Part shown: positions 1 through 64,000 of the stretch, piece by piece | Layout: every line of letters begins with the position of its first letter | How positions within the stretch are numbered: position 1 is the first letter of the stretch | NCBI GenBank assembly: GCA_024998755.1 | Contig: JACEUU010000003.1 | Location: 124,001-188,000 of the forward strand | DNA length: 64,000 bases | Reading direction: 5' to 3' | From: Vampirovibrio sp. | GTDB taxonomy: Bacteria; Cyanobacteriota; Vampirovibrionia; Vampirovibrionales; JAJTHC01 | The notes under the pieces: generated by a model | Databases searched by the model: none | Seen by the model: the letters and a program-made list of their open reading frames with translations, nothing else | Told to the model about the DNA's origin: nothing | Translations under genes and position numbers: made by a program

Positions 1-963
1 AAATTTTGCCTGCGTGAGAGAAAACGCCTTCAATAGCGACCCTTCTCCCCACGCTTCCGCTAAATCGAAATAATCCAGCACTTTAGTAAGGTACAAATAA
101 GTGTTGGCATCAAACCGCTTTAAAAACGCCTTACCTTGATGTTCCAAGTAAGATTCCACCGCAAATTCCTTCTGAAAATCAAACGTTTTGCCTTGAGCGG
201 GGGCTTGCAATCGTCTGCCAAACTTGGCTTCCAACGCCTCTTCTGATAAATAAGTGATATGTGCCATCATGCGGGCGGTGGAAAGCCCCACTGTGGGCTG
301 GTTTTCGGGCGTATAGTTGCCCTCGTTCCAATTCGGGTCATTTAAAATGGCGTACCGAGCCACGGCATTAAAAGCAATGGCTTGCGATGACAATTTAGAA
401 CTGGTAGCCACCAACACCACTCGTTCTACGCTTTCGGGGTAGCGGAGGGCAAAATCCATCGCTTGAAAGCCCCCCATAGAGCCACCCACGACGGCTTTTA
501 GCTTCCCCACGCCGAGTTGTTCCAGCAGGCGTTTTTGGGCTACCACCATATCGCCCACGGTGATGAGGGGGAAGTTCATTCCCCACTGTGTGCCTGTTTC
601 GGGGTTGATGGAGCTTGCCCCTGTACTGCCTTTGCATCCGCCTAGCACGTTGGCACAAACGATGAAATCAGTCGCAGGGTTGAAGGCTAAGCCTTCGCCG
701 AAGAGTGCGTCCCACCAGCCTGTTTTGGGGTCGTGTTCGTGGTGTTTGCCAGCGACGTGGGCGTCGGCGGTGAGGGCGTGGAAGATGAGTATGGCGTTGG
801 ATTTTTCGGCGTTCAGTGTGCCGTAGGTTTCGTAGGCTAGCTGGACGTGTTTCAATTCCGCTCCGCTTTCTAGGGGGAGTGGGTTTTGCGGTGTGGCAAC
901 CGTTGCCACTTGCGTAGCAACGATTCGGTCGGTGTCAGTCCAGTGGAGGGTGTGGTGTGTCAT
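1..963 (-). CDS. metX: Homoserine O-acyltransferase, MetX family (3' end outside window)
   Basis: Acylates homoserine, the first committed step of methionine synthesis; cytoplasmic alpha/beta-hydrolase fold. The frame is open from the ATG at 963 to the window edge, giving the first 321 residues; the family is usually about 350-380, so only the C-terminal part is missing. Visible marks are the N-terminal HWTDTDRIV start, the LAYETYGTLN segment, the GGCKGSTG oxyanion region and the nucleophile elbow VGGSMGGFQAMD with Ser at about residue 160. The catalytic His near the C-terminus lies outside the window. The start is 3 nt past the stop of the AlbA_2-domain gene, with no strong Shine-Dalgarno, so translational coupling is likely. 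The natural partner metY lies just upstream on the same strand, separated by that gene. Acetyl versus succinyl donor cannot be settled from sequence alone. Confidence 0.93.
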   Translation of the reverse strand, partial: MTHHTLHWTDTDRIVATQVATVATPQNPLPLESGAELKHVQLAYETYGTLNAEKSNAILIFHALTADAHVAGKHHEHDPKTGWWDALFGEGLAFNPATDFIVCANVLGGCKGSTGASSINPETGTQWGMNFPLITVGDMVVAQKRLLEQLGVGKLKAVVGGSMGGFQAMDFALRYPESVERVVLVATSSKLSSQAIAFNAVARYAILNDPNWNEGNYTPENQPTVGLSTARMMAHITYLSEEALEAKFGRRLQAPAQGKTFDFQKEFAVESYLEHQGKAFLKRFDANTYLYLTKVLDYFDLAEAWGEGSLLKAFSLTQAKF

Positions 964-966
964 GGG

Positions 967-1917
967 TTAATCTTTGATTGGCAAATTTGTAAGCTTTAAA
1001 ATAGATTCAAATGAATAATGAGGATGATAATTTATGTCTGAAGGTACTCGGTTATGAAAAAACAGAGCTAATTTATAGCTATTGGATTCTTTTGAAAAGT
1101 ACCATCTGTATAGGCTATCCAAATCTCCCTTATTTATTTGTGCTGATTTAGGGAATGGTATCTTATGCCTATCACCATCAGCACCTAAAATCCAGATGCT
1201 TTCAATCAAAGTGGTATGATATTTAAATTGCCAACGGCTTAGACTTATGCGTTTATCAGGAAAAGCCGTTTTCTTTGTCCAAGTGTGTTCCCAATTAGCA
1301 TTGTCTTTTTCTAAATCACCGACTAATGTAAACTCGGGGAAGTCATTATAATAGAAGCAACCAAATTGATCGTCCGTTTGTGTCCAGTTTTCAAAATCTT
1401 CTAAATACAGGAAGAAGCGTTCTTTGATGGATTTATCCAACCCAAAGCGTTCACGCCACATTCGTTGCATATCACCATCGTCGGCTTTTTGGTTTGTGTG
1501 GTCTTCTCTTGTCCAAATAATATGATTATCATTTGTATTGTCTTTGGTAGAAAAATAAGGTTTATAAGGCTGATTTTCAATTCTCAAACAAGCAAATAGC
1601 TTGTCTTCAAAAGATAAAAATTTAAACTGGACGCTAGGACGATGATTAAATGTACATTTACGAAACCAAGAGAGGAAATTTTCTTCTTTTTTGAGCCATG
1701 TTTCTTTTAGGTCTAACCCTATTTCCTTTTTGTTCCCATCCTCAATGCCGAACAGTAGGTATCTATCACTTTGATGGTCTGCATTCGCAAGGGCTAGAAT
1801 ATCTTTGAGTAACTCATCTTTATCTTTATTTGAATGAATCTCTCGTTTAAAATCTAACCAACAAGACTCCTCATGTTCTAGAAGCCAATGAAATAATTCT
1901 TCTGTAAAAAACGACAT
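967..1917 (-). CDS. AlbA_2 (Schlafen-type) domain protein
   Basis: The N-terminal about 130 residues fit the AlbA_2/divergent AAA_4 putative nucleic-acid-binding domain: an acidic start with WLDFKREIH, then KDILALANAD and YLLFGIEDG, the usual pattern of this family (E-x-K, A-x-A-N, G-I). The C-terminal half (about residues 150-316) is not recognised. AlbA_2 proteins are found as transcription regulators and in anti-phage or accessory genes; the function here is unknown. I chose the ATG at 1917 because homology begins there; an upstream in-frame start at 2034 would add 39 residues lying largely in a dispersed repeat. The gene is visibly more AT-rich than metX and metY, between which it sits, and its stop is 3 nt from the metX start. 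This suggests a later insertion into a metY-metX pair. Confidence 0.75.
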   Translation of the reverse strand: MSFFTEELFHWLLEHEESCWLDFKREIHSNKDKDELLKDILALANADHQSDRYLLFGIEDGNKKEIGLDLKETWLKKEENFLSWFRKCTFNHRPSVQFKFLSFEDKLFACLRIENQPYKPYFSTKDNTNDNHIIWTREDHTNQKADDGDMQRMWRERFGLDKSIKERFFLYLEDFENWTQTDDQFGCFYYNDFPEFTLVGDLEKDNANWEHTWTKKTAFPDKRISLSRWQFKYHTTLIESIWILGADGDRHKIPFPKSAQINKGDLDSLYRWYFSKESNSYKLALFFHNRVPSDINYHPHYSFESILKLTNLPIKD

Positions 1918-2004
1918 TCTACTACTTTCAATCTTGGTAAACGCTAATACTAATGGGCGGGAGACCACAAGGGTCTCCCATACAGTAATCGTACATGGTA
2001 TGTT

Positions 2005-2122
2005 GTAGGGGTGCAATTTATTGCATCCGCTCAAACAACCCTCGACGGGCGGGATAAATCACGCCCCTACACAAACACAGACAGGAACAACCGTAGGGGC
2101 GACCCTTGTGGTCGTCCGCCCC
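2005..2122. repeat. Dispersed GTAGGGGCG palindromic repeat
   Basis: Several inverted modules of the type GTAGGGGTGC...GCATCCGC and GGCGGGATAAATCACGCCCCTAC, followed by GTAGGGGCGACC...GTCGTCCGCCCC. The same motif occurs at 5799-5865, inside the MITEs at 17176-17336 and 19704-19864, and at 32528-32600. It fills the gap between the AlbA_2 gene and metY. It looks like a non-coding mobile or processed repeat. Confidence 0.75.
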
Positions 2123-2141
2123 ACGATTGCAACCTAACAAC

Positions 2142-3449
2142 CTAAACGGCTTGCAACGCCCCAGCGGAAACCTTGGCTAAAGCGGTTTCTAAATCCGCCA
2201 ATAAATCCGCAGGGTCTTCCAAACCAATGCTCAAGCGTACATAATCCGCACTCACGCCCGCACCCGCCAACTGTTCCGGCGTTAGCTGAGAATGGCTCGT
2301 GCTAGCAGGGTGTAAAATGAGGCTTTTACTATCGCCAATGTTGGCAAGGTGGCTAAACAACGTAACGGTTTCCACCAAGGCTTTTGCTACTTCTGCTCCG
2401 CCTTTAACGCCAAAGCCAATCACCGCACTTTGTCCCTTGGGTAAGTATTTCGCCTTGAGGTTCGCCGTTTTAGAAGAAGCCAACCCTGGGTAATTCACCC
2501 ACGCCACGGCAGGGTGTGCTTCCAACCACTGGGCTACTTTCAACGCACTTTGGCTATGGCGTTCAATTCGCACGGCTAGTGTTTCTAACCCTTGAATAAA
2601 TTGCCATGCGTTAAATGGGCTAATGGCTGCACCGAAATCTCTCATTACCAACGTTCTAGCCCGAATAATGAAAGTGATTTTCCCGAACGTTTCCCAAAAC
2701 TTCAAGCCATGATAAGCGGGTTCAGGGTTCACAAAATCTGGGAATCTACCCGAAGCTTCCCAATCAAAATTGCCACCATCCACAACCACACCACCCATCG
2801 CCGTGCCTTGCCCACCAATAAACTTCGTAGCGGAATGAATGACCACAGCCGCACCAAATTCAAACGGTTTAAGCAAATAAGGTGTCGGCACGGTATTATC
2901 CACCACCAGCGGAATGCCGTGTTTTCTGCCCAAGGTGGCAATCGGTTCAAGGTCTATAATTTCTAGTTTCGGGTTGCCCACACTTTCGGCAAAAAACACC
3001 TTGGTTTGGGGGGTAATGGCTTGTTCCCATGCGGAAATATCGTTGGGGGAAACGTAGGTTACTTTAATGCCTAAGCGTTTGAGCGAATGGCTGAATAGGC
3101 TGATTGTTCCGCCGTAAAGGTCGGTTGAAGCGACAATTTCGTCGCCCGTTTGGCAGAGGGTTAGAATGGCATTGACAATCGCCGCTTTGCCTGAAGCAGT
3201 GGCTAATGCCCCGACTCCGCCTTCTAGTGCGGTAATGCGTTTTTCAAACACGGCGGTGGTGGGGTTCATTAGGCGTGTGTAAATATTGCCAAACGTTTTG
3301 AGGGCGAACAAATCCGCAGCGTGTTGGGAACTTTCAAACGTGTAGCTGGTGGTTTGGTACAGGGGTACCGCTCTGGAATGCGTAGCATCTGGTGTGTAAC
3401 CTGCGTGTAGGGCTAAGGTTTCAAAGCTGGGTTGTTTTTCGGCGGTCAT
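2142..3449 (-). CDS. metY: O-acetylhomoserine sulfhydrylase / aminocarboxypropyltransferase
   Basis: PLP enzyme of the Cys/Met metabolism family that makes homocysteine from O-acetylhomoserine and sulfide; 435 residues, the usual length of MetY (longer than MetB/MetC). Marks include LHAGYTPDATHSRAVPLYQT at the N-terminus, the NPTTAVFEKRI segment, the SGKAAI phosphate-binding region, VVDNTVPTPYL and the PLP lysine in HSATKFIGGQGTAMGG at about residue 207. The start at 3449 was preferred over the open frame from 3503 because GGAG sits about 8 nt upstream and family homology begins at TAEKQPSFETLALHAG. It belongs with metX downstream. The 350-bp upstream gap was checked for S-box-like or other SAM riboswitch elements and none was recognised. 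Confidence 0.96.
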   Translation of the reverse strand: MTAEKQPSFETLALHAGYTPDATHSRAVPLYQTTSYTFESSQHAADLFALKTFGNIYTRLMNPTTAVFEKRITALEGGVGALATASGKAAIVNAILTLCQTGDEIVASTDLYGGTISLFSHSLKRLGIKVTYVSPNDISAWEQAITPQTKVFFAESVGNPKLEIIDLEPIATLGRKHGIPLVVDNTVPTPYLLKPFEFGAAVVIHSATKFIGGQGTAMGGVVVDGGNFDWEASGRFPDFVNPEPAYHGLKFWETFGKITFIIRARTLVMRDFGAAISPFNAWQFIQGLETLAVRIERHSQSALKVAQWLEAHPAVAWVNYPGLASSKTANLKAKYLPKGQSAVIGFGVKGGAEVAKALVETVTLFSHLANIGDSKSLILHPASTSHSQLTPEQLAGAGVSADYVRLSIGLEDPADLLADLETALAKVSAGALQAV

Positions 3450-3806
3450 GGTGAAGTCTCCAATAGAAGGTAAAAAGGGGATGGAAAATAAAGGGTACAA
3501 CAATGAAGGGCATCGTTTTTACCGTGTGTGTATGCTGATTGGGTGTTGAAAAGCCTAGCCAATGAGTTCTTAACCTCAATGGTATAAAAATTAGGTAACC
3601 AAGCAAAAAAACTGTATCAGCGTGAAACGCAGGGCAAAAAACGATGCTATCGCATTCGGGTAGCGTGCTGAAATGGATTATTTATTGTAATAAGTAGGCT
3701 TGGCAACGGGATATATCCACAACAAAAAAGGCTAAAATAATAACAGATAGACCCTCATTCTACCTGTTGGCGTGGGGTTTGTCAAATGTGCTGGATTTTC
3801 GTGGGT

Positions 3807-5756
3807 TTAATGCTTTGGTGGAACAGTCGGCTTTAACCAGAGCGATTCCACATTGTGGAACGCTCCGCCAAGGGGGGTAATGTCTAGGTTTTGAAGTTCA
3901 GACCGAATAGCAATCAAGCTTTTACCCGAATACAAATAAATCATCGGTAATTGGTCTGAAACCGCCTGCTGATAAGCATCGTAATAAGGGCGACGCTTCT
4001 CTCTATCAAAAAACTTCACGCCCTCATCAAAGGCAGTATCAACGGTTTTTTCCCAAGGCAAGCGGTCATCGGGGGAAGGCAACTTCCCTTCTGGGCGATA
4101 ATTCATAAAATGCAACGCTGCGGTAGAACGCCACACATTCACCGCCCCATTGGGTTCAAGCCCTCCGCCTGAAAGCCCCAAAATAATCGCTTCCCATTGT
4201 CCGTTATGCAATTTGTCCACCAAGGAATTAAACTCCATCGGCTTGAATTGTACGGCAATGCCGAGCTTGTCTAAATCCTGTTTGAGCTGAACGCCTGTTG
4301 CTTCTCTGGCTGAATTACCTGCATTGGTTAGCAGGGTAAATGCCACAGGCACGCCATCTGCATCCAACAGGCGGTGTTGGGCATTCCAGCTGAAACCAGC
4401 GGTTTTTAGTAAGCTTTTAGCTTTTTCAATATTCTGTTCATGCCCCTTGGCAAGCTTTTTATTAAGGTACACGGAATTTAAACTTTCCGCCGTAAATAGC
4501 GGTTGCCCAATCCCTCGAAGTACGTTGCTAACCAACCCTTGTCTATCCACCGCCCAATCCACCGCTTGCCGAAACGCCAAGGTGTTGAACCACGCTGATT
4601 TTTTGGGGTCTACCCACGGTTTGGGATTAGGGGGGGCTGTTTTTCGTTTTGACAGATTGAACACCACAAAGGTGGGGGAATCAGTCGCTCCTAAATCATA
4701 GAGCGAAAACGGTAGTTGCTTGTTATAGCGTAATCGGTTGAGCTGTGGCGGATGAAAATCTAACGCGTGAACTTGCCCTTGTTCAAATTGTAATAGTAAG
4801 TTGTTTTCATCTTTGGCAAAAGTAACCACTTCTTTTTCAAAGTAGGGTAGGCGTTTATGGTCAGTATTCACCATAAAATAATTGGGGTTACGTTTATACT
4901 GTACCCGCTGCCCTGGTTCGTAGCGTTCCAATTGCCAAGCCCCGCACGCAGGAAAGGTTTCGGGGTGCTGTTCGGCTTCTTGGGTAGACCATAACTGGCT
5001 AAATGCTTTTTTGCCTTTTTGCTTTAACAAGGGCTCAAAATAATGAGCCGGAGCAATAGGCTGCCCCAAATTTGTTAAAAACGGAGCAAACGGCGTAGGT
5101 GTAGTAAATTGCAGGGTATATTTATCTAATTGTTTAACTGTTGGGAATTGCCCATTGATGGTTACAACGTCTCGTAAACTGGGGTTTCCCAATCCTTCTT
5201 TTATGATGGTATTCCAAGTAAATAGCACATCATGGGCGGTAAGTGGGGTGTTGTCGCTCCAGTTTAAGCCTTTTCGTAAGGTTACGGTAATGGTTTTTTG
5301 GTCTGGGGAAATGGTAAATTTCTTAGCAACAGAGGGGATGGTTTCGCCCGTGTAGGGGTTGGTATTAATCAGGCTACAGGTGAGCTTTCCGCCTACCATG
5401 CCTGATGTAGCGTCTTTTGCTTCCCATGGATTAAAGGTTTTAGGTCCTGTGCCTAAGGCTGATTCTAAAAACGTATCGCCAAATTGCCCAATGGGGTAGG
5501 GGGAAACAATCACTTCATCGCCATTGGGTAACGTGGCTTCGGTGTAGTGGTTCTGAGCCGTTGTAGCAGGTGTTTTAACAGCGATAACAGGTTTGCCGAG
5601 TCTGTTTTTTTCAGAATCTGCCAGCTTTTGTTGGGTTAATTGGTCGAGCGTAGGTGGTTTGCAACTGGAAAGAAAGCTTAATAATCCACCTAAAACAACC
5701 AACCCGATGATGACAGGAGACAGAAAAACAGATTTTTTTGGGGGAGCTTGAGGCAT
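3807..5756 (-). CDS. Peptide ABC transporter substrate-binding lipoprotein (SBP family 5)
   Basis: 649 residues of the OppA/DppA/NikA-type solute-binding family (SBP_bac_5). A hydrophobic segment at about residues 11-30 ends in a lipobox LSSC with Cys32, so it should be a membrane-anchored periplasmic lipoprotein. Typical family motifs are visible: FNPWEAKDATS near the start of the mature domain, KKFTISPDQKTITVTLRKGL (the family signature region), NTPLTAHDVLFTWN, and FRQAVDWAVDR in the second lobe. No permease or ATPase genes are adjacent, so the ligand (peptide, nickel or sugar) and the transporter partner are unknown; some such orphans act as receptors. About 350 bp separate it from metY. 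Confidence 0.9.
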   Translation of the reverse strand: MPQAPPKKSVFLSPVIIGLVVLGGLLSFLSSCKPPTLDQLTQQKLADSEKNRLGKPVIAVKTPATTAQNHYTEATLPNGDEVIVSPYPIGQFGDTFLESALGTGPKTFNPWEAKDATSGMVGGKLTCSLINTNPYTGETIPSVAKKFTISPDQKTITVTLRKGLNWSDNTPLTAHDVLFTWNTIIKEGLGNPSLRDVVTINGQFPTVKQLDKYTLQFTTPTPFAPFLTNLGQPIAPAHYFEPLLKQKGKKAFSQLWSTQEAEQHPETFPACGAWQLERYEPGQRVQYKRNPNYFMVNTDHKRLPYFEKEVVTFAKDENNLLLQFEQGQVHALDFHPPQLNRLRYNKQLPFSLYDLGATDSPTFVVFNLSKRKTAPPNPKPWVDPKKSAWFNTLAFRQAVDWAVDRQGLVSNVLRGIGQPLFTAESLNSVYLNKKLAKGHEQNIEKAKSLLKTAGFSWNAQHRLLDADGVPVAFTLLTNAGNSAREATGVQLKQDLDKLGIAVQFKPMEFNSLVDKLHNGQWEAIILGLSGGGLEPNGAVNVWRSTAALHFMNYRPEGKLPSPDDRLPWEKTVDTAFDEGVKFFDREKRRPYYDAYQQAVSDQLPMIYLYSGKSLIAIRSELQNLDITPLGGAFHNVESLWLKPTVPPKH

Positions 5757-5762
5757 GGGTTT

Positions 5763-5865
5763 TATAGTCTTTTTAAAATTTTATGACTCTATTTTATTGT
5801 AGGGGTGGATTGCATCCACCCGTTTCTGTTAATTTTCAAGCGGGCGGATGCAATCCGCCCCTACA
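5763..5865. repeat. Dispersed palindromic repeat (GTAGGGGTGG family)
   Basis: A core with two palindromes: GTAGGGGTGGATTGCATCCACCC and a GGGCGGATGCAATCCGCCCCTAC arm. The left flank, TATAGTCTTTTTAAAATTTT then ATGACTCTATTTTATT, is nearly identical to the flank of the copy beginning at 32497, which defines a longer unit than the GTAGGGG core. Confidence 0.75.
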
Positions 5866-5887
5866 AAAGAAAAACAGGGTGTTGATT

Positions 5888-6568
5888 CTATTTTAACACG
5901 TTGGCTGAAGTTAGACTGATAAAGGTTGGGGCGTATTTTTCCATAAATGCACTGCCAATACCTTGCAATTTTTCTAAGGCGGGGTAATCGGTCGGTTGAT
6001 GCACCGCTAGGTTACGTAACACGGCATTGGAACAGATGCGATAAGGCTTAATGTTTTCTTTTTGGGCTAAATGATACCGTGCTTCCCTTAAGGTTTCGTA
6101 AAACTGCCATTGGGCTTCCGTTAGAGCTTCTTCCGATGGAACGTCTTCTTTTTCCGCTTTGGCGACTTTTTTTTCAGGTGATATTGGCTTAGCCGAACGG
6201 ATTAAAAACTCAGGCGGTGGTGGTAAGACAGTCGTTTTCTCTTCAGATAGGGTTGGTATTGGTTTCTCTACATAAGGTTGTTCAGAAAGTGCTTTTTGCC
6301 ACTGTTTCAAAGTTTTCAACCCCAATAACGTTAAGCTAACAGGTGTTTGTGGGTTCGCTTGTTCAACCCATTGTTTTTTGAGCAATACAGGAAGCGTTTC
6401 TACTAAAAGTGGAGCGTTTGTAGTGTCTGAAAAAGCCGTTTCAATTTCTTGGATGGTCGGTTCGCCGAGCCATTCCAATAACAACTGAAGCACCATCATT
6501 TGCTGAAATTGAATGTGTAGTAGCGTCAATTTTTCAATACTATTGGGGGATAAATGGGTGATTGTCAT
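5888..6568 (-). CDS. HRDC-domain protein
   Basis: 226 residues. The last 80 or so (from about residue 148) match an HRDC domain, the helical nucleic-acid-binding module at the C-terminus of RecQ and RNase D: LTEAQWQFYETLREARYHLA, IKPYRICSNAVLRNLA, and LEKLQGIGSAFMEKYAPTF follow the domain consensus including the conserved G-I-G turn. The N-terminal half could be the winged-helix tail (RQC-like) of a RecQ C-terminus, but this is only a guess. No helicase motifs are present, so this is either a stand-alone HRDC protein or the split-off tail of a RecQ-like helicase encoded elsewhere. The gene starts about 40 nt downstream of the MsbA-like gene on the same strand and may be transcribed with it. 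Confidence 0.7.
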   Translation of the reverse strand: MTITHLSPNSIEKLTLLHIQFQQMMVLQLLLEWLGEPTIQEIETAFSDTTNAPLLVETLPVLLKKQWVEQANPQTPVSLTLLGLKTLKQWQKALSEQPYVEKPIPTLSEEKTTVLPPPPEFLIRSAKPISPEKKVAKAEKEDVPSEEALTEAQWQFYETLREARYHLAQKENIKPYRICSNAVLRNLAVHQPTDYPALEKLQGIGSAFMEKYAPTFISLTSANVLK

Positions 6569-6607
6569 GATAAAAAAAGTCTTTATTTAACGGTAGAGAT
6601 AACTACT

Positions 6608-8536
6608 TTAAGGGGCTAATAATTCCGTAGCAAAAGCGGTTGGGGATGGTACTGCAACAGGGAGCGGTTCTTTAAATTGGGCATTGTATAGGTTAGCATA
6701 AGCCCCACCATCTGCCAGTAGTTGAGCGTGGGTGCCTTGTTCCACAATACTGCCGTGTGCCATTACCACAATGGTATCCGCATTCATTACGGTGGAAAGC
6801 CTGTGGGCAATAACCACCACGGTGCGGTTACGCATGAGCGAATCAATCGCTTGTTGAACGACGGCTTCTGATTGGTTATCTAACGCACTGGTGGCTTCAT
6901 CCAACACCACCAAGGGGGTGTTCTTCAAAAATGCCCTAGCAATCGCAATGCGTTGTTTTTGCCCACCGGAAAGTAATACACCCCGTTCGCCAACAGGGGT
7001 TTCAAGCCCTTGGGGCAGGCTGTTAACAAAATCTCGTAAGTAAGCCGCATCAATGGCTTGCCACAATTCGGTTTCTGTTGCTTGTGGGTTGGAAAGCAAA
7101 ATGTTTTCCCGAATGGAGCCTACGAACATGAAGTTATCTTGAAAAACGGCACAGGAAAGCGATGCCAATGTTTCTTTGGTGAGTGTTTGAATGGGGTGAG
7201 AATCAAATAAAATTTCGCCTTCAACCGCATCATATAACCGCAATAACAAGTGGGCTAGCGTGGTTTTTCCACTGCCTGAAGACCCCACCAATGCAACGGT
7301 TTTGCCTGTAGGAATGAATAAATCGACGTGTTTTAGCACCATGGGCAGGTCTGCTCTGTACTGGAAGCTGAGGTTTTTAACCGTAATACCTTGTTCAATA
7401 GTACTTAAATCCGCTCCTGTTGTGGGGAATTGGAGGGCGGGTACTCTATCCATTAGTTCGTAAACCCGCAATAACGCAAGGTAGGAAAGTTGTAATTGGG
7501 TGCTCATATTCCCCAAGCTTTTAATGGGCGTGTACAGCAAAATCAGCGAAGTTAAAAATGAGGCAAACCCGCCGGTGGTCATTTCTCCGCTTTGCATTAG
7601 CCCCGTGCCAAACCATAACACCAAACTAATACCTAAACCAGAAATACTGTGCATGATGGGGGTAATAGCCCCTTGCACCGTGGCTAACCGTAACGCAATA
7701 TGCCGAAGCCCCTTAATGGAACTTTCAAACGCAGCGAGCTTGGCATTAAATAAGTGAAATACCGCAATAACTCGATTCCCCTGCAACGCTTCCGTATAAT
7801 GCGAACTGAGTAACGACATATTTTCTAACGTGGTTTGGCTGACCTTTTTTAAATACTTCCGCATGAATGCTAGCGGAATAAAAATGGTACTAAGCACTAC
7901 CAACGCAATCGTTGCTAATTTCCAAGAAATGCTTAGTAGCGTCAAAGAAAGCCCAATAACCGAAAACGTCCGCACCAGCGAAGATTTTAACATATCTGTT
8001 ACGCCATTGATTGCCATATCAACATCGCCCCCAAAGCGGGCTAAAATTTCCCCCGTATTGGAACGGTCGAAATAAGCGGGTTCAAAGCCGAGCAGTTTGG
8101 CGTATAAATCTCTCTTTACTTGGGTGGTTAGGCTTACGTTGACCAGTACGGTTAGGTAAGTAGCAATATAGTTGAATGCCCCTTGGGTTAGCATGAAGAC
8201 GATAATCCCCACGGGTATCATCCATGAAGTTTTCAAAATATCAATGCCTGCTGGTAAAAAGGAAACCACCATGCTGGTAAAGGGTTTCGTCCAAAGGGGG
8301 AAGCCATCAAATACTTGAAGAAGGCTTTTATGTTCTAGTACTAAATCTAAATAAATTTTAATGCCTAGGGGCATTAAGGCATCAAAAATACCCACTAGCG
8401 AAGCCGCCGTCATGGAAATAATAAACATCCATAAAATGGTTTTAAAATACTTCCAAAGCCTAGCGTAAGCCCTAAAGCTAGAAAACGCTTGTTCTTCAAG
8501 TGGCTGTGGTTGGGTTGTAGCTGTGGGTAAAGGCAA
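6608..8536 (-). CDS. ABC exporter, fused permease-ATPase (MsbA-like)
   Basis: 642-residue half-transporter. Residues about 30-340 contain six predicted membrane helices (ABC_membrane domain); the ATPase domain begins at about 385 with Walker A GSSGSGKTT at about 417, signature LSGGQKQR at about 517, Walker B VVLDEATSALD, and the H-loop IAHRLSTV. This is the architecture of lipid A/lipid flippases (MsbA) and multidrug exporters. Its position directly after murD-ftsW-murG, about 50 nt downstream of murG on the same strand, supports an envelope-lipid role, but substrate cannot be read from the sequence. Confidence 0.9.
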   Translation of the reverse strand: MPLPTATTQPQPLEEQAFSSFRAYARLWKYFKTILWMFIISMTAASLVGIFDALMPLGIKIYLDLVLEHKSLLQVFDGFPLWTKPFTSMVVSFLPAGIDILKTSWMIPVGIIVFMLTQGAFNYIATYLTVLVNVSLTTQVKRDLYAKLLGFEPAYFDRSNTGEILARFGGDVDMAINGVTDMLKSSLVRTFSVIGLSLTLLSISWKLATIALVVLSTIFIPLAFMRKYLKKVSQTTLENMSLLSSHYTEALQGNRVIAVFHLFNAKLAAFESSIKGLRHIALRLATVQGAITPIMHSISGLGISLVLWFGTGLMQSGEMTTGGFASFLTSLILLYTPIKSLGNMSTQLQLSYLALLRVYELMDRVPALQFPTTGADLSTIEQGITVKNLSFQYRADLPMVLKHVDLFIPTGKTVALVGSSGSGKTTLAHLLLRLYDAVEGEILFDSHPIQTLTKETLASLSCAVFQDNFMFVGSIRENILLSNPQATETELWQAIDAAYLRDFVNSLPQGLETPVGERGVLLSGGQKQRIAIARAFLKNTPLVVLDEATSALDNQSEAVVQQAIDSLMRNRTVVVIAHRLSTVMNADTIVVMAHGSIVEQGTHAQLLADGGAYANLYNAQFKEPLPVAVPSPTAFATELLAP

Positions 8537-8588
8537 GGGGGCAATTCTTTCTGATAGACGAAAATGATTTAACCAGCATAAGATAAAA

Positions 8589-9788
8589 TTACTGGTTACT
8601 CAAGCAATCCATTATTTTTGTGATGATGGTTTGTGTGGCATTCGGTTTGGCTAACCGAAGGGCGTTTGCCTTCATGGTAGCTAGTTGTGCCGAATTTTCT
8701 AGTAGTTTTTGTACACAGGATACTATTGTTTCAGGGGTACAGTCTGCATCTAGCAATAGTACACTAGCCCCTTCTACTTCACTTAGCCTTGCGTTGGCTT
8801 CTTGATGATTAGCCGCAGCGTAAGGGTAAGGCACTAAAAGGGCTGGCGTTCCGCTTAAATATAGTTCTGAAAGCGTCAAGCTACCCGCACGGCAAACGGC
8901 TAAATCTGCCACTGCCCATAGGGCGTCCATGCCATCAAAAAATGGCTTGCAGTGGTAAGCTTGTACAATTTTTTCAGCCATACCAGCTTCCCACACTTTG
9001 GTAGATTGTTCCTGATAAAGGGCTTGTGTTTCGTCCCATAATTTATCGCCACATTGGTGGATGACTTGTAGGTTACAATCGTCAATTAATTGCGGTAGAG
9101 CCTTAACTACTGCCATATTAAGCGTTCTAGCCCCTTGAGACCCACCCACAATAACCAAAACGGGTTTTTCAGTAGCCCATTCTGTTAGTTCTAATTGTTG
9201 AAGGGCATCTTGCTTTGAAAGCGAAGAAAAGTTGCCTCGTAACGGGTTGCCTGTAAAGGTATAGCGGTCTTCTGTAATGCCTAGCCCTTTCGCACGATTA
9301 GGGAAGGCACCCGTTACGCTAACCGCTGTTTTAGCCATTAACTTGTTGACCAAGCCGGGTACGGCATCAGGTTCATGAATAAAATAGGGAATCTTCAGTT
9401 GTTGGGCTGCTGCTAATACAGGGGCGGCTACATAGCCCCCCGTACCAATGACCGCCGTAGCGTTAAACGCTATCAGTTTTTGTTTTGCCTGTTTGATGGC
9501 TTGATTGAGTGCCCATAACCACCCGAGCAGTTTAAACGGATTTTTACCCCGGGGCATACCTCTAAAGGGGACAGCTTCAAAATTAAAGCCCGCTTCAGGC
9601 ACTTTTTTAGATTCCAAACTGCTGGCGTTGCCAATATACAATAAGGCTTCCACGTCGGGCTGTGATTTTAACCCTTCTGCCAGTGCGAGTGCAGGGTATA
9701 AATGCCCGCCTGTACCGCCACCGGTTAGTACAATACGCTGTTTTTTAACGTTTGCAGAATTTGCGACTGTTTCCATATCCGAATTCAT
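8589..9788 (-). CDS. murG: Undecaprenyldiphospho-muramoylpentapeptide beta-GlcNAc transferase
   Basis: MurG adds GlcNAc to lipid I to form lipid II on the inner face of the cytoplasmic membrane. The 399 residues (slightly longer than the usual about 360) show the N-terminal glycine loop TGGGTGGHLYPALALAEGL, GTGGYVAAPVLAA, FIHEPDAVPGLVNK, the second glycine loop VGGSQGARTLN, and the UDP-GlcNAc site CRAGSLTLSEL with PYPYAAANHQ. The start overlaps the ftsW stop by one base (TAATG), indicating coupling. The ATG at 9788 gives MNSDMETV; initiation at the Met five residues in is also possible. Confidence 0.97.
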   Translation of the reverse strand: MNSDMETVANSANVKKQRIVLTGGGTGGHLYPALALAEGLKSQPDVEALLYIGNASSLESKKVPEAGFNFEAVPFRGMPRGKNPFKLLGWLWALNQAIKQAKQKLIAFNATAVIGTGGYVAAPVLAAAQQLKIPYFIHEPDAVPGLVNKLMAKTAVSVTGAFPNRAKGLGITEDRYTFTGNPLRGNFSSLSKQDALQQLELTEWATEKPVLVIVGGSQGARTLNMAVVKALPQLIDDCNLQVIHQCGDKLWDETQALYQEQSTKVWEAGMAEKIVQAYHCKPFFDGMDALWAVADLAVCRAGSLTLSELYLSGTPALLVPYPYAAANHQEANARLSEVEGASVLLLDADCTPETIVSCVQKLLENSAQLATMKANALRLAKPNATQTIITKIMDCLSNQ

Positions 9789-11059
9789 TAAGCTCCTGCT
9801 ACGGCTATTTTAGTTTTTTGTTTGGCTATTTGTTCGGCTATTTGTTCGGCTTGGGTTTGTTGGGAAATATTCATTAACATCCCTAACATCCCTAAGGTTA
9901 CCAGCACTGAAGTACCACCATAACTAACCAGTGGTAGGGTAACGCCCGTAACCGGAAATAATCCTGTTGCCACACAAATGTTAATAACGGCTTGAATAAT
10001 AATAACCCACGTTAAGCCAAAGGCTAGCAATTGCCCAAACGCATTTTGGCACTGCATGGCAATATAAAAGCCTCTAACGGCTAACCAAGTATATAGCCCT
10101 AGCACCAAGCAAGCCCCTACAAAACCCATTTCTTCGCAAATAACCGCCAAAATAAAATCCGTATGTTCAAAGGGTAAGAAATACAGCTTTTGAATGGAAT
10201 TACCAAAGCCTCGCCCGAAAAATCCGCCCGAAGCAATCGCATAATAAGATTGTATGATGTTGTAGCCCACATCTTGCGGGTCTTTCCAAGGGTCTAACCA
10301 GCCCACAATGCGTTTCAATTGATAAGGGGTGTTTTGAATTTGAAGCCATACACCAATAAAGCCCAGTGGTATGCCAAATGTGAATAGGGGTAACATGAGC
10401 CCCCCAATAAATAACATACTTAACCAAGTAGACCCCAACAACAGAGAAATACTGAGGTTGGGTTGTTTGAAAATAAGCCCAATCATCACAATAACCAGTA
10501 CCGAAAATTTACCAACCAAAGACCATTTATTTTTCAGTTGGCTTAACGCTGCAGCCATTAGTATTACCACGGCGGGTTTGGCTAATTCAGAGGGTTGGAA
10601 CTGAAAAGGGCCTAGGGGCAACCAGCGTTCGCTACCGTTGGTTGTTACACCTTGGGCTAGGGTTAAAAACAATAAGCCAGCAATAACCAAGCCAAAAGTC
10701 CATGCCATATTTTTTAGCTTTTGGTAGGGGAATTTAGCCATTAACCCCATAATGCCTAAGCCAATAATCACGAAAACCAGTTGTTTTAGCACTTGCCCAA
10801 AAGCATTGCCATTGACCCCTAAAGAATAGTTGGCACTGGCACTAAACAGGGCGATTAACCCAAATACAATGAGGCTATAAGTAACCCATAGTAGTTGGGG
10901 GTCTGTTCCCTGTTTCAGCAATGCCCCGCCACTAAATAATTGTAATAACCGAGCAATACCAGCCATAGCCAACAAGGGTTTCTTTACCGCTTTTTTCTGT
11001 TTGGTTCGCCGTTGGGGTGCTTCTGGCAGGGTGCTATTGCTAGTATAAGCCATCATCAT
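9788..11059 (-). CDS. ftsW: Lipid II polymerase / cell division protein FtsW
   Basis: SEDS-family integral membrane glycosyltransferase of septal peptidoglycan synthesis. 423 residues with about ten hydrophobic helices; family marks include GSERWLPLGPFQFQPSE, the long periplasmic-loop region with GYNIIQSYYAIASGG and GRGFGNSIQKLYFLPFEHTD, and the C-terminal PVTGVTLPLVSYGGTS signature. RodA is the alternative, but the location between murD and murG supports FtsW. The gene opens with three consecutive ATG codons 4 nt past the murD stop. N- and C-terminal tails are Lys/Gln-rich and cytoplasmic. Confidence 0.95.
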   Translation of the reverse strand: MMMAYTSNSTLPEAPQRRTKQKKAVKKPLLAMAGIARLLQLFSGGALLKQGTDPQLLWVTYSLIVFGLIALFSASANYSLGVNGNAFGQVLKQLVFVIIGLGIMGLMAKFPYQKLKNMAWTFGLVIAGLLFLTLAQGVTTNGSERWLPLGPFQFQPSELAKPAVVILMAAALSQLKNKWSLVGKFSVLVIVMIGLIFKQPNLSISLLLGSTWLSMLFIGGLMLPLFTFGIPLGFIGVWLQIQNTPYQLKRIVGWLDPWKDPQDVGYNIIQSYYAIASGGFFGRGFGNSIQKLYFLPFEHTDFILAVICEEMGFVGACLVLGLYTWLAVRGFYIAMQCQNAFGQLLAFGLTWVIIIQAVINICVATGLFPVTGVTLPLVSYGGTSVLVTLGMLGMLMNISQQTQAEQIAEQIAKQKTKIAVAGA

Positions 11060-11063
11060 GGTT

Positions 11064-12560
11064 TTAGACGCTCATCTTTCGGGACTGAATTTGGGGTTGC
11101 AATGCCTGAATTTGGTCTTTAAAGGCACGCCCTCGGGCTTCAAAATTTTTAAATTGATCAAAACTGGCTGTAGCAGGGGAAAGTAAAACAACAGAATCTT
11201 TCGTGGTGTTTTCCAAGTGGCTTAATGCTAAATCCACCGCTTCTTGCTGGGTTTTAACACTGAGTAGTTTCCCCTTAAACCCAATGGCTTCAAGTGCTTG
11301 CTGAAAACACGCTTGGTCTGCCCCGTTCAAAATAACGGTATGGCATTGGCGGGCAACGGTTTCAGCCCATTCAACCAGCGGTGTTCCCTTTGCTTTTCCA
11401 CCCGCAATTAAAATAATGCTTCTTTCGTTAAAGCCTTCAAGAGCTTTAATGCACGCTTCCGGATTAGTCGCTTTAGAATCATTATAAATTTGCCATTCAG
11501 GGCGGGCGGGTAGAAAAACTCGTTCGCATCGGTGTTCAACGGCGGTGAATGACTCAATGCCCCGTTGTAACGCTTCTTTTGAAACGCCTTGTAAGTAAGA
11601 CAAACCCACACTAGCTAGCAAGTTTTCTAAATTATGGCTCCCTTTTAATTGGAAGCGTTCTAGTGTTAAAAGCAGTGTTTGTTCACTCTCCTTTTTCAGC
11701 CAAACCGAATTGCCTTTAATCCATAGCCGTATTTTCGCCTTGGGTAAAAATGGATTTTCCGCATTCAAACTATAAGCTAAAACCGAAGCCGTTGTTTCTG
11801 TCATCCATGTTTGAGCCACAGGGTCATCTGCATTGAGAACCACCCAAGGCGGGGCTAATTCCCCGACAAACAACTTTTTTTTGGCGGATTGATAAGCTTG
11901 CAGCCCGCCGTGCCAATCTAAATGGTCTGGCGTGAAGTTGGTAAACGCCGAGACGGCTAAATTTGCCAGTGAATCGCTATATTCAAGTTGGTAAGAGCTT
12001 AATTCCATCACGGCAACTGTTTTTTCTGTTGTTTTTAAGGTGTTTAAAACAACAGTGGCTACGGGTAAACCAATGTTGCCACACGATTGGGCGGGTAATC
12101 CGCTTTGGGCTAGTAGCCAGTGAGTTAGGGCGGTAACGGTGGTTTTTCCGTTAGTGCCTGTAATAGCTATGCCTACCAGCTTGCCAGAAGGTACTTGTTC
12201 CAGTGCCCAAGCCACTTCTGAACAAACCCGAATGGCTGGGTTTTGGGCTTTGAGTTGTTGAATAATGGGGGCGTTAATGGGAATACCAGGGCTAACAACC
12301 ACCGTTTGGGCGTGGGTTAAGCACTGGGCTGAATGTCCGCCGGTTTCAAGGGTAACGGTGGGCAGTTGTGTAAAAGCCTCAAGCAACGCAGGAGGTATTT
12401 TTTCAATGGCGTTAAATTCGCTGATTAAAATAGCAGTATAGCCCAGCTGTGTTGCTAGTTGGGCGGTGGCAAGCCCCGAAGTGGAAGCCCCAAGGATTGT
12501 TATGTTTTTTGAATCGGTTGACATTGCTGTAGCGTGGTTTTCTAGTGGCGAACAGGGCAT
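11064..12560 (-). CDS. murD: UDP-N-acetylmuramoylalanine-D-glutamate ligase
   Basis: Adds D-Glu to UDP-MurNAc-L-Ala in cytoplasmic peptidoglycan precursor synthesis. 498 residues: N-terminal Rossmann-like domain (ILGASTSGLATAQLA), central ATPase domain with the P-loop AITGTNGKTTVT at about residue 130, NFTPDHLDWHGG, and the C-terminal ligase domain with YNDSKATNPEA and ILIAGGKAKG. The start at 12560 is supported by AAGGGGAT about 8 nt upstream. It heads the murD-ftsW-murG unit; the next gene upstream is divergent, so the promoter lies in 12561-12640. Confidence 0.96.
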   Translation of the reverse strand: MPCSPLENHATAMSTDSKNITILGASTSGLATAQLATQLGYTAILISEFNAIEKIPPALLEAFTQLPTVTLETGGHSAQCLTHAQTVVVSPGIPINAPIIQQLKAQNPAIRVCSEVAWALEQVPSGKLVGIAITGTNGKTTVTALTHWLLAQSGLPAQSCGNIGLPVATVVLNTLKTTEKTVAVMELSSYQLEYSDSLANLAVSAFTNFTPDHLDWHGGLQAYQSAKKKLFVGELAPPWVVLNADDPVAQTWMTETTASVLAYSLNAENPFLPKAKIRLWIKGNSVWLKKESEQTLLLTLERFQLKGSHNLENLLASVGLSYLQGVSKEALQRGIESFTAVEHRCERVFLPARPEWQIYNDSKATNPEACIKALEGFNERSIILIAGGKAKGTPLVEWAETVARQCHTVILNGADQACFQQALEAIGFKGKLLSVKTQQEAVDLALSHLENTTKDSVVLLSPATASFDQFKNFEARGRAFKDQIQALQPQIQSRKMSV

Positions 12561-12645
12561 GAAATTATCCCCTTATTGTAGCGTAACAGGGTTAGCAACA
12601 CAAGGAAATGCTTTTGTTTTTTAGGATAGTAATTTTAGTGTTTTA

Positions 12646-12654
12646 TGGTATAAT
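12646..12654 (+). promoter_or_regulatory. Extended -10 promoter element
   Basis: TGGTATAAT, a perfect -10 hexamer with the TGn extension, about 52 nt before the start of the DUF77 gene. No convincing -35 box is seen at the right spacing, consistent with an extended -10 promoter. Confidence 0.55.
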
Positions 12655-12706
12655 TTTTTAACAGATTTAGAGGGTGTATGCTTGTCTAGTAGAAAGAGCA
12701 GTTTAA

Positions 12707-13009
12707 ATGAAAGTAATTGCAGATTTGTGCGTCGTGCCTTTAGGTGTAGGTGTTTCCGTTAGTCCGTATATTGCGGAATGTGAGCGGGTGTTAATAGCCA
12801 GTGGGTTAAACCACCAATTACACGCTTATGGTACAAACATTGAGGGCGATTGGGATGCTGTAATGGCGGCAATCAAGGCTTGCCATGAAGCTGTTCATGC
12901 GATGGGAGCACCTCGTATTACTACTACCTTGAAATTGGGCACTCGTATTGATAGAGAGCAATCAATGGCAGATAAAGTTTCCAGCGTTCAACAAAAAATG
13001 TCGTGTTAA
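12707..13009 (+). CDS. Thiamine-binding DUF77 / MTH1187 family protein
   Basis: 100-residue single-domain protein with the full family pattern: a beta-strand start KVIADLCVVPLG, then GVSVSPYIAECERVL, the central HAYGTNIEGDWDAVM and the C-terminal RITTTLKLGTRIDR. Members form tetramers and several bind thiamine or related pyrimidines; in bacteria they often have no assigned pathway. It is preceded by an extended -10 promoter and is likely monocistronic. Its stop codon overlaps that of the convergent gene in a shared TTAA at 13006-13009. Confidence 0.85.
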   Translation: MKVIADLCVVPLGVGVSVSPYIAECERVLIASGLNHQLHAYGTNIEGDWDAVMAAIKACHEAVHAMGAPRITTTLKLGTRIDREQSMADKVSSVQQKMSC

Positions 13010-13923
13010 ACTTTGGGGGGCGTTGCTAGCTTTTGTTCCAAGGTTTCAACGGCGGGGGTACCTGTAATTAATGCTAACCGTTGCTTGGTGCGGGTATAAG
13101 CCTGCTTGGTTAATTGAATTTCCTGCTGTTGCTGGGTTAAAAATGACTCCAACAACGGTAGAAAATAAGGGCTAGCCCCTGTAGCTGTTTCGCTCAAAGT
13201 TTGTAGTGCCTTGCGTTGTTGTTCAAACGTTACCCGAAACCGCTGGTACAACTTCTCAGAAAGTGTCAAACTTTCCCGCTGAAATTCAAAGTCGTAATAG
13301 GCTTCCAGCAGTTCGCTTTGTAATTCTTCTACTGCTTTGGCTAAAATTACCATGTCTGCATCTGTTACAGGCTTTTGATTTGGGCTGGCTGGGCTTAACG
13401 CTTCAGAAGCCACCGCACTAGAAATCAATCCAATCGGGCTACCGGTTAGTAATGTACCCGCCGTTCCGCCAATTTGGGCAATACTGTTTAGCAGTTTCTT
13501 GGTGGCGTTATCATTCTTAACCGCCTTACCCGAAGCATCTTTAGAGCTGAGCTTATCAATGGCGTACCGAATACTTTGGCTTCGTTCTACAGCAGATTGC
13601 CACAATAGGGTTAAATGGCTTAAATCCGTCGCTTGGTCTTCGGTTAATTCTTGGCTAAATTGGCGGTGCAGGGCTTGGCAATCGGTTTCTAAGGCTAACA
13701 AATGGGCTTGTTCAATTTTTGTTAGCTTTGGGAAGGTTTCCACCAATTGAGCATAATAGCCTTCAGGCAACTGCGGAAATTTTGGTTCAAATAGCGGGCT
13801 ATGCTTATCCTGCAGTACTTTGGCTTGTTCAGGTGTTACATCAATCGCCAAAACAGGTAATAAAGGCATACCTATTATTAGGCAAGGTATTAACAATTGG
13901 CAGTATTTTTGGGGAAATCGCAT
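13006..13923 (-). CDS. Secreted coiled-coil protein (TolC-like), paralogue B
   Basis: 305 residues with an N-terminal signal peptide (hydrophobic segment LLIPCLIIGMPLLPVLA, probable cleavage after VLA). The rest is mostly helical and Gln/Glu/Leu-rich, with long heptad-like stretches at about residues 65-130 and 190-290, and a glycine-rich patch in the middle (IAQIGGTAGTLLTGSPIG). The layout resembles the periplasmic helical parts of TolC-type outer-membrane efflux proteins, but no beta-barrel repeats are evident. It aligns over its length with the gene just upstream (LLWQSAVE versus LWNAVVEH; RLALITGTPAV versus RLSGQPAV), so the two are tandem paralogues, 18 nt apart on the same strand. Function unknown. 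Confidence 0.7.
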   Translation of the reverse strand: MRFPQKYCQLLIPCLIIGMPLLPVLAIDVTPEQAKVLQDKHSPLFEPKFPQLPEGYYAQLVETFPKLTKIEQAHLLALETDCQALHRQFSQELTEDQATDLSHLTLLWQSAVERSQSIRYAIDKLSSKDASGKAVKNDNATKKLLNSIAQIGGTAGTLLTGSPIGLISSAVASEALSPASPNQKPVTDADMVILAKAVEELQSELLEAYYDFEFQRESLTLSEKLYQRFRVTFEQQRKALQTLSETATGASPYFLPLLESFLTQQQQEIQLTKQAYTRTKQRLALITGTPAVETLEQKLATPPKV

Positions 13924-13941
13924 GGTGGGTTATCCCTTTGT

Positions 13942-15138
13942 TTAGAATAATGTATCTTCTTTGAAGGGAAGTTTTAGCTGTTGCACTTGCTTTACCATTG
14001 CGTGGACACTTCCTTTAACCGTTGGTTTAACGGAAGGTGTAACCACTTTTTCTGTCTCTTCAGGCACAACCAGCTGCAAAGCAGGAAAAGCTAATGCCGT
14101 GGCTTGTGCTGGTTCGTTTGCTTTTTGAAGGGCTAATTTAGGTTGAGGCACTAACACTAATTGAGCCACGGCGGGCTGTCCGCTAAGGCGTTCTAGTTTA
14201 ATACGGGCTAACTTGGTTTGTTGCTTTAGGGTAATTTCCCGTTTTAAGGCTTGATGATAAACCTGCATGGTGGTTAAAATTTCAATAGGATTTTTGTTTT
14301 TAACCGCTGTTTCGTATTGTTGAAAAGCTCGTTGTGTAGCAGGTTGTGCTTGCTGTACGGTACGAATATTTTGCTGATACGTTTGGTAGTTTTCAACCAG
14401 CTGACGTTTTAAATCATCAACCAAGTTGGCTAATTGAATATGTTCAGTAGCGGTTAAGTTGCTGGTAGGTTTTGTTTTACCATTTACTAGGTTTTGAACG
14501 GCTTGGCTACCAGCTAAAATACCCGCTTGTTGATACCCTCCTCCAGGTATCACCAAGGAAGACCCTAAGGCTGCTCCTGAAATTAAAACGTTCAGGCTTT
14601 TACGCAAAAACTGGCTAGAATGAGCGTTGTGGTTTTCCATGGGTAAGGCTATTTTTTCTAATGAAAACCGAACCACGGGGTTGTGTTCTACCACGGCATT
14701 CCATAAAAATTGCAAATCAGTTTCTTGCACTTGTTGTTCTAAAACGGTTAGTTTTTCAGTGGGTTTTAGGGTGTTGAAAGCTGTTGCTTGAATTTCTTTA
14801 ATACTAAGGGTAGAAGTGGTAGGCGTTTTTGTTAAGTCTGTATTGAGGCTGGGTGGTTTTGAAAGCCCTGCTTTTGCCGCCTCTTTGGCAATAAGGCTGG
14901 GTGCATCTACCAGTTCAACGGCTTCTAAGGCGGTGTCATCTTCTGGCGGTGTAGGCGGGGTTAAAAATCCGTTGGGTTGAATGCTGGGTGGTAGATGCGG
15001 TAACTGCTGGTTTACTGTTGGTGGGCTAGCCCAAGTATTAAGGGTTGAAGATAGGCATACCAACCCAACCAACAAGAAGGCTTGTAAGCCGTGTGGGGTG
15101 TTTTTACAGGTAGATAAAAATCGGAATAGCATCCTCAT
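13942..15138 (-). CDS. Secreted coiled-coil protein (TolC-like), paralogue A
   Basis: 398 residues. A signal peptide is visible (HGLQAFLLVGLVCLSSTLNT then WAS, likely cleavage site), followed by a Pro/Thr-rich linker of about 100 residues, a helical region from about 135, a Gly-rich patch (LVIPGGGYQQAGILAGSQAV), and long Gln-rich coiled-coil segments at about 215-310. It is the longer first gene of the tandem pair with the 305-residue protein downstream, with which it shares the helix-glycine patch-helix layout. Both may be periplasmic or outer-membrane-associated. No domain beyond a general resemblance to outer-membrane efflux proteins is recognised. Confidence 0.7.
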   Translation of the reverse strand: MRMLFRFLSTCKNTPHGLQAFLLVGLVCLSSTLNTWASPPTVNQQLPHLPPSIQPNGFLTPPTPPEDDTALEAVELVDAPSLIAKEAAKAGLSKPPSLNTDLTKTPTTSTLSIKEIQATAFNTLKPTEKLTVLEQQVQETDLQFLWNAVVEHNPVVRFSLEKIALPMENHNAHSSQFLRKSLNVLISGAALGSSLVIPGGGYQQAGILAGSQAVQNLVNGKTKPTSNLTATEHIQLANLVDDLKRQLVENYQTYQQNIRTVQQAQPATQRAFQQYETAVKNKNPIEILTTMQVYHQALKREITLKQQTKLARIKLERLSGQPAVAQLVLVPQPKLALQKANEPAQATALAFPALQLVVPEETEKVVTPSVKPTVKGSVHAMVKQVQQLKLPFKEDTLF

Positions 15139-15250
15139 TCACACAATAGTCCCATGGTTAAGCAGAAAACTACAACAGTCTAACATTCACACAAGCGGTT
15201 GACCAGTGTTTTTTGCACTCCCCTCCGCTTGGTGTAGTGATTTTTTGTTA

Positions 15251-15278
15251 AGTTATACCAACTCAAAGTTTAAATAGC
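15251..15278. repeat. Solo MITE end (ATACCAA-CTCAAAG type)
   Basis: A single copy of the terminal sequence shared by the TA-flanked MITEs of this window (TATACCAACTCAAAGTTTAA then ATAGC). No matching inverted end is seen nearby, so this is probably a degraded element. Confidence 0.5.
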
Positions 15279-15306
15279 ATACCAACCAGTAGGAACTACA
15301 ATCGAT

Positions 15307-16344
15307 TTATGAAACGATATTAACAGGATTCCCCGAATACCATGCCGCAATGTTATCAATCGTAATTTGAGCCATCCGCTCTAAGGCTTCTTTCGTAAAA
15401 TAAGCCATGTGCGGTAACGTTATCACTTTAGGGTGAAGCATTAGTAATTGTTCTACTAACAAGGCATTACAATCGGCTTGATGTGTTTCTGGGTTTAAAA
15501 CGGTTTCCATTAGTTGAGCCCTTCGCATGAGTAAATGCTCGTGCGGCAGCACATCCAACCCTACCCCGGAAAGATGACCCATCTCCAACACTTTTAGTAA
15601 GCTCGGCATATCTACAACACCCCCTCTTGCGGTGTTGATGAGGAAGGAGGAAGGCTTCATTTTTAGCAGGGCGTCTTCCCCAAAAAAGCCTTGCGTTTGG
15701 GCATTGAGTGGGGCGTGTAACGACAGAAAATCGCTTTGGGCTAGTAATTCATCAAATGAAACGTAAGTAACCCCCAGTTGCTCCACTAGTTCGGGTTTGA
15801 TGGTTCTACTGTTAGCAATTAAGGTCATACCAAAGCCCTTGGCAATTTCAAGGGTTGCAATACCCGTAGCCCCTGTTCCCCAAACCCCGAAGGTTTTACC
15901 TTTTAATTCCATGCCTAAAAAGCTAGCGTCTTTTTTTAATAGTCCTTTTTGGGTGTTATTAATAGCCAACGTCAGCTTTTTGGTTAATGAAAGTAATAAC
16001 AGAAAGACGCATTCAGCGACCGATTGTTCAGAATAGCTAGGCACGTTGCACAGAGGGATTTTTCTAGTTTGCAGGTAGGGTAAATCGAAATGATTATACC
16101 CAGTTGAACGGGTGGCAATAAATTTAAGATTGGTTAAAGTGCCCAACAGGGCTTGATTTTGGGGTAGATTGGTGTTTAGGCTGAGCACATCAACATCGGT
16201 AAATTGTGGAAGTAACTCTAGCGTTAAAGATTTTGGGTTGAATGAAGCTTCCCATGGTTCATGGGGAAACGCATTACGGATGCCCGCTTCCAAAATGGGT
16301 TGTTCGGCGGGAAAGACATCAAAAAAGGCAATTTTAGGCATCAT
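15307..16344 (-). CDS. D-isomer-specific 2-hydroxyacid dehydrogenase (D-lactate dehydrogenase-like)
   Basis: NAD-dependent oxidoreductase of about 345 residues. Marks are the N-terminal substrate domain with ATRSTGYNHFDL, the NAD-binding glycine motif GVWGTGATGIATLEIAKGFG, NTARGGVVD carrying the substrate-binding Arg, GLDVLPHEH and the catalytic His in LPHMAYFT. The RSTGYNHFD motif and the length favour D-lactate dehydrogenase (LdhA-type) over phosphoglycerate dehydrogenase. Start: AAGGA lies 9 nt before the tandem ATGATG at 16344/16341; an upstream TTG at 16353 would overlap the ribosome binding site and is less likely. Divergent from the mobile-element region; probably monocistronic. Confidence 0.88.
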   Translation of the reverse strand: MMPKIAFFDVFPAEQPILEAGIRNAFPHEPWEASFNPKSLTLELLPQFTDVDVLSLNTNLPQNQALLGTLTNLKFIATRSTGYNHFDLPYLQTRKIPLCNVPSYSEQSVAECVFLLLLSLTKKLTLAINNTQKGLLKKDASFLGMELKGKTFGVWGTGATGIATLEIAKGFGMTLIANSRTIKPELVEQLGVTYVSFDELLAQSDFLSLHAPLNAQTQGFFGEDALLKMKPSSFLINTARGGVVDMPSLLKVLEMGHLSGVGLDVLPHEHLLMRRAQLMETVLNPETHQADCNALLVEQLLMLHPKVITLPHMAYFTKEALERMAQITIDNIAAWYSGNPVNIVS

Positions 16345-16523
16345 AACAAACAATCCTTTTCATTTAAAATAAGTAGCATAAGATACCGTTCATTATAGCC
16401 TGAAAATGATCTGCTAGAAGCAGACTTGAAAACACTAGTAATTAGTAGTAAACTAACTTTCAATTATTTTAAATGGACTTTTTTATTGATAATTTAAATA
16501 ATGGACAAAAGAGGACTACTTGA

Positions 16524-16631
16524 ATGAAAACGCTTAATTTTACCTCCCCCCCCGTAAATACAATTCCTTTACTGAAATCTGAAAGACAAGGGTCTACTGT
16601 TTCAAAAGAAGTAATTGAAGTTACGGAATAA
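16524..16631 (+). pseudogene. 5' fragment of a host gene cut by IS5-family copy 1
   Basis: ATG followed by 35 codons (start MKTLNFTSPP), the last few from the IS end; the stop TAA is inside the IS terminal repeat. The short Ser/Thr-rich leader resembles the start of the large membrane-anchored protein at 35189-38395. The reading direction agrees with the broken gene right of the IS (17947-19103), so this is likely its N-terminus. No other function can be given. Confidence 0.5.
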
Positions 16632-16736
16632 GGGTGTGCAGGTGGGAGTAGTGAGTGTTTTTAATAAAATCCAACCAAAAATGCTCAAAAAACAGAACAA
16701 TACCCCTTGTTTCCACTCTTTTCGGATCATAATTAC

Positions 16737-17866
16737 CTAAAAACCATACAAGAATCCACTAAAACCTACCCCCCTCCTCACCAAAAAACCATACCGACGA
16801 CAATTATACCCAAATGCCAAGCCCAAAATCTCCGCAGAAACACGCACTAACCCACGACAAGACACACGAACCTTCTTAAACACCGTCTTCCAACCCGCAA
16901 ACACATGCTCCACCCTAGCCCGAACCTTAGAAAGCAACCCATTAAACCGCTTCTGCGAAGCCGTCAACTCAGGCGTTGGTTCATGCTGCTTACCCCGAAC
17001 ACGACGCTTAATAATCCTCGGCTGTATCCCCAACGCCTTCAAATCCTTCTCCTTACCCACATACCCACTATCCGCACCAACAGTCTGCTCATCGCCCACC
17101 AGTACAGGCAGTAAACTCTGACTGTCATGCACATTGGCACCAGTAACAACCACCTTGCGAATCAACTTGCTTTTATACCAATTCAAAGATTAAATGGCGT
17201 GTTTTTGTAGGGGCGTGATTTATTAGCCCTAGCGGTCTATTCGTTGCATCAGTCCGTCCCACAAGCCCTAAACGGATGCGATAAATCGCACCCCTACATA
17301 GAGAAAGCTATACGCTATTCTAACTTTGAATTGGTATTAGCATCCACATTAACCGTGGCACTGTAACCAAAGCCTTTGTAGCCATAAGTGGCATCAGGGT
17401 CGCTCTGGTCTTCAGGCTTTTTTCTCTGTTTGCTATTGGCTTTAATAAAGGTGGCATCTACCAAGTTGCCTTCTTTAAGAATGAGGTTGTTCTCTTGGAA
17501 GAAGGTGTCTAAGGCTAAGAAAAGGGCTTCTTGGGCTGGGGTGTTTTGCAGTTCGTGTTGGAAGTTTTCGAGTGTCGTGGCTTCAGGGATGGGGGATTCT
17601 AAGGAGAAGCCGAGAAACTTTCGGAAGGAGAGTCTGTCGTGGCATTGAAATTCGGTTTGTTCATAGGAGAGATTGAACCATATTTTGAGGAGGTTCATTT
17701 TGAGCAGTAGTAGGCGTTTGTAGGGTGGTCTGCCGTTGGGTTTGTGGTGGATGTGTGTTTTGAGGATGGTTTCAAATAGTTGCCATGGTAGGGTTTGGTT
17801 CATTTCCTCTAGGAATTTGTGAGTCGGTGTGGCTTGTTGAATTTGGATGTCGGCAAAGGTAGTCAT
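16737..17866 (-). pseudogene. IS5-family transposase, interrupted by a MITE (copy 1)
   Basis: N-terminal part 17866-17315 (MTTFADIQIQQA start, DUF772-type domain, then NLVDATFIKA with the first catalytic Asp), C-terminal part 17178-16737 (VGADSGYVGKE with the second Asp, RARVEHVFAGWK with the Glu). The MITE introduces a stop after VDANTNSKLE. Removing the MITE and one TA restores one continuous frame (VDAN-K-SKLIRKVV), so the transposase was intact before that insertion. Confidence 0.88.
17176..17336. mobile_element. 161-bp MITE inside IS5-family copy 1
   Basis: Terminal inverted repeats TACCAATTCAAAGATTAAAT and TACCAATTCAAAGTTAGAAT (outer ends, read inwards) flanked by a TA duplication, which is the signature of IS630/Tc1-mariner-type movement. 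The interior carries a GTAGGGGCGTGATTTAT...ATAAATCGCACCCCTAC palindromic module. The identical element sits at the same site in copy 2. Confidence 0.85.
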
Positions 17867-17946
17867 GGGGGTGGGGTATCCTATGAGAGGTGGAATAATG
17901 TCCCTTCTCTTCTAACCCAAAATTACCTTGCCCTTTTTCCGTAACT

Positions 17947-19103
17947 TCTATTGCTTTATCTGCTCCTGTTGCTGATTCGTTTGTTAGGCAAAGTAGAGAA
18001 GGGCTTTCTGCTGGAGAAACCGTTAAGTCGGCTTTAACATCTGTTTTAATTTTATTGGCAATGTCTCCTCTTCTGTTTCTCTTGGCAAACGTTGGAATGA
18101 AAGCGGATTATGAGTTTAATAAACGAGTGGTGAAGGATGCTATAGCAGAGTCTAAGAATGAGCAAAAGCAGCAAATGTTGCCCAAGCCCCAGAGAAAGTT
18201 GGTATTCGCAACGGTGAAGCATTAGCATTAACGGGTATATTTACATGGATTACAAAGACTGCCATTCCAGCAATCGCTACTGATCTTGCCACAACAGGGG
18301 TCAAATATCCCTCTGCAAAAGTAAAAGAAGATGCTGCTGCTGCTTTAGAAAAAGTGATTAACGCACGAGATGGTAAGTTTCAGGAAGAATCGCTAGCATT
18401 ACAAAAAGAATTGACAGTAAAGCTGGAACAAGCATTTAGTACGTTTACGCAACGCAGGCAACTATTTACCCCACAAACCTTTGATACAATGGTTACCCAC
18501 CTTGGCTTACCAGCGGATAAAACAGAAGCCTTGCGTCGGTTAGCTAACCAAGCTATTATTGCGGTGAATGATACGAAAGCTGAAAAAGCCATCCATAATA
18601 ACCAATTGGGGTACGGATTAAACCAACTGATGCACGCCAAATCAGAAAGTAACCCTACTGATAGAATGCGAACGGTTCAGTCGGGTATTGGTGCTATTGA
18701 AAATGCGATGCCCCATATTCATGCAATGGTTCGATATCAAGCTCATCATGCCTTGGCAGATTTACGCACAGAAGAAGCAAAGACTTTTCGATTATTGTCA
18801 GATTCTCAACAAGCCATAGTATCGGAAGGCTTGGCTAATTATCATCGTAAAATGGCCTCTAAAGAAGGAACATTAAGCCATTTTGCTTCAGGGTTATTGG
18901 AAGGGTTTATACAGTATCAAAATGAACAATTCACCGCAACACAATCGAGAGATTTAAAACGTTTACTAAATGCTGTAGCACATGATGTACGCCCCTTTGT
19001 ATTAGCCTTGAAAAATGATATTGAACGAAAACAAGTATTGTATGCCAAGCTAGATGTTCTATCAGCCCAACAACAAGCTCTAAAACCAGTAATAAGAGAA
19101 TAG
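17947..19103 (+). pseudogene. Broken gene for a membrane-anchored helical protein, between the two IS copies
   Basis: Open from the IS edge at 17947 (SIALSAPVADSF start) through a hydrophobic segment (SVLILLAMSPLLFLLANVG) to about 18160, then shifted by one base: the downstream frame is open from 18162 and runs to TAG at 19101-19103, exactly at the edge of IS copy 2. The two frames overlap between 18162 and 18222, so a single-base indel lies there. The downstream part (about 310 residues) is helical with several coiled-coil stretches and no recognised domain. The layout of short leader, one membrane helix, long helical tail matches the 1068-residue protein at 35189-38395. It probably lost its N-terminus (16524) and C-terminus to the two IS copies. 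Confidence 0.65.
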
Positions 19104-19173
19104 AAGTTACGGAAAAAGGGCAAGGTAAAATAGAAGGGACATTATTCCACCTCTCATAGGATACCCCACCTCC

Positions 19174-20303
19174 ATGACTACCTTTGCCGACATCCAAATT
19201 CAACAAGCCACACCGACTCACAAATTCCTAGAGGAAATGAACCAAACCCTACCATGGCAACTATTTGAAACCATCCTCAAAACACACATCCACCACAAAC
19301 CCAACGGCAGACCACCCTACAAACGCCTACTACTGCTCAAAATGAACCTCCTCAAAATATGGTTCAATCTCTCCTATGAACAAACCGAATTTCAATGCCA
19401 CGACAGACTCTCCTTCCGAAAGTTTCTCGGCTTCTCCTTAGAATCCCCCATCCCTGAAGCCACGACACTCGAAAACTTCCAACACGAACTGCAAAACACC
19501 CCAGCCCAAGAAGCCCTTTTCTTAGCCTTAGACACCTTCTTCCAAGAGAACAACCTCATTCTTAAAGAAGGCAACTTGGTAGATGCCACCTTTATTAAAG
19601 CCAATAGCAAACAGAGAAAAAAGCCTGAAGACCAGAGCGACCCTGATGCCACTTATGGCTACAAAGGCTTTGGTTACAGTGCCACGGTTAATGTGGATGC
19701 TAATACCAATTCAAAGTTAGAATAGCGTATAGCTTTCTCTATGTAGGGGTGCGATTTATCGCATCCGTTTAGGGCTTGTGGGACGGACTGATGCAACGAA
19801 TAGACCGCTAGGGCTAATAAATCACGCCCCTACAAAAACACGCCATTTAATCTTTGAATTGGTATAAAAGCAAGTTGATTCGCAAGGTGGTTGTTACTGG
19901 TGCCAATGTGCATGACAGTCAGAGTTTACTGCCTGTACTGGTGGGCGATGAGCAGACTGTTGGTGCGGATAGTGGGTATGTGGGTAAGGAGAAGGATTTG
20001 AAGGCGTTGGGGATACAGCCGAGGATTATTAAGCGTCGTGTTCGGGGTAAGCAGCATGAACCAACGCCTGAGTTGACGGCTTCGCAGAAGCGGTTTAATG
20101 GGTTGCTTTCTAAGGTTCGGGCTAGGGTGGAGCATGTGTTTGCGGGTTGGAAGACGGTGTTTAAGAAGGTTCGTGTGTCTTGTCGTGGGTTAGTGCGTGT
20201 TTCTGCGGAGATTTTGGGCTTGGCATTTGGGTATAATTGTCGTCGGTATGGTTTTTTGGTGAGGAGGGGGGTAGGTTTTAGTGGATTCTTGTATGGTTTT
20301 TAG
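19174..20303 (+). pseudogene. IS5-family transposase, interrupted by a MITE (copy 2)
   Basis: Same protein as in copy 1: N-terminal part 19174-19725 ending early inside the MITE, C-terminal part from 19862 to 20303. The DDE residues are split between the parts as in copy 1. Neither part should be active alone, so this copy must have been made in trans or by duplication. Confidence 0.88.
19704..19864. mobile_element. 161-bp MITE inside IS5-family copy 2
   Basis: TA-flanked inverted-repeat element, same sequence as the one at 17176-17336 in opposite orientation, with an internal GTAGGGG palindrome. Confidence 0.85.
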
Positions 20304-20574
20304 GTAATTATGATCCGAAAAGAGTGGAAACAAGGGGTATTGTTCTGTTTTTTGAGCATTTTTGGTTGAATTTTATTAAAAACACTCACTACTCCCACCT
20401 GCACACCCTTATTCCGTAACTTCAGATATCAATTTGGGTTGAAAACGGCAGATTTTATCAGTTGTAAACGGTGCGGTGTGTTTTTAGCGGCTGTTTTAAC
20501 GCAGAAGGATGAGCTACTTTCTGTTATCAATATCAACGTGTTTGATGATGCAGTGCCGTTGCAGGGGCTTGAGA

Positions 20575-21508
20575 TATAGCTGTTCCCAAAGTTATTGAGC
20601 CATTTTAAAGGCTTGGTCAATGGCTTCATCTAAAGATAAGGTATCGGTTAGTAACCGACGAATTCTCGCCTTCAACGCCGACCAAAATCGCTCAATCGGA
20701 TTCAAATCAGGACTGTAAGGCGGTAAAAACAACAACCGACAACCCGCATATTCAATCAGCTGTTGAATCTCCCAAGATTTATGAAAACTCGCATTATCCC
20801 CAATGACCGTCATCCCCGCCGTTAAACTCGGTAACAACTCATGTTCAACCCACGTCAAAATAACCTCGGTATTACAATAGCCCTTAAAACACCACGGGGC
20901 TAATGGCTTTCCACCCTGTAACCCTGCTATAATAGAGGTACGTTCGGTGCGTTGACCACTAATTTCCTCCTGCACCCGTTCACCTTTAGGGGAACGACCA
21001 TACAAGCGTTCAACGCTTCTACGGTCAACCCCACATTCATCCACAAACACAAGACTGGCGGGCGTTAGCGGTTCTATCTCCTGCTTATAAACTGTGCGTT
21101 TGGCTTCACTTCGTTCTCGGTAGAGCGTGCTTTTTTTTACGGCTAATGCCGAGTTTAATGAGGTTGTAGGAAATGGTGGATTTTTTTAGAACCGAGCAAG
21201 AGAGCCAATTCGTCCAAATAGGCACTGGGGTTGGCTTTTTGTATGGCGAGTAGTTGGTTTCTGTCGATGCTTGTTGCGGTGGTTGCCCCTGGTTTTTTGG
21301 GGATGAGACAGGTTCGTTTGACCCATCGTTTGACGGTGGCGAGACTGACTTTGAATCGGATGACGGTGGCTTGTTGTGTTTCTTTTTCTTGATTGATGTA
21401 ATCAACGACTCGTTGTCTTAAATCGACGCTATATGCCATAGATGAATCCTTCTTTTTCGTGAACGTTATCCTCCTTATTATAGCTCAATAATTATTGGAA
21501 CAGCTATA
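20575..21508 (-). mobile_element. IS630-family insertion sequence
   Basis: About 0.93 kb with inverted ends TAGCTGTTCCCAAAGTTATT and TAGCTGTTCCAATAATTATT (both read inwards) flanked by TA on each side, the target rule of the IS630/Tc1-mariner superfamily. The transposase reads on the minus strand. Confidence 0.9.
20592..21439 (-). pseudogene. IS630-family transposase with two A-tract frameshifts
   Basis: Starts at 21439 (MAYSVDLRQRVVDYI, helix-turn-helix region), then the DDE domain: FVDECGVDRR, VIGDNASFHKS, PDLNPIERFWSALK, ending at 20592. The frame changes twice: at an A7 run (T7 on the plus strand at 21181-21187) and at an A8 run (21131-21138); each is one base longer than needed for a single frame. 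With both corrected the product is about 280 residues, the normal length. Either both runs expanded and the gene is dead, or it relies on slippage. Confidence 0.85.
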
Positions 21509-21641
21509 ACAGCGTCTAATTGGGATGCCGAAGTGTTTGCCAATAGAATTGACAGAAGAAAAAAACATTGGACACCTACTACTATCAAGCTTACTTTTCA
21601 GTATGATAAAAAGACACTGGATGTTACGGAAAAAGATTAGA

Positions 21642-22571
21642 TTAGACCAAATCAACCTTGGCTAACTGGCTTTGACGCATACGGAAGCGAGCTTTATCTG
21701 CTTCTGTTGTTTTGGCATGGCATAAATGGCAAGAAACCCCCGCCTCATAAAGCGGATGGTCTTGGTCTTCCACCGTGAGAGGTTCTCCGCAGGAAAAGCA
21801 CAAAATATGCTTGCCCGTGGTCAGCCCATGCCCCACGGAAACCCGTTTATCAAACACATAGCATTCTCCCTGCCAAGTGCTTTGTTCTTCAGGAATGGTT
21901 TCCAAATAATTGAGAATACCCCCTTTGAGGTGATACACTTCAGGAAATCCTTCCGCTAACATAAAAGCAGACGCCTTTTCACACCGAATACCGCCCGTGC
22001 AGAACATCGCGATTTTGGGTTGTTTTTTAGGGTCTAAATTTTTATGCACATAAGTGGCAAACTCTGTAAAATTAGCCGTGTTCGGGTCAATCGCTCCTTC
22101 GAACGTGCCAATGCGTGTTTCATAGGCGTTTCTGGTATCTAACACCAACACATCAGGTTGGGCAATTAATACATTCCAATCATCGGGGGTAACGTAAGTT
22201 CCCACTTGCGTAGCAGGGTCAATATTGGGTTGTTTAAAGGTAACAATTTCTTTTTTAAGCCGAACCTTTAACCGATTAAACGGCTTCTTAGGGGCGGTAG
22301 AAAATTTTACTTCGCCTCTGCCAGAAGAAAGCAGTTGGCAGTCTTGTTCTAGGCGTTGCAATAAGGCTTCAATACCTGCTTGGCTATCTGCAGCCAGTGT
22401 GCCATTAATACCTTCAGGGGCAACCAGCAGAGACCCACAAATGCCCAAGGAACGGAAGAAAGGCAGTAAGGCTTCTTTTAATGCGAGTGGGTTAGGGATA
22501 GGGGTAAATTGGTAGAGTGCTACAATATGGTACGTCATCATACTTTCAGCATAATAAAAAGAAGTCGTCAT
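21642..22571 (-). CDS. trhO: tRNA uridine(34) hydroxylase, rhodanese-type
   Basis: TrhO (formerly YceA/UPF0176) hydroxylates U34 of certain tRNAs using oxygen. About 300 residues: N-terminal ferredoxin-like domain (YQFTPIPNPLALKEALL, LVAPEGINGTLA), rhodanese domain with VLDTRNAYETRIGTFEGA and the active-site loop MFCTGGIRCEKASA (first Cys at about residue 190), then a C-terminal Cys-rich part with CFSCGEPL and CHLCHA, which probably binds zinc. The start at 22571 gives a ten-residue leader before a tandem ATGATG (22541/22538), where family homology begins; the latter may be the true start. It lies 19 nt after the ATPase gene on the same strand. Confidence 0.92.
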   Translation of the reverse strand: MTTSFYYAESMMTYHIVALYQFTPIPNPLALKEALLPFFRSLGICGSLLVAPEGINGTLAADSQAGIEALLQRLEQDCQLLSSGRGEVKFSTAPKKPFNRLKVRLKKEIVTFKQPNIDPATQVGTYVTPDDWNVLIAQPDVLVLDTRNAYETRIGTFEGAIDPNTANFTEFATYVHKNLDPKKQPKIAMFCTGGIRCEKASAFMLAEGFPEVYHLKGGILNYLETIPEEQSTWQGECYVFDKRVSVGHGLTTGKHILCFSCGEPLTVEDQDHPLYEAGVSCHLCHAKTTEADKARFRMRQSQLAKVDLV

Positions 22572-22590
22572 TTCAAGAGGGGTGTTTGTT

Positions 22591-25479
22591 TTAGCCCGCC
22601 TTGTTTAACTGCCCACGCAGGCAAGCACCTAGCAGCTGTAAGCCTTCATACTCTTCAAAAACAGGGGCTTTTAGTCGGTCTGCCCACTGTTTAGCTAACG
22701 CCGTAGTTTCTGCTAAAGGAGACAGCGTTAACAAGCATTTAAGCAACACCCATAATAAATCTGGCTGCCCCAACCAATCTTCCCAAGCACGGCTATTCAG
22801 TTGTGTTTTCATCATCTGTTGTAGCTGTTGCTTCGCCCAAGTAGGCCAATTCGTTTGTAAACTAGCCAACGCAATGCGTTTATTCACCATGGAATCAGTC
22901 GGTAATTCATCATCCTCATCATCATGAAGACCTTGTTGAACAACCTCGTTTAAATCTACTTCTAACTGATTCAACCAAACCTGTAAGGCATTTTCTCTAC
23001 TAGTAAAACGCACTAACAACATTGAGAGGGCTTCTTGTTTAATGGCAAAGGGCTGCATATTAGCAGGCGTATCAGCCGATAGTTTTTCTAACAACTGGAA
23101 GAGAGGTTCTGGTGTATTTTGTACCGAATATTGTTTGACTAATCGTAAGGCTTCAGAACCGGAGGTGTTTTCCTGTTGCAATACCCCTTGTACTAAAGTC
23201 ATCACTGCAGGTAAAAAAGCCGTCTTTTCATCTTCGCTCAACTGAGGGTCTGCCAGTAACCGGTTTGCCAATAAAACAAACTGAGCAGGAATCGTTTTAG
23301 GGTCTAATGTGGCTTGACTTAAAAACCCTTGCATAAAACTAAGCACTAACGGTTTAGTTTCCTGTTTTAACGGAAACGCCCATGACTCAATTGCCTGTAT
23401 AACACTAGAGTGCAACGTATTATCTTCCGATAGTTGCACCAAAGCGAAGTTTTCTAGTAACTGTTGCAATACAACAGAACGTTGGGTACTGGCAAAATGC
23501 CCACCTAACAATTTGCCTTGGCTAACCAAAGCGGTTAATGCCGTTTTTTGAAGCAGTGGCTCTTCAGCTTGAAGGCTATTTAATAGCAGTGGCACAAATC
23601 GTTCTTGATTCAAGTGGGCTAAGCCCGCCAAAGCGTCAGATTTTATAGGGATAGAAGTCGTTTCAGAAGCGATGGCTTCTTCTAATAAGTTAATGAAAAA
23701 CGCTTGGAATTCCTGTTGAAATTCAGGCTGAAATTGCTGGGTTAGGTTTAGTAACCCTTGTACTTTTTCAATAGTTAGTTCACCTTGTTCCAGTGTTAAA
23801 GGCAAAATAGTTTTAAGTGTTTGCAACTGTTGTTTGGTTTCAAACCAATTAGATTCCTGCTGTTCAAGCAAATTAAATTGCTGGCTTAACTGCGTTTGCG
23901 TTAGCCTAGCCTTTAAATAACCCAATAGCAACCGATGAACCACTTGGTATTGCGGAGACTGCCCTTCCACTAAAGGCGTGGTTGTTGAAACAACTTCCTT
24001 CAAACACCCAGATAGAAATAATTTCCGTAAAACCAACGCCACATCATTAACAGAAAGCTGCGGGGCAACCGTTGTTATTTTCTCCAAAAAGACTGGCACT
24101 TCAAAGGGCTGGTAAGTTAAAGAACCCACAGTGTGTTGCAATGCTTCCCCGTAACCAACCCCATGCTGAACAACGCCTAATTGCAGTTGGGTTAACAAAA
24201 AGGCGTGGCAATCTGTGGCTTGTTCAACCGATAAGCCCCCCAGCCAACCCATGATAATTTCGTCAGTTAAAACGGTATTTTCAAACACACTATTTTGTGT
24301 TTTACGCTGCAGTGCTGCACATAATAATTGAACCCAATAAGGGTTACCTTGAGCTTTACTACCTAACCAATCATACACAGCAGAAACCTGTAGCACAGAA
24401 GGCAACAACTTATTTTCGCTAACAAATTGCTGTTCTACCAATGGGCTAAAGGGGGAAATTAGTAATTTATTACGGAAGTTTACATACAAGGCCTGTCCCA
24501 AACTTCTACCTAAATCATTCGTACGGGTGCCCAACACAATATGAAAAGGTTGTTGTTTCTTTTCTGTAAACAACGTCGTTAAAGCAGTTAGTTCGACCTT
24601 ATACAACGCCAACTTTTCTACTGGCACCATCGTTAATAGGGCATCCCAATTATCAATAATCAGTGTCAAAGTGGCCTCACCACTAGCAGCACTGCTTAAC
24701 TGTTGTTTAAAGAAATCTGTTATTAATATCAGCGTTCCAAGCACTTCTTTTTCAAAAAGCTGAGTTGCTTCCACTGAAGTTTTTCGTTTTTCAGCCCAAG
24801 CTGCCAAATTGGGCAACCGCTTTTGCTGGCAATCCACCAGCAACGTTATCCACGGGTTATCTAAGGCTTCTACCAGTAGTTGAATCGATTCTTTGATGGG
24901 TGAAAATAATTTATCGACCCAATTTTGCTGAGCCCTTAACGTGGTTTGGATATGCACTTCCAAAAATGCTCTTCGCTGTGCTACAGAAGGTTGCTCGTTA
25001 GCTTTAGCAATTAAGGCAACCAAGCTTTCACTGGTCCACGTTAAATCAAACCCATCAGGAGTTTTTTGATTAAGTAAATTCAAACACTGTTGCTCTAGTT
25101 GGCAAACCCACTGTATCAAGCTTTGCAATAATAACGTTAATAACGATTCTGAAGCTAACTGCGTTGCTTCATAAGCGAGTAAATCAATACAAAAATGTTG
25201 ACACTTTGCAGGGAAACTATTGGCAACAGCTTGTTGCACAATGGCCTTTTGAACAGCAGCTAACAAAGTTGATTTACCAATGCCTGCATCACCCAACACC
25301 AAACATAACTTACTTTGCCCCTGTTCAATATGTTTAAGTAATTGCGTAAATTCAGCTTCTTTTCCAACCAAACCAAATGCTTCTGCTGAATAATTACTTA
25401 ATTTCAATGGCGATTGGTTAGACTGAGTAGATTGCCATGGTTGCAGTGCATGGATAGGTTTCGTAGCGGTCATCATCAT
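22591..25479 (-). CDS. Large STAND/AAA-type ATPase with helical repeats
   Basis: 962 residues, beginning with three ATG codons. Residues about 34-75 read FGLVGKEAEFTQLLKHIEQG followed by Walker A GDAGIGKST, the classic AAA_16/STAND arrangement; a Walker B-like LTLIIDNWDALL follows at about 270. A winged-helix-like region seems to follow the ATPase, and the C-terminal about 400 residues are Leu/Gln-rich helices with HEAT/ARM-like periodicity (for example ALAGLAHLNQERFVPLLLNS, TALTALVSQGKLLGG). No N-terminal effector domain is present. STAND proteins act as regulators, inflammasome-like defence sensors or scaffold ATPases; none of these can be chosen here. Its likely operon partner is trhO downstream. 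Confidence 0.75.
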   Translation of the reverse strand: MMMTATKPIHALQPWQSTQSNQSPLKLSNYSAEAFGLVGKEAEFTQLLKHIEQGQSKLCLVLGDAGIGKSTLLAAVQKAIVQQAVANSFPAKCQHFCIDLLAYEATQLASESLLTLLLQSLIQWVCQLEQQCLNLLNQKTPDGFDLTWTSESLVALIAKANEQPSVAQRRAFLEVHIQTTLRAQQNWVDKLFSPIKESIQLLVEALDNPWITLLVDCQQKRLPNLAAWAEKRKTSVEATQLFEKEVLGTLILITDFFKQQLSSAASGEATLTLIIDNWDALLTMVPVEKLALYKVELTALTTLFTEKKQQPFHIVLGTRTNDLGRSLGQALYVNFRNKLLISPFSPLVEQQFVSENKLLPSVLQVSAVYDWLGSKAQGNPYWVQLLCAALQRKTQNSVFENTVLTDEIIMGWLGGLSVEQATDCHAFLLTQLQLGVVQHGVGYGEALQHTVGSLTYQPFEVPVFLEKITTVAPQLSVNDVALVLRKLFLSGCLKEVVSTTTPLVEGQSPQYQVVHRLLLGYLKARLTQTQLSQQFNLLEQQESNWFETKQQLQTLKTILPLTLEQGELTIEKVQGLLNLTQQFQPEFQQEFQAFFINLLEEAIASETTSIPIKSDALAGLAHLNQERFVPLLLNSLQAEEPLLQKTALTALVSQGKLLGGHFASTQRSVVLQQLLENFALVQLSEDNTLHSSVIQAIESWAFPLKQETKPLVLSFMQGFLSQATLDPKTIPAQFVLLANRLLADPQLSEDEKTAFLPAVMTLVQGVLQQENTSGSEALRLVKQYSVQNTPEPLFQLLEKLSADTPANMQPFAIKQEALSMLLVRFTSRENALQVWLNQLEVDLNEVVQQGLHDDEDDELPTDSMVNKRIALASLQTNWPTWAKQQLQQMMKTQLNSRAWEDWLGQPDLLWVLLKCLLTLSPLAETTALAKQWADRLKAPVFEEYEGLQLLGACLRGQLNKAG

Positions 25480-25718
25480 AAAGAGGCCAGTATACTTTCA
25501 TAGTAATAAAACAAATAATCATAATTCTTATTCTAGTATAGGTTACTCTTTTAGGGAAGACCAGCATTCAACCGTTTTTAACACACCGAAGAAACAGGAT
25601 ACCGTTCATTAGTTTAATGGGTAATAGCATCCAAATTTGCTTAAAAATGCTATAGTAATATTATCGTTATGTTCACAATCCTGTTATCTCTTTTTTGTTA
25701 GAAAGGATGTTTGCCCTT

Positions 25719-26387
25719 ATGAACTTGCAAGCATTAATTGTACTTACCTTAGTGGCTTCTATGCTAATTGGTACGGTAGTCATGGTATTCAGCACAGGTA
25801 CACCAGAAGCAACAACACCTACTGCACCTAGCCATTCTTCCCCTGCGGAAGCAGGTACGACTACTCCCGCTTCGTCTTCCTATTCCCCTGTAGCTGGGCA
25901 AGAAGAATCTGGGTTTGAGCGGTTAACCCTCATTCACAAAGGCTACTTAGCCCCCAATTTCAAAGCAACCGACGCCACTGGTGCACCTGTTTCATTAGAA
26001 CAATACACAGGTAAGCACGGGTTAGTAGTGGTGTTTTACCAAGGGGAATTCTGTTCCGTTTGTGCAGCACAATTGGCTGGTATACAAGCAAAACTGTCAG
26101 AATTTAAGGCAAAAGGTGTACACGTTATTGCTGTAAGTGCTGATGAAAAAGCGGGTGCGTTAAAACGCAAAGGCGAAAGTGGCTTAACTTTCCCTGTTGT
26201 GCCAGACCCACAACACAAATTAATTAGTGCCTTTGGTGTAACTAACCATACCCGTGGCAACATTGCTTACCCAACCGTCTACTTTATTGATAAAAAAGGC
26301 AGAGTAGCCGATACCTTTGCAGATGACCAAATGCAACGCCTACAAGCCCCTGATATGCTAAAGCGTATTGATGCATTAAACCTTTAG
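25719..26387 (+). CDS. Membrane-tethered peroxiredoxin / thioredoxin-fold protein
   Basis: About 222 residues: an N-terminal hydrophobic anchor or uncleaved signal (ALIVLTLVASMLIGTVVMVF), a Ser/Thr/Pro-rich linker of about 45 residues, then an AhpC/TSA-Redoxin domain: APNFKATDATGAPVSLEQYT, VVVFYQGEFCSVC with a CSVC pair, VIAVSADEK, and the cis-Pro region NIAYPTVYFID. The active site CxxC resembles the thiol-disulfide type (TlpA/ResA-like) more than the PxxxTxxC of typical peroxiredoxins. The start at 25719 was chosen for its spacing from AAAGGA and because the membrane segment begins there. Monocistronic and divergent from the ATPase gene. Confidence 0.82.
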   Translation: MNLQALIVLTLVASMLIGTVVMVFSTGTPEATTPTAPSHSSPAEAGTTTPASSSYSPVAGQEESGFERLTLIHKGYLAPNFKATDATGAPVSLEQYTGKHGLVVVFYQGEFCSVCAAQLAGIQAKLSEFKAKGVHVIAVSADEKAGALKRKGESGLTFPVVPDPQHKLISAFGVTNHTRGNIAYPTVYFIDKKGRVADTFADDQMQRLQAPDMLKRIDALNL

Positions 26388-26541
26388 TCTATAACTTGGT
26401 AAACGACACACTTTTTAAGCTCCCCCTTTATTAAAGGGATTTTCAAGAGAATCCTTCAAGATACTGACCTTCTGTAACGTATACTCAATAGTAATCTATT
26501 CGTTTTAGTTACTATCCTTTATTTATAGGATTTTTGCCTAC

Positions 26542-29427
26542 GTGTCTTCCTTACCTGAACACTCATCGTTACCAACTGAACCAGCCAGTCAATCGGAAAG
26601 TTCATCGAACTTGCCCGACTATTCAGCCTCTACTAATAACACCTTAAAACAAGGTGCACTTCAAGTTAGCAGTGCTTGGGAAACCTTTGTTGACAATACG
26701 TCCTTAGAAACATTAGCACAATCCCCATTGCCAGAAGCAGAGAAAAACCAGTCCTTTTCTTCGCAACAGGTTACATTAGCAACAGAAGAAGAGCAATTAA
26801 CTGAAGAACAGCAATGGCAGGCTATTCAACAAGACGCTTGCCACCTCTTGGAACGTGCCTTACTGCTTAATTTTAAAGGTCGTTACAAAGAAGCCTTTGA
26901 TTTATTAGAACAAGCCCAAAAAACCATCCCTAAAAACCAACCCAGCCCAATGCTATTAAGGGTTCAAGCGGAATTAATATGGCAACGCTACCTGTTTAAT
27001 CCTGAAACAGAACGGTCTCAAGCCATTCGGCGGTTAAACGAATTAAATGAACGGGTTCAATCTGTTTATCAGCGGGTGCAAACGGCGGAAATACGATCAA
27101 TTATTTTGCACTATAAAGGCAGAATACTTTATGAGCAAGGCGTTTTTGGACAAGCCGTTCGGCTATTTAAAGAAGCTCTTTCCTTTTGCCAACCCGATAA
27201 ATTACAAGCCGCTAGAATTATGGATAGCTTGGCGGTTTACTATGAACAAACAGGTAATTTTTCACAGGCAAGCCAGTTGTATCGGCAATCTGTTCGGGTT
27301 AAACAGCAGGATGCTCCGCTTTTTGAGCAGGCTATTACCTATCAATTATTTGGCAGAATGTGCTTGATTATTGAACAACTAGAAGAAGCTCAACGGCATT
27401 TAGAAAGAGCCTTAGCCATTACTAGCGAACTAGATGACTATCGGCGGGTGGCTTCGTTAAAAAACGATTTAATTAAAATTTCGGTGTTAAGCAACCAGTT
27501 AGGCAAGGCTGAACAATTAATTGCAGAAGCAGAAGACAAACACAGCCAGCAAAAATTATGGGCTCAGTATGGTACAACCTTACTTTATAAAACGTATCTG
27601 TTATTTCTTCGGCAAGAAACGGAACAAGCCTTTAATATGGTGCAAGAATTAGTACTGCCGCTGTTTGAAGACTATCCTCAAGAAAAAGGGTTTGGTATTG
27701 CTTATCGGCTTATTGGGGCTATACACAACGTATTTGGGCGTAAACGCCAAGCCTTGGAAGCCATGGGTGAATCTATCACTATTTTTAAACGCCAAGGTAG
27801 GCAAGAAGAACTAGCCAAAACCTATTTTGAACAAGCCAAGCTTTATGTAGAAATGAACCGTAAAACATTGGCGGAAGAAAGCTTGCTTCGAGCCTTAAAA
27901 ATTGCAGAACAAAAAAGCTTGATGTTCCTTGTTCGCCCCATTGAAGAAGAACTGTACGCCCTGGCCCCAGAACGCTGGGAAGTACTAACCGACAGACGTG
28001 CCAAGCATCTACCCTTGTTTGAATCAGAACGCGGGTTGGATATCACCACCAGTAGCACCTTTAAAACAACCCCCTTGCCTTTCCAACTTTCTTCTTTGGA
28101 CGCATTGGATAACACCTTAGCAGCAGAAGCAGGCAACAACTTATTGCAAGGTTTTGATAGCAAAGCCTTACTTTCTCTACTACGTTTAGGCCACGTTATT
28201 TCTTCAGAACGAGATTTAGACAGTATTTTAAACATTGTACGGGAAGAAACCGTTAAAGCACTGGATGCTGAACGCTGTACCGTGTTTGTTTACGATAGAG
28301 AAACCAACGAACTTTGGAGTAGAGTGGCTTCAGGCATTGATGGGCATGAAATTCTTCGGATTCCAGCCAACACCGGTTTAGCGGGTTACGTTTTAAAATT
28401 GGGGGAAATACTCAATATTCCCGATGTATACGCAGACCCTCGCTTCAATAAAGAAGTCGATAGAAAAACAGGCTATAAAACCCGCAACTTACTTTGTATG
28501 CCCATTAAAGACAGAAACGGCGATTCTATTGGCGTACTGCAAGTGCTAAACAAACAAGTGGGTGCCTTCGGAAAATCTGACGAAGAATTACTAATGGCTA
28601 TTTCCGCTACAGCTAGTATTACCTTTGAAAATGCCATTATGGCTCAAGAACAAAAACGAGCCTTTGAAAGCTTCATTCGGACGCTTTCAAGCACCATAGA
28701 CGCTAGAGACCCCATTACCGCAGGGCATTCTGAAAGGGTTTCAGACTATTCACTGTTGGTGGGTGAAGAGCTACGGATGGTGCCTAATGATTTAGAGGCG
28801 TTAAAATATGCCGCTATGTTGCATGATATTGGTAAAATTGGGATTCGGGAAGAAGTGCTAACCAAAGACGGGCGATTGACAATTGATGAATATCTACATA
28901 TTCAGGAACACGCCAAGTTTACTTATGAAATTTTAAAACACATTCACTTCCCCAAGCATTTAGTCAACGTACCCCACATTGCCGCTACACACCACGAAAA
29001 AGTGGACGGTACAGGCTATTTCAGAGGGCTAAAAGGCGAAGAAATTCCACTTTCGGGTAGAATTGTGGCTTTAAGCGATGTGTTTGACGCCATTACTTCG
29101 CTTCGGCATTATCGTAGCCGTATGCCGTTTGATAAAGTACTTAAAATTATCCGTAAAGATGCGGGTACGCACTTTGATATTGAATGTGTGGATATGTTCT
29201 TCCGTGTGCCACTTTATCGTTTAGCCCAAGTGCTGGTGAAGGAACGACGGGTAAAAAAGGTTTCTGAAGTATCTTCGTTTGTTCGGTATATTGATAAAAG
29301 TGTTACGTTGAGTGAATTTGAAGCGTTACTGACCAAATCAGAACTAACCAAAATGGAAACCGAACTGAACAAAGTGTTTTCCGCTATTTATTACGTCCTT
29401 CCCACCATTGATGGTGATAGCTTATAA
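26542..29427 (+). CDS. TPR-GAF-HD-GYP-type signalling protein
   Basis: 961 residues starting with GTG. Order: unstructured Ser-rich leader (1-90), TPR-like helical repeats (about 95-460; for example SLAVYYEQTGNFSQASQLYR, YFEQAKLYVEMNRKTLAEE), GAF domain (about 553-703, with ILNIPDVYADPRFN), and a phosphohydrolase domain with the HDIGKIGI motif at about 760. HD-GYP enzymes degrade cyclic di-GMP, often under control of GAF or TPR inputs. The motif that should read GYP is GTGYFRGL at about 822, so the proline is replaced by Phe; the HHE-x-x-DGTG metal motif is kept. No membrane segment is seen, so it should be cytosolic. A small gene follows 13 nt later. Confidence 0.88.
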   Translation: MSSLPEHSSLPTEPASQSESSSNLPDYSASTNNTLKQGALQVSSAWETFVDNTSLETLAQSPLPEAEKNQSFSSQQVTLATEEEQLTEEQQWQAIQQDACHLLERALLLNFKGRYKEAFDLLEQAQKTIPKNQPSPMLLRVQAELIWQRYLFNPETERSQAIRRLNELNERVQSVYQRVQTAEIRSIILHYKGRILYEQGVFGQAVRLFKEALSFCQPDKLQAARIMDSLAVYYEQTGNFSQASQLYRQSVRVKQQDAPLFEQAITYQLFGRMCLIIEQLEEAQRHLERALAITSELDDYRRVASLKNDLIKISVLSNQLGKAEQLIAEAEDKHSQQKLWAQYGTTLLYKTYLLFLRQETEQAFNMVQELVLPLFEDYPQEKGFGIAYRLIGAIHNVFGRKRQALEAMGESITIFKRQGRQEELAKTYFEQAKLYVEMNRKTLAEESLLRALKIAEQKSLMFLVRPIEEELYALAPERWEVLTDRRAKHLPLFESERGLDITTSSTFKTTPLPFQLSSLDALDNTLAAEAGNNLLQGFDSKALLSLLRLGHVISSERDLDSILNIVREETVKALDAERCTVFVYDRETNELWSRVASGIDGHEILRIPANTGLAGYVLKLGEILNIPDVYADPRFNKEVDRKTGYKTRNLLCMPIKDRNGDSIGVLQVLNKQVGAFGKSDEELLMAISATASITFENAIMAQEQKRAFESFIRTLSSTIDARDPITAGHSERVSDYSLLVGEELRMVPNDLEALKYAAMLHDIGKIGIREEVLTKDGRLTIDEYLHIQEHAKFTYEILKHIHFPKHLVNVPHIAATHHEKVDGTGYFRGLKGEEIPLSGRIVALSDVFDAITSLRHYRSRMPFDKVLKIIRKDAGTHFDIECVDMFFRVPLYRLAQVLVKERRVKKVSEVSSFVRYIDKSVTLSEFEALLTKSELTKMETELNKVFSAIYYVLPTIDGDSL

Positions 29428-29440
29428 AGGTTTTAAAACA

Positions 29441-29632
29441 ATGATGATGATGAGTTCCCCAGAAGCCACCCCGCCTAATGCCAACGCTGTTAGCTGGAAT
29501 TTAGATGAATTTAACAAACTAGCTGCCCGTGCAGATGCTGAACCTCAAAGGGTTTTAGCCGCTACAGCGTTGTACCAAGCCAAGCTGATTAATTTTTCTA
29601 TGTTTAAAGATTTACTCAGCTTAAAAGATTAG
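29441..29632 (+). CDS. Small hypothetical protein
   Basis: 63 residues beginning with four consecutive ATG codons. The body (VSWNLDEFNKLAARADAEPQ, then helical AATALYQAKLINFSMFKDLL) is amphipathic and predicted helical; no family recognised. AAAGG lies 10 nt upstream, and the gene is 13 nt after the HD-GYP-type gene, so it is probably co-transcribed and perhaps functionally linked. The longer frame from 29408 overlaps the previous gene and is rejected. Confidence 0.6.
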   Translation: MMMMSSPEATPPNANAVSWNLDEFNKLAARADAEPQRVLAATALYQAKLINFSMFKDLLSLKD

Positions 29633-29730
29633 TTTTTATCTTGGTATTCTGTGCGTTGAAGCATTGTATTTTAGGGGCTAACGGTGTAGTGTAAAGTAAG
29701 GTTCACCCACAATAAGCACCTATATAACGA

Positions 29731-30972
29731 ATGACCGCTTTAAATAACGCAAGCCCAACAATCACTGCTTTTTTATCCCAACTGCCTGCCACTGTTTCCC
29801 TAGAACAGCAGGGCAACGTTTGTGGTGTTCAGCCACAAACAATGGAAGACCTACAGGGTATTCTAACCCTGCTGGCTCAGCCTGAATTTGCCTCAATCAA
29901 AGTGGCTCAAAGTGTATTAGATACTAATATACTAGAAACAACCAACAAGTTTTGGTTAGATACGACCGTAGCAACGGCAACTATCTACAACCACAAGCCG
30001 CAAGATTTTGTTGTTACGGTTGGTACAGGAAACACATTAGAAGCGATAGAATTACGCCTTCAAGAGACTAACCAAACCCTAGCGTTTACGCCCGCTACCG
30101 CAGATAGTTCCAGAGCCATTGGAAACCTACTCGCCAATAATACGCTTCCTTTAGAAGCCAACATTCGCAGAAGCACCTTAAATGAACTGGTGCTAGGATG
30201 TTCCGCTTTTAGCCCCGAAACGGGTGAATTAGTTTCGTTTGGTGGCGAAGTCGTCAAAAATGTAACGGGGTATGATGTTCAAAAATTTTTAGTGGGGCAT
30301 CAATACGCTTTAGGTGTGGTCAGTAGCGTAACCCTCAGAACAACCCCCTTGCTACCTGTTAAGGGCTACTTTGAAAGCATTTTCCAAACAGAAGCAACTT
30401 TATTTACCTGTCTGCAAGCGTGTTTAACCAAGCCCAGTTTGTGGATGATCCATCTACTTGTTAAGCCGCACACTGAAGGGTTTTGCCTTTCCGTTGGGGT
30501 TGAAGCACCTTCTGTAGCATTATTGGAAGCTTGGCAAAGCACCTACTTTCCAAACAGTGATTTTCAAGAAGCCCCCCCCCTTGATACCGCCCCCCTATTA
30601 GCCATTGAAATAGCCCTACCATTAGGGGAAAGTGGCTGGCAAAAAGTGGTCAATCATCTCATTCCCTCTCTCAACCCCGATAGTTGGCAGTGGCTACCCG
30701 CCTGTGGCGTATTGCAAGTTTTTTATCAGCAAACCCCACCCACAATAGAGACACTAGCACCACTTTACAAACAAGTGGCTATCATTGGTGGTAGCGTCCG
30801 ACTAATTGAGGCTGATGGTAGCTTAAGCAAACTTTCGGCACAAATTTATCGGTTACAATGGGAAATGATGCCCTCGGCATTGGAAAGTCAGCATCATCAG
30901 CTGAAGCAACAGCTAGACCCTAACAATCAATTTTATAGCCCGTTTTACCTTGCCCCGTTAGAAAATGGTTAA
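29731..30972 (+). CDS. glcE: Glycolate oxidase FAD-binding subunit GlcE-like
   Basis: 413 residues of the FAD_binding_4 / glycolate oxidase E type. Visible are the FAD-binding pattern TVGTGNTLEAIELRLQETNQ, DSSRAIGNLLANN, GCSAFSPETGELVSFGGEVV followed by KNVTGYDVQKFLVGHQYALG, all typical of GlcE. It is followed after 3-6 nt by glcF, but the catalytic GlcD subunit is not in this window. GlcDEF oxidises glycolate (or D-lactate in related complexes) and passes electrons to quinone. Confidence 0.88.
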   Translation: MTALNNASPTITAFLSQLPATVSLEQQGNVCGVQPQTMEDLQGILTLLAQPEFASIKVAQSVLDTNILETTNKFWLDTTVATATIYNHKPQDFVVTVGTGNTLEAIELRLQETNQTLAFTPATADSSRAIGNLLANNTLPLEANIRRSTLNELVLGCSAFSPETGELVSFGGEVVKNVTGYDVQKFLVGHQYALGVVSSVTLRTTPLLPVKGYFESIFQTEATLFTCLQACLTKPSLWMIHLLVKPHTEGFCLSVGVEAPSVALLEAWQSTYFPNSDFQEAPPLDTAPLLAIEIALPLGESGWQKVVNHLIPSLNPDSWQWLPACGVLQVFYQQTPPTIETLAPLYKQVAIIGGSVRLIEADGSLSKLSAQIYRLQWEMMPSALESQHHQLKQQLDPNNQFYSPFYLAPLENG

Positions 30973-30978
30973 TTCGTG

Positions 30979-32325
30979 ATGCCAACCTCATTAGACCGCT
31001 TAACTGAAAAACTACTGCCCACTGAAACCACCAACGTAGCGGTGGCTGAAGACCACTTGGCTACCCTGCTAAAGGCGTGTATTCAATGTGGTATGTGTCT
31101 TTCAGCCTGCCCTACTTACACAGTAACAGGGTCTGAAGCGGAAAGCCCTCGAGGACGCATTCATTTAGTTGATTTATGGCAACAAGACCGATTAACCGCC
31201 GAGGCGATTGCCCCGCATTTAGATCAATGCTTGGGGTGCAGAAGTTGCGAAACAGCTTGCCCTTCCAACGTGCAGTATGGCGAACTACTCAATACCAGCC
31301 GATACCTTGTTAAAAAAGAAACGCCTTCGCATTGGTTTGCCACCGTTAAACGCTGGTTGCTAGCAACTGTTTTGCCTTCGCCTACGTTATTAATGCTAGC
31401 CCGCTTTGGGGCGTTACTGTATAAAACCACTGGCATTGCTTGGCTGGCAAAACGAACTGGTGTTTTATCCCTATTACCGCCTTCTTTACAAGCCATGGAA
31501 CAACTTTGCCCCCCTGTCGGTTGGAACGACGCCCCTTCATTGGAAGGGGGACAACGCTTCGGCAAGAAAAATGCACCGTTGGTTTTAATGCCTGTTGGGT
31601 GTGTAATGAATACCTTTATGGCGGATATTCATCATGCGACCATTCAAATGATTGTAGCCTTAGGCTTTCAAGTGCTGATTCCTAAATTACCGTGTTGCGG
31701 TGCATTGGCACACCACGCAGGGGAATTAAGTCTTTCCCAAAAACAAGCCCTAGCCACATTGCAGGCATGGCAAGCATTAAAAGCTCGTACTATACCCATT
31801 GTAATGAATTCCGCTGGGTGTGCGGCTCATTATAAAGAACTCGCCCATCTCTTTCCGAGTGATTCCCCCTTGCACGCCGTAGCTGAAGCGTTTAGCCAGC
31901 AAGTGGTAGATGTGCATGAATGGTTGTTGCCACGAGTAGATAGATTAGCAAAGCAACTAAAAGCTAACAATTTGGATGATAAGCGGGTGAAGGCGATTTA
32001 TCAGCCTGCTTGCCATTTATATCATGCCCAAGGGGTGCAAACGGAACCGATGGCAGTGCTTTCCGTTTTGCCAGCTGTTGAGTGGGTACCGTTGGCGGAT
32101 GCTTCGTTATGTTGTGGCAGTGCGGGGATTTATAACATTGAGCAACCATCGTTAAGCCAACAGGTGTTGGATGCCAAACTAGATGCCATTGAAGCGACTG
32201 GGGCTACTTTGCTAGCCGTTGCCAACCCAGGGTGTTATTTGCAATTGCGTAAGGGCTTGCAACAACGAGGTATTTCGTTGGAAATTCTCCACCCCATGCA
32301 AGTATTAGCTCGGTATTTGGGATAA
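30979..32325 (+). CDS. glcF: Glycolate oxidase iron-sulfur subunit GlcF-like
   Basis: About 448 residues. Two N-terminal 4Fe-4S ferredoxin motifs (CIQCGMCLSACPTY and CLGCRSCETACPSN), followed by a membrane-associated linker and two CCG domains (LPCCGALAHHAGE and SLCCGSAGIYN), the family layout of GlcF/heterodisulfide-reductase-D-type proteins. It passes electrons from the flavin subunit to the quinone pool. A GTG precedes the ATG at 30979 by one codon (30976); either may be used. Coupled to glcE. Confidence 0.9.
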   Translation: MPTSLDRLTEKLLPTETTNVAVAEDHLATLLKACIQCGMCLSACPTYTVTGSEAESPRGRIHLVDLWQQDRLTAEAIAPHLDQCLGCRSCETACPSNVQYGELLNTSRYLVKKETPSHWFATVKRWLLATVLPSPTLLMLARFGALLYKTTGIAWLAKRTGVLSLLPPSLQAMEQLCPPVGWNDAPSLEGGQRFGKKNAPLVLMPVGCVMNTFMADIHHATIQMIVALGFQVLIPKLPCCGALAHHAGELSLSQKQALATLQAWQALKARTIPIVMNSAGCAAHYKELAHLFPSDSPLHAVAEAFSQQVVDVHEWLLPRVDRLAKQLKANNLDDKRVKAIYQPACHLYHAQGVQTEPMAVLSVLPAVEWVPLADASLCCGSAGIYNIEQPSLSQQVLDAKLDAIEATGATLLAVANPGCYLQLRKGLQQRGISLEILHPMQVLARYLG

Positions 32326-32428
32326 AACAGGGCTTATTTAAAAACTCATTTATTTGGACAAAGTGCTATCAAAAATGACTACGTTCTTATAACCACTATG
32401 TCATAATGAACAAAAAAAGGAAAGCAAT

Positions 32429-32500
32429 GTGTCCAACCATGAAAAATTACTAAAAAGAATTCAAGAACTAAAAGAAATCAACCGTTTATTGGGTCTATAG
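32429..32500 (+). CDS. Putative 23-residue peptide
   Basis: GTG start behind AAGGAAA; the peptide MSNHEKLLKRIQELKEINRL... is a single charged helix and ends in the left edge of the repeat at 32497. It may be the truncated N-terminus of a longer protein cut by that repeat; a toxin partner for the HicB gene downstream is one possibility, but unsupported beyond position. Confidence 0.3.
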   Translation: MSNHEKLLKRIQELKEINRLLGL

Positions 32501-32626
32501 TCTTTTAAAAATTTTCTGACTCTATTTTATTTTAGAGGCGGATTATATCCGCCCTCTAAGAGATTGACAGAAATGGGCGGATGCAATCCGTCCCTACAAG
32601 TTCACTAATGATTTAAAATACTATAT
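32497..32626. repeat. MITE-like repeat with GGCGGATTATATCCGCC core
   Basis: Left end TATAGTCTTTTAAAAATTTT is nearly the same as the flank of the repeat at 5763; the right end (read inwards) ATATAGTATTTTAAATC is a weak inverted match. The interior holds two palindromes, GGCGGATTATATCCGCC and GGGCGGATGCAATCCGTCCC. It lies between the 23-codon ORF and hicB. Confidence 0.6.
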
Positions 32627-32650
32627 AACGCAACAAGGAATCTCATCAAG

Positions 32651-33025
32651 ATGACAAACCATAAGACAATTGACTATTATTTAGACTTACCATGGTCAAT
32701 CTCGTGTGAATACTCGGATGACACCATAGAGCCTTGGACTGCTAGAGTAACAGAACTACAGGGTTGTATGTCTCATGGGAAAATACCCCTAGAAGCCATT
32801 GAAGGATTATTTGAAGAAGCATTGCCCCTTCACTTGAAAGGGTTACTTGCATCTAACAATGCAATTCCCGAGCCCATCAAACCCGAAGACTGCAAGGGGG
32901 AAATTGCCTACAGAACGACTCCTAGCAAACATTATCAATTGCTAAGGCTAGCCAATAGTTTAGGCAAAAGCCTCAACAAAGTGCTAGATGATGCAGTTAT
33001 CTCATATTTGGATTCAATGGCGTAA
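32651..33025 (+). CDS. HicB-like antitoxin
   Basis: 124 residues. The N-terminal half is a degraded-RNase-H-like HicB fold (WSISCEYSDDTIEPWTARVT, ELQGCMSHGKIPLEAIEGLF, with the E-L-x-G-C and A-x-x-x-x-x-E-A-L pattern); the C-terminal KHYQLLRLANSLGKSLNKVL looks like a ribbon-helix-helix DNA-binding tail. HicB normally neutralises the RNase toxin HicA, but no HicA gene (about 60-80 residues) is found on either side. It may be an orphan antitoxin or a regulator. It converges with the ROK gene, 3 nt apart. Confidence 0.75.
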   Translation: MTNHKTIDYYLDLPWSISCEYSDDTIEPWTARVTELQGCMSHGKIPLEAIEGLFEEALPLHLKGLLASNNAIPEPIKPEDCKGEIAYRTTPSKHYQLLRLANSLGKSLNKVLDDAVISYLDSMA

Positions 33026-33028
33026 AAG

Positions 33029-34030
33029 CTACCGCTTCAATGCCAAACAAGCACCACCCACTAAACCAGCCCAGTTACCCAATTCGGCTTCCACAATGGG
33101 TGTATTTACTATTGGCGAAACCACCCGCTCCCGAACCATATCCGTCAGCAATGGGAAATCCACAAACTTCGCCATACCACCACCAATAATCATCAATTCA
33201 GGGTCAAAAATATTGAGCAAGCCCGCTACCCCACTGGTAACGTGCATTAACCATTCTTTGTAAACCCGCTTACCTAGCGGATTACCCGCTTTTAACGCAG
33301 CAATACCATCATGTGAATTAATATCGGTAATACATTTATTACCTAAAATAGATTGTGCTTCAGGGGTGTTTGATTGTTCAAACAATTCTTTTTGAAGGGT
33401 ATACCGATACCCAGACCCACTGGCATAAGCTTCCCAGCTACCAAACATACCTTTCAGTTGAATGGGACGCTGTTCAAAACTAATAGAAGCATGGCCCACC
33501 TCCGTGGCGGAAAAATTAGCCCCACGCAGTAGTTTACCGTCAATAATAGCACCACCGCCAACGCCAGTTCCTAGCGTTACCATTACAACGTTTTGCTTGC
33601 CTTTGCCAACACCCAACACTTGTTCGCCCACAATAGCGGAATTGGCGTCGTTTTCAACGTGAATACTACCCACTGGGCGACCCAACGCCAATGCCACATA
33701 CCGACCAATGGAATACGGATGCTTATGCACCGCTTTTAAGTTGGCACTTGAGCCTAAAATCTGACCCGTTTCCGTGTTAACCACCCCTGCTGTAGAAATG
33801 CCAATGGGTAAAGTCAACGCTTGTTCAGGCGAAGGGCAAACCGCCGTTACTAAATCTGCAATAGCTTGAATAAACGCCTCATGGGTTTCAGGGGTAGGTA
33901 CTTCAACCGTTTTTAAGGTTTCAAGCAAAAAATTACGGGTATCTACCAAGCCAGCAACCATCTTAGTACCACCAATATCAATACCAATAGCTAACGATTG
34001 TTTAGTAAGGGCTGTTGAAGTCATCATCAT
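33029..34030 (-). CDS. ROK-family sugar kinase (glucokinase-like)
   Basis: 333 residues, opening with three ATG codons. ATP-binding motif AIGIDIGGTKMVAGLVD at the N-terminus, HVENDANSAIVGE, GTGVGGGAIIDGKLLRG and the EVGHASISF region place it in ROK. Bacterial ROK kinases phosphorylate glucose, N-acetylglucosamine, N-acetylmannosamine or fructose; no neighbour fixes the substrate. The classical ROK zinc motif CxCGxxGC is absent here (the equivalent region reads ERPIQLKGMFGSWEAYASG), which is notable because most bacterial ROK glucokinases keep it. Confidence 0.88.
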   Translation of the reverse strand: MMMTSTALTKQSLAIGIDIGGTKMVAGLVDTRNFLLETLKTVEVPTPETHEAFIQAIADLVTAVCPSPEQALTLPIGISTAGVVNTETGQILGSSANLKAVHKHPYSIGRYVALALGRPVGSIHVENDANSAIVGEQVLGVGKGKQNVVMVTLGTGVGGGAIIDGKLLRGANFSATEVGHASISFEQRPIQLKGMFGSWEAYASGSGYRYTLQKELFEQSNTPEAQSILGNKCITDINSHDGIAALKAGNPLGKRVYKEWLMHVTSGVAGLLNIFDPELMIIGGGMAKFVDFPLLTDMVRERVVSPIVNTPIVEAELGNWAGLVGGACLALKR

Positions 34031-34105
34031 GGTTGTTTTATCCTACACTATCGTTGCGAAGTCTATTTTCGTTACACTAGAAACGCAAGGTTTCTGCTAA
34101 TATGG

Positions 34106-35056
34106 ATGCTAGTTTACCAAAAACAGTGCAAAAAAGGTAGCCTCTCTTTGAAAACCGTTACACTTTGCCAGCCTAGCCCCACCCACTGGCTTTGGCAACC
34201 CGAAACCCAACAATGGCTACCCGCCGATGCTCTACCCTTTGAAGCCGTGCACGGTTTAATGTTAGGCTATAGTGTTTTTACCACCTTTAGAACACCCCAA
34301 AGCCCTTGCTGGTTACGGGTTCACTTACAACGGGTAGCCCAACACGCCAAAACCCTTCAATTGAAACCATTTGCTCCCATCAATTTAGCATTTGAAAGCC
34401 TTTCACCTATTTTGGAGACGAACCCTTCAGCCGTGTTTCGGCTTACCGCCTTACTGGCGGGCGATGCCAGCCTGTTACAGAAAAACCAAGAAGCCACACC
34501 CCTTCCCACCACATGGCTGTTGCATCGGCGGGCTGAAGGGGTTGAGCCGTTTACCAACGTGCCACAAGCCCCCCATTTGCGTCTAAAAACGGTCGATTTT
34601 CAGCAGGCGTTACCACAGTTAAAACATGGCGCATTACTGCCTGCTTGGTGGGTTCGTAGGCAAGCGTTACAGACCGATGCTTCGGTGGATGAAGTCATCT
34701 GGCAAACCCCAGCGGGGGCATTATTGGAAACGACGACGGGCAACCTGTTTTGCTTCATGGCGGATGGGTCTATTCGCACGGCGGAAGAGGCGTTGGTGTT
34801 GGGTGGGGTTACCCGACAGCAGGTGAAGAAGGTTTGCCAACGGATGGCGTACCCCTTGATTGAGCGGGCGGTTTGTTGGAAAGCGGAAGCCCCACAGGTG
34901 ATGGGGGCGTTTACAACCAACAGTGTTCGGGGGTTGGTGTCGGTAGCTTGTATTAACGGCGTGCCGTTACCGTGGGACGAAAAAACAATAGCCAAGTGGC
35001 GTACCGTGTACACTGCTTGGCTAGAATCATTAGAATTAGCAGGCTGTTATACCTAG
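34106..35056 (+). CDS. Class IV PLP aminotransferase (PabC / IlvE / DAT type)
   Basis: About 300 residues with the fold-type IV pattern: GLMLGYSVFTTFRTPQSPCW near the N-terminus (start-of-barrel G-x-F-x-T region with an Arg for the carboxylate), LRLKTVDFQQALPQLKHGAL with the PLP lysine, DEVIWQTPAGALLETTTGNL (E-x-x-x-x-N signature) and GVTRQQVKKVC. Closest role is 4-amino-4-deoxychorismate lyase for folate, but branched-chain or D-amino-acid transaminases share the motifs. The ATG at 34106 adds 14 poorly conserved residues; a TTG at 34148 behind AAAGGT is an alternative start. Divergent from the ROK gene. Confidence 0.82.
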   Translation: MLVYQKQCKKGSLSLKTVTLCQPSPTHWLWQPETQQWLPADALPFEAVHGLMLGYSVFTTFRTPQSPCWLRVHLQRVAQHAKTLQLKPFAPINLAFESLSPILETNPSAVFRLTALLAGDASLLQKNQEATPLPTTWLLHRRAEGVEPFTNVPQAPHLRLKTVDFQQALPQLKHGALLPAWWVRRQALQTDASVDEVIWQTPAGALLETTTGNLFCFMADGSIRTAEEALVLGGVTRQQVKKVCQRMAYPLIERAVCWKAEAPQVMGAFTTNSVRGLVSVACINGVPLPWDEKTIAKWRTVYTAWLESLELAGCYT

Positions 35057-35059
35057 TTA

Positions 35060-35180
35060 TACCCAATTTAAAGTTTGAATAACGTAAAATCTTGAAACGG
35101 GACGACACGCAGGTTGGTCTCTGTACCAGCCCGCTTAGATGGAATCCACAAAACGCTATTTAATCTCTGAAAGGGTTGTA
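35060..35180. mobile_element. MITE, 121 bp, TA-flanked
   Basis: Diverged inverted ends TACCCAATTTAAAGTTTGAA and TACAACCCTTTCAGAGATTA (read inwards), each followed by an ATAACGT/ATAGCGT motif, flanked by TA. Same family as the elements at 17176 and 63579 but more degraded. It sits between the class IV aminotransferase and the end of the 1068-residue protein gene. Confidence 0.6.
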
Positions 35181-35188
35181 GACATTTT

Positions 35189-38100
35189 TCAACTTGTCAA
35201 TTGCACCGATGTTTTAATTGATTCGATATGTTCATTAAGCTTTCGTAAGTTTGCAATAGCTTGTTGAAGCTTTTGTTTCTTAGGATCATTCTGAGCTAAC
35301 GCTTCGGTGGCTTCTTTCATGATTCCCAGCAAACCTGAGGAGGTAATAGTCCTTGGACGCAGTTTTTTAGTATTTCTATGTTCTTCAATGACTTCATGAA
35401 AGTGAAGTTCAGCAAAGTGTTGAATCAAGGGGAATTCAATACCATCTTGGAATCCTTTTGGGGTCAGCAAGCTATTGTTACTGCTAGGAGACTTGTCTAA
35501 ACCAGCCACATCCGCAATAGAGTCTAAGATTTTAAATAATGCTAACTCGCTATCCCGAGGAGACTCGTGGTAAAGTTTTGCTGTATTGGTCTTTCTTCCA
35601 CCCCAACCTAAGTTGTCATTTAAGTTATTAATGACAGCACCAATCGCTTGTTTTTTCGTTGCAATGCCAGCCTCTAGCCATGTTGTGTCAGAAACAAAGT
35701 TTGTTTTAACGCCAAAATCGGTCAATGTGGATTCTTTCGTGGCTAATTCTAATGCTCGTTTCACAATTTGTTTAGGAGCAGTCATTTGGTCTGTGGGGTT
35801 AAACTGTGCAGGGTTGGCGTGTAATTGGCTTAGGGCTTCCTGTAAATGAGGCAATATCAAGGCTTTGTTTTCTGGTGTTGCAAAACCATCCAATAGGGGA
35901 TGCTCAAACAATGCGTCGAGCTTTGGGTTTTCTCCTACATCCTCAAAAGCCGTCTGTAAAAATTTGTTGTCAGCTTCAAACGTTTTGGGTATTTGTAATA
36001 CACCCGGCTTAAGTTCTGCAGACACTTCTACGCCTGGATGTTTTACCAAAGCTTCAAAGTATTCTGTTAGCAACTGACGTTCTTGTGGTTTTAGTTCTTG
36101 GTAATTTTCAGGGTTTAGCAAATGTTGAATAAGGTATGTTCTGACAGCAAAAGTCTTCTCTTTTTCATCACTCCTTACCTCAAAACTAGACAAAACTTTT
36201 TTTATATCACCCATTTCAAAAGGAGTCTCCCCCTCCGTATGGTTGGAATTTACTATATCTTCTACTAGAAGCTTTTTTAACCCAGTCGGAGGTTCTTCTT
36301 TTGAAGCATCCAACAACGCCACGATTTGCTGACCTACGGCGTTGGTTTTTTCGGTAGATGGTTTATTCAACTGGGTTGCCAGCTCCGCCGATGCTTTTTC
36401 CCACTGTTGATTTATTTTTTTGGTTAATGCTATTATTTCGTTACTATACTGTATAGGTTCCCCATACCCATTAGTTGTTCTTCCTTCATAAAGTTTTTTT
36501 ATATAGTGCCCTGGTTGATTAACCTCTCTGAAATTACGATAAACCAGTTCCACTAAACTAACAATTTCTTCTTCAGCAAAGGATATATTTTTATATTTTT
36601 CATTGTTTTTACTAGGAGGATGTAATATGTCAAAAACCATATGTTCTAACTCTCCCTTAGAATTTTTTTTGAGGTTGGTGGCATCTCCATCTAGTCCTAG
36701 TATAATAATGCCTTTTAATTTTAATTCAATAGTTTGATTAACTAACGATTCCACAAAAGTGTAGAAATCTTCTGCTGTCTTGATTGCTTCAGTGCCTTCG
36801 ATAGTGTTGTTGGCAGGATCTTTAGAAGAAAAATGCTTAGTAGGGTTCATTAAGGGCATTAAAGTTCCGAAAACATCAGAATTACCTACTTTAACAGGTA
36901 CAATATGAGAAAAGTCATGGCTAGCGACACCAACATCTCTCCAACCTTGTAAAGCCTCCGACTCTCTAAAAAGATGATAGTACCGATTACTAGCTAATGC
37001 AAGGGCATATTCGGGACCATCAGGAGTTAATCTAACTTTATAAATGTGTTTTGTTCCTCCACAAGCGTATTTTTTCACTTTCTGTACAAGCCCATTCAGT
37101 TCAATCGTAAAATGTCCCGAATTAAGACAATTACTATATTCTTTTCCAAAATTATCAAGCTTGTTTTTAATAACATCGTCAGAAATTATTGCTAGGTTTG
37201 CTACGGTGGGTAGTTCAGTTTCAATATTTTTTCGATATACGTCGTACAGCTTTCCCGTTAGCTTCAAATTTTCTATTCTGTTCTTTTCTAACTTATCAGC
37301 ATCTTCAGTTGCAAATTGTTGTAATAACTTAAGCTGTTCAAGTGGGTCTACAAGGTCTCTACCTCCTATAACCCTATAATTTTCACTCGAATATCTATCA
37401 TTAATAACATCTGTCAACGCCTGTAATTGTTGAACTACTAATTCGTCTGACGTACCACCCCCATTATGAGGGGGTTTTATTTTGACTTTCGTGAGTTCGA
37501 GTAACTCTTCAAAAGATTTGTCATTCAATTCATCTATGAGAACGCCTGCACTAAGCAACGCCTGCTTAAGTTGAGTCTGCAATTGCGGAGCTTTATCTTG
37601 ATGATTAGCAATAGCTTCTAGTTGTTCTGTAGCCGTTGTTGCTTTTCCAGTTGGTATCAGTTTTTTGTAAAGATTTTCCACAGCAAGCTCTGCATCTCTG
37701 CGAACGGGAGGGTTTTTTTGTCGTTGTAACTCTTTTATTTTTTCTCCTGCTAATGTTAGCAATTCAGTATAGCTTTTATCTATCAAGTCTACATCAGTAG
37801 CTAAACCGCTAACTTTTAAAGCACTAGCTAATTGTTTTTTAAGGTTCTCTGTTTCTGTACTTAACTTATTTGTTTGCGTCTGTAACTCTTGCTTCATTTT
37901 TTCCACATGAGCTTGAACCGCAGCAATCAGTGCATCGCCCGTTTTTGCCTTGTCCGCAGGATCGGTTAATAAACCTTGCAAAATTTTCGTTGTGCCACTT
38001 GATAATGTTTCAATAATTTGAGGGGCTTTATTTATCTCTTTTTTAAGTGCTTCCGCTAATTTTTCAGCGGTATCGCCTGTTTTACCCGTTGTATCGCTAA

Positions 38101-38395
38101 TAATCTTTAACGTTTCTTTTTCCGCTTGCTTTTTCCCCACAAAAAACGTGCCAATCGCCAACAATACCCCCGCCATAGAACCCGCTACGGGCAACAACCA
38201 CTGGTTACCCTGCTTCGTTGTTACAGCAGCAGAAGCGACCGCCAGTTTCGGCTCTTTCGCTTTCACAAACGTATCTTCCGTTGTTTTTCGGGGAACATTG
38301 TTCGCTACTTTCAGTGGATGCTTAGGCTGAGCGGTGGCAGTGTTAGAAGCGTTTAACTTAAAAGCTGGCGTAGTAGTGTTATTGAAGGTCGTCAT
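35189..38395 (-). CDS. Large membrane-anchored coiled-coil protein with kinase-like core
   Basis: 1068 residues; not recognised as a known family. A Thr/Lys-rich leader (1-65) is followed by one membrane helix (LLPVAGSMAGVLLAIGTFF at about 67-85), then about 330 residues rich in Glu/Lys/Gln with coiled-coil character. The region about 440-620 looks like a divergent protein-kinase or aminoglycoside-phosphotransferase fold: a Gly-rich loop ACGGTKHIYKV, a following strand EYALALA, a hinge-like FGTLMPLMNPT, and LGLDGDATNL...MVFDI, comparable to catalytic D-x-x-x-x-N and metal-binding D motifs. The ATP-binding lysine is not evident. The C-terminal 440 residues are helical. I chose ATG 38395 because AGAGGA lies about 10 nt upstream. 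The 51-residue extension from 38548 is rejected. An exported or envelope-anchored effector or scaffold is possible. Confidence 0.65.
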   Translation of the reverse strand: MTTFNNTTTPAFKLNASNTATAQPKHPLKVANNVPRKTTEDTFVKAKEPKLAVASAAVTTKQGNQWLLPVAGSMAGVLLAIGTFFVGKKQAEKETLKIISDTTGKTGDTAEKLAEALKKEINKAPQIIETLSSGTTKILQGLLTDPADKAKTGDALIAAVQAHVEKMKQELQTQTNKLSTETENLKKQLASALKVSGLATDVDLIDKSYTELLTLAGEKIKELQRQKNPPVRRDAELAVENLYKKLIPTGKATTATEQLEAIANHQDKAPQLQTQLKQALLSAGVLIDELNDKSFEELLELTKVKIKPPHNGGGTSDELVVQQLQALTDVINDRYSSENYRVIGGRDLVDPLEQLKLLQQFATEDADKLEKNRIENLKLTGKLYDVYRKNIETELPTVANLAIISDDVIKNKLDNFGKEYSNCLNSGHFTIELNGLVQKVKKYACGGTKHIYKVRLTPDGPEYALALASNRYYHLFRESEALQGWRDVGVASHDFSHIVPVKVGNSDVFGTLMPLMNPTKHFSSKDPANNTIEGTEAIKTAEDFYTFVESLVNQTIELKLKGIIILGLDGDATNLKKNSKGELEHMVFDILHPPSKNNEKYKNISFAEEEIVSLVELVYRNFREVNQPGHYIKKLYEGRTTNGYGEPIQYSNEIIALTKKINQQWEKASAELATQLNKPSTEKTNAVGQQIVALLDASKEEPPTGLKKLLVEDIVNSNHTEGETPFEMGDIKKVLSSFEVRSDEKEKTFAVRTYLIQHLLNPENYQELKPQERQLLTEYFEALVKHPGVEVSAELKPGVLQIPKTFEADNKFLQTAFEDVGENPKLDALFEHPLLDGFATPENKALILPHLQEALSQLHANPAQFNPTDQMTAPKQIVKRALELATKESTLTDFGVKTNFVSDTTWLEAGIATKKQAIGAVINNLNDNLGWGGRKTNTAKLYHESPRDSELALFKILDSIADVAGLDKSPSSNNSLLTPKGFQDGIEFPLIQHFAELHFHEVIEEHRNTKKLRPRTITSSGLLGIMKEATEALAQNDPKKQKLQQAIANLRKLNEHIESIKTSVQLTS

Positions 38396-38701
38396 TATGG
38401 TTAATCCTCTGTTATTAAAAATGCTAGTTTTGCACACATAGGTGTATAAAACCAGCCTGCTTTTATTTTGTGCTAATAAAGGTAACACCAAACAGCATTT
38501 CCGCACAAAGTAACAGTCTTTCAAAAAATAAACACCCTTATGCAACAATTTGTCAACTCTTTTTTTGTTTTTGCGGTTTTACGCTTATGTTCGGTTTATA
38601 CTAGCCTATTAGTAATGCCTTATCCCTCTAAAAAAAAAGTAGCTGCTCTCTGCACTGCTTTCCACCATTCCCCTAACCAATCCAAGGACAACCTCATCAC
38701 C
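38396..38701. other. 306-bp divergent intergenic region
   Basis: Separates the genes of the giant coiled-coil protein and RlmB and must hold promoters for both. The right part is open in the rlmB frame (from 38540) but is hydrophobic and Phe/Leu-rich, unlike the adjacent protein, and has no good ribosome binding site. Nothing else recognised. Confidence 0.4.
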
Positions 38702-40630
38702 ATGATGGCAATGAAAACCTTCAGCCCTTCTTCCCGCAAAGGACGCAAAACCGCTAGTGGCGGTGGTAACAAATCTTCCTTCGGCGATAAAAAATCCACA
38801 TTCGGCGGATTCAAACCCACCCGTAGCGGTGGTTCTAGCAGTTCCTCTTCTTCCAGCCGCTACGGCAAAAAACCGTTCGGCACAGCGGATAGAGTTTCTT
38901 CCCCCTACCAAGACCGTGGGTCAGCCAGACCGAGAACTTCCGACGGCAGTGCTTATTCCGCTTCCGCTGAACGCACGGCGTATGCCCCCCGTACCACCGA
39001 AGGTGGCTATAATCGGTCTGAACGCCCAGCCTATGCCCCACGGACTGAAGGTGGTTACAATCGGTCTGAACGCCCAAGCTACAACAACGATAGACCAGCC
39101 TCATCCGAACGCCCTGCATACAGCCAACGAGCTGAACGCCCTCACTACGATAGAAAATCTTCCGCTATCGGTGGCTCTTCTTCCTACAACCGAAGCGAAC
39201 GCCCAGCTTATGCTCCACGCACCGAAAGTGGGTATAACCGCTCTGAACGCCCTAGCTACAACAACGATAGACCAGCCTCATCCGAACGCCCTGCATACGC
39301 CCCACGCACAGATCGTCCAGCCTATGCCCATCGAACTGAAGGCGGATACAACCGGTCTGAACGTCCTAGCTACAACAACGATAGACCAGCCTCATCCGAA
39401 CGCCCTGCGTACGCTCCTCGAACTGAAGGTGGGTATAACCGGTCTGAACGCCCTAGTTATGGCGAAAGACCCACATCGGGCGGATACAATAAATCGGAAG
39501 GTCGGTCTTCTTCGTATTCATCTGACAAACCTGCCTACAAACCAAGAACCGAAGGCGGGCGTCCCTCGTTTGACCGTGGAGCGAAACCTGCCCCTCGGTA
39601 CGAACGCAGTGGTTCACCTAGAAATAGTGCGTTTGCAAAAGACCGTGAAAGAGACAGCGAAGGCGGTTCGTTTGTGGCAGACTTAGTCAACTCTGAAGCG
39701 TTTTCCGCTGAAGCCAGAAAGCTAGAACAAGCCACGCAAATCCATGAAAAATTAGCAGAAGGCGGTGCTTACACCCTTTACGGTAAACACGCAGTGTTGG
39801 AAGTATTACAAAGTGCCCCTTCTCGGGTACAAAAAGTATTGGTCATGGAAGATGCTCAGCCAGACAAGCGGATTAATAAAATCACGGCGTTGTGCGAAAG
39901 TTCCGGTATTTATTGGCAATTGGTGCCTAAAGCAAAATTAGATACCATGATGACTTACTTGGCAGATGCTACCACCCATCTTGAAGATGGCGTGGAAACG
40001 GGGCATCACCAAGGCGTTATCGCCATTGTTACGGCTCAACCTTTGTTAAGCGTGGAAGAATTGTTAGATTCCGCCCCAGCCAACAATGCCCCTTGCTTGA
40101 TTTTTGCTTTAGATGAAGTAACTGACCCTCGTAACGTGGGTGCTTTGCTTCGGGTGGCAGATGCTGCAGGTGCTAAAGGCATGATTATTGGCAAACACCG
40201 TAGTGCAGCCTTGAACGCCGTGGTTTCTAAAACCGCTGCGGGTGCAGACCACTGGATGCCCATGGCTCAAGCAACCAACCTGACCCAAGCCTTAGAACTT
40301 TGCAAAGCAGCTGGTTTTTGGATTGTAGGTTCGGCTTGCGAAAGCACGGGTGTGGATGCCAGAGGCTATACCACCAACGTTAAGCCGGTTGATTACACTG
40401 CCATTGATTACAACGCCCCGATTGTGGTGGTGTTGGGTAATGAAGGTGAAGGCTTGCGTCCGACTATTTTGAAACAGTGTGATTTCTTGGCTAACATTCC
40501 GATGTTGGGCAAGGTGCAATCGCTCAACGTTTCTACGGCGGGTGCAGTGTTGGCATTTGAAGTGGTGAAGCAACAACAATTGGCGAAAAAAGCCGTTGTA
40601 GCCCCATTGAATGCCCCAACTGGCGAATAA
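38702..40630 (+). CDS. rlmB: 23S rRNA 2'-O-methyltransferase RlmB-like with long repeat tail
   Basis: SpoU/TrmH-family SAM-dependent methyltransferase. From the ATG at 38702 the protein is about 642 residues; the family is usually about 250. The last 300 hold the normal enzyme: substrate-binding LYGKHAVLEVLQ, then motif 1 DEVTDPRNVGALLRVADAAG, motif 2 VVLGNEGEGL and motif 3 MLGKVQSLNVSTAGAVLAFE (trefoil knot). The first about 330 residues are disordered, rich in Ser, Arg, Tyr, Pro and Gly, with repeated SERPAYAPRTEGGYNRSERP-type units (about 38991-39480). The frame is open further upstream to 38540, but the low-complexity basic start MMAMKTFSPSSRKGRK looks like the natural N-terminus. A terminator hairpin follows. 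Confidence 0.87.
   Translation: MMAMKTFSPSSRKGRKTASGGGNKSSFGDKKSTFGGFKPTRSGGSSSSSSSSRYGKKPFGTADRVSSPYQDRGSARPRTSDGSAYSASAERTAYAPRTTEGGYNRSERPAYAPRTEGGYNRSERPSYNNDRPASSERPAYSQRAERPHYDRKSSAIGGSSSYNRSERPAYAPRTESGYNRSERPSYNNDRPASSERPAYAPRTDRPAYAHRTEGGYNRSERPSYNNDRPASSERPAYAPRTEGGYNRSERPSYGERPTSGGYNKSEGRSSSYSSDKPAYKPRTEGGRPSFDRGAKPAPRYERSGSPRNSAFAKDRERDSEGGSFVADLVNSEAFSAEARKLEQATQIHEKLAEGGAYTLYGKHAVLEVLQSAPSRVQKVLVMEDAQPDKRINKITALCESSGIYWQLVPKAKLDTMMTYLADATTHLEDGVETGHHQGVIAIVTAQPLLSVEELLDSAPANNAPCLIFALDEVTDPRNVGALLRVADAAGAKGMIIGKHRSAALNAVVSKTAAGADHWMPMAQATNLTQALELCKAAGFWIVGSACESTGVDARGYTTNVKPVDYTAIDYNAPIVVVLGNEGEGLRPTILKQCDFLANIPMLGKVQSLNVSTAGAVLAFEVVKQQQLAKKAVVAPLNAPTGE
38991..39480 (+). repeat. 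Imperfect tandem repeats within rlmB
   Basis: A DNA unit coding YNRSERPSYNNDRPASSERP recurs at about 39052, 39231 and 39345; the last two are 114 bp (38 codons) apart and nearly identical in DNA, with shorter partial units between. Copy number is likely variable. Confidence 0.8.
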
Positions 40631-40658
40631 TTGTTAGATAATTAACTGATTTTAGACT

Positions 40659-40692
40659 CGGAGTGGTAGATAATACCACTCCGTTGTTTTTT
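40659..40692 (+). terminator. Rho-independent terminator after rlmB
   Basis: Stem CGGAGTGGTA / TACCACTCCG with a GATAA loop, followed by TTGTTTTTT. Confidence 0.85.
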
Positions 40693-40761
40693 GGGGATGG
40701 TTATCGGGGCTTGCCAAGGGGGTTTGTCTTTGTTTTAATAAAAGGGTATTCAAGTTTTGAT

Positions 40762-40836
40762 GCGGAAGTAACTCAATGGTAGAGTACCTGCCTTCCAAGC
40801 AGGTTGTTGAGGGTTCGAGTCCCTTCTTCCGCTCCA
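40762..40836 (+). tRNA. tRNA-Gly(TCC)
   Basis: Cloverleaf: acceptor GCGGAAG / CTTCCGC, anticodon stem-loop CTGCC-TTCCAAG-CAG with TCC anticodon, T-loop GTTCGAGTC, and encoded CCA at the 3' end. The SIR2-domain gene starts 27 nt downstream. Confidence 0.97.
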
Positions 40837-40863
40837 TTTTTATTGATTTAGGGGCTTTTTCGA

Positions 40864-42576
40864 GTGAATACCATTGACCCTATAACAAAAATTTCGTTTT
40901 CTATTTATGAAAATAAAGGGGTTTATGCTTTACTCTTAGGGTCAGGCATTTCAAGATCAGCGGGTATTCCCACAGGTTGGGAGATTACATTAGACTTAAT
41001 TAAACGAGTAGCCCAAGCGGACGGAGTAACGGACGTTACAAATTGGGAAACTTGGTATAAAGAAACGAAGCTGGAAGACCCCAGTTATTCCAAGATTATT
41101 GAAGAATTAGCTTCAACACCCAGTGAACGTAGAAGTATTTTGAATACTTACATTGAACCTACGGTAGAGGAAATAGCTGAAGGCACAAAAATTCCCACAG
41201 AAGCACATTATGCTATTGCCGAATTGGTTTCAAAAGGCTTTATTAAGGTTATTATAACGACTAATTTTGACCAATTGTTAGAAAGTGCGTTAAAAGAAAA
41301 AGGCATTACACCCACTGTCGTAGCATCTGGTGATGCCTTAAAAGGGGCAGAGCCTTTAGCTCATAGCCACTGTTATATTTTAAAACTACATGGCGACTAT
41401 AAAGATAACCGCATTCTAAACACAGAAGATGAATTGGCTACCTACCCTGATGAATATCAGTCATTATTAGCTCGTATTTTTGATGAGTATGGGTTAATTG
41501 TTTGTGGCTGGTCTGGCGAATGGGATGAGGCGTTGCGTAGTGAACTTTTAAAAGTAGCAAATAGACGCTATTCTACATTTTGGACAACCATCAATACCCC
41601 TACAGATAGAACAACTGCGTTAATTGACCACCGTAAAGCACAAGTTATTGCAATTGAGAGTGCCGATACGTTCTTCACTAAAATAAAAGAACAGGTACAA
41701 ATTTTAGAAACGACGCAACGGGAAAATCCTGCTAGTTTAGAAATACTCAAAGCAACCGTTAAACAGTATTTGGCTAAGCCAGATGTTTATAGAATTGAAC
41801 TAGAAGACTTGATGCAAACCGAAATGGAGCAACTCATTCAAACAACCAACACCGAAGAGTTTATTCGTGAAAATAAAAACTTCCCCACTGGTGAATTACT
41901 TTTAGCATCGATTGAACGCTATAATGCCATTTCAGAACGATTAGTGTTAATAGCGGGTATGATAGGTCGATGGGGAAACGAACCGTTGCCGAAAACGATA
42001 CTCGAAGCTTTCTATCATTCTGTTGAAGATGCCTTTATCAATGGTAGAGTAGAACACAGAAGGTTGCAGTATTACCCATTAGGACTAATTTATACAGCTT
42101 ATGGTATTGGCTTAGTTAAAGCAAAAAACTGGAAAGTTTTGGGACAATTACTACAGCATAAGGTCATTTCCTACAACAATTACCCAAGATGTTTCTCAGA
42201 GGTTATCTTAGAAAAAATAGTTCACTCCAAGTTGTTCAAAGAACTACCCAACTATACAGACAGGGGTTTTCCATATGAAGATTATCTGTATACTCTGTTT
42301 TCAAGCCAATTCGATACGAGTATCTATGGGTTGAAATCTGAATTTGAAGAATTATTTGGTTGGTTTGAACTTTATCAAGCAATGTCTAATCATCTCTCCT
42401 ATTTTGGTCGATGCACTTATTCCAATACCCAAAAGTATCAAATGGCTTTAAAAAGACCTGAAATCATTGACACCTTCATTAAGGCTGGGCTGATAACAGA
42501 TAGATCCGATCCTAAATTTAAAACTTTTGTCGAAAGCTATGAACAAAAGGTTAGTAATGATCGGTATGGACTTTAA
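40864..42576 (+). CDS. SIR2-domain protein (probable NAD-hydrolysing defence protein)
   Basis: 570 residues with GTG start behind AGGGG. The N-terminal 250 residues are a SIR2_2-type Rossmann domain: LLLGSGISRSAGIPTGWE (NAD-binding start), VIITTNFDQLLESAL and YILKLHGDYKD with the catalytic-type His at about 177, then GLIVCGWSGEWDEALR. The Cys4 zinc module of deacetylase sirtuins is absent, which fits SIR2-type NADases found in anti-phage systems (DSR, Thoeris ThsA, SIR2-HerA, SIR2-pAgo). The C-terminal about 300 residues are helical and unrecognised, perhaps the sensor. Insertion next to a tRNA gene and AT-rich composition suggest gain by transfer. A 38-codon ORF overlaps its 3' end. Confidence 0.82.
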   Translation: MNTIDPITKISFSIYENKGVYALLLGSGISRSAGIPTGWEITLDLIKRVAQADGVTDVTNWETWYKETKLEDPSYSKIIEELASTPSERRSILNTYIEPTVEEIAEGTKIPTEAHYAIAELVSKGFIKVIITTNFDQLLESALKEKGITPTVVASGDALKGAEPLAHSHCYILKLHGDYKDNRILNTEDELATYPDEYQSLLARIFDEYGLIVCGWSGEWDEALRSELLKVANRRYSTFWTTINTPTDRTTALIDHRKAQVIAIESADTFFTKIKEQVQILETTQRENPASLEILKATVKQYLAKPDVYRIELEDLMQTEMEQLIQTTNTEEFIRENKNFPTGELLLASIERYNAISERLVLIAGMIGRWGNEPLPKTILEAFYHSVEDAFINGRVEHRRLQYYPLGLIYTAYGIGLVKAKNWKVLGQLLQHKVISYNNYPRCFSEVILEKIVHSKLFKELPNYTDRGFPYEDYLYTLFSSQFDTSIYGLKSEFEELFGWFELYQAMSNHLSYFGRCTYSNTQKYQMALKRPEIIDTFIKAGLITDRSDPKFKTFVESYEQKVSNDRYGL

Positions 42577-42673
42577 AGCCTATAGCGTGGGCGAAATGCT
42601 CAACTACATGGGCGTTAAAACGATGAATGAACCCTTGCCTAAAGGGCTAAAACAATGGATTCAATCACGCTAA
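42557..42673 (+). CDS. Small ORF overlapping the SIR2 gene
   Basis: 38 residues (MIGMDFKAYSVGEMLNYMGV start), ATG behind AAAGG with 6-nt spacing; overlaps the end of the SIR2-domain gene by 20 nt in another frame and ends 3 nt before the convergent fliJ stop. It could be a small partner protein or the remnant of an older gene displaced by the SIR2 gene. No homology recognised. Confidence 0.45.
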   Translation: MIGMDFKAYSVGEMLNYMGVKTMNEPLPKGLKQWIQSR

Positions 42674-42676
42674 GCA

Positions 42677-43150
42677 CTACTCTTCTTCTTCCCCTGTCAA
42701 AACTGCCTCTGCTCTGGCTTCTTGCTGGTTGCGAAAATACCGCTGAGACCCAATTTCATCCAACATTTTCATTTCAATCGCCTTTTCTTCCTCTTTCCAT
42801 TCTTCCAAACAACGTTCCTTGTGTTTTTCCAAGGCTTCCAACTCTTTATGCCTTACTTGCAATAAATCTTCTTCTTCTTTTAGCTTTTGTTGGGCTACCT
42901 CTTTTTCAGCCCGCAATTCCACGTACTTTTCCCGCAAGCGTTGTAAAAACCGGTCGCCCATTTCCAACATCATGGGCGGAGAAATTCGCATTTGTTCAAT
43001 AACCCCAGCCTGTTCCTGTAAGTTGGCTTGCAAGCGTGCTTCAGCAGCCCGAACAACGGCTTGAGCTTCCTGCACCCGCTGTTCTTGCTCTTTTTTTTTG
43101 CGTTCACGCATTTCGTAAACTTTTTGAAGCCGATAAACAAACCGTGCCAT
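42677..43150 (-). CDS. fliJ: Flagellar export protein FliJ
   Basis: 157 residues forming one long antiparallel coiled coil: RFVYRLQKVYEMRERKKKEQ at the start, EAQAVVRAAEARLQANLQEQ, ending in an acidic tail. The opening F-x-Y-R-L-Q-x-V and the length are typical of FliJ, the soluble stalk protein of the flagellar type III export ATPase complex; the injectisome homologue YscO is the alternative. Unlike most bacteria, fliI and fliH are not adjacent. It follows the VOC gene by 11 nt on the same strand. Confidence 0.75.
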   Translation of the reverse strand: MARFVYRLQKVYEMRERKKKEQEQRVQEAQAVVRAAEARLQANLQEQAGVIEQMRISPPMMLEMGDRFLQRLREKYVELRAEKEVAQQKLKEEEDLLQVRHKELEALEKHKERCLEEWKEEEKAIEMKMLDEIGSQRYFRNQQEARAEAVLTGEEEE

Positions 43151-43161
43151 ACTGGTGGAAT

Positions 43162-43551
43162 TTACCCTTCGTACAATTCAAGGGGTAGCCCGTCAGGGTC
43201 TTTAAAAAATGTATAACGTTTGCCTGTTAACTCATCCACCCGAATGGGTTCAACCAGCACTTCTTGCGATTGTAAATACCCCACACAAGCTTCAACATCA
43301 GGCACACTAAAGGCTAAATGCCTCAAACCACAGGCTTCTGGGTAGCCTGCCCGAGGCAAATTTTCAGGAAATGAAAATAGTTCAATCTGGGTGGTATCGT
43401 TAATTTTCAAATCTAATTTGTAGGAATTTCGGGCTTCCCGAAACGTTTCACGGATAATATCTAGCCCTAAAATTTCCACGTAAAACCGTTTTGAAACGGC
43501 ATAATTTGAAGCAATAATGGCGATATGATCAACTTGGGTAAAAAATTTCAT
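43162..43551 (-). CDS. VOC-family protein (glyoxalase-like, YaeR/SMU1112c type)
   Basis: 129 residues, one vicinal-oxygen-chelate domain: VDHIAIIASNYAVSKRFYVE, ILGLDIIRETFREARNSYKL, IELFSFPENLPRAGYPEACG, LRHLAFSVPDVEA and the C-terminal FFKDPDGLPLELYE with the metal-binding Glu. Closest to the YaeR-type metalloproteins of unknown substrate. Start 43551 is backed by TAGGAAA and by homology; the upstream open frame to 43650 is not coding-like. Leads a two-gene unit with fliJ. Confidence 0.88.
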   Translation of the reverse strand: MKFFTQVDHIAIIASNYAVSKRFYVEILGLDIIRETFREARNSYKLDLKINDTTQIELFSFPENLPRAGYPEACGLRHLAFSVPDVEACVGYLQSQEVLVEPIRVDELTGKRYTFFKDPDGLPLELYEG

Positions 43552-43730
43552 TGGTCTATTTCCTACTGATTTAACGGGTACGGCTACTGCCTTAGTATAA
43601 CAAAATCCAAACAAAAATGGTCGTTTTCCGTGATTCCTATTGATAGCCATCTTCGCTTGGCGTAAGATAGTAGCAATGATTCTTAATCTTCCCTTTTGTA
43701 AGACTGACTGAACACGGAGACCTTTCCCTT

Positions 43731-44303
43731 ATGTCTAATTTTTCAGACCCACAAGCCGTATTGCTCGACGCTGAAGAGCGTATGAATAAAGCCATTGCTT
43801 CTACCCAACATGAACTAGGCACACTAAGAACGGGGCGTGCCAACCCCAGTATGTTAGACCGTGTTTCTGTGGATTATTACGGCACCCCAACCCCTGTTAG
43901 GCAAATGGCAAACTGCTCCATTTCCGAAGGTACAACCGTTATCATTCAACCGTATGACAAATCCACTTTAAGTGCTATTGAACGGGCTATTGCAAAATCA
44001 GACTTAGGCTTGACCCCCAACAATGATGGTTCGATTATTCGGTTAAGCATTCCAGCACTTTCCACAGACCGCCGTAAAGAAATTTGCAAATTAGCCGCTA
44101 AACTAGGCGAAGAAGGCAAAGTGGCTATTCGTAACGTGCGTCGTGATGCGATGGATGACTTAAACAAATTGAAAAAAGAAGCGAACTTGCCTGAAGATGA
44201 ATTGAAATCGCTTCAAGATGTGATTCAAAAGAAAACCGATGCTCATATTAAAGAACTGGATAAAGTGGTAAAAGAAAAAGAAGAGGAAATTTTACAAGTT
44301 TAA
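43731..44303 (+). CDS. frr: Ribosome recycling factor
   Basis: 190 residues (family about 185). Releases ribosomes after termination together with EF-G. All family marks are present: AEERMNKAIASTQHELGTLR, TGRANPSMLDRVSVDYYGTP, IQPYDKSTLSAIERAI, RRKEICKLAAKLGEEGKVAI and RNVRRDAMDDLNKLKKE. It starts an frr-cdsA-rnc run; pyrH, its usual upstream neighbour, is missing. Confidence 0.97.
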   Translation: MSNFSDPQAVLLDAEERMNKAIASTQHELGTLRTGRANPSMLDRVSVDYYGTPTPVRQMANCSISEGTTVIIQPYDKSTLSAIERAIAKSDLGLTPNNDGSIIRLSIPALSTDRRKEICKLAAKLGEEGKVAIRNVRRDAMDDLNKLKKEANLPEDELKSLQDVIQKKTDAHIKELDKVVKEKEEEILQV

Positions 44304-44304
44304 A

Positions 44305-45249
44305 ATGAACCAATCTACCACGTCTGAACCCCTTTCACCCCAAAATGTAACGCCTACCTTGCCCCAAAAAAGCCCCATGGCTAGGGTTAGAACAGGGGTT
44401 ATTGTGGCAGTCGTTTTCTTGTCTGCCTTAGCATTAGGTGGCTGGGTTTGGGCATTAATGGCGTTGGTTGCTATGGCTCAATGCTTTGAAGAATTACGAA
44501 AAATGTTGCTAGTGCGGGAACAAACGGCTTCACGCATTGCCTTTTATTCCGCCATTATTCCACTGACCATTCTAGCCCAACTAGGCAAAGTGGATTGGTT
44601 TTGGCCCGTACTAATGATGGGCTTCACGCTCAGTTGCTTTCAATGGCTATTTAAAAGCCCAAAACGCACCATTGCAGATTTAGGGGCTACTCTGTTAGCC
44701 ATGCTTTACACAGGGTTTTTACCCTTACACGCCATTTTAATTCGTAATTTTGATTTGCAACAATTCGCCACTCAACCCTTTTGGCAACAAACAGGGGTGC
44801 AACTGCTATTTTTGATTATAGGCGTCATCGCTTGTTCAGACATTGGGGCTTATTATGTGGGTAAAGCCTTTGGTAAACACTTGCTTTCCCCAGAACTTAG
44901 CCCGAAAAAAACGCAAGAAGGGGCTTTCGGCGGATTAATTGCTGGCTTACTTTTTGGGTTAAGCGTAGCGTTAGTAATTAACTTCCCGCTTCACCATGCG
45001 TTTATTTTAAGTACCTTGCTCGTTATTTGCGGTGCTTTGGGCGATTTAGTGGAATCTAAACTAAAACGTGAAGCAGGCGTGAAGGATTCTGGTGGATTAC
45101 TAGAAGGGCATGGTGGCTTACTGGATAGACTAGATAGCTACCTGTTTTCGGTTGCGGTGGCTTATTATTATATTCATTGGATTGTACGAGAAGACGGCAT
45201 TGCCAAAGAATGGGCATCCCTGTTATCCCAATTACTTTCGGGGTATTAA
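44305..45249 (+). CDS. cdsA: Phosphatidate cytidylyltransferase
   Basis: 314-residue polytopic membrane protein making CDP-diacylglycerol for phospholipid synthesis. About eight hydrophobic helices; near the end the CdsA signature appears as VESKLKREAGVKDSGGLLEG followed by HGGLLDRLDS. The ATG follows the frr stop by one nucleotide, so translation is coupled. The frr-cdsA order is common in bacteria. Confidence 0.95.
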   Translation: MNQSTTSEPLSPQNVTPTLPQKSPMARVRTGVIVAVVFLSALALGGWVWALMALVAMAQCFEELRKMLLVREQTASRIAFYSAIIPLTILAQLGKVDWFWPVLMMGFTLSCFQWLFKSPKRTIADLGATLLAMLYTGFLPLHAILIRNFDLQQFATQPFWQQTGVQLLFLIIGVIACSDIGAYYVGKAFGKHLLSPELSPKKTQEGAFGGLIAGLLFGLSVALVINFPLHHAFILSTLLVICGALGDLVESKLKREAGVKDSGGLLEGHGGLLDRLDSYLFSVAVAYYYIHWIVREDGIAKEWASLLSQLLSGY

Positions 45250-45255
45250 TGAACA

Positions 45256-46059
45256 ATGCACGCCTCCCTACTTTCTTCTACTGAACCTTGGCAGGATGAA
45301 TCCCCCTATGAATTTGAGATGGAATTACTGTCAGAAACTCGGCTTGCGGAAATAAACCAATTGCTGGAAAACCTGCATGCCTGCCCTACAAGCCATCCGC
45401 AGTTATACCATATGGCGTTAACGCATAGTTCTTACACGTATGAAAATAAACTTTCGCCGTTATGCAATTTTGAACGTTTAGAATTTTTGGGTGATGCCGT
45501 ACTGAAATTAACGGTTTCTCAACTGTTATATGAGCGTTTCCCTTCTTACCGTGAAGGCGAACTGACCAAAATACGGTCTGTTATTGTGAGCGATGCCGTA
45601 CTAGCCAAAGTAGCAGATAAATTAGGACTAGGGCATTACATTGTTTTTGGTATTAGTGAAGCCCGTAGTGGCGGGGCAAAAAAACAATCTAGCTTGGCTT
45701 GTGCGTTGGAATCGTTATTGGGGGCATTCTATTTGGATGGTCAGTTTGATACCTGCCAACGGTTATTGGGTAATGTGTTGGATGAAGAAATAACGGCGAT
45801 AGATTTAAACAAAACCAAAGACAACTTCAAGGCGGTTTTGCAGGAACATACCCAAGCGGAAAATTTAGGCTTGCCAGATTATAAAACGCTTGAAGAAAAA
45901 GGGCCTCCGCATAACAAAACGTTTGTGATTGAATGTTGGGTCAATGAAGAAATTGTTGGGTTAGGGCGGGGTAAAAGTAAAAAGCAAGCCCAGCAAGATT
46001 CAGCTAAAATGGCACTGATTACCCTTAATGTCTTGCCTGCAGAAGGTGAAACTCTATAG
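45256..46059 (+). CDS. rnc: Ribonuclease III
   Basis: 267 residues. Endonuclease domain with the signature ERLEFLGDAVLKLTVSQLL (metal-binding Glu and Asp), HSSYTYENK and the second acidic pair in ALESLLGAFYLDG; C-terminal dsRNA-binding domain (about 195-262; FVIECWVNEEIVGLGRGKSK, KQAQQDSAKMAL). Processes rRNA precursors and cuts dsRNA. Starts 6 nt after cdsA. The first 20-25 residues extend beyond the usual N-terminus and the start could be a little downstream. Confidence 0.96.
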   Translation: MHASLLSSTEPWQDESPYEFEMELLSETRLAEINQLLENLHACPTSHPQLYHMALTHSSYTYENKLSPLCNFERLEFLGDAVLKLTVSQLLYERFPSYREGELTKIRSVIVSDAVLAKVADKLGLGHYIVFGISEARSGGAKKQSSLACALESLLGAFYLDGQFDTCQRLLGNVLDEEITAIDLNKTKDNFKAVLQEHTQAENLGLPDYKTLEEKGPPHNKTFVIECWVNEEIVGLGRGKSKKQAQQDSAKMALITLNVLPAEGETL

Positions 46060-46091
46060 CATACAACACATCATTCAATTTTCTAATGATT

Positions 46092-46823
46092 CTAACTAGC
46101 GTCTACTGGTACTTCGGCGGGTTTACCTTCAGGCCATAGGCGGTAACCACCACCATAAATGGTTTCAATATAGGTAACAGGCAACTTCATTTTTTCAAAC
46201 TTCGCCCGCAAATGCCGAATATGTACCCGAATGGTTTCCACATCATCATCAGGCTCATATCCCCAAACTTCCTTCAGCAAGGTAGCCAAAGAAATGGTTT
46301 TACCATAGTTTTGCACTAAACAATGGATAATCTCAAATTCCGTGGGGGTTAATTTAATCAACTGCCCTTGCACGGTAATTTCTAAATTATCAGGCATTAA
46401 CGTAAAATGCCCAATGGTGCGAATTTCACCTCTATTGAGTGATTCAGGTAAGGCATTAGCCCGACGCAACAACGCCCGAACCCTCACCAATAGTTCAGGC
46501 AATTCAAACGGTTTAGTCAAATAATCATCTGCACCTACGTCAAAGCCCTTTACCTTATCTTGCACTTGCCCTAACGCCGTTAGCATAAGCACAGGCGTAT
46601 TAGCAATAACGGCATCTTTACGAATGCGTTGGCAAACGGTGTAGCCATCCACTTCAGGCATCATCAAATCCAACAACACTAAATTCGGGCGTTCCTGCTG
46701 GATTAATGCCAAGCCCGTAACACCATCCAATGCCGTTTTTACTTGATGCCCTTGTATTTCTAAATTGAGTTTAATTAACTCTACAATAGAAGGGTTGTCA
46801 TCTATTACAACAATTTTCGCCAT
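46092..46823 (-). CDS. OmpR-family response regulator
   Basis: 243 residues: receiver domain (KIVVIDDNPSIVELI, phospho-acceptor Asp in LVLLDLMMPEVDGYTVCQRI, TALGQVQDK, and KPF with the conserved Lys) and a winged-helix OmpR/PhoB DNA-binding domain (LTPTEFEIIHCL, ETIRVHIRHLRAKFE, IETIYGGGYRL). The receiver reads like the cyanobacterial RpaA/RpaB group. There is no histidine kinase nearby, so it is an orphan; it starts 27 nt after ispG on the same strand and is probably co-transcribed. Confidence 0.93.
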   Translation of the reverse strand: MAKIVVIDDNPSIVELIKLNLEIQGHQVKTALDGVTGLALIQQERPNLVLLDLMMPEVDGYTVCQRIRKDAVIANTPVLMLTALGQVQDKVKGFDVGADDYLTKPFELPELLVRVRALLRRANALPESLNRGEIRTIGHFTLMPDNLEITVQGQLIKLTPTEFEIIHCLVQNYGKTISLATLLKEVWGYEPDDDVETIRVHIRHLRAKFEKMKLPVTYIETIYGGGYRLWPEGKPAEVPVDAS

Positions 46824-46850
46824 GATAGTTAGGTCTTCCTTGTTTATTAT

Positions 46851-48080
46851 TTAGGGCTTTAAAAGCGAGGGTAATTTATTTTCGGTTTGCCAATTAGGGT
46901 GTTCTACTTTATACTCCATCACGGCTCTATCTAATTCGGCTTTAAAGGCTTCCAAGGCTTGGGCTTCTGGCACTTTTTGAATACGGTCTTCACCACGGAA
47001 GATGTAATACTGCCCAATGCCACCCGCAATACCAATATCGGCTTGTTCTGCCTCACCGGGACCATTCACAAAACACCCCATCACAGCCACTTTCAACGGT
47101 ACTTCCAACTTGGCAATTAAGGCTTCTACTTGGCTGGTTAGCCCGTGTAAATCTACTTCACACCGTCCGCAAGCTGGACAACTAATTAAATCTGCCCCTG
47201 TTTTTCGCAACCCGACTGCTTTAAGAATTTCATGCCCTGCAAATACTTCTTCAATAGAATCTGCCGTCAACGAAATACGGATGGTATCGCCAATGCCTTC
47301 ACTAAGCAACAAACCTAAGGCAAATGCACTTTTCACTAAGCCTCGTTTCAGCGTGCCTGCTTCTGTTACACCTAGGTGAAGGGGGTATCCGCAACGGCTA
47401 GCCACTTCCCGATAAGCAGCAACGGCTTCCATCGGGTCGCTACCTTTGACAGAAATGGCGAATTGCGTAAAGTCTTCTTGTTCTAAAATTTGAGCATTCA
47501 GCAACGCACTTTCCACTAATTGACGCACCATTTGCTTGGGGTAGCGTTCCTTAATAGGCTTTTCAATAGACCCGCCGTTTACGCCTATACGAATAGGCAA
47601 ATTACGTTCTTTACATTTACGTACAACGGCTTTCACAAATTCTTTAGAGGATAAATTACCGGGGTTAATACGAATCGCATGAACGCCATTATCCGCTGCT
47701 TGAAGGGCTAGGCGGTAATCAAAATGAATATCTGCCACCACCGGAATAGGGCTTTTGGGCACAATAATTTTCAATGCTTCAGCGGCTTCTTTATCAGGCA
47801 CAGCAAGCCGAATAATTTCACAACCCGCATCAGCCAAGCGTTGGATTTGATAGATAGATTCTTTCACGTCTCTTGTATCGTTCACCAACATGGATTGCAC
47901 AGAAATAGGTGCATTACCACCAATGGCAACTGAACCAACTAAAATTTGGCTACTTTTTCGCCGAACAACCGCTTGCGGAAACCGAGGAAAATCACACGCC
48001 AAGGGGGCATAAATATCATCTACAAAACTAGCCTCTTGGGCCGAATTTGCTACAGTGGAAGCCACAGTGGTCATCATCAT
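46851..48080 (-). CDS. ispG: 4-hydroxy-3-methylbut-2-enyl diphosphate synthase
   Basis: Penultimate enzyme of the MEP isoprenoid pathway; 4Fe-4S protein of about 409 residues (short bacterial type without the plant insert). Marks: VQSMLVNDTRDV, PVVADIHFDYRLAL, AIRINPGNL, GVNGGSIE, VTEAGTLKRGLVKSA and the cluster cysteines in SCPACGRCEVD and GCFVNGPGEAEQADIG. Start is a run of three ATG codons at 48080 behind AGAGGA; a 33-residue upstream extension in the same frame is not supported by homology. Confidence 0.96.
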   Translation of the reverse strand: MMMTTVASTVANSAQEASFVDDIYAPLACDFPRFPQAVVRRKSSQILVGSVAIGGNAPISVQSMLVNDTRDVKESIYQIQRLADAGCEIIRLAVPDKEAAEALKIIVPKSPIPVVADIHFDYRLALQAADNGVHAIRINPGNLSSKEFVKAVVRKCKERNLPIRIGVNGGSIEKPIKERYPKQMVRQLVESALLNAQILEQEDFTQFAISVKGSDPMEAVAAYREVASRCGYPLHLGVTEAGTLKRGLVKSAFALGLLLSEGIGDTIRISLTADSIEEVFAGHEILKAVGLRKTGADLISCPACGRCEVDLHGLTSQVEALIAKLEVPLKVAVMGCFVNGPGEAEQADIGIAGGIGQYYIFRGEDRIQKVPEAQALEAFKAELDRAVMEYKVEHPNWQTENKLPSLLKP

Positions 48081-48212
48081 CAACTGAAATAATCCTCTAC
48101 AAAGGGAAGAAGCATTAATATAGTAGTATTGTACGACTAGGATTAATGATTGTCGATAGATTAAGCCGTTTAACCCCAAATATATAACGTTTTATTAATA
48201 TCCTACTAAATA

Positions 48213-50171
48213 TTACAAAAGTTCAGGTTGCAGTTCCAATGGCAATTCAGAAACCAACACCACCGTTTTAATTCTATGCCCATCCAACACTTGTACGGTA
48301 AAGGTCATTCCCTCAAAAAACACGCTATCATTCGTTTCCGGTTCTCTGCCTAATTGCCCAAAAACAAAGCCGGCAATGGTTTTAAAATCATCTTCCGGAA
48401 TATGCAAATTCAATTCCGCATTTAAATCTTCAATTAAATACCGCCCTGGTACTATCCAATGCGTAGGCGAAAGGGAGACTAAGGCATCTTCTTCGCTTTG
48501 CTCATCGGCATCTTCCCACAATTCACCGACCAATTCTTCCATTAAATCCGCCACGGTTACAAGCCCTGCAAACCCACCGTGTTCATCTACCACGGCTGCC
48601 ATTTGGAATTTAGACCGTTTTAAATCTTCCAATAAAGCGGTCAATGTTTTATTCTCAGGATAAATGGGAATATCTTTCAGTAAGCCTTCTAAATTGGGCT
48701 TTAACCGCATGGCGGTATCTTCATCAGCCAAGCATTTCAGCACTTCACGTTCATGAATAACCCCTTCCAATTGGTCGAAGGTTTCCCTATAAACGGGCAA
48801 TTTTGAATGCCGATGTTCTGTAAATAATTTTGCAACTTCCAATACAGGGGTTTCAAAATCCACCATCACCACATCGGTTCTTGGAATCATCACATCAGAA
48901 ACAACGCGTTCTGAAAACGCCATTACGTTGGAAAGCATCACGCCTTCTTGAGGGGCTATAACCTGCTGAGCCTGCCCTTCTTCCACCAGCTTATCAAACG
49001 ACTCTCGCCAAGTGGCTTCGCTTTCATCCGCTTCCACTTCAACCACCACATCACGCACCCGTGGGTGGGTGGATTGGATGCGTTCTTTCAAATGGTCGAT
49101 AATATCGTCCATTTGCCGAATGGGAATATCAGGGTCTACTTGTACTTTTAGTTGAACGAATAACCCGCTGATACCTTGGTCGATGGTTTTTAAATCCATA
49201 ATAGATGCCACGCCGTGGGTTTTTGAAACGACATCGCTCAGGCTTTTTTCAGTTTTACTGGAAGCTGAAACCCCTGTTAAAAACGAGCGATTATAACTAA
49301 ATAGGTTAATAGCTAACACCATAAGTAAAATACCAATAACTATGGAAGCAATCGCATCTGGGGCTTGAGCTTGCACGGTATTTAACCACCCTGCTTGGTG
49401 TCCCCATTCGCCTATTAGCAAAGCAAACAAGGCAATTAACGCCCCTGTAAAGGCTATTAAATCTTCAAAAAACACGAAGCGGGTAGTGGGGCTGGTTACA
49501 AACTTTACCCGTTTTAGTGCTTTGGGAAACATTGCCCAAATAGACACTTTTTCGCCATTGCCTGCTTCCTGTAACACGGCGTTTGATGCGGCGGTTAATG
49601 CCCCAATTTCAAATAAAACGCTTAGCACCAAAATAACGATAGCCCAAGTAATATCGCCCAATTCTTTGCTTGGGTGAACAAGGCGTTCTACCCCCATATA
49701 AACCGAAACCAAGGCACTAACAAACAGAATAAAACTAGCTAGCAATGCCCAAAAATTGGCTTCTAACCCGTACCCAAAGTGGTGCGACCTATCTGGAGGG
49801 CGTTTGCCTTGAATAATACCAAATAGCAATGTAAAACTGTTGAAGGTATCTGCGGCGGAATGTAAGCCTTCACTAAACAAGGCAGCGGAACGGGTAATAG
49901 TTGAGGCTACCACTATCTTACAGGCTGCTATTAAGCCATTAAACAGCATCGCGTATAACACGGCATTGAGGGCGTGTTTATAGTGTAAATCCTTGGTTCT
50001 ATCAATACCCGCTGTTGATTCTTGAAACGTAATGCCGTCAGTAGAAGAAACAGTTGTTTTCGCTTTAGGTTGCGGAAGGTCTGAACTGGGCTTGCTGTTC
50101 AGTGGCGAAGTCTTCGGCGGTATTGTGCTGGGTTCAGAAGAAGATAATGGGGCAGAAGGTCTACTGTCCAT
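48213..50171 (-). CDS. CDF-type cation efflux protein fused to CBS pair and CorC domain
   Basis: 652 residues with an unusual order. After a Ser/Pro-rich leader (1-60) comes a CDF transporter (about 65-330; SLC30A9-like): FSEGLHSAADTFNSFTLLFG with the HxxxD site, FFEDLIAFTGALIALFALLI, DAIASIVIGILLM; then a CDF cytoplasmic domain (about 335-400, Asp-rich). Next is a pair of CBS domains (about 425-560; VVSDVMIPRTDVVMVDFETP, AAVVDEHGGFAGLVTVADLM EELVGE) and a CorC_HlyC domain (about 570-645; WIVPGRYLIEDLNAELNLHI, GFVFGQLGREP, VLDGHRIKTV). The second half is normally attached to DUF21/CNNM transporters (magnesium, cobalt). No frameshift is involved: it is one frame. Confidence 0.88.
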   Translation of the reverse strand: MDSRPSAPLSSSEPSTIPPKTSPLNSKPSSDLPQPKAKTTVSSTDGITFQESTAGIDRTKDLHYKHALNAVLYAMLFNGLIAACKIVVASTITRSAALFSEGLHSAADTFNSFTLLFGIIQGKRPPDRSHHFGYGLEANFWALLASFILFVSALVSVYMGVERLVHPSKELGDITWAIVILVLSVLFEIGALTAASNAVLQEAGNGEKVSIWAMFPKALKRVKFVTSPTTRFVFFEDLIAFTGALIALFALLIGEWGHQAGWLNTVQAQAPDAIASIVIGILLMVLAINLFSYNRSFLTGVSASSKTEKSLSDVVSKTHGVASIMDLKTIDQGISGLFVQLKVQVDPDIPIRQMDDIIDHLKERIQSTHPRVRDVVVEVEADESEATWRESFDKLVEEGQAQQVIAPQEGVMLSNVMAFSERVVSDVMIPRTDVVMVDFETPVLEVAKLFTEHRHSKLPVYRETFDQLEGVIHEREVLKCLADEDTAMRLKPNLEGLLKDIPIYPENKTLTALLEDLKRSKFQMAAVVDEHGGFAGLVTVADLMEELVGELWEDADEQSEEDALVSLSPTHWIVPGRYLIEDLNAELNLHIPEDDFKTIAGFVFGQLGREPETNDSVFFEGMTFTVQVLDGHRIKTVVLVSELPLELQPELL

Positions 50172-50292
50172 AGGGGTTTTCCAGTACCTGTTAAACTTAT
50201 TTGCCTACAATCGTGGCAGTTTGTAATGATTTTTTTATTATAAGACAAATCAACACAAAAAGGTAGCTATTAAGAAATCTCTAATCTATCTA

Positions 50293-50323
50293 CACGAAGC
50301 CTTGCATTTTAGGAAGGCTTGTG
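50293..50323 (+). promoter_or_regulatory. Hairpin upstream of ksgA
   Basis: Inverted repeat CACGAAGCCTT ... AAGGCTTGTG with a loop of about 10 nt and no poly-U tail, about 65 nt before the ksgA start. It may be a leader hairpin or part of a small dispersed repeat. Confidence 0.35.
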
Positions 50324-50387
50324 GGTTGATAGAAACATCACAAACCTTAGTCATACGATTACCCACCCTTCGGAGCATCTCTTTTCA

Positions 50388-51518
50388 ATGAAAAATACCA
50401 CTAAACCTTATATGCCTAAAAGCTACACCCCTCGTAAAAAAACCGAAGGCTTCAACGGAGGCTCAACCCCTAGCGGATTTGGAGCGGGTAAGAAATCATC
50501 TCATAGTGCTAAAAACAATGCGTCTGTAACACCGTCTGTTTCACAAAACCCCTTGCTAAACGAAGCCAAAAAAATGCTGGCTAGAAAACGCTTCGGGCAA
50601 AACTTCCTAATAAGCCAATCCGTTATTGATGGAATTGTTCGGTGTTTAGACCTAGACCCTGCTACAGATAACGTGCTTGAAATTGGCCCTGGGCTAGGCT
50701 TTTTAACCCAAAGCATCCGCCCGCAGGTAAAGCATTTAACCTGCGTTGAATTAGACAAACGCATGGTAGATTATTTGGCACGGAAATTCCAGTTGCTCGC
50801 TCCAAAAACATCGGAAGGTATTGAGGAACTAGAGGCTGAAGACCTAGACACTATTGAAACCGACGAACCCGAAGAAGAAGCACCTTACGTTAAAGGGGGT
50901 AATTTGTTAGACCCCATTCATGTAGAAGGCTTCAGTCTTATTCAACAAGATATTTTAGCTTATCCGCTGGATTCCATTCCCTATGAAAAATTTAAAGTGG
51001 TTGGCAATATTCCTTACAACATTACCAGTGGCGTATTATTTAAATTTGCGGGCGAACTGGAAGAAACCATTGTGCCGATGCGTCAAAAAGTCCAACAACT
51101 AACCTTCATGGTACAACGTGAAGTGGGCGAACGAATGGTTGCCCCTGCGGGCGGTAAGGCATATAGTCCGCTTTCAATTGCCCTGCAGTATTGGTTTGAA
51201 GTACAACAGGAATTTTTGGTACCACCAGAAGCCTTCCAACCTCGCCCGAAGGTTACTTCAGTGGTTATTAGCCTCATTCCTCGGGCTGAACCCCTTTGCC
51301 AAGTGGATGATTTAGCCTTTATGAAAAAATTGGTTCGGGCTTCCTTCCAACAACGCCGTAAAACCTTGAAGAATTCTTTATTACATGATACGGGTATTCA
51401 AGCGGCAGCGTTAGAAAAAGCGTTGCTTGAAACCGGTATTTCTGGCATGGCACGCCCTGAAACATTGACTATTGAACAATTCGGAGCATTAAGCAATGCC
51501 CTTAGCCGTCAACAGTAA
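50388..51518 (+). CDS. rsmA: 16S rRNA dimethyladenosine transferase with N-terminal tail and acidic insert
   Basis: KsgA/RsmA dimethylates the two adenosines of the 16S 3' hairpin. About 376 residues versus the usual 270: a basic Lys/Ser/Gly-rich tail of about 60 residues, then ARKRFGQNFLISQSVIDGIV, SAM motif I VLEIGPGLGFLT and VELDKRM. An acidic insert of roughly 40 residues follows (EGIEELEAEDLDTIETDEPE at about 145-165), then DILAYPLD and the catalytic NIPYNIT motif. The C-terminal helical domain is normal. Start 50388 gives MKNTTKP; a farther upstream in-frame start is not needed. ispE overlaps its end by 23 nt. Confidence 0.95.
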   Translation: MKNTTKPYMPKSYTPRKKTEGFNGGSTPSGFGAGKKSSHSAKNNASVTPSVSQNPLLNEAKKMLARKRFGQNFLISQSVIDGIVRCLDLDPATDNVLEIGPGLGFLTQSIRPQVKHLTCVELDKRMVDYLARKFQLLAPKTSEGIEELEAEDLDTIETDEPEEEAPYVKGGNLLDPIHVEGFSLIQQDILAYPLDSIPYEKFKVVGNIPYNITSGVLFKFAGELEETIVPMRQKVQQLTFMVQREVGERMVAPAGGKAYSPLSIALQYWFEVQQEFLVPPEAFQPRPKVTSVVISLIPRAEPLCQVDDLAFMKKLVRASFQQRRKTLKNSLLHDTGIQAAALEKALLETGISGMARPETLTIEQFGALSNALSRQQ

Positions 51519-52512
51519 AATTGAAGTTTTAAGCCCTGCAAAATTGAATTTATCGCTTCGGTTGCTAGCCCCTCGCCCCCAAGATGGGTATACGGAACTG
51601 CATAGCATTGTGGCATTAGTAGGTTGGCAAGACCAGCTTACTTTTCAACCCAGCGATATTTTTCTTTCTAGTGAAGATACCGTGGGTTACCCAGCTATTG
51701 ATTTTAGTTGCTCTATTGATGAATTAACCCAATCGCCCGATGATAATTTAGTGGTTAAAGCCATCCGCTTATTTTATGCCAAATTACCGTTATCCGTGTT
51801 ACCACTGTCGGCACGCCCCACCCATTGGCAAGTTCATTTACAGAAGCACATTCCCTTTCAAGCCGGCTTGGGGGGGGGTAGTAGCAATGCCGCTTCTACG
51901 CTTCGCTTTTTGAACCATTGGCATCAATCTGTTCAAGGTATTACTGGTTATACTGTGCCTGAGCTTCAACAACTAGGAGCCGTATTGGGGTCTGATGTAC
52001 CACTCTTTCTAACCACTGAAACCCCTTCGGTGGTTTGCATGACGGGGCGAGGGGAACGCATTACGGAACTACCCGTTTCATCGCTCAATAGTTTAACAGG
52101 GGTTACTTGCGTTATTGTAAAGCCTAAAGCCATTGCCGTTTCTACCCCATTGGCGTTTCAAGCATTGCATAGGCAACGGGCTTATAGTCAAGTTTCTGAA
52201 ACGGCTCAATTGGCGTGGATTGAGGGCCTAATAGCGGGCTTACCTTTATGGCAACTAACCCAGTATATGGTTAATGAATTTGAACCGTTGGTTTGGCAAC
52301 TAGAACCTACGTTACAACCCTTAACAGAAAAACTAAAAAACTTAGGGGCATTTCATTGCCTATTATGTGGCAGTGGGTCTGCGGTAGTGGGGCTATTTGA
52401 AAACAGTAAAAAACCAGACTATAACTTGCTTCACAGCTTTTTCCCTCGGGCAGATTTTGACTGGGTATGCGTCCCCTTTTTGGGTCAAACAGCGCAGCCT
52501 ATCCTTTTTTAA
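51496..52512 (+). CDS. ispE: 4-diphosphocytidyl-2-C-methyl-D-erythritol kinase
   Basis: GHMP kinase of the MEP pathway, 338 residues. LSPAKLNLSLRLL and DGYTELHSIVA at the N-terminus, DDNLVVKA, and the ATP-binding glycine motif AGLGGGSSNAASTL at about residue 130, GSDVPLFL, and a C-terminal LLCGSGSAVVGLF. The start lies inside the ksgA end (23-nt overlap), a common arrangement giving coupled translation. With ispG in the same window it confirms use of the MEP pathway. Confidence 0.95.
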   Translation: MPLAVNSKIEVLSPAKLNLSLRLLAPRPQDGYTELHSIVALVGWQDQLTFQPSDIFLSSEDTVGYPAIDFSCSIDELTQSPDDNLVVKAIRLFYAKLPLSVLPLSARPTHWQVHLQKHIPFQAGLGGGSSNAASTLRFLNHWHQSVQGITGYTVPELQQLGAVLGSDVPLFLTTETPSVVCMTGRGERITELPVSSLNSLTGVTCVIVKPKAIAVSTPLAFQALHRQRAYSQVSETAQLAWIEGLIAGLPLWQLTQYMVNEFEPLVWQLEPTLQPLTEKLKNLGAFHCLLCGSGSAVVGLFENSKKPDYNLLHSFFPRADFDWVCVPFLGQTAQPILF

Positions 52513-52762
52513 ACTAACTATCATCCATTCAATTAAAGAAAACAACTTGTTTGACCGAAATGTTTTAATAATGGTTAGCACGTTTTAATTAACGGATGGT
52601 TTTTATGCCTGTAGTAAGCTTTTAAATTAATGGTAGCTTAACCCATGGGTACGGTAATTTAAAACCATAAACCGTGCCACTAATACTCTCTCTCTAAATT
52701 CTTCATGCTCTTCTTTGACTGACTTTTAACTGTTAAAACAACCTAGGGGACTTTAATTTTTT

Positions 52763-54139
52763 ATGATGATGATGACTTCTTCTTCAAATTCTGGTAATGG
52801 GGCTTCTTTTCAACTATTAGGTAATCAGGCTGAAAAAACCCTATTAGCGGGTAAAACGGCTCAAACAGCTAGTAACCCTGTTGTAAAAGGCGGTCGGTTA
52901 TTAGAAGGGTTTACCCCTGAAACCACGGGTGTGGTAACGGGCAAGCCCAGCCAACAAGCGTTTGATTTTATTTCTTCAACAGATGGAGCTAGTACAGAAA
53001 AAACCACCAAATCGACCTCTTTTTCTGCTGGGTTTGAACGTCTAAGCGTAAAGCAGTTGCCTCGTAAAAAACCAGAATTCACCGCTGGTGCAGGCTCAAA
53101 AGATATGTTAATTGCCGCTTGGCTAACCCAGTGGATTACGACGGGCTTGGCAAAAGGTTCGCTAACTGAAAACCATTTACTTCCGCTAAAACAGGAAATT
53201 TCTGGCTATTTAGGCGTTAGTATTGGTACGGTTCAAAATGCTATTCGCTATGTGGAAGATGATGGCTTAGTAGAAAGCAAACAACGTATTGGTACACTCA
53301 TTCGAGGGGCTTCTGCTAATAGCACCACGGGTGAAACCACGATGGATGAAAGCCGTGTTCGTAAACAAACCTCTAAACGAGATACTGCGGTAGTAGCGTT
53401 ACAACAGTACTTTGTAAAAGCAAATTTTGAAATTGGGCAAGCGTTGCCGGCTTCACGGGAATTAGCGAAGGTGATTGGGTCTGCCCCTAATACCACCCGT
53501 TTGGCGTTAGAATTTTTGACTGTTCAAGGGCTACTTTCTAGCAATAATGCACGGGGTAAAAAAGCAAATTGGATTTTACAAGCCATTCCCAACTTGGAAG
53601 CAAACCAATTAGGTTCACAAATGGTGGTACAAACTGATACTTTGATTGACCAGCTAGAACGTGATTTGAAGCAGTTAATTTCTGATGATTATGAAGTGAA
53701 CATGAAGTTGCCTTCGCATTTGGAATTGGCGGAATCGCTCAAGGTTTCAATTAAAACGGTGCATGATGCCATGCAACGCTTGGTAATTCAAGGGTATGTG
53801 CATTCCAAACGAGGACGGTATGGTACGTTTGTAAGCCGTATTCCTAGCAACCTTATTAACGTTTCTGCTATTGAACAATTGTTTGTTCCTGCGGAAGAGC
53901 ACGCTGAACCAGAGGCGGCTTTTTACCACTATCAGCAGGCTGAAGAACAATTGCGGGCGTTGTTGAAAACGCAGTATAGCGTAGGGCAACAGTTACAACC
54001 CATGCCTGAATTGGCTACCCAGTTGGGCGTTTCTATGAATTCTGTTAGGCGGGCGTTGCAAACGTTGGCGGAAGAAGGCTTGGTTTCATTCAAACGGGGT
54101 CGCTTTGGCGGGACTATTGTAGAAAACATTCCTCAATAG
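52763..54139 (+). CDS. Regulator-like protein with four tandem GntR-type winged helices
   Basis: 458 residues beginning with four ATG codons. After a Ser/Thr-rich, probably disordered leader (1-105) come four GntR-like winged-helix units at about 112-182, 206-272, 290-362 and 385-455. Each shows the pattern of a first helix, a short loop with LP, the LA-x-x-L-G-V-S-x-x-T-V recognition helix, a second long helix ending in D/Q-G-L/Y-V, and a wing with GRxGTxV: units read EISGYLGVSIGTVQNAIRYV, ELAKVIGSAPNTTRLALEFL, ELAESLKVSIKTVHDAMQRL and ELATQLGVSMNSVRRALQTL. No effector, dimerisation or transferase domain is present. It probably binds DNA with several contacts. Flanked by long intergenic regions and a strong terminator, so monocistronic. 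Confidence 0.85.
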   Translation: MMMMTSSSNSGNGASFQLLGNQAEKTLLAGKTAQTASNPVVKGGRLLEGFTPETTGVVTGKPSQQAFDFISSTDGASTEKTTKSTSFSAGFERLSVKQLPRKKPEFTAGAGSKDMLIAAWLTQWITTGLAKGSLTENHLLPLKQEISGYLGVSIGTVQNAIRYVEDDGLVESKQRIGTLIRGASANSTTGETTMDESRVRKQTSKRDTAVVALQQYFVKANFEIGQALPASRELAKVIGSAPNTTRLALEFLTVQGLLSSNNARGKKANWILQAIPNLEANQLGSQMVVQTDTLIDQLERDLKQLISDDYEVNMKLPSHLELAESLKVSIKTVHDAMQRLVIQGYVHSKRGRYGTFVSRIPSNLINVSAIEQLFVPAEEHAEPEAAFYHYQQAEEQLRALLKTQYSVGQQLQPMPELATQLGVSMNSVRRALQTLAEEGLVSFKRGRFGGTIVENIPQ

Positions 54140-54155
54140 TTTTTAACAAAAATTC

Positions 54156-54201
54156 AAAAAAGAGAGATAAAGGTGTTTTAAACCCTTTATCTCTCTTTTT
54201 T
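54156..54201 (+). terminator. Bidirectional terminator
   Basis: Long stem AAAAAAGAGAGATAAAGG / CCTTTATCTCTCTTTTTT with a 10-nt loop, ending both sides in A/T runs; serves the winged-helix gene on the plus strand and possibly the minus-strand small gene. Confidence 0.85.
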
Positions 54202-54205
54202 AGCT

Positions 54206-54230
54206 TATACCAATTCAAAGATCGACTAGC
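54206..54230. repeat. Solo MITE end
   Basis: TATACCAATTCAAAGATCGA, the same terminal sequence as the TA-flanked MITEs. No inverted partner within the next few hundred bases. Confidence 0.5.
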
Positions 54231-54327
54231 ACTGTTTTATTCTACCAACACATAAGGGGACTGCGGTTGGGTTGCCCCACCACGAACACTCCCAAAAAAA
54301 TTCAGGGGCAAGCCCCTAAAAACCGCC

Positions 54328-54558
54328 CTAAATGACACCCCCTATGCCACTAGGGGCATTGACGAGGGGATGCTTTTTCGCCCCTTTTAATCTAGCCGTT
54401 TCTTCCAACGTTAAAAATCGTTTTTGCGGTGGGGGCGTTATCAACATTTTGTAATACCGAAGACTGGTTTCAGAGCCCAACTCTTCAATGCCTGAACGCA
54501 AAGTAACAGAAAAAACGACTGAAGGTTGAACCATTGAAATAGAAGTCGTAGCAATCAT
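54328..54558 (-). CDS. Small hypothetical protein
   Basis: 76 residues, ATG behind TAAGG. First half beta-like (SMVQPSVVFSVTLRSGIEEL), second half contains a helix FLTLEETARLKGAKKHPLVN. Not recognised. It starts 38 nt after manB on the same strand and may be the last gene of the manC-manB unit. Confidence 0.5.
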   Translation of the reverse strand: MIATTSISMVQPSVVFSVTLRSGIEELGSETSLRYYKMLITPPPQKRFLTLEETARLKGAKKHPLVNAPSGIGGVI

Positions 54559-54596
54559 CTTGTCATTTACCTTAGGGGAGAAATAGAACCCGCTTG

Positions 54597-56165
54597 TTAA
54601 TGGTGTCCACCGCCACCAGCGAGAGCTTCAGCTAAGCTCCAATTCGGAACAATCGGTGTGATGACGGTTGCTAAGGTTTGGTGCAACGCCGTTTCAATCG
54701 CTACCAAATGGGCTGCGGATGGAGCTTCCCATCGCAACGTCAACACGGGTTCCGTATTAGAAACCCTACACAACCAAAACCCACCCTGCACATTAAACCG
54801 AACCCCATCAATGGTTTCAATCGAAACCACGGGTAATTCTGCAAACTGTTGCAAGCCAATAACAGCCTTATGCAACGCTTCCATTACCTCAGCCCTATAA
54901 GCAACAGGCACAGGCAACCGTAATTCTTCTGATAAAAACGATTGCGGTAGCGTTTCATAAAGCGATGCCATGGTAGCATTGGGGTCTACCCGCCGAGCAT
55001 CATCTAAAAACCGAACTAACCGTAATGCGGCGTAAATACCGTCATCAAAGCCCCAATGGGTGTCTCTAAAGAAGAAATGTCCTGACAATTCACCGCCCAA
55101 TTTAGCGTCAATTTCTCGCATTTTCTGCTTAATATAAGCGTGCCCTGTAGGCGACATAACCGGCACAGCCCCCAACTTGGCTACCGTATCAAACAAATGC
55201 TGCGAACATTTCACTTCTGAAACCACGGTGGGCGGGGTTTCAAACGTGCCGTGGGCTAACATATCTTGCGTTAGAAAAATCAGCAACATATCGCCGGAAA
55301 TAACTCGTCCTTGGGCATCTACAACGCCTACACGGTCGCTATCACCATCAAACGCCACACCCATATCGGCTTTATTGGCTAAAACCGCTTCCTGCAAAAA
55401 CCGAAGGTTACTATGCACGCACGGGTCTGGGTGATGATTCGGGAAGTTGCCATCCGGTTCAGCAAACAAAGGAATCACTTCACACCCCAAGGCTTCCATC
55501 ACTTGCGGAGCAATCACGCCGGCTGTAGCATTACCACAATCAACCACCACTTTAGGGCGGGTGGGAAAGCGTCCAAAATGCTGGGTTGTCCATTTCGCAT
55601 AGGCTTCTAGTGGCGACCAATAAGTGATGTGTCCAATTTTATCATTACCGAAGGGGGTGGCTTCCACTTCGCCACTGGCAATTTTCAAAAAGCACGCTTT
55701 AAACTCAATCAACTCTTCTTTCTTCATCGAAAGCCCGTTAATACAAAGCTTCATGCCGTTATAGGGGGCTGGGTTATGACTAGCGGTAACCACTACGGAA
55801 GCATCTGGCTTGGGTAAACCAAAGGGATTTAAGCAAAAATATTCTGAAAAATACACAAGAGGAGAAGGCACCATGCCTAGCTTTAGCACATGAATACCCA
55901 TTTGGGTAACGGATTCAATAAAGGCGTTGGTCAACGCTTGAGAATGGATTCTAGCGTCATACCCAACGGAAATGGTTGGCATATGGGCAACATCCCACCC
56001 TTTATAGGTTTGCAACCAGTAGGCAAAGGCTTTACCCAGCAAACTATAGGTGGTTTCGTCAAACACGTCGGGGGTTACAATGGCTCGTAAATCATAAGTA
56101 CAGAAAAAATCTGCCGATGGGGCTTGTGTAGCAGTTTCAGGGGGTGTTGATGTTGTCGTCATCAT
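54597..56165 (-). CDS. manB: Phosphomannomutase / phosphoglucomutase
   Basis: Alpha-D-phosphohexomutase of 522 residues. Four-domain layout: sugar-binding start FFCTYDLRAIV, active-site serine loop VVTASHNPAPYNGMK at about residue 130, metal loop VAFDGDSDRVGVVD at about 275, GGELSGHFFFRDTHWGFDDG, and the C-terminal phosphate loop VSNTEPVLTLRWEA. The ManB/AlgC subgroup interconverts mannose-6-P and mannose-1-P (and often glucose phosphates), feeding manC upstream. Begins with ATGATG; an IS5-related MITE lies between it and manC. Confidence 0.94.
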   Translation of the reverse strand: MMTTTSTPPETATQAPSADFFCTYDLRAIVTPDVFDETTYSLLGKAFAYWLQTYKGWDVAHMPTISVGYDARIHSQALTNAFIESVTQMGIHVLKLGMVPSPLVYFSEYFCLNPFGLPKPDASVVVTASHNPAPYNGMKLCINGLSMKKEELIEFKACFLKIASGEVEATPFGNDKIGHITYWSPLEAYAKWTTQHFGRFPTRPKVVVDCGNATAGVIAPQVMEALGCEVIPLFAEPDGNFPNHHPDPCVHSNLRFLQEAVLANKADMGVAFDGDSDRVGVVDAQGRVISGDMLLIFLTQDMLAHGTFETPPTVVSEVKCSQHLFDTVAKLGAVPVMSPTGHAYIKQKMREIDAKLGGELSGHFFFRDTHWGFDDGIYAALRLVRFLDDARRVDPNATMASLYETLPQSFLSEELRLPVPVAYRAEVMEALHKAVIGLQQFAELPVVSIETIDGVRFNVQGGFWLCRVSNTEPVLTLRWEAPSAAHLVAIETALHQTLATVITPIVPNWSLAEALAGGGGHH

Positions 56166-56220
56166 AAACTTAAAACGTCCTTACTTAAAATACTGAAAAA
56201 ATCAACGCTCGGAATAACGA

Positions 56221-56364
56221 ATGAGGTTAGGGAAAAAGGTTTAGTGGGATGGGATAATGAGGCACGAGGAACGCAATGAGGGCGTTTACACTAGGTAAAT
56301 AACTGAAATGAGTACCGCAGTAACAAAATTAGCACGCCCAATGGGTCTTTTTCCGTAACCTCAT
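56221..56364. mobile_element. IS5-related MITE, 144 bp
   Basis: Near-perfect terminal inverted repeats ATGAGGTTAGGGAAAAAG and ATGAGGTTACGGAAAAAG (read inwards). The inner part GGTTACGGAAAAAG matches the ends of the two IS5-family copies (GAAGTTACGGAAAAAGGG), so this is probably a non-autonomous derivative moved by that transposase. No coding content. It separates manC from manB. Confidence 0.75.
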
Positions 56365-56370
56365 TAGAGC

Positions 56371-57879
56371 TTAGCCAACTGCTCCGGTAACGGTTGGCTT
56401 AATAGCAGAAAAAATAGTTGCCTCTGTAGGGGCAAGTGGGAAAACAAGGGCTTCAGTAGCCAGTAAAAACGTTGTTTTTTGGGCTAGAGCATTGAAATAA
56501 AAGGTATCTTCACCTGAAAGTACTTGGTGTTGCAATGGCTGTTGCAAAATAGCTTCTTGCGAAGACCCCCTTAATTCTAACCCACCAGAAAGCAGCGTAA
56601 TAGAAACAACCTTATTAGTAGGGTTAAATTGTAAGGCTTCTCCACCCACTAAGGTTACTTTAAACACTGTGGGTTCGCCCACTTCAGGCTTAACAATTTG
56701 TTCCCACTGTCCCCATGGGGCAAGTCCTGAACTTGGGGCGTGCAGGGAAGTGTGTGAAACCGCACTTAACGCATCTACTACCTGTTTGACGGATTGTGAA
56801 GAACCCGCTTTTGAAATCAGCAACGCATCAGGCGTATCTACCACGGTAATACCTTCTAGCCCCAGCAAGCCGATGGCTCGGTTGGTGTGGCTCCACACAA
56901 GGCAGTTGGTGGAATCTTGACTAACACCCTGCCCGTCATTCATTTGAATCCACCGATTATTTTGTTCGTCGGTTTGCGTCGGGCTGGTGGTTAATAGTTG
57001 TTGTAGGCTATCCCAACTACCAATATCGTTCCATTCGGTTCGCATGGGCACAACGGCTACTTTTTTGGCGTGTTCCATTACAGCATAATCGAACGAAATA
57101 TTGGGCATTTGGTTGAACTGATTATAAGCCGTTTCATACCCTTGGCTGACTAAATTGTAGATTTCGGGGGCGTGCAAGGCTAAGGCTTTATAAAGTGTTT
57201 CGCATGAAAGCACAAAAATGCCCGCATTCCACAAATACCGACCGGAATCTACATAATGCTGGGCGGTTTCTTCATTGGGCTTTTCAACAAACCGAACAGC
57301 TTCCAGCCAATCTAGCTGGCTATAATCTTGCCCTACTTCAATGTACCCATACCCTGTTTCTGGGTAATTTGCAGGTACGCCAAGTGTTACAATGTAACCT
57401 TCTTTTGCCAAGGCTTCGGCTTGTTGTAAGTGGGCTTGAAATACAGCAGCATCTGCCACCAAATGGTCTGCTGGTAGAATGGCTAGAATGGTATCCGATA
57501 AGCTTCCACCGGTTTTTTCCAAAATAAACTGAGCCGCTAAAGCGATGGCGGGGGCGGTATTTTTCCGAGAAGGTTCTACAATCACGTTAGGAATTAAGGC
57601 ATCTAAACTATGGTTGGCTAAATCTGTTTTCATCGCTTGGGCTAAATCGTTACCCGTTACCATATAAACGTGGCTTTCTACGCAACGCTGGCTAGTTTCT
57701 GTTCTTAAAACCGTTTGGCACAACAAGGAAGGGGCTTCAGCGGGGTTGACCCCTAATGATAAAAACTGCTTGGGTTTATGAGACCGTGATAAGGGCCATA
57801 GCCTTGTACCCCCACCGCCTGCTAAAATAAGGTGGTGTAGGTTACCGGTGTTAGAGGGTGATGTTGTGGGTTCATTCAT
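56371..57879 (-). CDS. manC: Mannose-1-phosphate guanylyltransferase
   Basis: Makes GDP-mannose for polysaccharide and glycan synthesis. 502 residues: nucleotidyltransferase start HLILAGGGGTRLWPLSRSHK (the common form has SGGSGTRLWPLSR), KPKQFLSLG, EPSRKNTAPAIALAA, ILPADHLV, FVEKPNEETA, WNAGIFVLS and WNDIGSWDSL. The C-terminal 100 residues are a cupin-like isomerase domain of the type II guanylyltransferase-isomerases, but the conserved PWGxYExL reads APWGQWEQI and metal ligands are not clear, so isomerase activity is doubtful. Confidence 0.92.
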   Translation of the reverse strand: MNEPTTSPSNTGNLHHLILAGGGGTRLWPLSRSHKPKQFLSLGVNPAEAPSLLCQTVLRTETSQRCVESHVYMVTGNDLAQAMKTDLANHSLDALIPNVIVEPSRKNTAPAIALAAQFILEKTGGSLSDTILAILPADHLVADAAVFQAHLQQAEALAKEGYIVTLGVPANYPETGYGYIEVGQDYSQLDWLEAVRFVEKPNEETAQHYVDSGRYLWNAGIFVLSCETLYKALALHAPEIYNLVSQGYETAYNQFNQMPNISFDYAVMEHAKKVAVVPMRTEWNDIGSWDSLQQLLTTSPTQTDEQNNRWIQMNDGQGVSQDSTNCLVWSHTNRAIGLLGLEGITVVDTPDALLISKAGSSQSVKQVVDALSAVSHTSLHAPSSGLAPWGQWEQIVKPEVGEPTVFKVTLVGGEALQFNPTNKVVSITLLSGGLELRGSSQEAILQQPLQHQVLSGEDTFYFNALAQKTTFLLATEALVFPLAPTEATIFSAIKPTVTGAVG

Positions 57880-58126
57880 GGCGGAATGCTATAATCCTTT
57901 TATCTAAAGTGAACTTAAAGATATAATAGAGTCTATCAAAAAAGAGAGCAGTTAGAAACAAAAAACAACATTTGCTTCCGTTAACACCCTTCTTCTTTAC
58001 ATAAAGGCTTCAACAAATAAACTGATGCGTTTAGATGAGATGATTTGTCAAAACCTGTTAACATTTCCTACAATAACGAATAACTGCCCAGTTCCATAGC
58101 CCCCATTCAGGAGATTTTCGTTACAA

Positions 58127-59029
58127 ATGACTTTTCAATTCACCCCCTCTTTCACCCCCACTCGCTATTTATTGGCTAGCCTGGCAATTACTGCCACTTT
58201 ATTACTAGCAACCAGCTTAGCTATTACCCCTACACCAACCGTCGATCCTAACAAAGTAGCCACACACCCCATCAAACAAGAAGCTCAACACAAGCCCATC
58301 GTGGTAGCAGATGCTGACAACATTTCCCTGCAGAGCATTCTTAAGCCTGAACAACAAAAACCTGCTGAAGCTTATGCCGTGGGTGGAGTAGATTCTTACA
58401 CTGCGGGAAAGGGTCGTTCTACGAATAATGGTAATTTATGGCAAGTTGTGTTTGCCTTATTAGCCGTTTCTGCAGGGGCTTGGGCTATTTTAAATACCGC
58501 TTGGTTTAAGGCTTTAGCTCAACACAAGGAAGCCCAGCTATTGCAAAAAAACGGGGCTTACCTTACACCTCCCAGCATAGTAAACGCCCCCCCTAGCGTA
58601 ACGACAGTATCTTCCCCCCTCCAAAAAGCGACTGATTGGGTGGCTTCGCTTTTACGCCCAGAAACCTCAGAATCTATCGCTACAGAACCCGCCCTTGCTA
58701 GCGTTTTGCAAACACTCCCTCTTCCTAGCGGACAATTTTTGGTTATGGTTCAAATAGCCGATACCATTCATAGCTTGGTTGTGGGGGGGCATCACCAACC
58801 CTTGTTAGTTGGCACTTGGCAGTCTGAAGCATTCGGCATAAGCCCTACTAATACAGACCCCGTTCAAACAGAAAAATGGATGGCACAAACCCCGCCAACG
58901 CCTACACCCACTGCACGAAAAGAAAACCTGCTAACTTCAAACGAGCTATTGACAGATTACGAAGCCTTGAACGCTACTGAAGAAGCCTTGTTTGGGCAAT
59001 TGCTACAACAAGAAAAAACGGTACTATAA
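58127..59029 (+). CDS. FliO-like flagellar assembly protein (tentative)
   Basis: 300 residues with two hydrophobic segments: an N-terminal signal-like helix (LLASLAITATLLLATSLAIT) and a second at about 103-122 (WQVVFALLAVSAGAWAIL). After a linker, residues about 195-230 read LQTLPLPSGQFLVMVQIADT followed by IHSLVVGGHHQPLLVGTW, which resembles the FliO cytosolic domain (L-x-L-x-x-x-x-L-V-x-V-x-V-G-x-x-x-L-L-L-G). FliO helps assemble the FliP-FliQ-FliR export gate. No other flagellar gene is adjacent. If not FliO, it is a membrane protein of unknown role. AGGAG lies about 12 nt upstream of the start. Confidence 0.5.
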   Translation: MTFQFTPSFTPTRYLLASLAITATLLLATSLAITPTPTVDPNKVATHPIKQEAQHKPIVVADADNISLQSILKPEQQKPAEAYAVGGVDSYTAGKGRSTNNGNLWQVVFALLAVSAGAWAILNTAWFKALAQHKEAQLLQKNGAYLTPPSIVNAPPSVTTVSSPLQKATDWVASLLRPETSESIATEPALASVLQTLPLPSGQFLVMVQIADTIHSLVVGGHHQPLLVGTWQSEAFGISPTNTDPVQTEKWMAQTPPTPTPTARKENLLTSNELLTDYEALNATEEALFGQLLQQEKTVL

Positions 59030-59100
59030 TACAGCTTTACTTGGTCTGTATGAGAATCATCGTGGTAAGGTAGTGATAGTTTTAGGTAAGCTAGCAATGT

Positions 59101-59128
59101 TTACTATCCTATTTTGCTTAGTATAATA
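59101..59128 (+). promoter_or_regulatory. Promoter for the sdhCAB operon
   Basis: TTTACT and TATAAT with a 16-bp spacer; the transcript would start near 59135, about 54 nt before sdhC. A strong TTGGAGG ribosome binding site follows 10 nt before the ATG. Confidence 0.5.
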
Positions 59129-59188
59129 GATTTTTTACCGTTGACGCTTGTTCTTAGAATCAGTCGTTTCGTTGGAGGTTACTTAAAT

Positions 59189-60022
59189 ATGGCAGAATTG
59201 AATGCCGCACCCGTATTGAAAACGCAAGGTTTTGGTATTACAGACCGTAAAGACGCTTGGTGGTGGGAACAAGTTTTTACCATTGTTGTAATGGGTTTGT
59301 TTACTATATATGCTACTTGGGCAGCTGCTGCTAATGCTTATTTTGAAGTAGGGCCTTATTTTTCTCCGTTTTATTCACCTAACTTAAAAGCTATGTTCCC
59401 TGAAGCATTCAGCTGGATGAGCTTTTCCCCAGCTTTCTTAATTCTATGGGCACCCCTAGGGTTTCGGGGTACTTGCTACTTCTACCGTAGAACTTACTAT
59501 CGGGCTATTTTTAACGATCCTCCTGCTTGTGCGGTTGATAAGCCAAAAGTAGGCTTACTTCGGTGGGCTGCAGACTATACAGGCGAAACGTTGTTTCCCT
59601 TTGTGTTACAAAACTTCCACCGCTACTTTATGTATGCCGCATTAGTTTTAGTGGTTTTCCACTGGAAGCACGTTTGGGACAGTATGTTCTACAAGGGTCA
59701 GTTCGGCGTGGGCGTGGGCAGTTTGGTAATTTTGTTAGATGCGGTTTTGCTTTCGCTTTATGTGTTTTCTTGCCATTCACTTCGGCACTTATTAGGCGGA
59801 AAGCTGAATAACTTTATGGCGAATATCTTCAGCAAGTTTCGTTTTTCCTTATGGGAAGGGCAGACCGTGTTAAATGGTCAACACTGGTTCTACGCTTGGG
59901 CTAGCTTGTTTACCGTAGGCTTGTGTGATTTATACATTCGGCTTACCGCCATGGGCGTTATTAAAGATTGGAATACTTGGGGCATTGATTGGTTAACCGT
60001 GCTTCCTGCAACGGGGCATTAA
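59189..60022 (+). CDS. sdhC: Succinate dehydrogenase / fumarate reductase membrane subunit
   Basis: 278 residues with about five membrane helices. FHRYFMYAALVLVVFHWKHV and SLYVFSCHSLRHLL carry His residues suitable as haem ligands. Aromatic-rich segments (WWWEQVFTIVVMGLFTIYAT, YFSPFYSPNL) resemble the single-subunit cytochrome b anchor seen with actinobacterial and related Sdh enzymes rather than the SdhC-SdhD pair. It is followed by sdhA and sdhB. Start 59189 is set by GGAGG; the frame upstream to 59114 is rejected. Confidence 0.8.
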   Translation: MAELNAAPVLKTQGFGITDRKDAWWWEQVFTIVVMGLFTIYATWAAAANAYFEVGPYFSPFYSPNLKAMFPEAFSWMSFSPAFLILWAPLGFRGTCYFYRRTYYRAIFNDPPACAVDKPKVGLLRWAADYTGETLFPFVLQNFHRYFMYAALVLVVFHWKHVWDSMFYKGQFGVGVGSLVILLDAVLLSLYVFSCHSLRHLLGGKLNNFMANIFSKFRFSLWEGQTVLNGQHWFYAWASLFTVGLCDLYIRLTAMGVIKDWNTWGIDWLTVLPATGH

Positions 60023-60089
60023 GCCTTTTTTCCCTCATTTAAAGCAATTCACAACCACTATTATTAAATAAGATGGAATACGAAATAAA

Positions 60090-61865
60090 ATGATGTCTTC
60101 TACTGAACACAATTATGAAACCAAATCGTATGACGTTATCGTCATCGGTGCGGGCGGTGCGGGCTTACGGGCGGCTATTGAAGCGTCTGCTCAAGGGGCT
60201 TCTGTGGCATTGGTTACCAAATCGTTACTGGGTAAAGCCCATACGGTTATGGCTGAAGGTGGTATGGCTGCGGCCTTAGGCAACCTAGATGCGGCTGATG
60301 GCTGGGTGCCACATTTTAAAGATAGTATCCGCGGTGGCAAATACATGAACAACTGGCGTATGGCTCAAATCCATGCCGAAGAAGCCCCTGAGCGGGTAAA
60401 AGAATTGGAACTTTGGGGAGCTGTGTTTGATAGAACCCCTGATGGACGGATTCTTCAACGAGCCTTTGGCGGACACACCTATCGTCGTTTAGCTCATGTA
60501 GGCGACCGTACTGGCTTAGAACTCATTCGTACCTTGCAGGATAAAGGCATCCACAGTGGTATTGACGTATTTATGGAATGTACCGTTACCAACTTGTTAG
60601 AAGAAAACGGACAAGTTTCGGGTGCATTTGGCTACTGGCGTGAAAGCGGACGGTTTATCTTATTTAAAGGTAAATCCATCGTTATGGCTTCGGGCGGTAT
60701 TGGTAAAGCCTTTGAAGTAACCTCTAATTCATGGGAATATACCGGTGATGGGCAAGCAATGGCAATGGCTATTGGTGCTGAACTCATCGATATGGAATTT
60801 TTACAATTCCACCCTACGGGCATGGTTTGTCCAGCCTCAGTTAAAGGTATTTTGGTAACTGAAGCGGTTCGGGGTGAAGGGGGTAAATTAACCAACGCCT
60901 TAGGCGAACGCTTCATGAAAAATTATGACCCTGAACGGATGGAATTGTCTACGAGAGACATCGTAGCCAAAGCTATTTACGCTGAAGTTCGTGATGGACG
61001 GGGTTCACCAAACGGTGGGGTATTCTTGGATATTTCACACCGTGGGGCAGATTATATTAAAAGAAAACTACCGTCGATGTATCACCAATTCTTAGAATTG
61101 GGCGATGTAGATATTACCAAAGGTCCAATGGAAGTAGGGCCTACCATGCACTACACCATGGGTGGTATTCGGGTTAATCCGGAAACGCAAGAATCGCCTA
61201 CGGTTAAGGGCTTATTCGCTGCGGGCGAATGTTCAGGTGGTATGCACGGTGCTAACCGCTTAGGCGGAAACTCTTTGTCTGACTTAATCGTTTTTGGTAG
61301 AAGAGCAGGGCTATACGCCGCGGAATTTGCTAAACAGCAAACCGAAATGCTTCCTATTGATAATGAAAAAGTAAAAGGGTACGCTCAAGCCTTGGTTGAA
61401 CCGTTTGAACGCAAAGGCACGGAAACCCCTTACCCCATTCATGCGGAATTACAGCATTTAATGCACACGAAAGTGGGCATTGTTCGGGAAGAAAAATTCT
61501 TGAAAGAAGCGATTGCTGAATTAGCCGTTTTGCGTGAACGGGCTAAAAAAGCGAGAGTTGATGGGTCTCGGGCGTACAACCCAGGTTGGCATTTGGCTCA
61601 TGATTTAATTAACATGATTGATGCGTCTGAAATTGTGGCTAAAGCCGCATTACAGCGGGAAGATAGCCGAGGCGGACATACCCGCTTAGACTTTAACTTC
61701 TCTGATGATAAAGTGTGGCGGCATCGTACCTCAGTTGCTAGCCGTGCAACGGATGGCACATTAACGGTTAGTTATTTTGATAAGCCTCAAATGCCGAAAG
61801 AACTTGTAGCTCTATTTGATAAGGCTGAAGAAAAAACAGCTTTTGAAACAGAAGGGAAATTCTAA
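60090..61865 (+). CDS. sdhA: Succinate dehydrogenase / fumarate reductase flavoprotein
   Basis: 591 residues. FAD-binding Rossmann start YDVIVIGAGGAGLRAAIEAS, the HTVMAEGGMAAALGN loop, FLQFHPTGMV, TEAVRGEGGKL, the catalytic SHRGADYIKRKLP region and MHYTMGGIRVNPETQ, AGECSGGMHGANRLGGNS, followed by the C-terminal helical domain (LRERAKKARVDGSRAYNPGW). Interconverts succinate and fumarate, exchanging electrons with the menaquinone or ubiquinone pool through SdhB and the membrane subunit. Begins with ATGATG. Confidence 0.95.
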   Translation: MMSSTEHNYETKSYDVIVIGAGGAGLRAAIEASAQGASVALVTKSLLGKAHTVMAEGGMAAALGNLDAADGWVPHFKDSIRGGKYMNNWRMAQIHAEEAPERVKELELWGAVFDRTPDGRILQRAFGGHTYRRLAHVGDRTGLELIRTLQDKGIHSGIDVFMECTVTNLLEENGQVSGAFGYWRESGRFILFKGKSIVMASGGIGKAFEVTSNSWEYTGDGQAMAMAIGAELIDMEFLQFHPTGMVCPASVKGILVTEAVRGEGGKLTNALGERFMKNYDPERMELSTRDIVAKAIYAEVRDGRGSPNGGVFLDISHRGADYIKRKLPSMYHQFLELGDVDITKGPMEVGPTMHYTMGGIRVNPETQESPTVKGLFAAGECSGGMHGANRLGGNSLSDLIVFGRRAGLYAAEFAKQQTEMLPIDNEKVKGYAQALVEPFERKGTETPYPIHAELQHLMHTKVGIVREEKFLKEAIAELAVLRERAKKARVDGSRAYNPGWHLAHDLINMIDASEIVAKAALQREDSRGGHTRLDFNFSDDKVWRHRTSVASRATDGTLTVSYFDKPQMPKELVALFDKAEEKTAFETEGKF

Positions 61866-61869
61866 CCCC

Positions 61870-62652
61870 ATGATGATGATTGTCTCAGATGCTCATACCA
61901 ATAGAGTCGCTAATTTCCACGTTTTTCGGGGTAACCCAGATGAGAACGGTGAACATATTGGTGAAGTCGTTAACTATGAAGTACCCCTCAAACCAGGTTG
62001 GGTTGTGTTGGATGCCATTCACTGGATTCAAGCCAATAAACAGCCCGATTTAGCCGTTCGGTGGAACTGTAAAGCCGCTAAATGCGGATCTTGTTCAGCG
62101 GAAATTAACGGTTTGCCTAGCTTAATGTGTAAAACTCGGCTAGACCATATGCCGGCAGATAAGCCCATTATCGTGAAACCAATGAAAACATTCCCGCTCA
62201 TTAAAGATTTAGTGACGGATGTTTCGTGGAACTACGAAGTGAACAAAAAAATTCAACCCTTCACGCCTGCTAATAGTAATGTAGATACTTGGCGGTATTT
62301 TCAGCAAGATGCTGACCGTGTGCAGGAATTCCGTAAATGTATTGAATGCTTTATTTGCCAAGATACTTGCCATGTATTACGCCACCATAGCAAGTTTGAT
62401 AAGTTCTTTGGGCCTCGGTTTATGATTCGCTTAGCCCAATTAGAATTCCATCCGTTGGATGTGGCTGATAGGCTTAAATTCATTAAAGAAGAAGCGGGTA
62501 TTGGCTTCTGCAACATTACTAAATGCTGTACGGATAGATGCCCTGAGCAAATTCGCATTACGGATAATGGCATTATCCCCTTGAAGGAACGGGTTGTTGA
62601 CCGGTTTTACGACCCTATTACCATGCTGTTGAACAAAATTGGCTTAGGCTAA
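61870..62652 (+). CDS. sdhB: Succinate dehydrogenase / fumarate reductase iron-sulfur subunit
   Basis: About 260 residues. 2Fe-2S motif RWNCKAAKCGSCSAEINGLP with a later CKT; 4Fe-4S motif CIECFICQDTCHVLR; and 3Fe-4S/second motif CNITKCCTDRCPEQI, the standard three-cluster layout of SdhB/FrdB. The residue after the fourth Cys of the 4Fe-4S motif is His instead of the frequent Pro. Three consecutive ATG codons begin 4 nt after the sdhA stop; the overlapping upstream start (61816) is rejected. A terminator follows. Confidence 0.95.
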   Translation: MMMIVSDAHTNRVANFHVFRGNPDENGEHIGEVVNYEVPLKPGWVVLDAIHWIQANKQPDLAVRWNCKAAKCGSCSAEINGLPSLMCKTRLDHMPADKPIIVKPMKTFPLIKDLVTDVSWNYEVNKKIQPFTPANSNVDTWRYFQQDADRVQEFRKCIECFICQDTCHVLRHHSKFDKFFGPRFMIRLAQLEFHPLDVADRLKFIKEEAGIGFCNITKCCTDRCPEQIRITDNGIIPLKERVVDRFYDPITMLLNKIGLG

Positions 62653-62678
62653 ATTGCTTCTTGGTTTATAGCCTTATC

Positions 62679-62722
62679 AAAAAAAATCCCCCTTTTACTG
62701 CTTTGTAAAAGGGGGATTTTTT
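62679..62722 (+). terminator. Terminator after sdhB (bidirectional)
   Basis: Stem AAATCCCCCTTTTAC / GTAAAAGGGGGATTT with loop TGCTTT and a U-tract; it overlaps the stop of the convergent gene and can serve both. Confidence 0.9.
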
Positions 62723-63554
62723 AAACAAATGCGGGTGTATTTATAGCGTACCGTAGAAGGGTATCACTATCAGCGGGGTACAGGGGTGCAAATGTTTGAT
62801 AATGATACCGCTTGGCGAACTCATTTTCTTGAAAATGCTGGGCTAACATGGTATTTAAGCGGGGCTTTGCTCCTTCTAATACTTGCCAATAGGCTGCTAC
62901 ACATTGTTGATAATCATCAGCAACAAGAGCCAGTTTTGACTTGACTGCGGTATTAGTTCTTGTTGTTCTAATCGGTTGCCAATACTGTTCTTTAGGTGGC
63001 AAGCTAAGTGTTGCAATACATAGTTCTAACGCTAACTGCCAAAAAACCGTTCGTTTTAAAATCAGTATTTTTAGTTCAAAATCATCTGTTCCATTGGCAT
63101 TAGTTTTAGATGTAGTTAAAATTTGTTTCGCTAATTGCTGATAAAGATCCAAATCAGCTTGCAATGTTTCTTTAACATAGGCAATCAATTGATGTTGTAA
63201 TCTGCTAGCTTTGGAAATATAAACCACTGGATTTTTAAGCATACTTAACCATTCCTTCTGTGGAAATGGAAACTGAAAGGGCAGTTTTTGGGTCTGTAAT
63301 TTACAGAAATAGGTATGTTTTAATTCAGAAAATACCAATAAAAATGCCGCTTTATCATTGGCAGACAATTTTAATAATTTTTCTTTAATACTGACCTTGC
63401 TTGCTTGTTTTTTCTTGCCAAAAACCGGTGTGGTTACTTCCTGAAACTCTTCAAAAACGGGCTGGTTAAGCAACCAATACAATGCCCCAGAACTTGCCCC
63501 ACCCGTGCCAACAACAACTAAAAAAACGGTGAAAACATCTGTTACGTTAGCCAT
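62721..63554 (-). CDS. Hypothetical membrane-anchored protein
   Basis: 277 residues. One N-terminal membrane segment (VTDVFTVFLVVVGTGGASSG) followed by a Lys-rich helical body (for example SIKEKLLKLSANDKAAFLLV, LALELCIATLSLPPKEQYWQ). No catalytic motif seen; not recognised. It faces menG across a MITE; an operon with menG upstream is possible but the MITE lies between. Confidence 0.6.
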   Translation of the reverse strand: MANVTDVFTVFLVVVGTGGASSGALYWLLNQPVFEEFQEVTTPVFGKKKQASKVSIKEKLLKLSANDKAAFLLVFSELKHTYFCKLQTQKLPFQFPFPQKEWLSMLKNPVVYISKASRLQHQLIAYVKETLQADLDLYQQLAKQILTTSKTNANGTDDFELKILILKRTVFWQLALELCIATLSLPPKEQYWQPIRTTRTNTAVKSKLALVADDYQQCVAAYWQVLEGAKPRLNTMLAQHFQENEFAKRYHYQTFAPLYPADSDTLLRYAINTPAFV

Positions 63555-63578
63555 TATTGCCCCCTATTTCACAACTAA

Positions 63579-63722
63579 TACCGATTCACAGATTGAATAG
63601 CGTTAGATGGAGACTAGGCACAAGAGCGTTAAAAACCGCAGGAGTACATAGACGTACTTTGAGGATTTTTGACTGGCTAGTAACAATGTATACGCTGACG
63701 CTATTTAAACTGTGAATTGGTA
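63579..63722. mobile_element. MITE, 144 bp, TA-flanked
   Basis: Terminal inverted repeats TACCGATTCACAGATTGAAT and TACCAATTCACAGTTTAAAT (read inwards), flanked by TA, with AGCGT following on each side. The interior has no ORF and no GTAGGGG core. Related at its ends to the MITEs at 17176, 19704 and 35060. Confidence 0.8.
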
Positions 63723-63733
63723 TAAACTATAAT

Positions 63734-64000
63734 TTACCCACCTTTAATGCCATACACCATAGCAACAGACCCAAACCCAGTACGTTTAACGGTTACCGTT
63801 TCTAAACCGCATTGAGTAAAAAGGTGTTGTAAAGCTTCTGGTGTTAAAAAATTTTTAGAAGATGCCTGTAAATATTGATACGCAGACTGATTCCCTGCCA
63901 GTAGCTTCCCGAAAAAAGGCATGACCTTACTAAAGTATATATCGAACCCAGGTAGCAAAACTTGAGGACAAGTATCTAAATTAAGCACAATACCACCGGG
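63734..64000 (-). CDS. Quinone methyltransferase MenG/UbiE (5' end outside window)
   Basis: The last 88 residues. Reading from the window edge: PGGIVLNLDTCPQV, then FDIYFSKVMPFFGKLLAGNQ, AYQYLQASSKNFLTPEALQH and VKRTGFGSVAMVYG, which follow the C-terminal consensus of MenG/UbiE (Y-F-x-x-V-x-P-x-x-G, Y-x-Y-L-x-x-S). Methylates demethylmenaquinone or the ubiquinone precursor; with the sdh genes nearby it fits a quinone-based respiratory chain. Confidence 0.85.
   Translation of the reverse strand, partial: PGGIVLNLDTCPQVLLPGFDIYFSKVMPFFGKLLAGNQSAYQYLQASSKNFLTPEALQHLFTQCGLETVTVKRTGFGSVAMVYGIKGG

Follow-up and report, generated by a model that had tools for sequence, protein, structure and literature searches.

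Four GntR-type winged helices in one chain: a conserved protein of Vampirovibrionia and its candidate two-block operator

A protein of 458 amino acids, encoded in the window (the whole 64-kb stretch of Vampirovibrio DNA that was analysed), consists of four GntR-type winged helices strung behind a disordered leader. By computation, the four units are conserved among orthologues, and a two-block element with rigid spacing is found at the promoter of the gene itself in eight families and recurs in promoter-proximal positions before other genes. With a probability of roughly 0.6, judged from these sequence patterns, the protein is a sequence-specific regulator whose four non-identical heads would jointly read an operator of about 40 bp and so control its own gene and a regulon. 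It would probably be a new kind of master switch, with roughly 20 to 40 other genes as putative targets. The features are listed in Table 1.

Table 1. Window positions of the four-winged-helix gene, its parts and the candidate operator
Feature	Position	Strand	Details
Gene, four-winged-helix protein, 458 aa	52763..54139	+	ORF exact from ATG to stop; orthologues
Leader, disordered and variable, residues 1-87	52763..53023	+	pLDDT <50; orthologue alignment
Conserved short segment preceding unit 1, residues 88-105	53024..53077	+	Orthologue alignment; pLDDT 87 at residues 91-100
Winged helix unit 1, residues 112-183	53096..53311	+	Recognition helix SIGTVQN; PF00392 35.2 bits
Winged helix unit 2, residues 203-277	53369..53593	+	Recognition helix APNTTRLA; wing degenerate; PF00392 26.9 bits
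Winged helix unit 3, residues 291-362	53633..53848	+	Recognition helix SIKTVHDA; wing KRGRYGT; PF00392 47.4 bits
Winged helix unit 4, residues 386-457	53918..54133	+	Recognition helix SMNSVRRA; wing KRGRFGGT; PF00392 50.4 bits
Two-block element, candidate autoregulatory operator, TTAGCACGTTTTAATTAACGGATGGTTTTTATGCCTGTAG	52575..52614	+	148 bp ahead of the ATG, within the 250 bp between ispE and the gene

The GntR model (Pfam: PF00392) matches four stretches of the protein, with a whole-protein E-value of 1.6e-41. The bit scores in Table 1 are for units cut out and scored singly, and against the gathering cut-off of 27 bits unit 2 misses by 0.1 bit. AlphaFold2, run with 24 aligned sequences, predicts a helix-helix-helix-strand-strand arrangement four times, with block pLDDT values mostly of 82-92, and pLDDT values below 50 for residues 6-87 and the linkers between units. 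An f6 orthologue with 38% identity has a predicted structure with the identical layout. The four tandem winged helices of the original prediction are found by Pfam as well as by structure prediction, and it is all four units, not fewer than three, that fold as such. The original prediction also gave each unit its own recognition helix and GRxGT wing. This is correct for the helices, but a GR(Y/F)G wing is present only in units 3 and 4, while unit 1 has KQRIGT and the wing of unit 2 is degenerate. Pairwise identity between units is 22-39%, with units 3 and 4 as the closest pair, yet every pair is related with a profile-profile probability of 98-99.9%. Thus the estimate of about one third identity and its explanation by an old internal amplification were right.

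Neither an effector domain nor any second domain was detected in the protein with Pfam or NCBIfam, as had been claimed. This includes the C-terminal effector-binding or oligomerisation domains of the family (FCD, UTRA, aminotransferase etc.), and the chain ends one residue past unit 4. The NCBIfam PdxR model covers the winged-helix part only, with 110.6 bits vs 320 required, and the PLP-dependent aminotransferase domain typical of MocR/PdxR proteins is not present. Where GntR family members have a single N-terminal winged helix, this protein has four units in residues 112-457 behind the disordered leader. Many genes of the home genome open with two to four consecutive ATG codons (MM..., MMMM...); examples are the regulator gene itself (window 52763), further window genes at 22591, 33029, 9788, 54597 and 60090, and the putative target loci L139, L147, L152 and L164.

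The four-unit gene is single copy in the home genome. A search with the orthologue alignment gave a match in 291 of the 382 genomes of the class, nearly all with one copy each, a count that includes at least one non-orthologue (in genome G136) and a few genes split at contig ends. The G136 match reaches 50.7 bits with unit 4 only and is probably an ordinary MocR protein. Two distant matches (L025 and L026) were rejected as orthologues, being ordinary MocR proteins. One-to-one orthologues with all four units were found in eight families of the class (f1-f3, f6 and f10-f13), of which f1-f3 form the window's order. The layout that the original prediction proposed to look for in other Vampirovibrionia is thus present, and the homologues share it instead of being ordinary GntR proteins with an effector domain. 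The protein is absent from the listed genomes of f4, f5, f7, f8 and f9. Outside the class, no relative was among the matches listed in a sample drawn from the whole phylum. Plasmids, phages and viral contigs contained no relatives of the four-unit protein, and a mobile or phage gene was rejected on these grounds. Chance or an assembly artefact was likewise rejected, as over 200 genomes carry orthologues with the identical layout. The nearest named record belongs to a Candidatus Melainabacteria MAG, isolate LacPavin.

Among 65 distinct orthologues, the full-length members keep all four units, mostly with about 65-76 residues each, and the linkers between the units are variable. In the alignment, the leader is shorter or missing in the f6 orthologues. 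Most orthologues outside f1 possess a further conserved C-terminal tail, F.W.(S/A).NP...Y, which the window's family has lost. Gene neighbours differ from family to family, and no conserved context giving a function was found.

The DNA-contact positions of the units were mapped from the contacts established for FadR-type winged helices. In some 64 sequences, most of these positions are kept at about 85-100% per unit; those matching Arg45 and Arg35 are variable. Unit 1 has the recognition helix SxGTxQ, with S, G, T and Q invariant at 95-100%, and unit 2 has xxNTxR, with N, T and R invariant at 95-98%. The helices of unit 3 (SxKTxH) and unit 4 (SxNTxR) are each near-invariant within their own unit as well, as would be expected if every head reads bases. 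Along the chain the contact residues alternate as GTxQ, NTxR, KTxH and NTxR, so that unit 1 resembles unit 3 and unit 2 resembles unit 4.

Besides the protein itself, the element upstream of its gene is conserved. It is bipartite, about 40 bp long and includes an imperfect inverted repeat, AGCA(C/T)AAAA...TTTTATGCT. When the window was scanned with a matrix made from 21 further sites in the home genome, the own-gene copy was the top match at 22.9 bits, the next reaching 8.9 bits; in the shuffle control one of 30 mononucleotide shuffles reached 19.9 bits. The same element is found upstream of orthologues in f1, f2, f3, f6, f10, f11, f12 and f13, where its form is TAGCA(A/C)... followed by TGTTTT(A/T)ATATAAA. 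The start-to-start spacing of the blocks is 21 bp in most families, 22 bp in f1 and f13 and 18 bp in f6, and the distance to the start codon varies widely among orthologues. A recognisable own-gene element is missing in many diverged f6 genera (L087, L088, L093-L104 in part).

We ranked the own-gene sites with a matrix built from 58 non-self sites of f2 and f3. In all nine f2/f3 loci the own-gene site came first among about 22,000-40,000 positions, and it ranked 1st to 4th in the f6, f10 and f11 loci, which were outside the training set. The f13 site ranked 8th, and f1 needs a matrix of its own. The f6 copy before the regulator gene shares its place with a sigma-70-like promoter (TTGATG-17-TATTAT) that it overlaps, suggesting that the regulator may repress its own gene there. 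A structured RNA in the leader was considered and rejected, since the element RNA folds no better than shuffles (z -0.12) and has no Rfam family match.

The home-genome consensus, drawn from 22 sites, is CTAGCACAAAA-N12-TKGKTTTTATRCTNNTA. It holds about 27 conserved bases and about 35 bits, and little is conserved outside of it. In the home genome, 42 matches with up to three mismatches were found vs 2 for the reversed control; with the spacing off by 1 bp, there were 4 vs 0 at up to two mismatches (not three). A pattern taken from the own-gene element has many matches in 12 genomes of the order and almost none when reversed, and across 18 genomes of the order the f3-type pattern has 141 matches vs 0 for the control. 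Since the own-gene site was the starting point of the patterns used to collect the genome-wide sites, the enrichment is circular in part, and the matrix scans are not wholly independent of that site either; the reversed and off-spacing controls and the unselected positions answer the circularity.

In f6 genomes a weaker, A-rich variant of the element occurs above control. In lineages that lack the protein there is no consistent enrichment; with three mismatches, one f5 genome has 17 vs 4 matches and one f4 genome has 18 vs 7. The sampled f4 genomes, though larger, have zero matches to the f3-type pattern. Two genomes, G002 (85% complete) and G008 (92% complete), contain element sites although the protein was not found in them, which could be due to assembly gaps. 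Co-loss of protein and element in G002, considered because the f3-type pattern has 0 sites there, was rejected, as the f1 pattern gives 20 vs 0 for the control. In G008 a variant of the element, CTATCACAAG...CCTTAATATTGTTTTTATA, is present six times or more in nearly identical form (e.g. C62:18557-18589, C68:5521-5553 and C71:1510-1542), which suggests an expanded, duplicated target gene family.

In the home genome, nearly all sites that match well fall between genes, with a same-strand gene starting 40-250 bp downstream. Ten putative target proteins or their N-terminal pieces, eight from the home genome and two from f6, had no Pfam match. The putative targets are enriched in N, Q, S, T, P and G within their first 60 residues, with a fraction of 0.47 vs 0.37 in 43 window genes (p = 0.0002), and putative targets from further genomes of the order are enriched as well (p = 0.003). 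The f6 putative targets include two proteins with extended N-termini that resemble, by eye, a glycogen synthase and an M16 peptidase, as well as a 62-aa CopG-type protein encoded directly upstream of the regulator gene. This ribbon-helix-helix gene precedes the four-headed gene in L077 (9107-9370) and in L069 and carries a good element copy of its own, which reads TAGCAC...TTGTTTTTATTTAAATA in L077. An N-terminal tag resembling (S/N)F(K/T/G) is common to the putative targets in L168, L170, L172 and L183, also of f6, where it once precedes an apparent glycogen synthase; this tag could be a targeting signal.

Two other regions of the window were noted. A 1119-aa protein (35189-38548, minus strand) has a disordered-looking N-terminus similar in flavour to those of the putative targets, and the matrix scan of the window found no element copy upstream of it. 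Inverted copies of a two-ORF transposase (183 + 149 aa) with identical translations lie at 16737-17866 on the minus strand and 19174-20303 on the plus strand; like a composite transposon, they flank an ORF of 249 aa with no known function at 18354-19103.

In the mechanism which we propose, one chain would lay its four heads along the two-block site. Units 1 and 2 would occupy one arm and units 3 and 4 the other, an assignment made because of the inverted repeat in the element and the alternating head types. The regulator would control its own gene and 20-40 putative targets in the window's order, mostly without known domains. The four-in-one chain may thereby take the place of the dimer that ordinary GntR proteins form via their ligand domain. 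From the patterns described above we infer binding of the element by the four-headed protein, the lie of the chain along both blocks and the direction of control. A long composite operator, one of the options in the original prediction, is supported by the two-block element before the own gene and dozens of others, with the protein as its putative binder. More tentative, and in our judgement somewhat short of an even chance, is the wider version of this proposal, in which a single-chain tetravalent reader of the form A-B-A'-B' on an inverted bipartite operator would be a master regulator, kept in much of the class, of a large set of proteins without known domains and with disordered, possibly targeting N-termini.

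The main rival to a four-headed reader is an alternative sigma factor. The element would then be its promoter, or an activator-dependent promoter for another protein, and the four-headed protein would be merely a member of the regulon that regulates something else. Such an origin would fit an element that is directional, rigidly spaced and placed before same-strand genes, with a second block resembling a -10 box (TATGCT, TATATA, TATAAA), and it would fit the sites in G002 and G008, where the protein was not detected. We nevertheless consider it unlikely, as about 27 conserved bases and about 35 bits are much for a sigma factor alone; such a content exceeds the usual need of a sigma factor or of a single dimer. 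Moreover, a spacing of 18 bp in the f6 own-gene element vs 21-22 bp elsewhere would be unusual for a sigma factor, the f6 element has a separate canonical -35/-10 pair, and the lineages with the element are the lineages with the protein. Another DNA-binding protein might read the element instead, for example the CopG-type protein of f6 (RHH_1, 41 bits), given its adjacency and its own element copy in G035 and G020. This appears improbable, since f1-f3, the families with the strongest element, showed no such gene next to the regulator gene, and ribbon-helix-helix sites are usually short repeats rather than 40-bp bipartite ones.

Two further readings concern the protein itself. The original prediction had also considered that the chain bridges or wraps DNA as a nucleoid protein, and such a nucleoid-associated or DNA-bridging role, with low sequence preference, would suit four DNA-binding units on flexible linkers in a protein that has no ligand domain and is encoded once in nearly every relative where it occurs. 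This part of the prediction found no support and is very improbable, because the candidate sites are specific, small in number and close to promoters, and the recognition-helix residues differ between units while being near-invariant within each, which is a mark of specific reading. An RNA-binding chain similar to the four winged helices of SelB is suggested by the best Foldseek match, the SelB C-terminal fragment 1lva (E 8.8e-7). The TM-scores over the chain, 0.14-0.22, show that only single units and the string-like arrangement are alike, and the next Foldseek matches are GntR DNA-binding domains, of which AraR superposes at 1.8 Å over 65 columns. With a GntR sequence profile, wings and recognition helices of the DNA-reading type and no EF-Tu-like domain, the protein is extremely improbable as an RNA binder.

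Since several families of a little-understood class have the gene almost without exception, and in single copy, the proposed four-headed regulator may be a core controller of the biology of these bacteria. The candidate operator and a ready list of putative targets, mostly of unknown function, make a dark part of the genome approachable.

The winged-helix unit is common to the four-unit protein and the GntR regulators (FadR, HutC, YtrA, AraR and MocR/GabR/PdxR). These have one N-terminal winged helix and a C-terminal effector or oligomerisation domain, whereas the four-unit protein has four winged helices and nothing else. Classical GntR regulators dimerise via the effector domain, and their dimers read short palindromic operators. 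The heads of the four-unit protein are of the GntR type, but by the defining features of the family it does not count as a classical GntR regulator. The C-terminal region of SelB (1lva) is likewise a string of four winged helices, but SelB binds SECIS RNA and has an EF-Tu-like GTPase, whereas the four-unit protein is GntR-type by sequence and has no GTPase according to Pfam and NCBIfam. Full-text literature searches found no paper on tandem or multiple GntR domains and nothing relevant on Vampirovibrionales regulons. In the related Cyanobacteria, PlmA has a GntR-type winged helix; it is described as a GntR-like regulator and not as a four-unit chain (PMC5083789). The GntR domain itself is already known; as far as our searches show, no description exists of the four-in-one architecture without an effector domain, of its conservation throughout the lineage or of the composite operator that it probably has. 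BusR is a tetrameric GntR regulator. In a tetrameric GntR regulator of Agrobacterium fabrum, four winged helices act together (PMC7797058). Tetrameric GntR regulators bring together four identical heads from four chains, whereas the four-unit protein has four different heads on one chain, and it would, if the proposed reading is true, be the first described single-chain tetravalent GntR-type reader.
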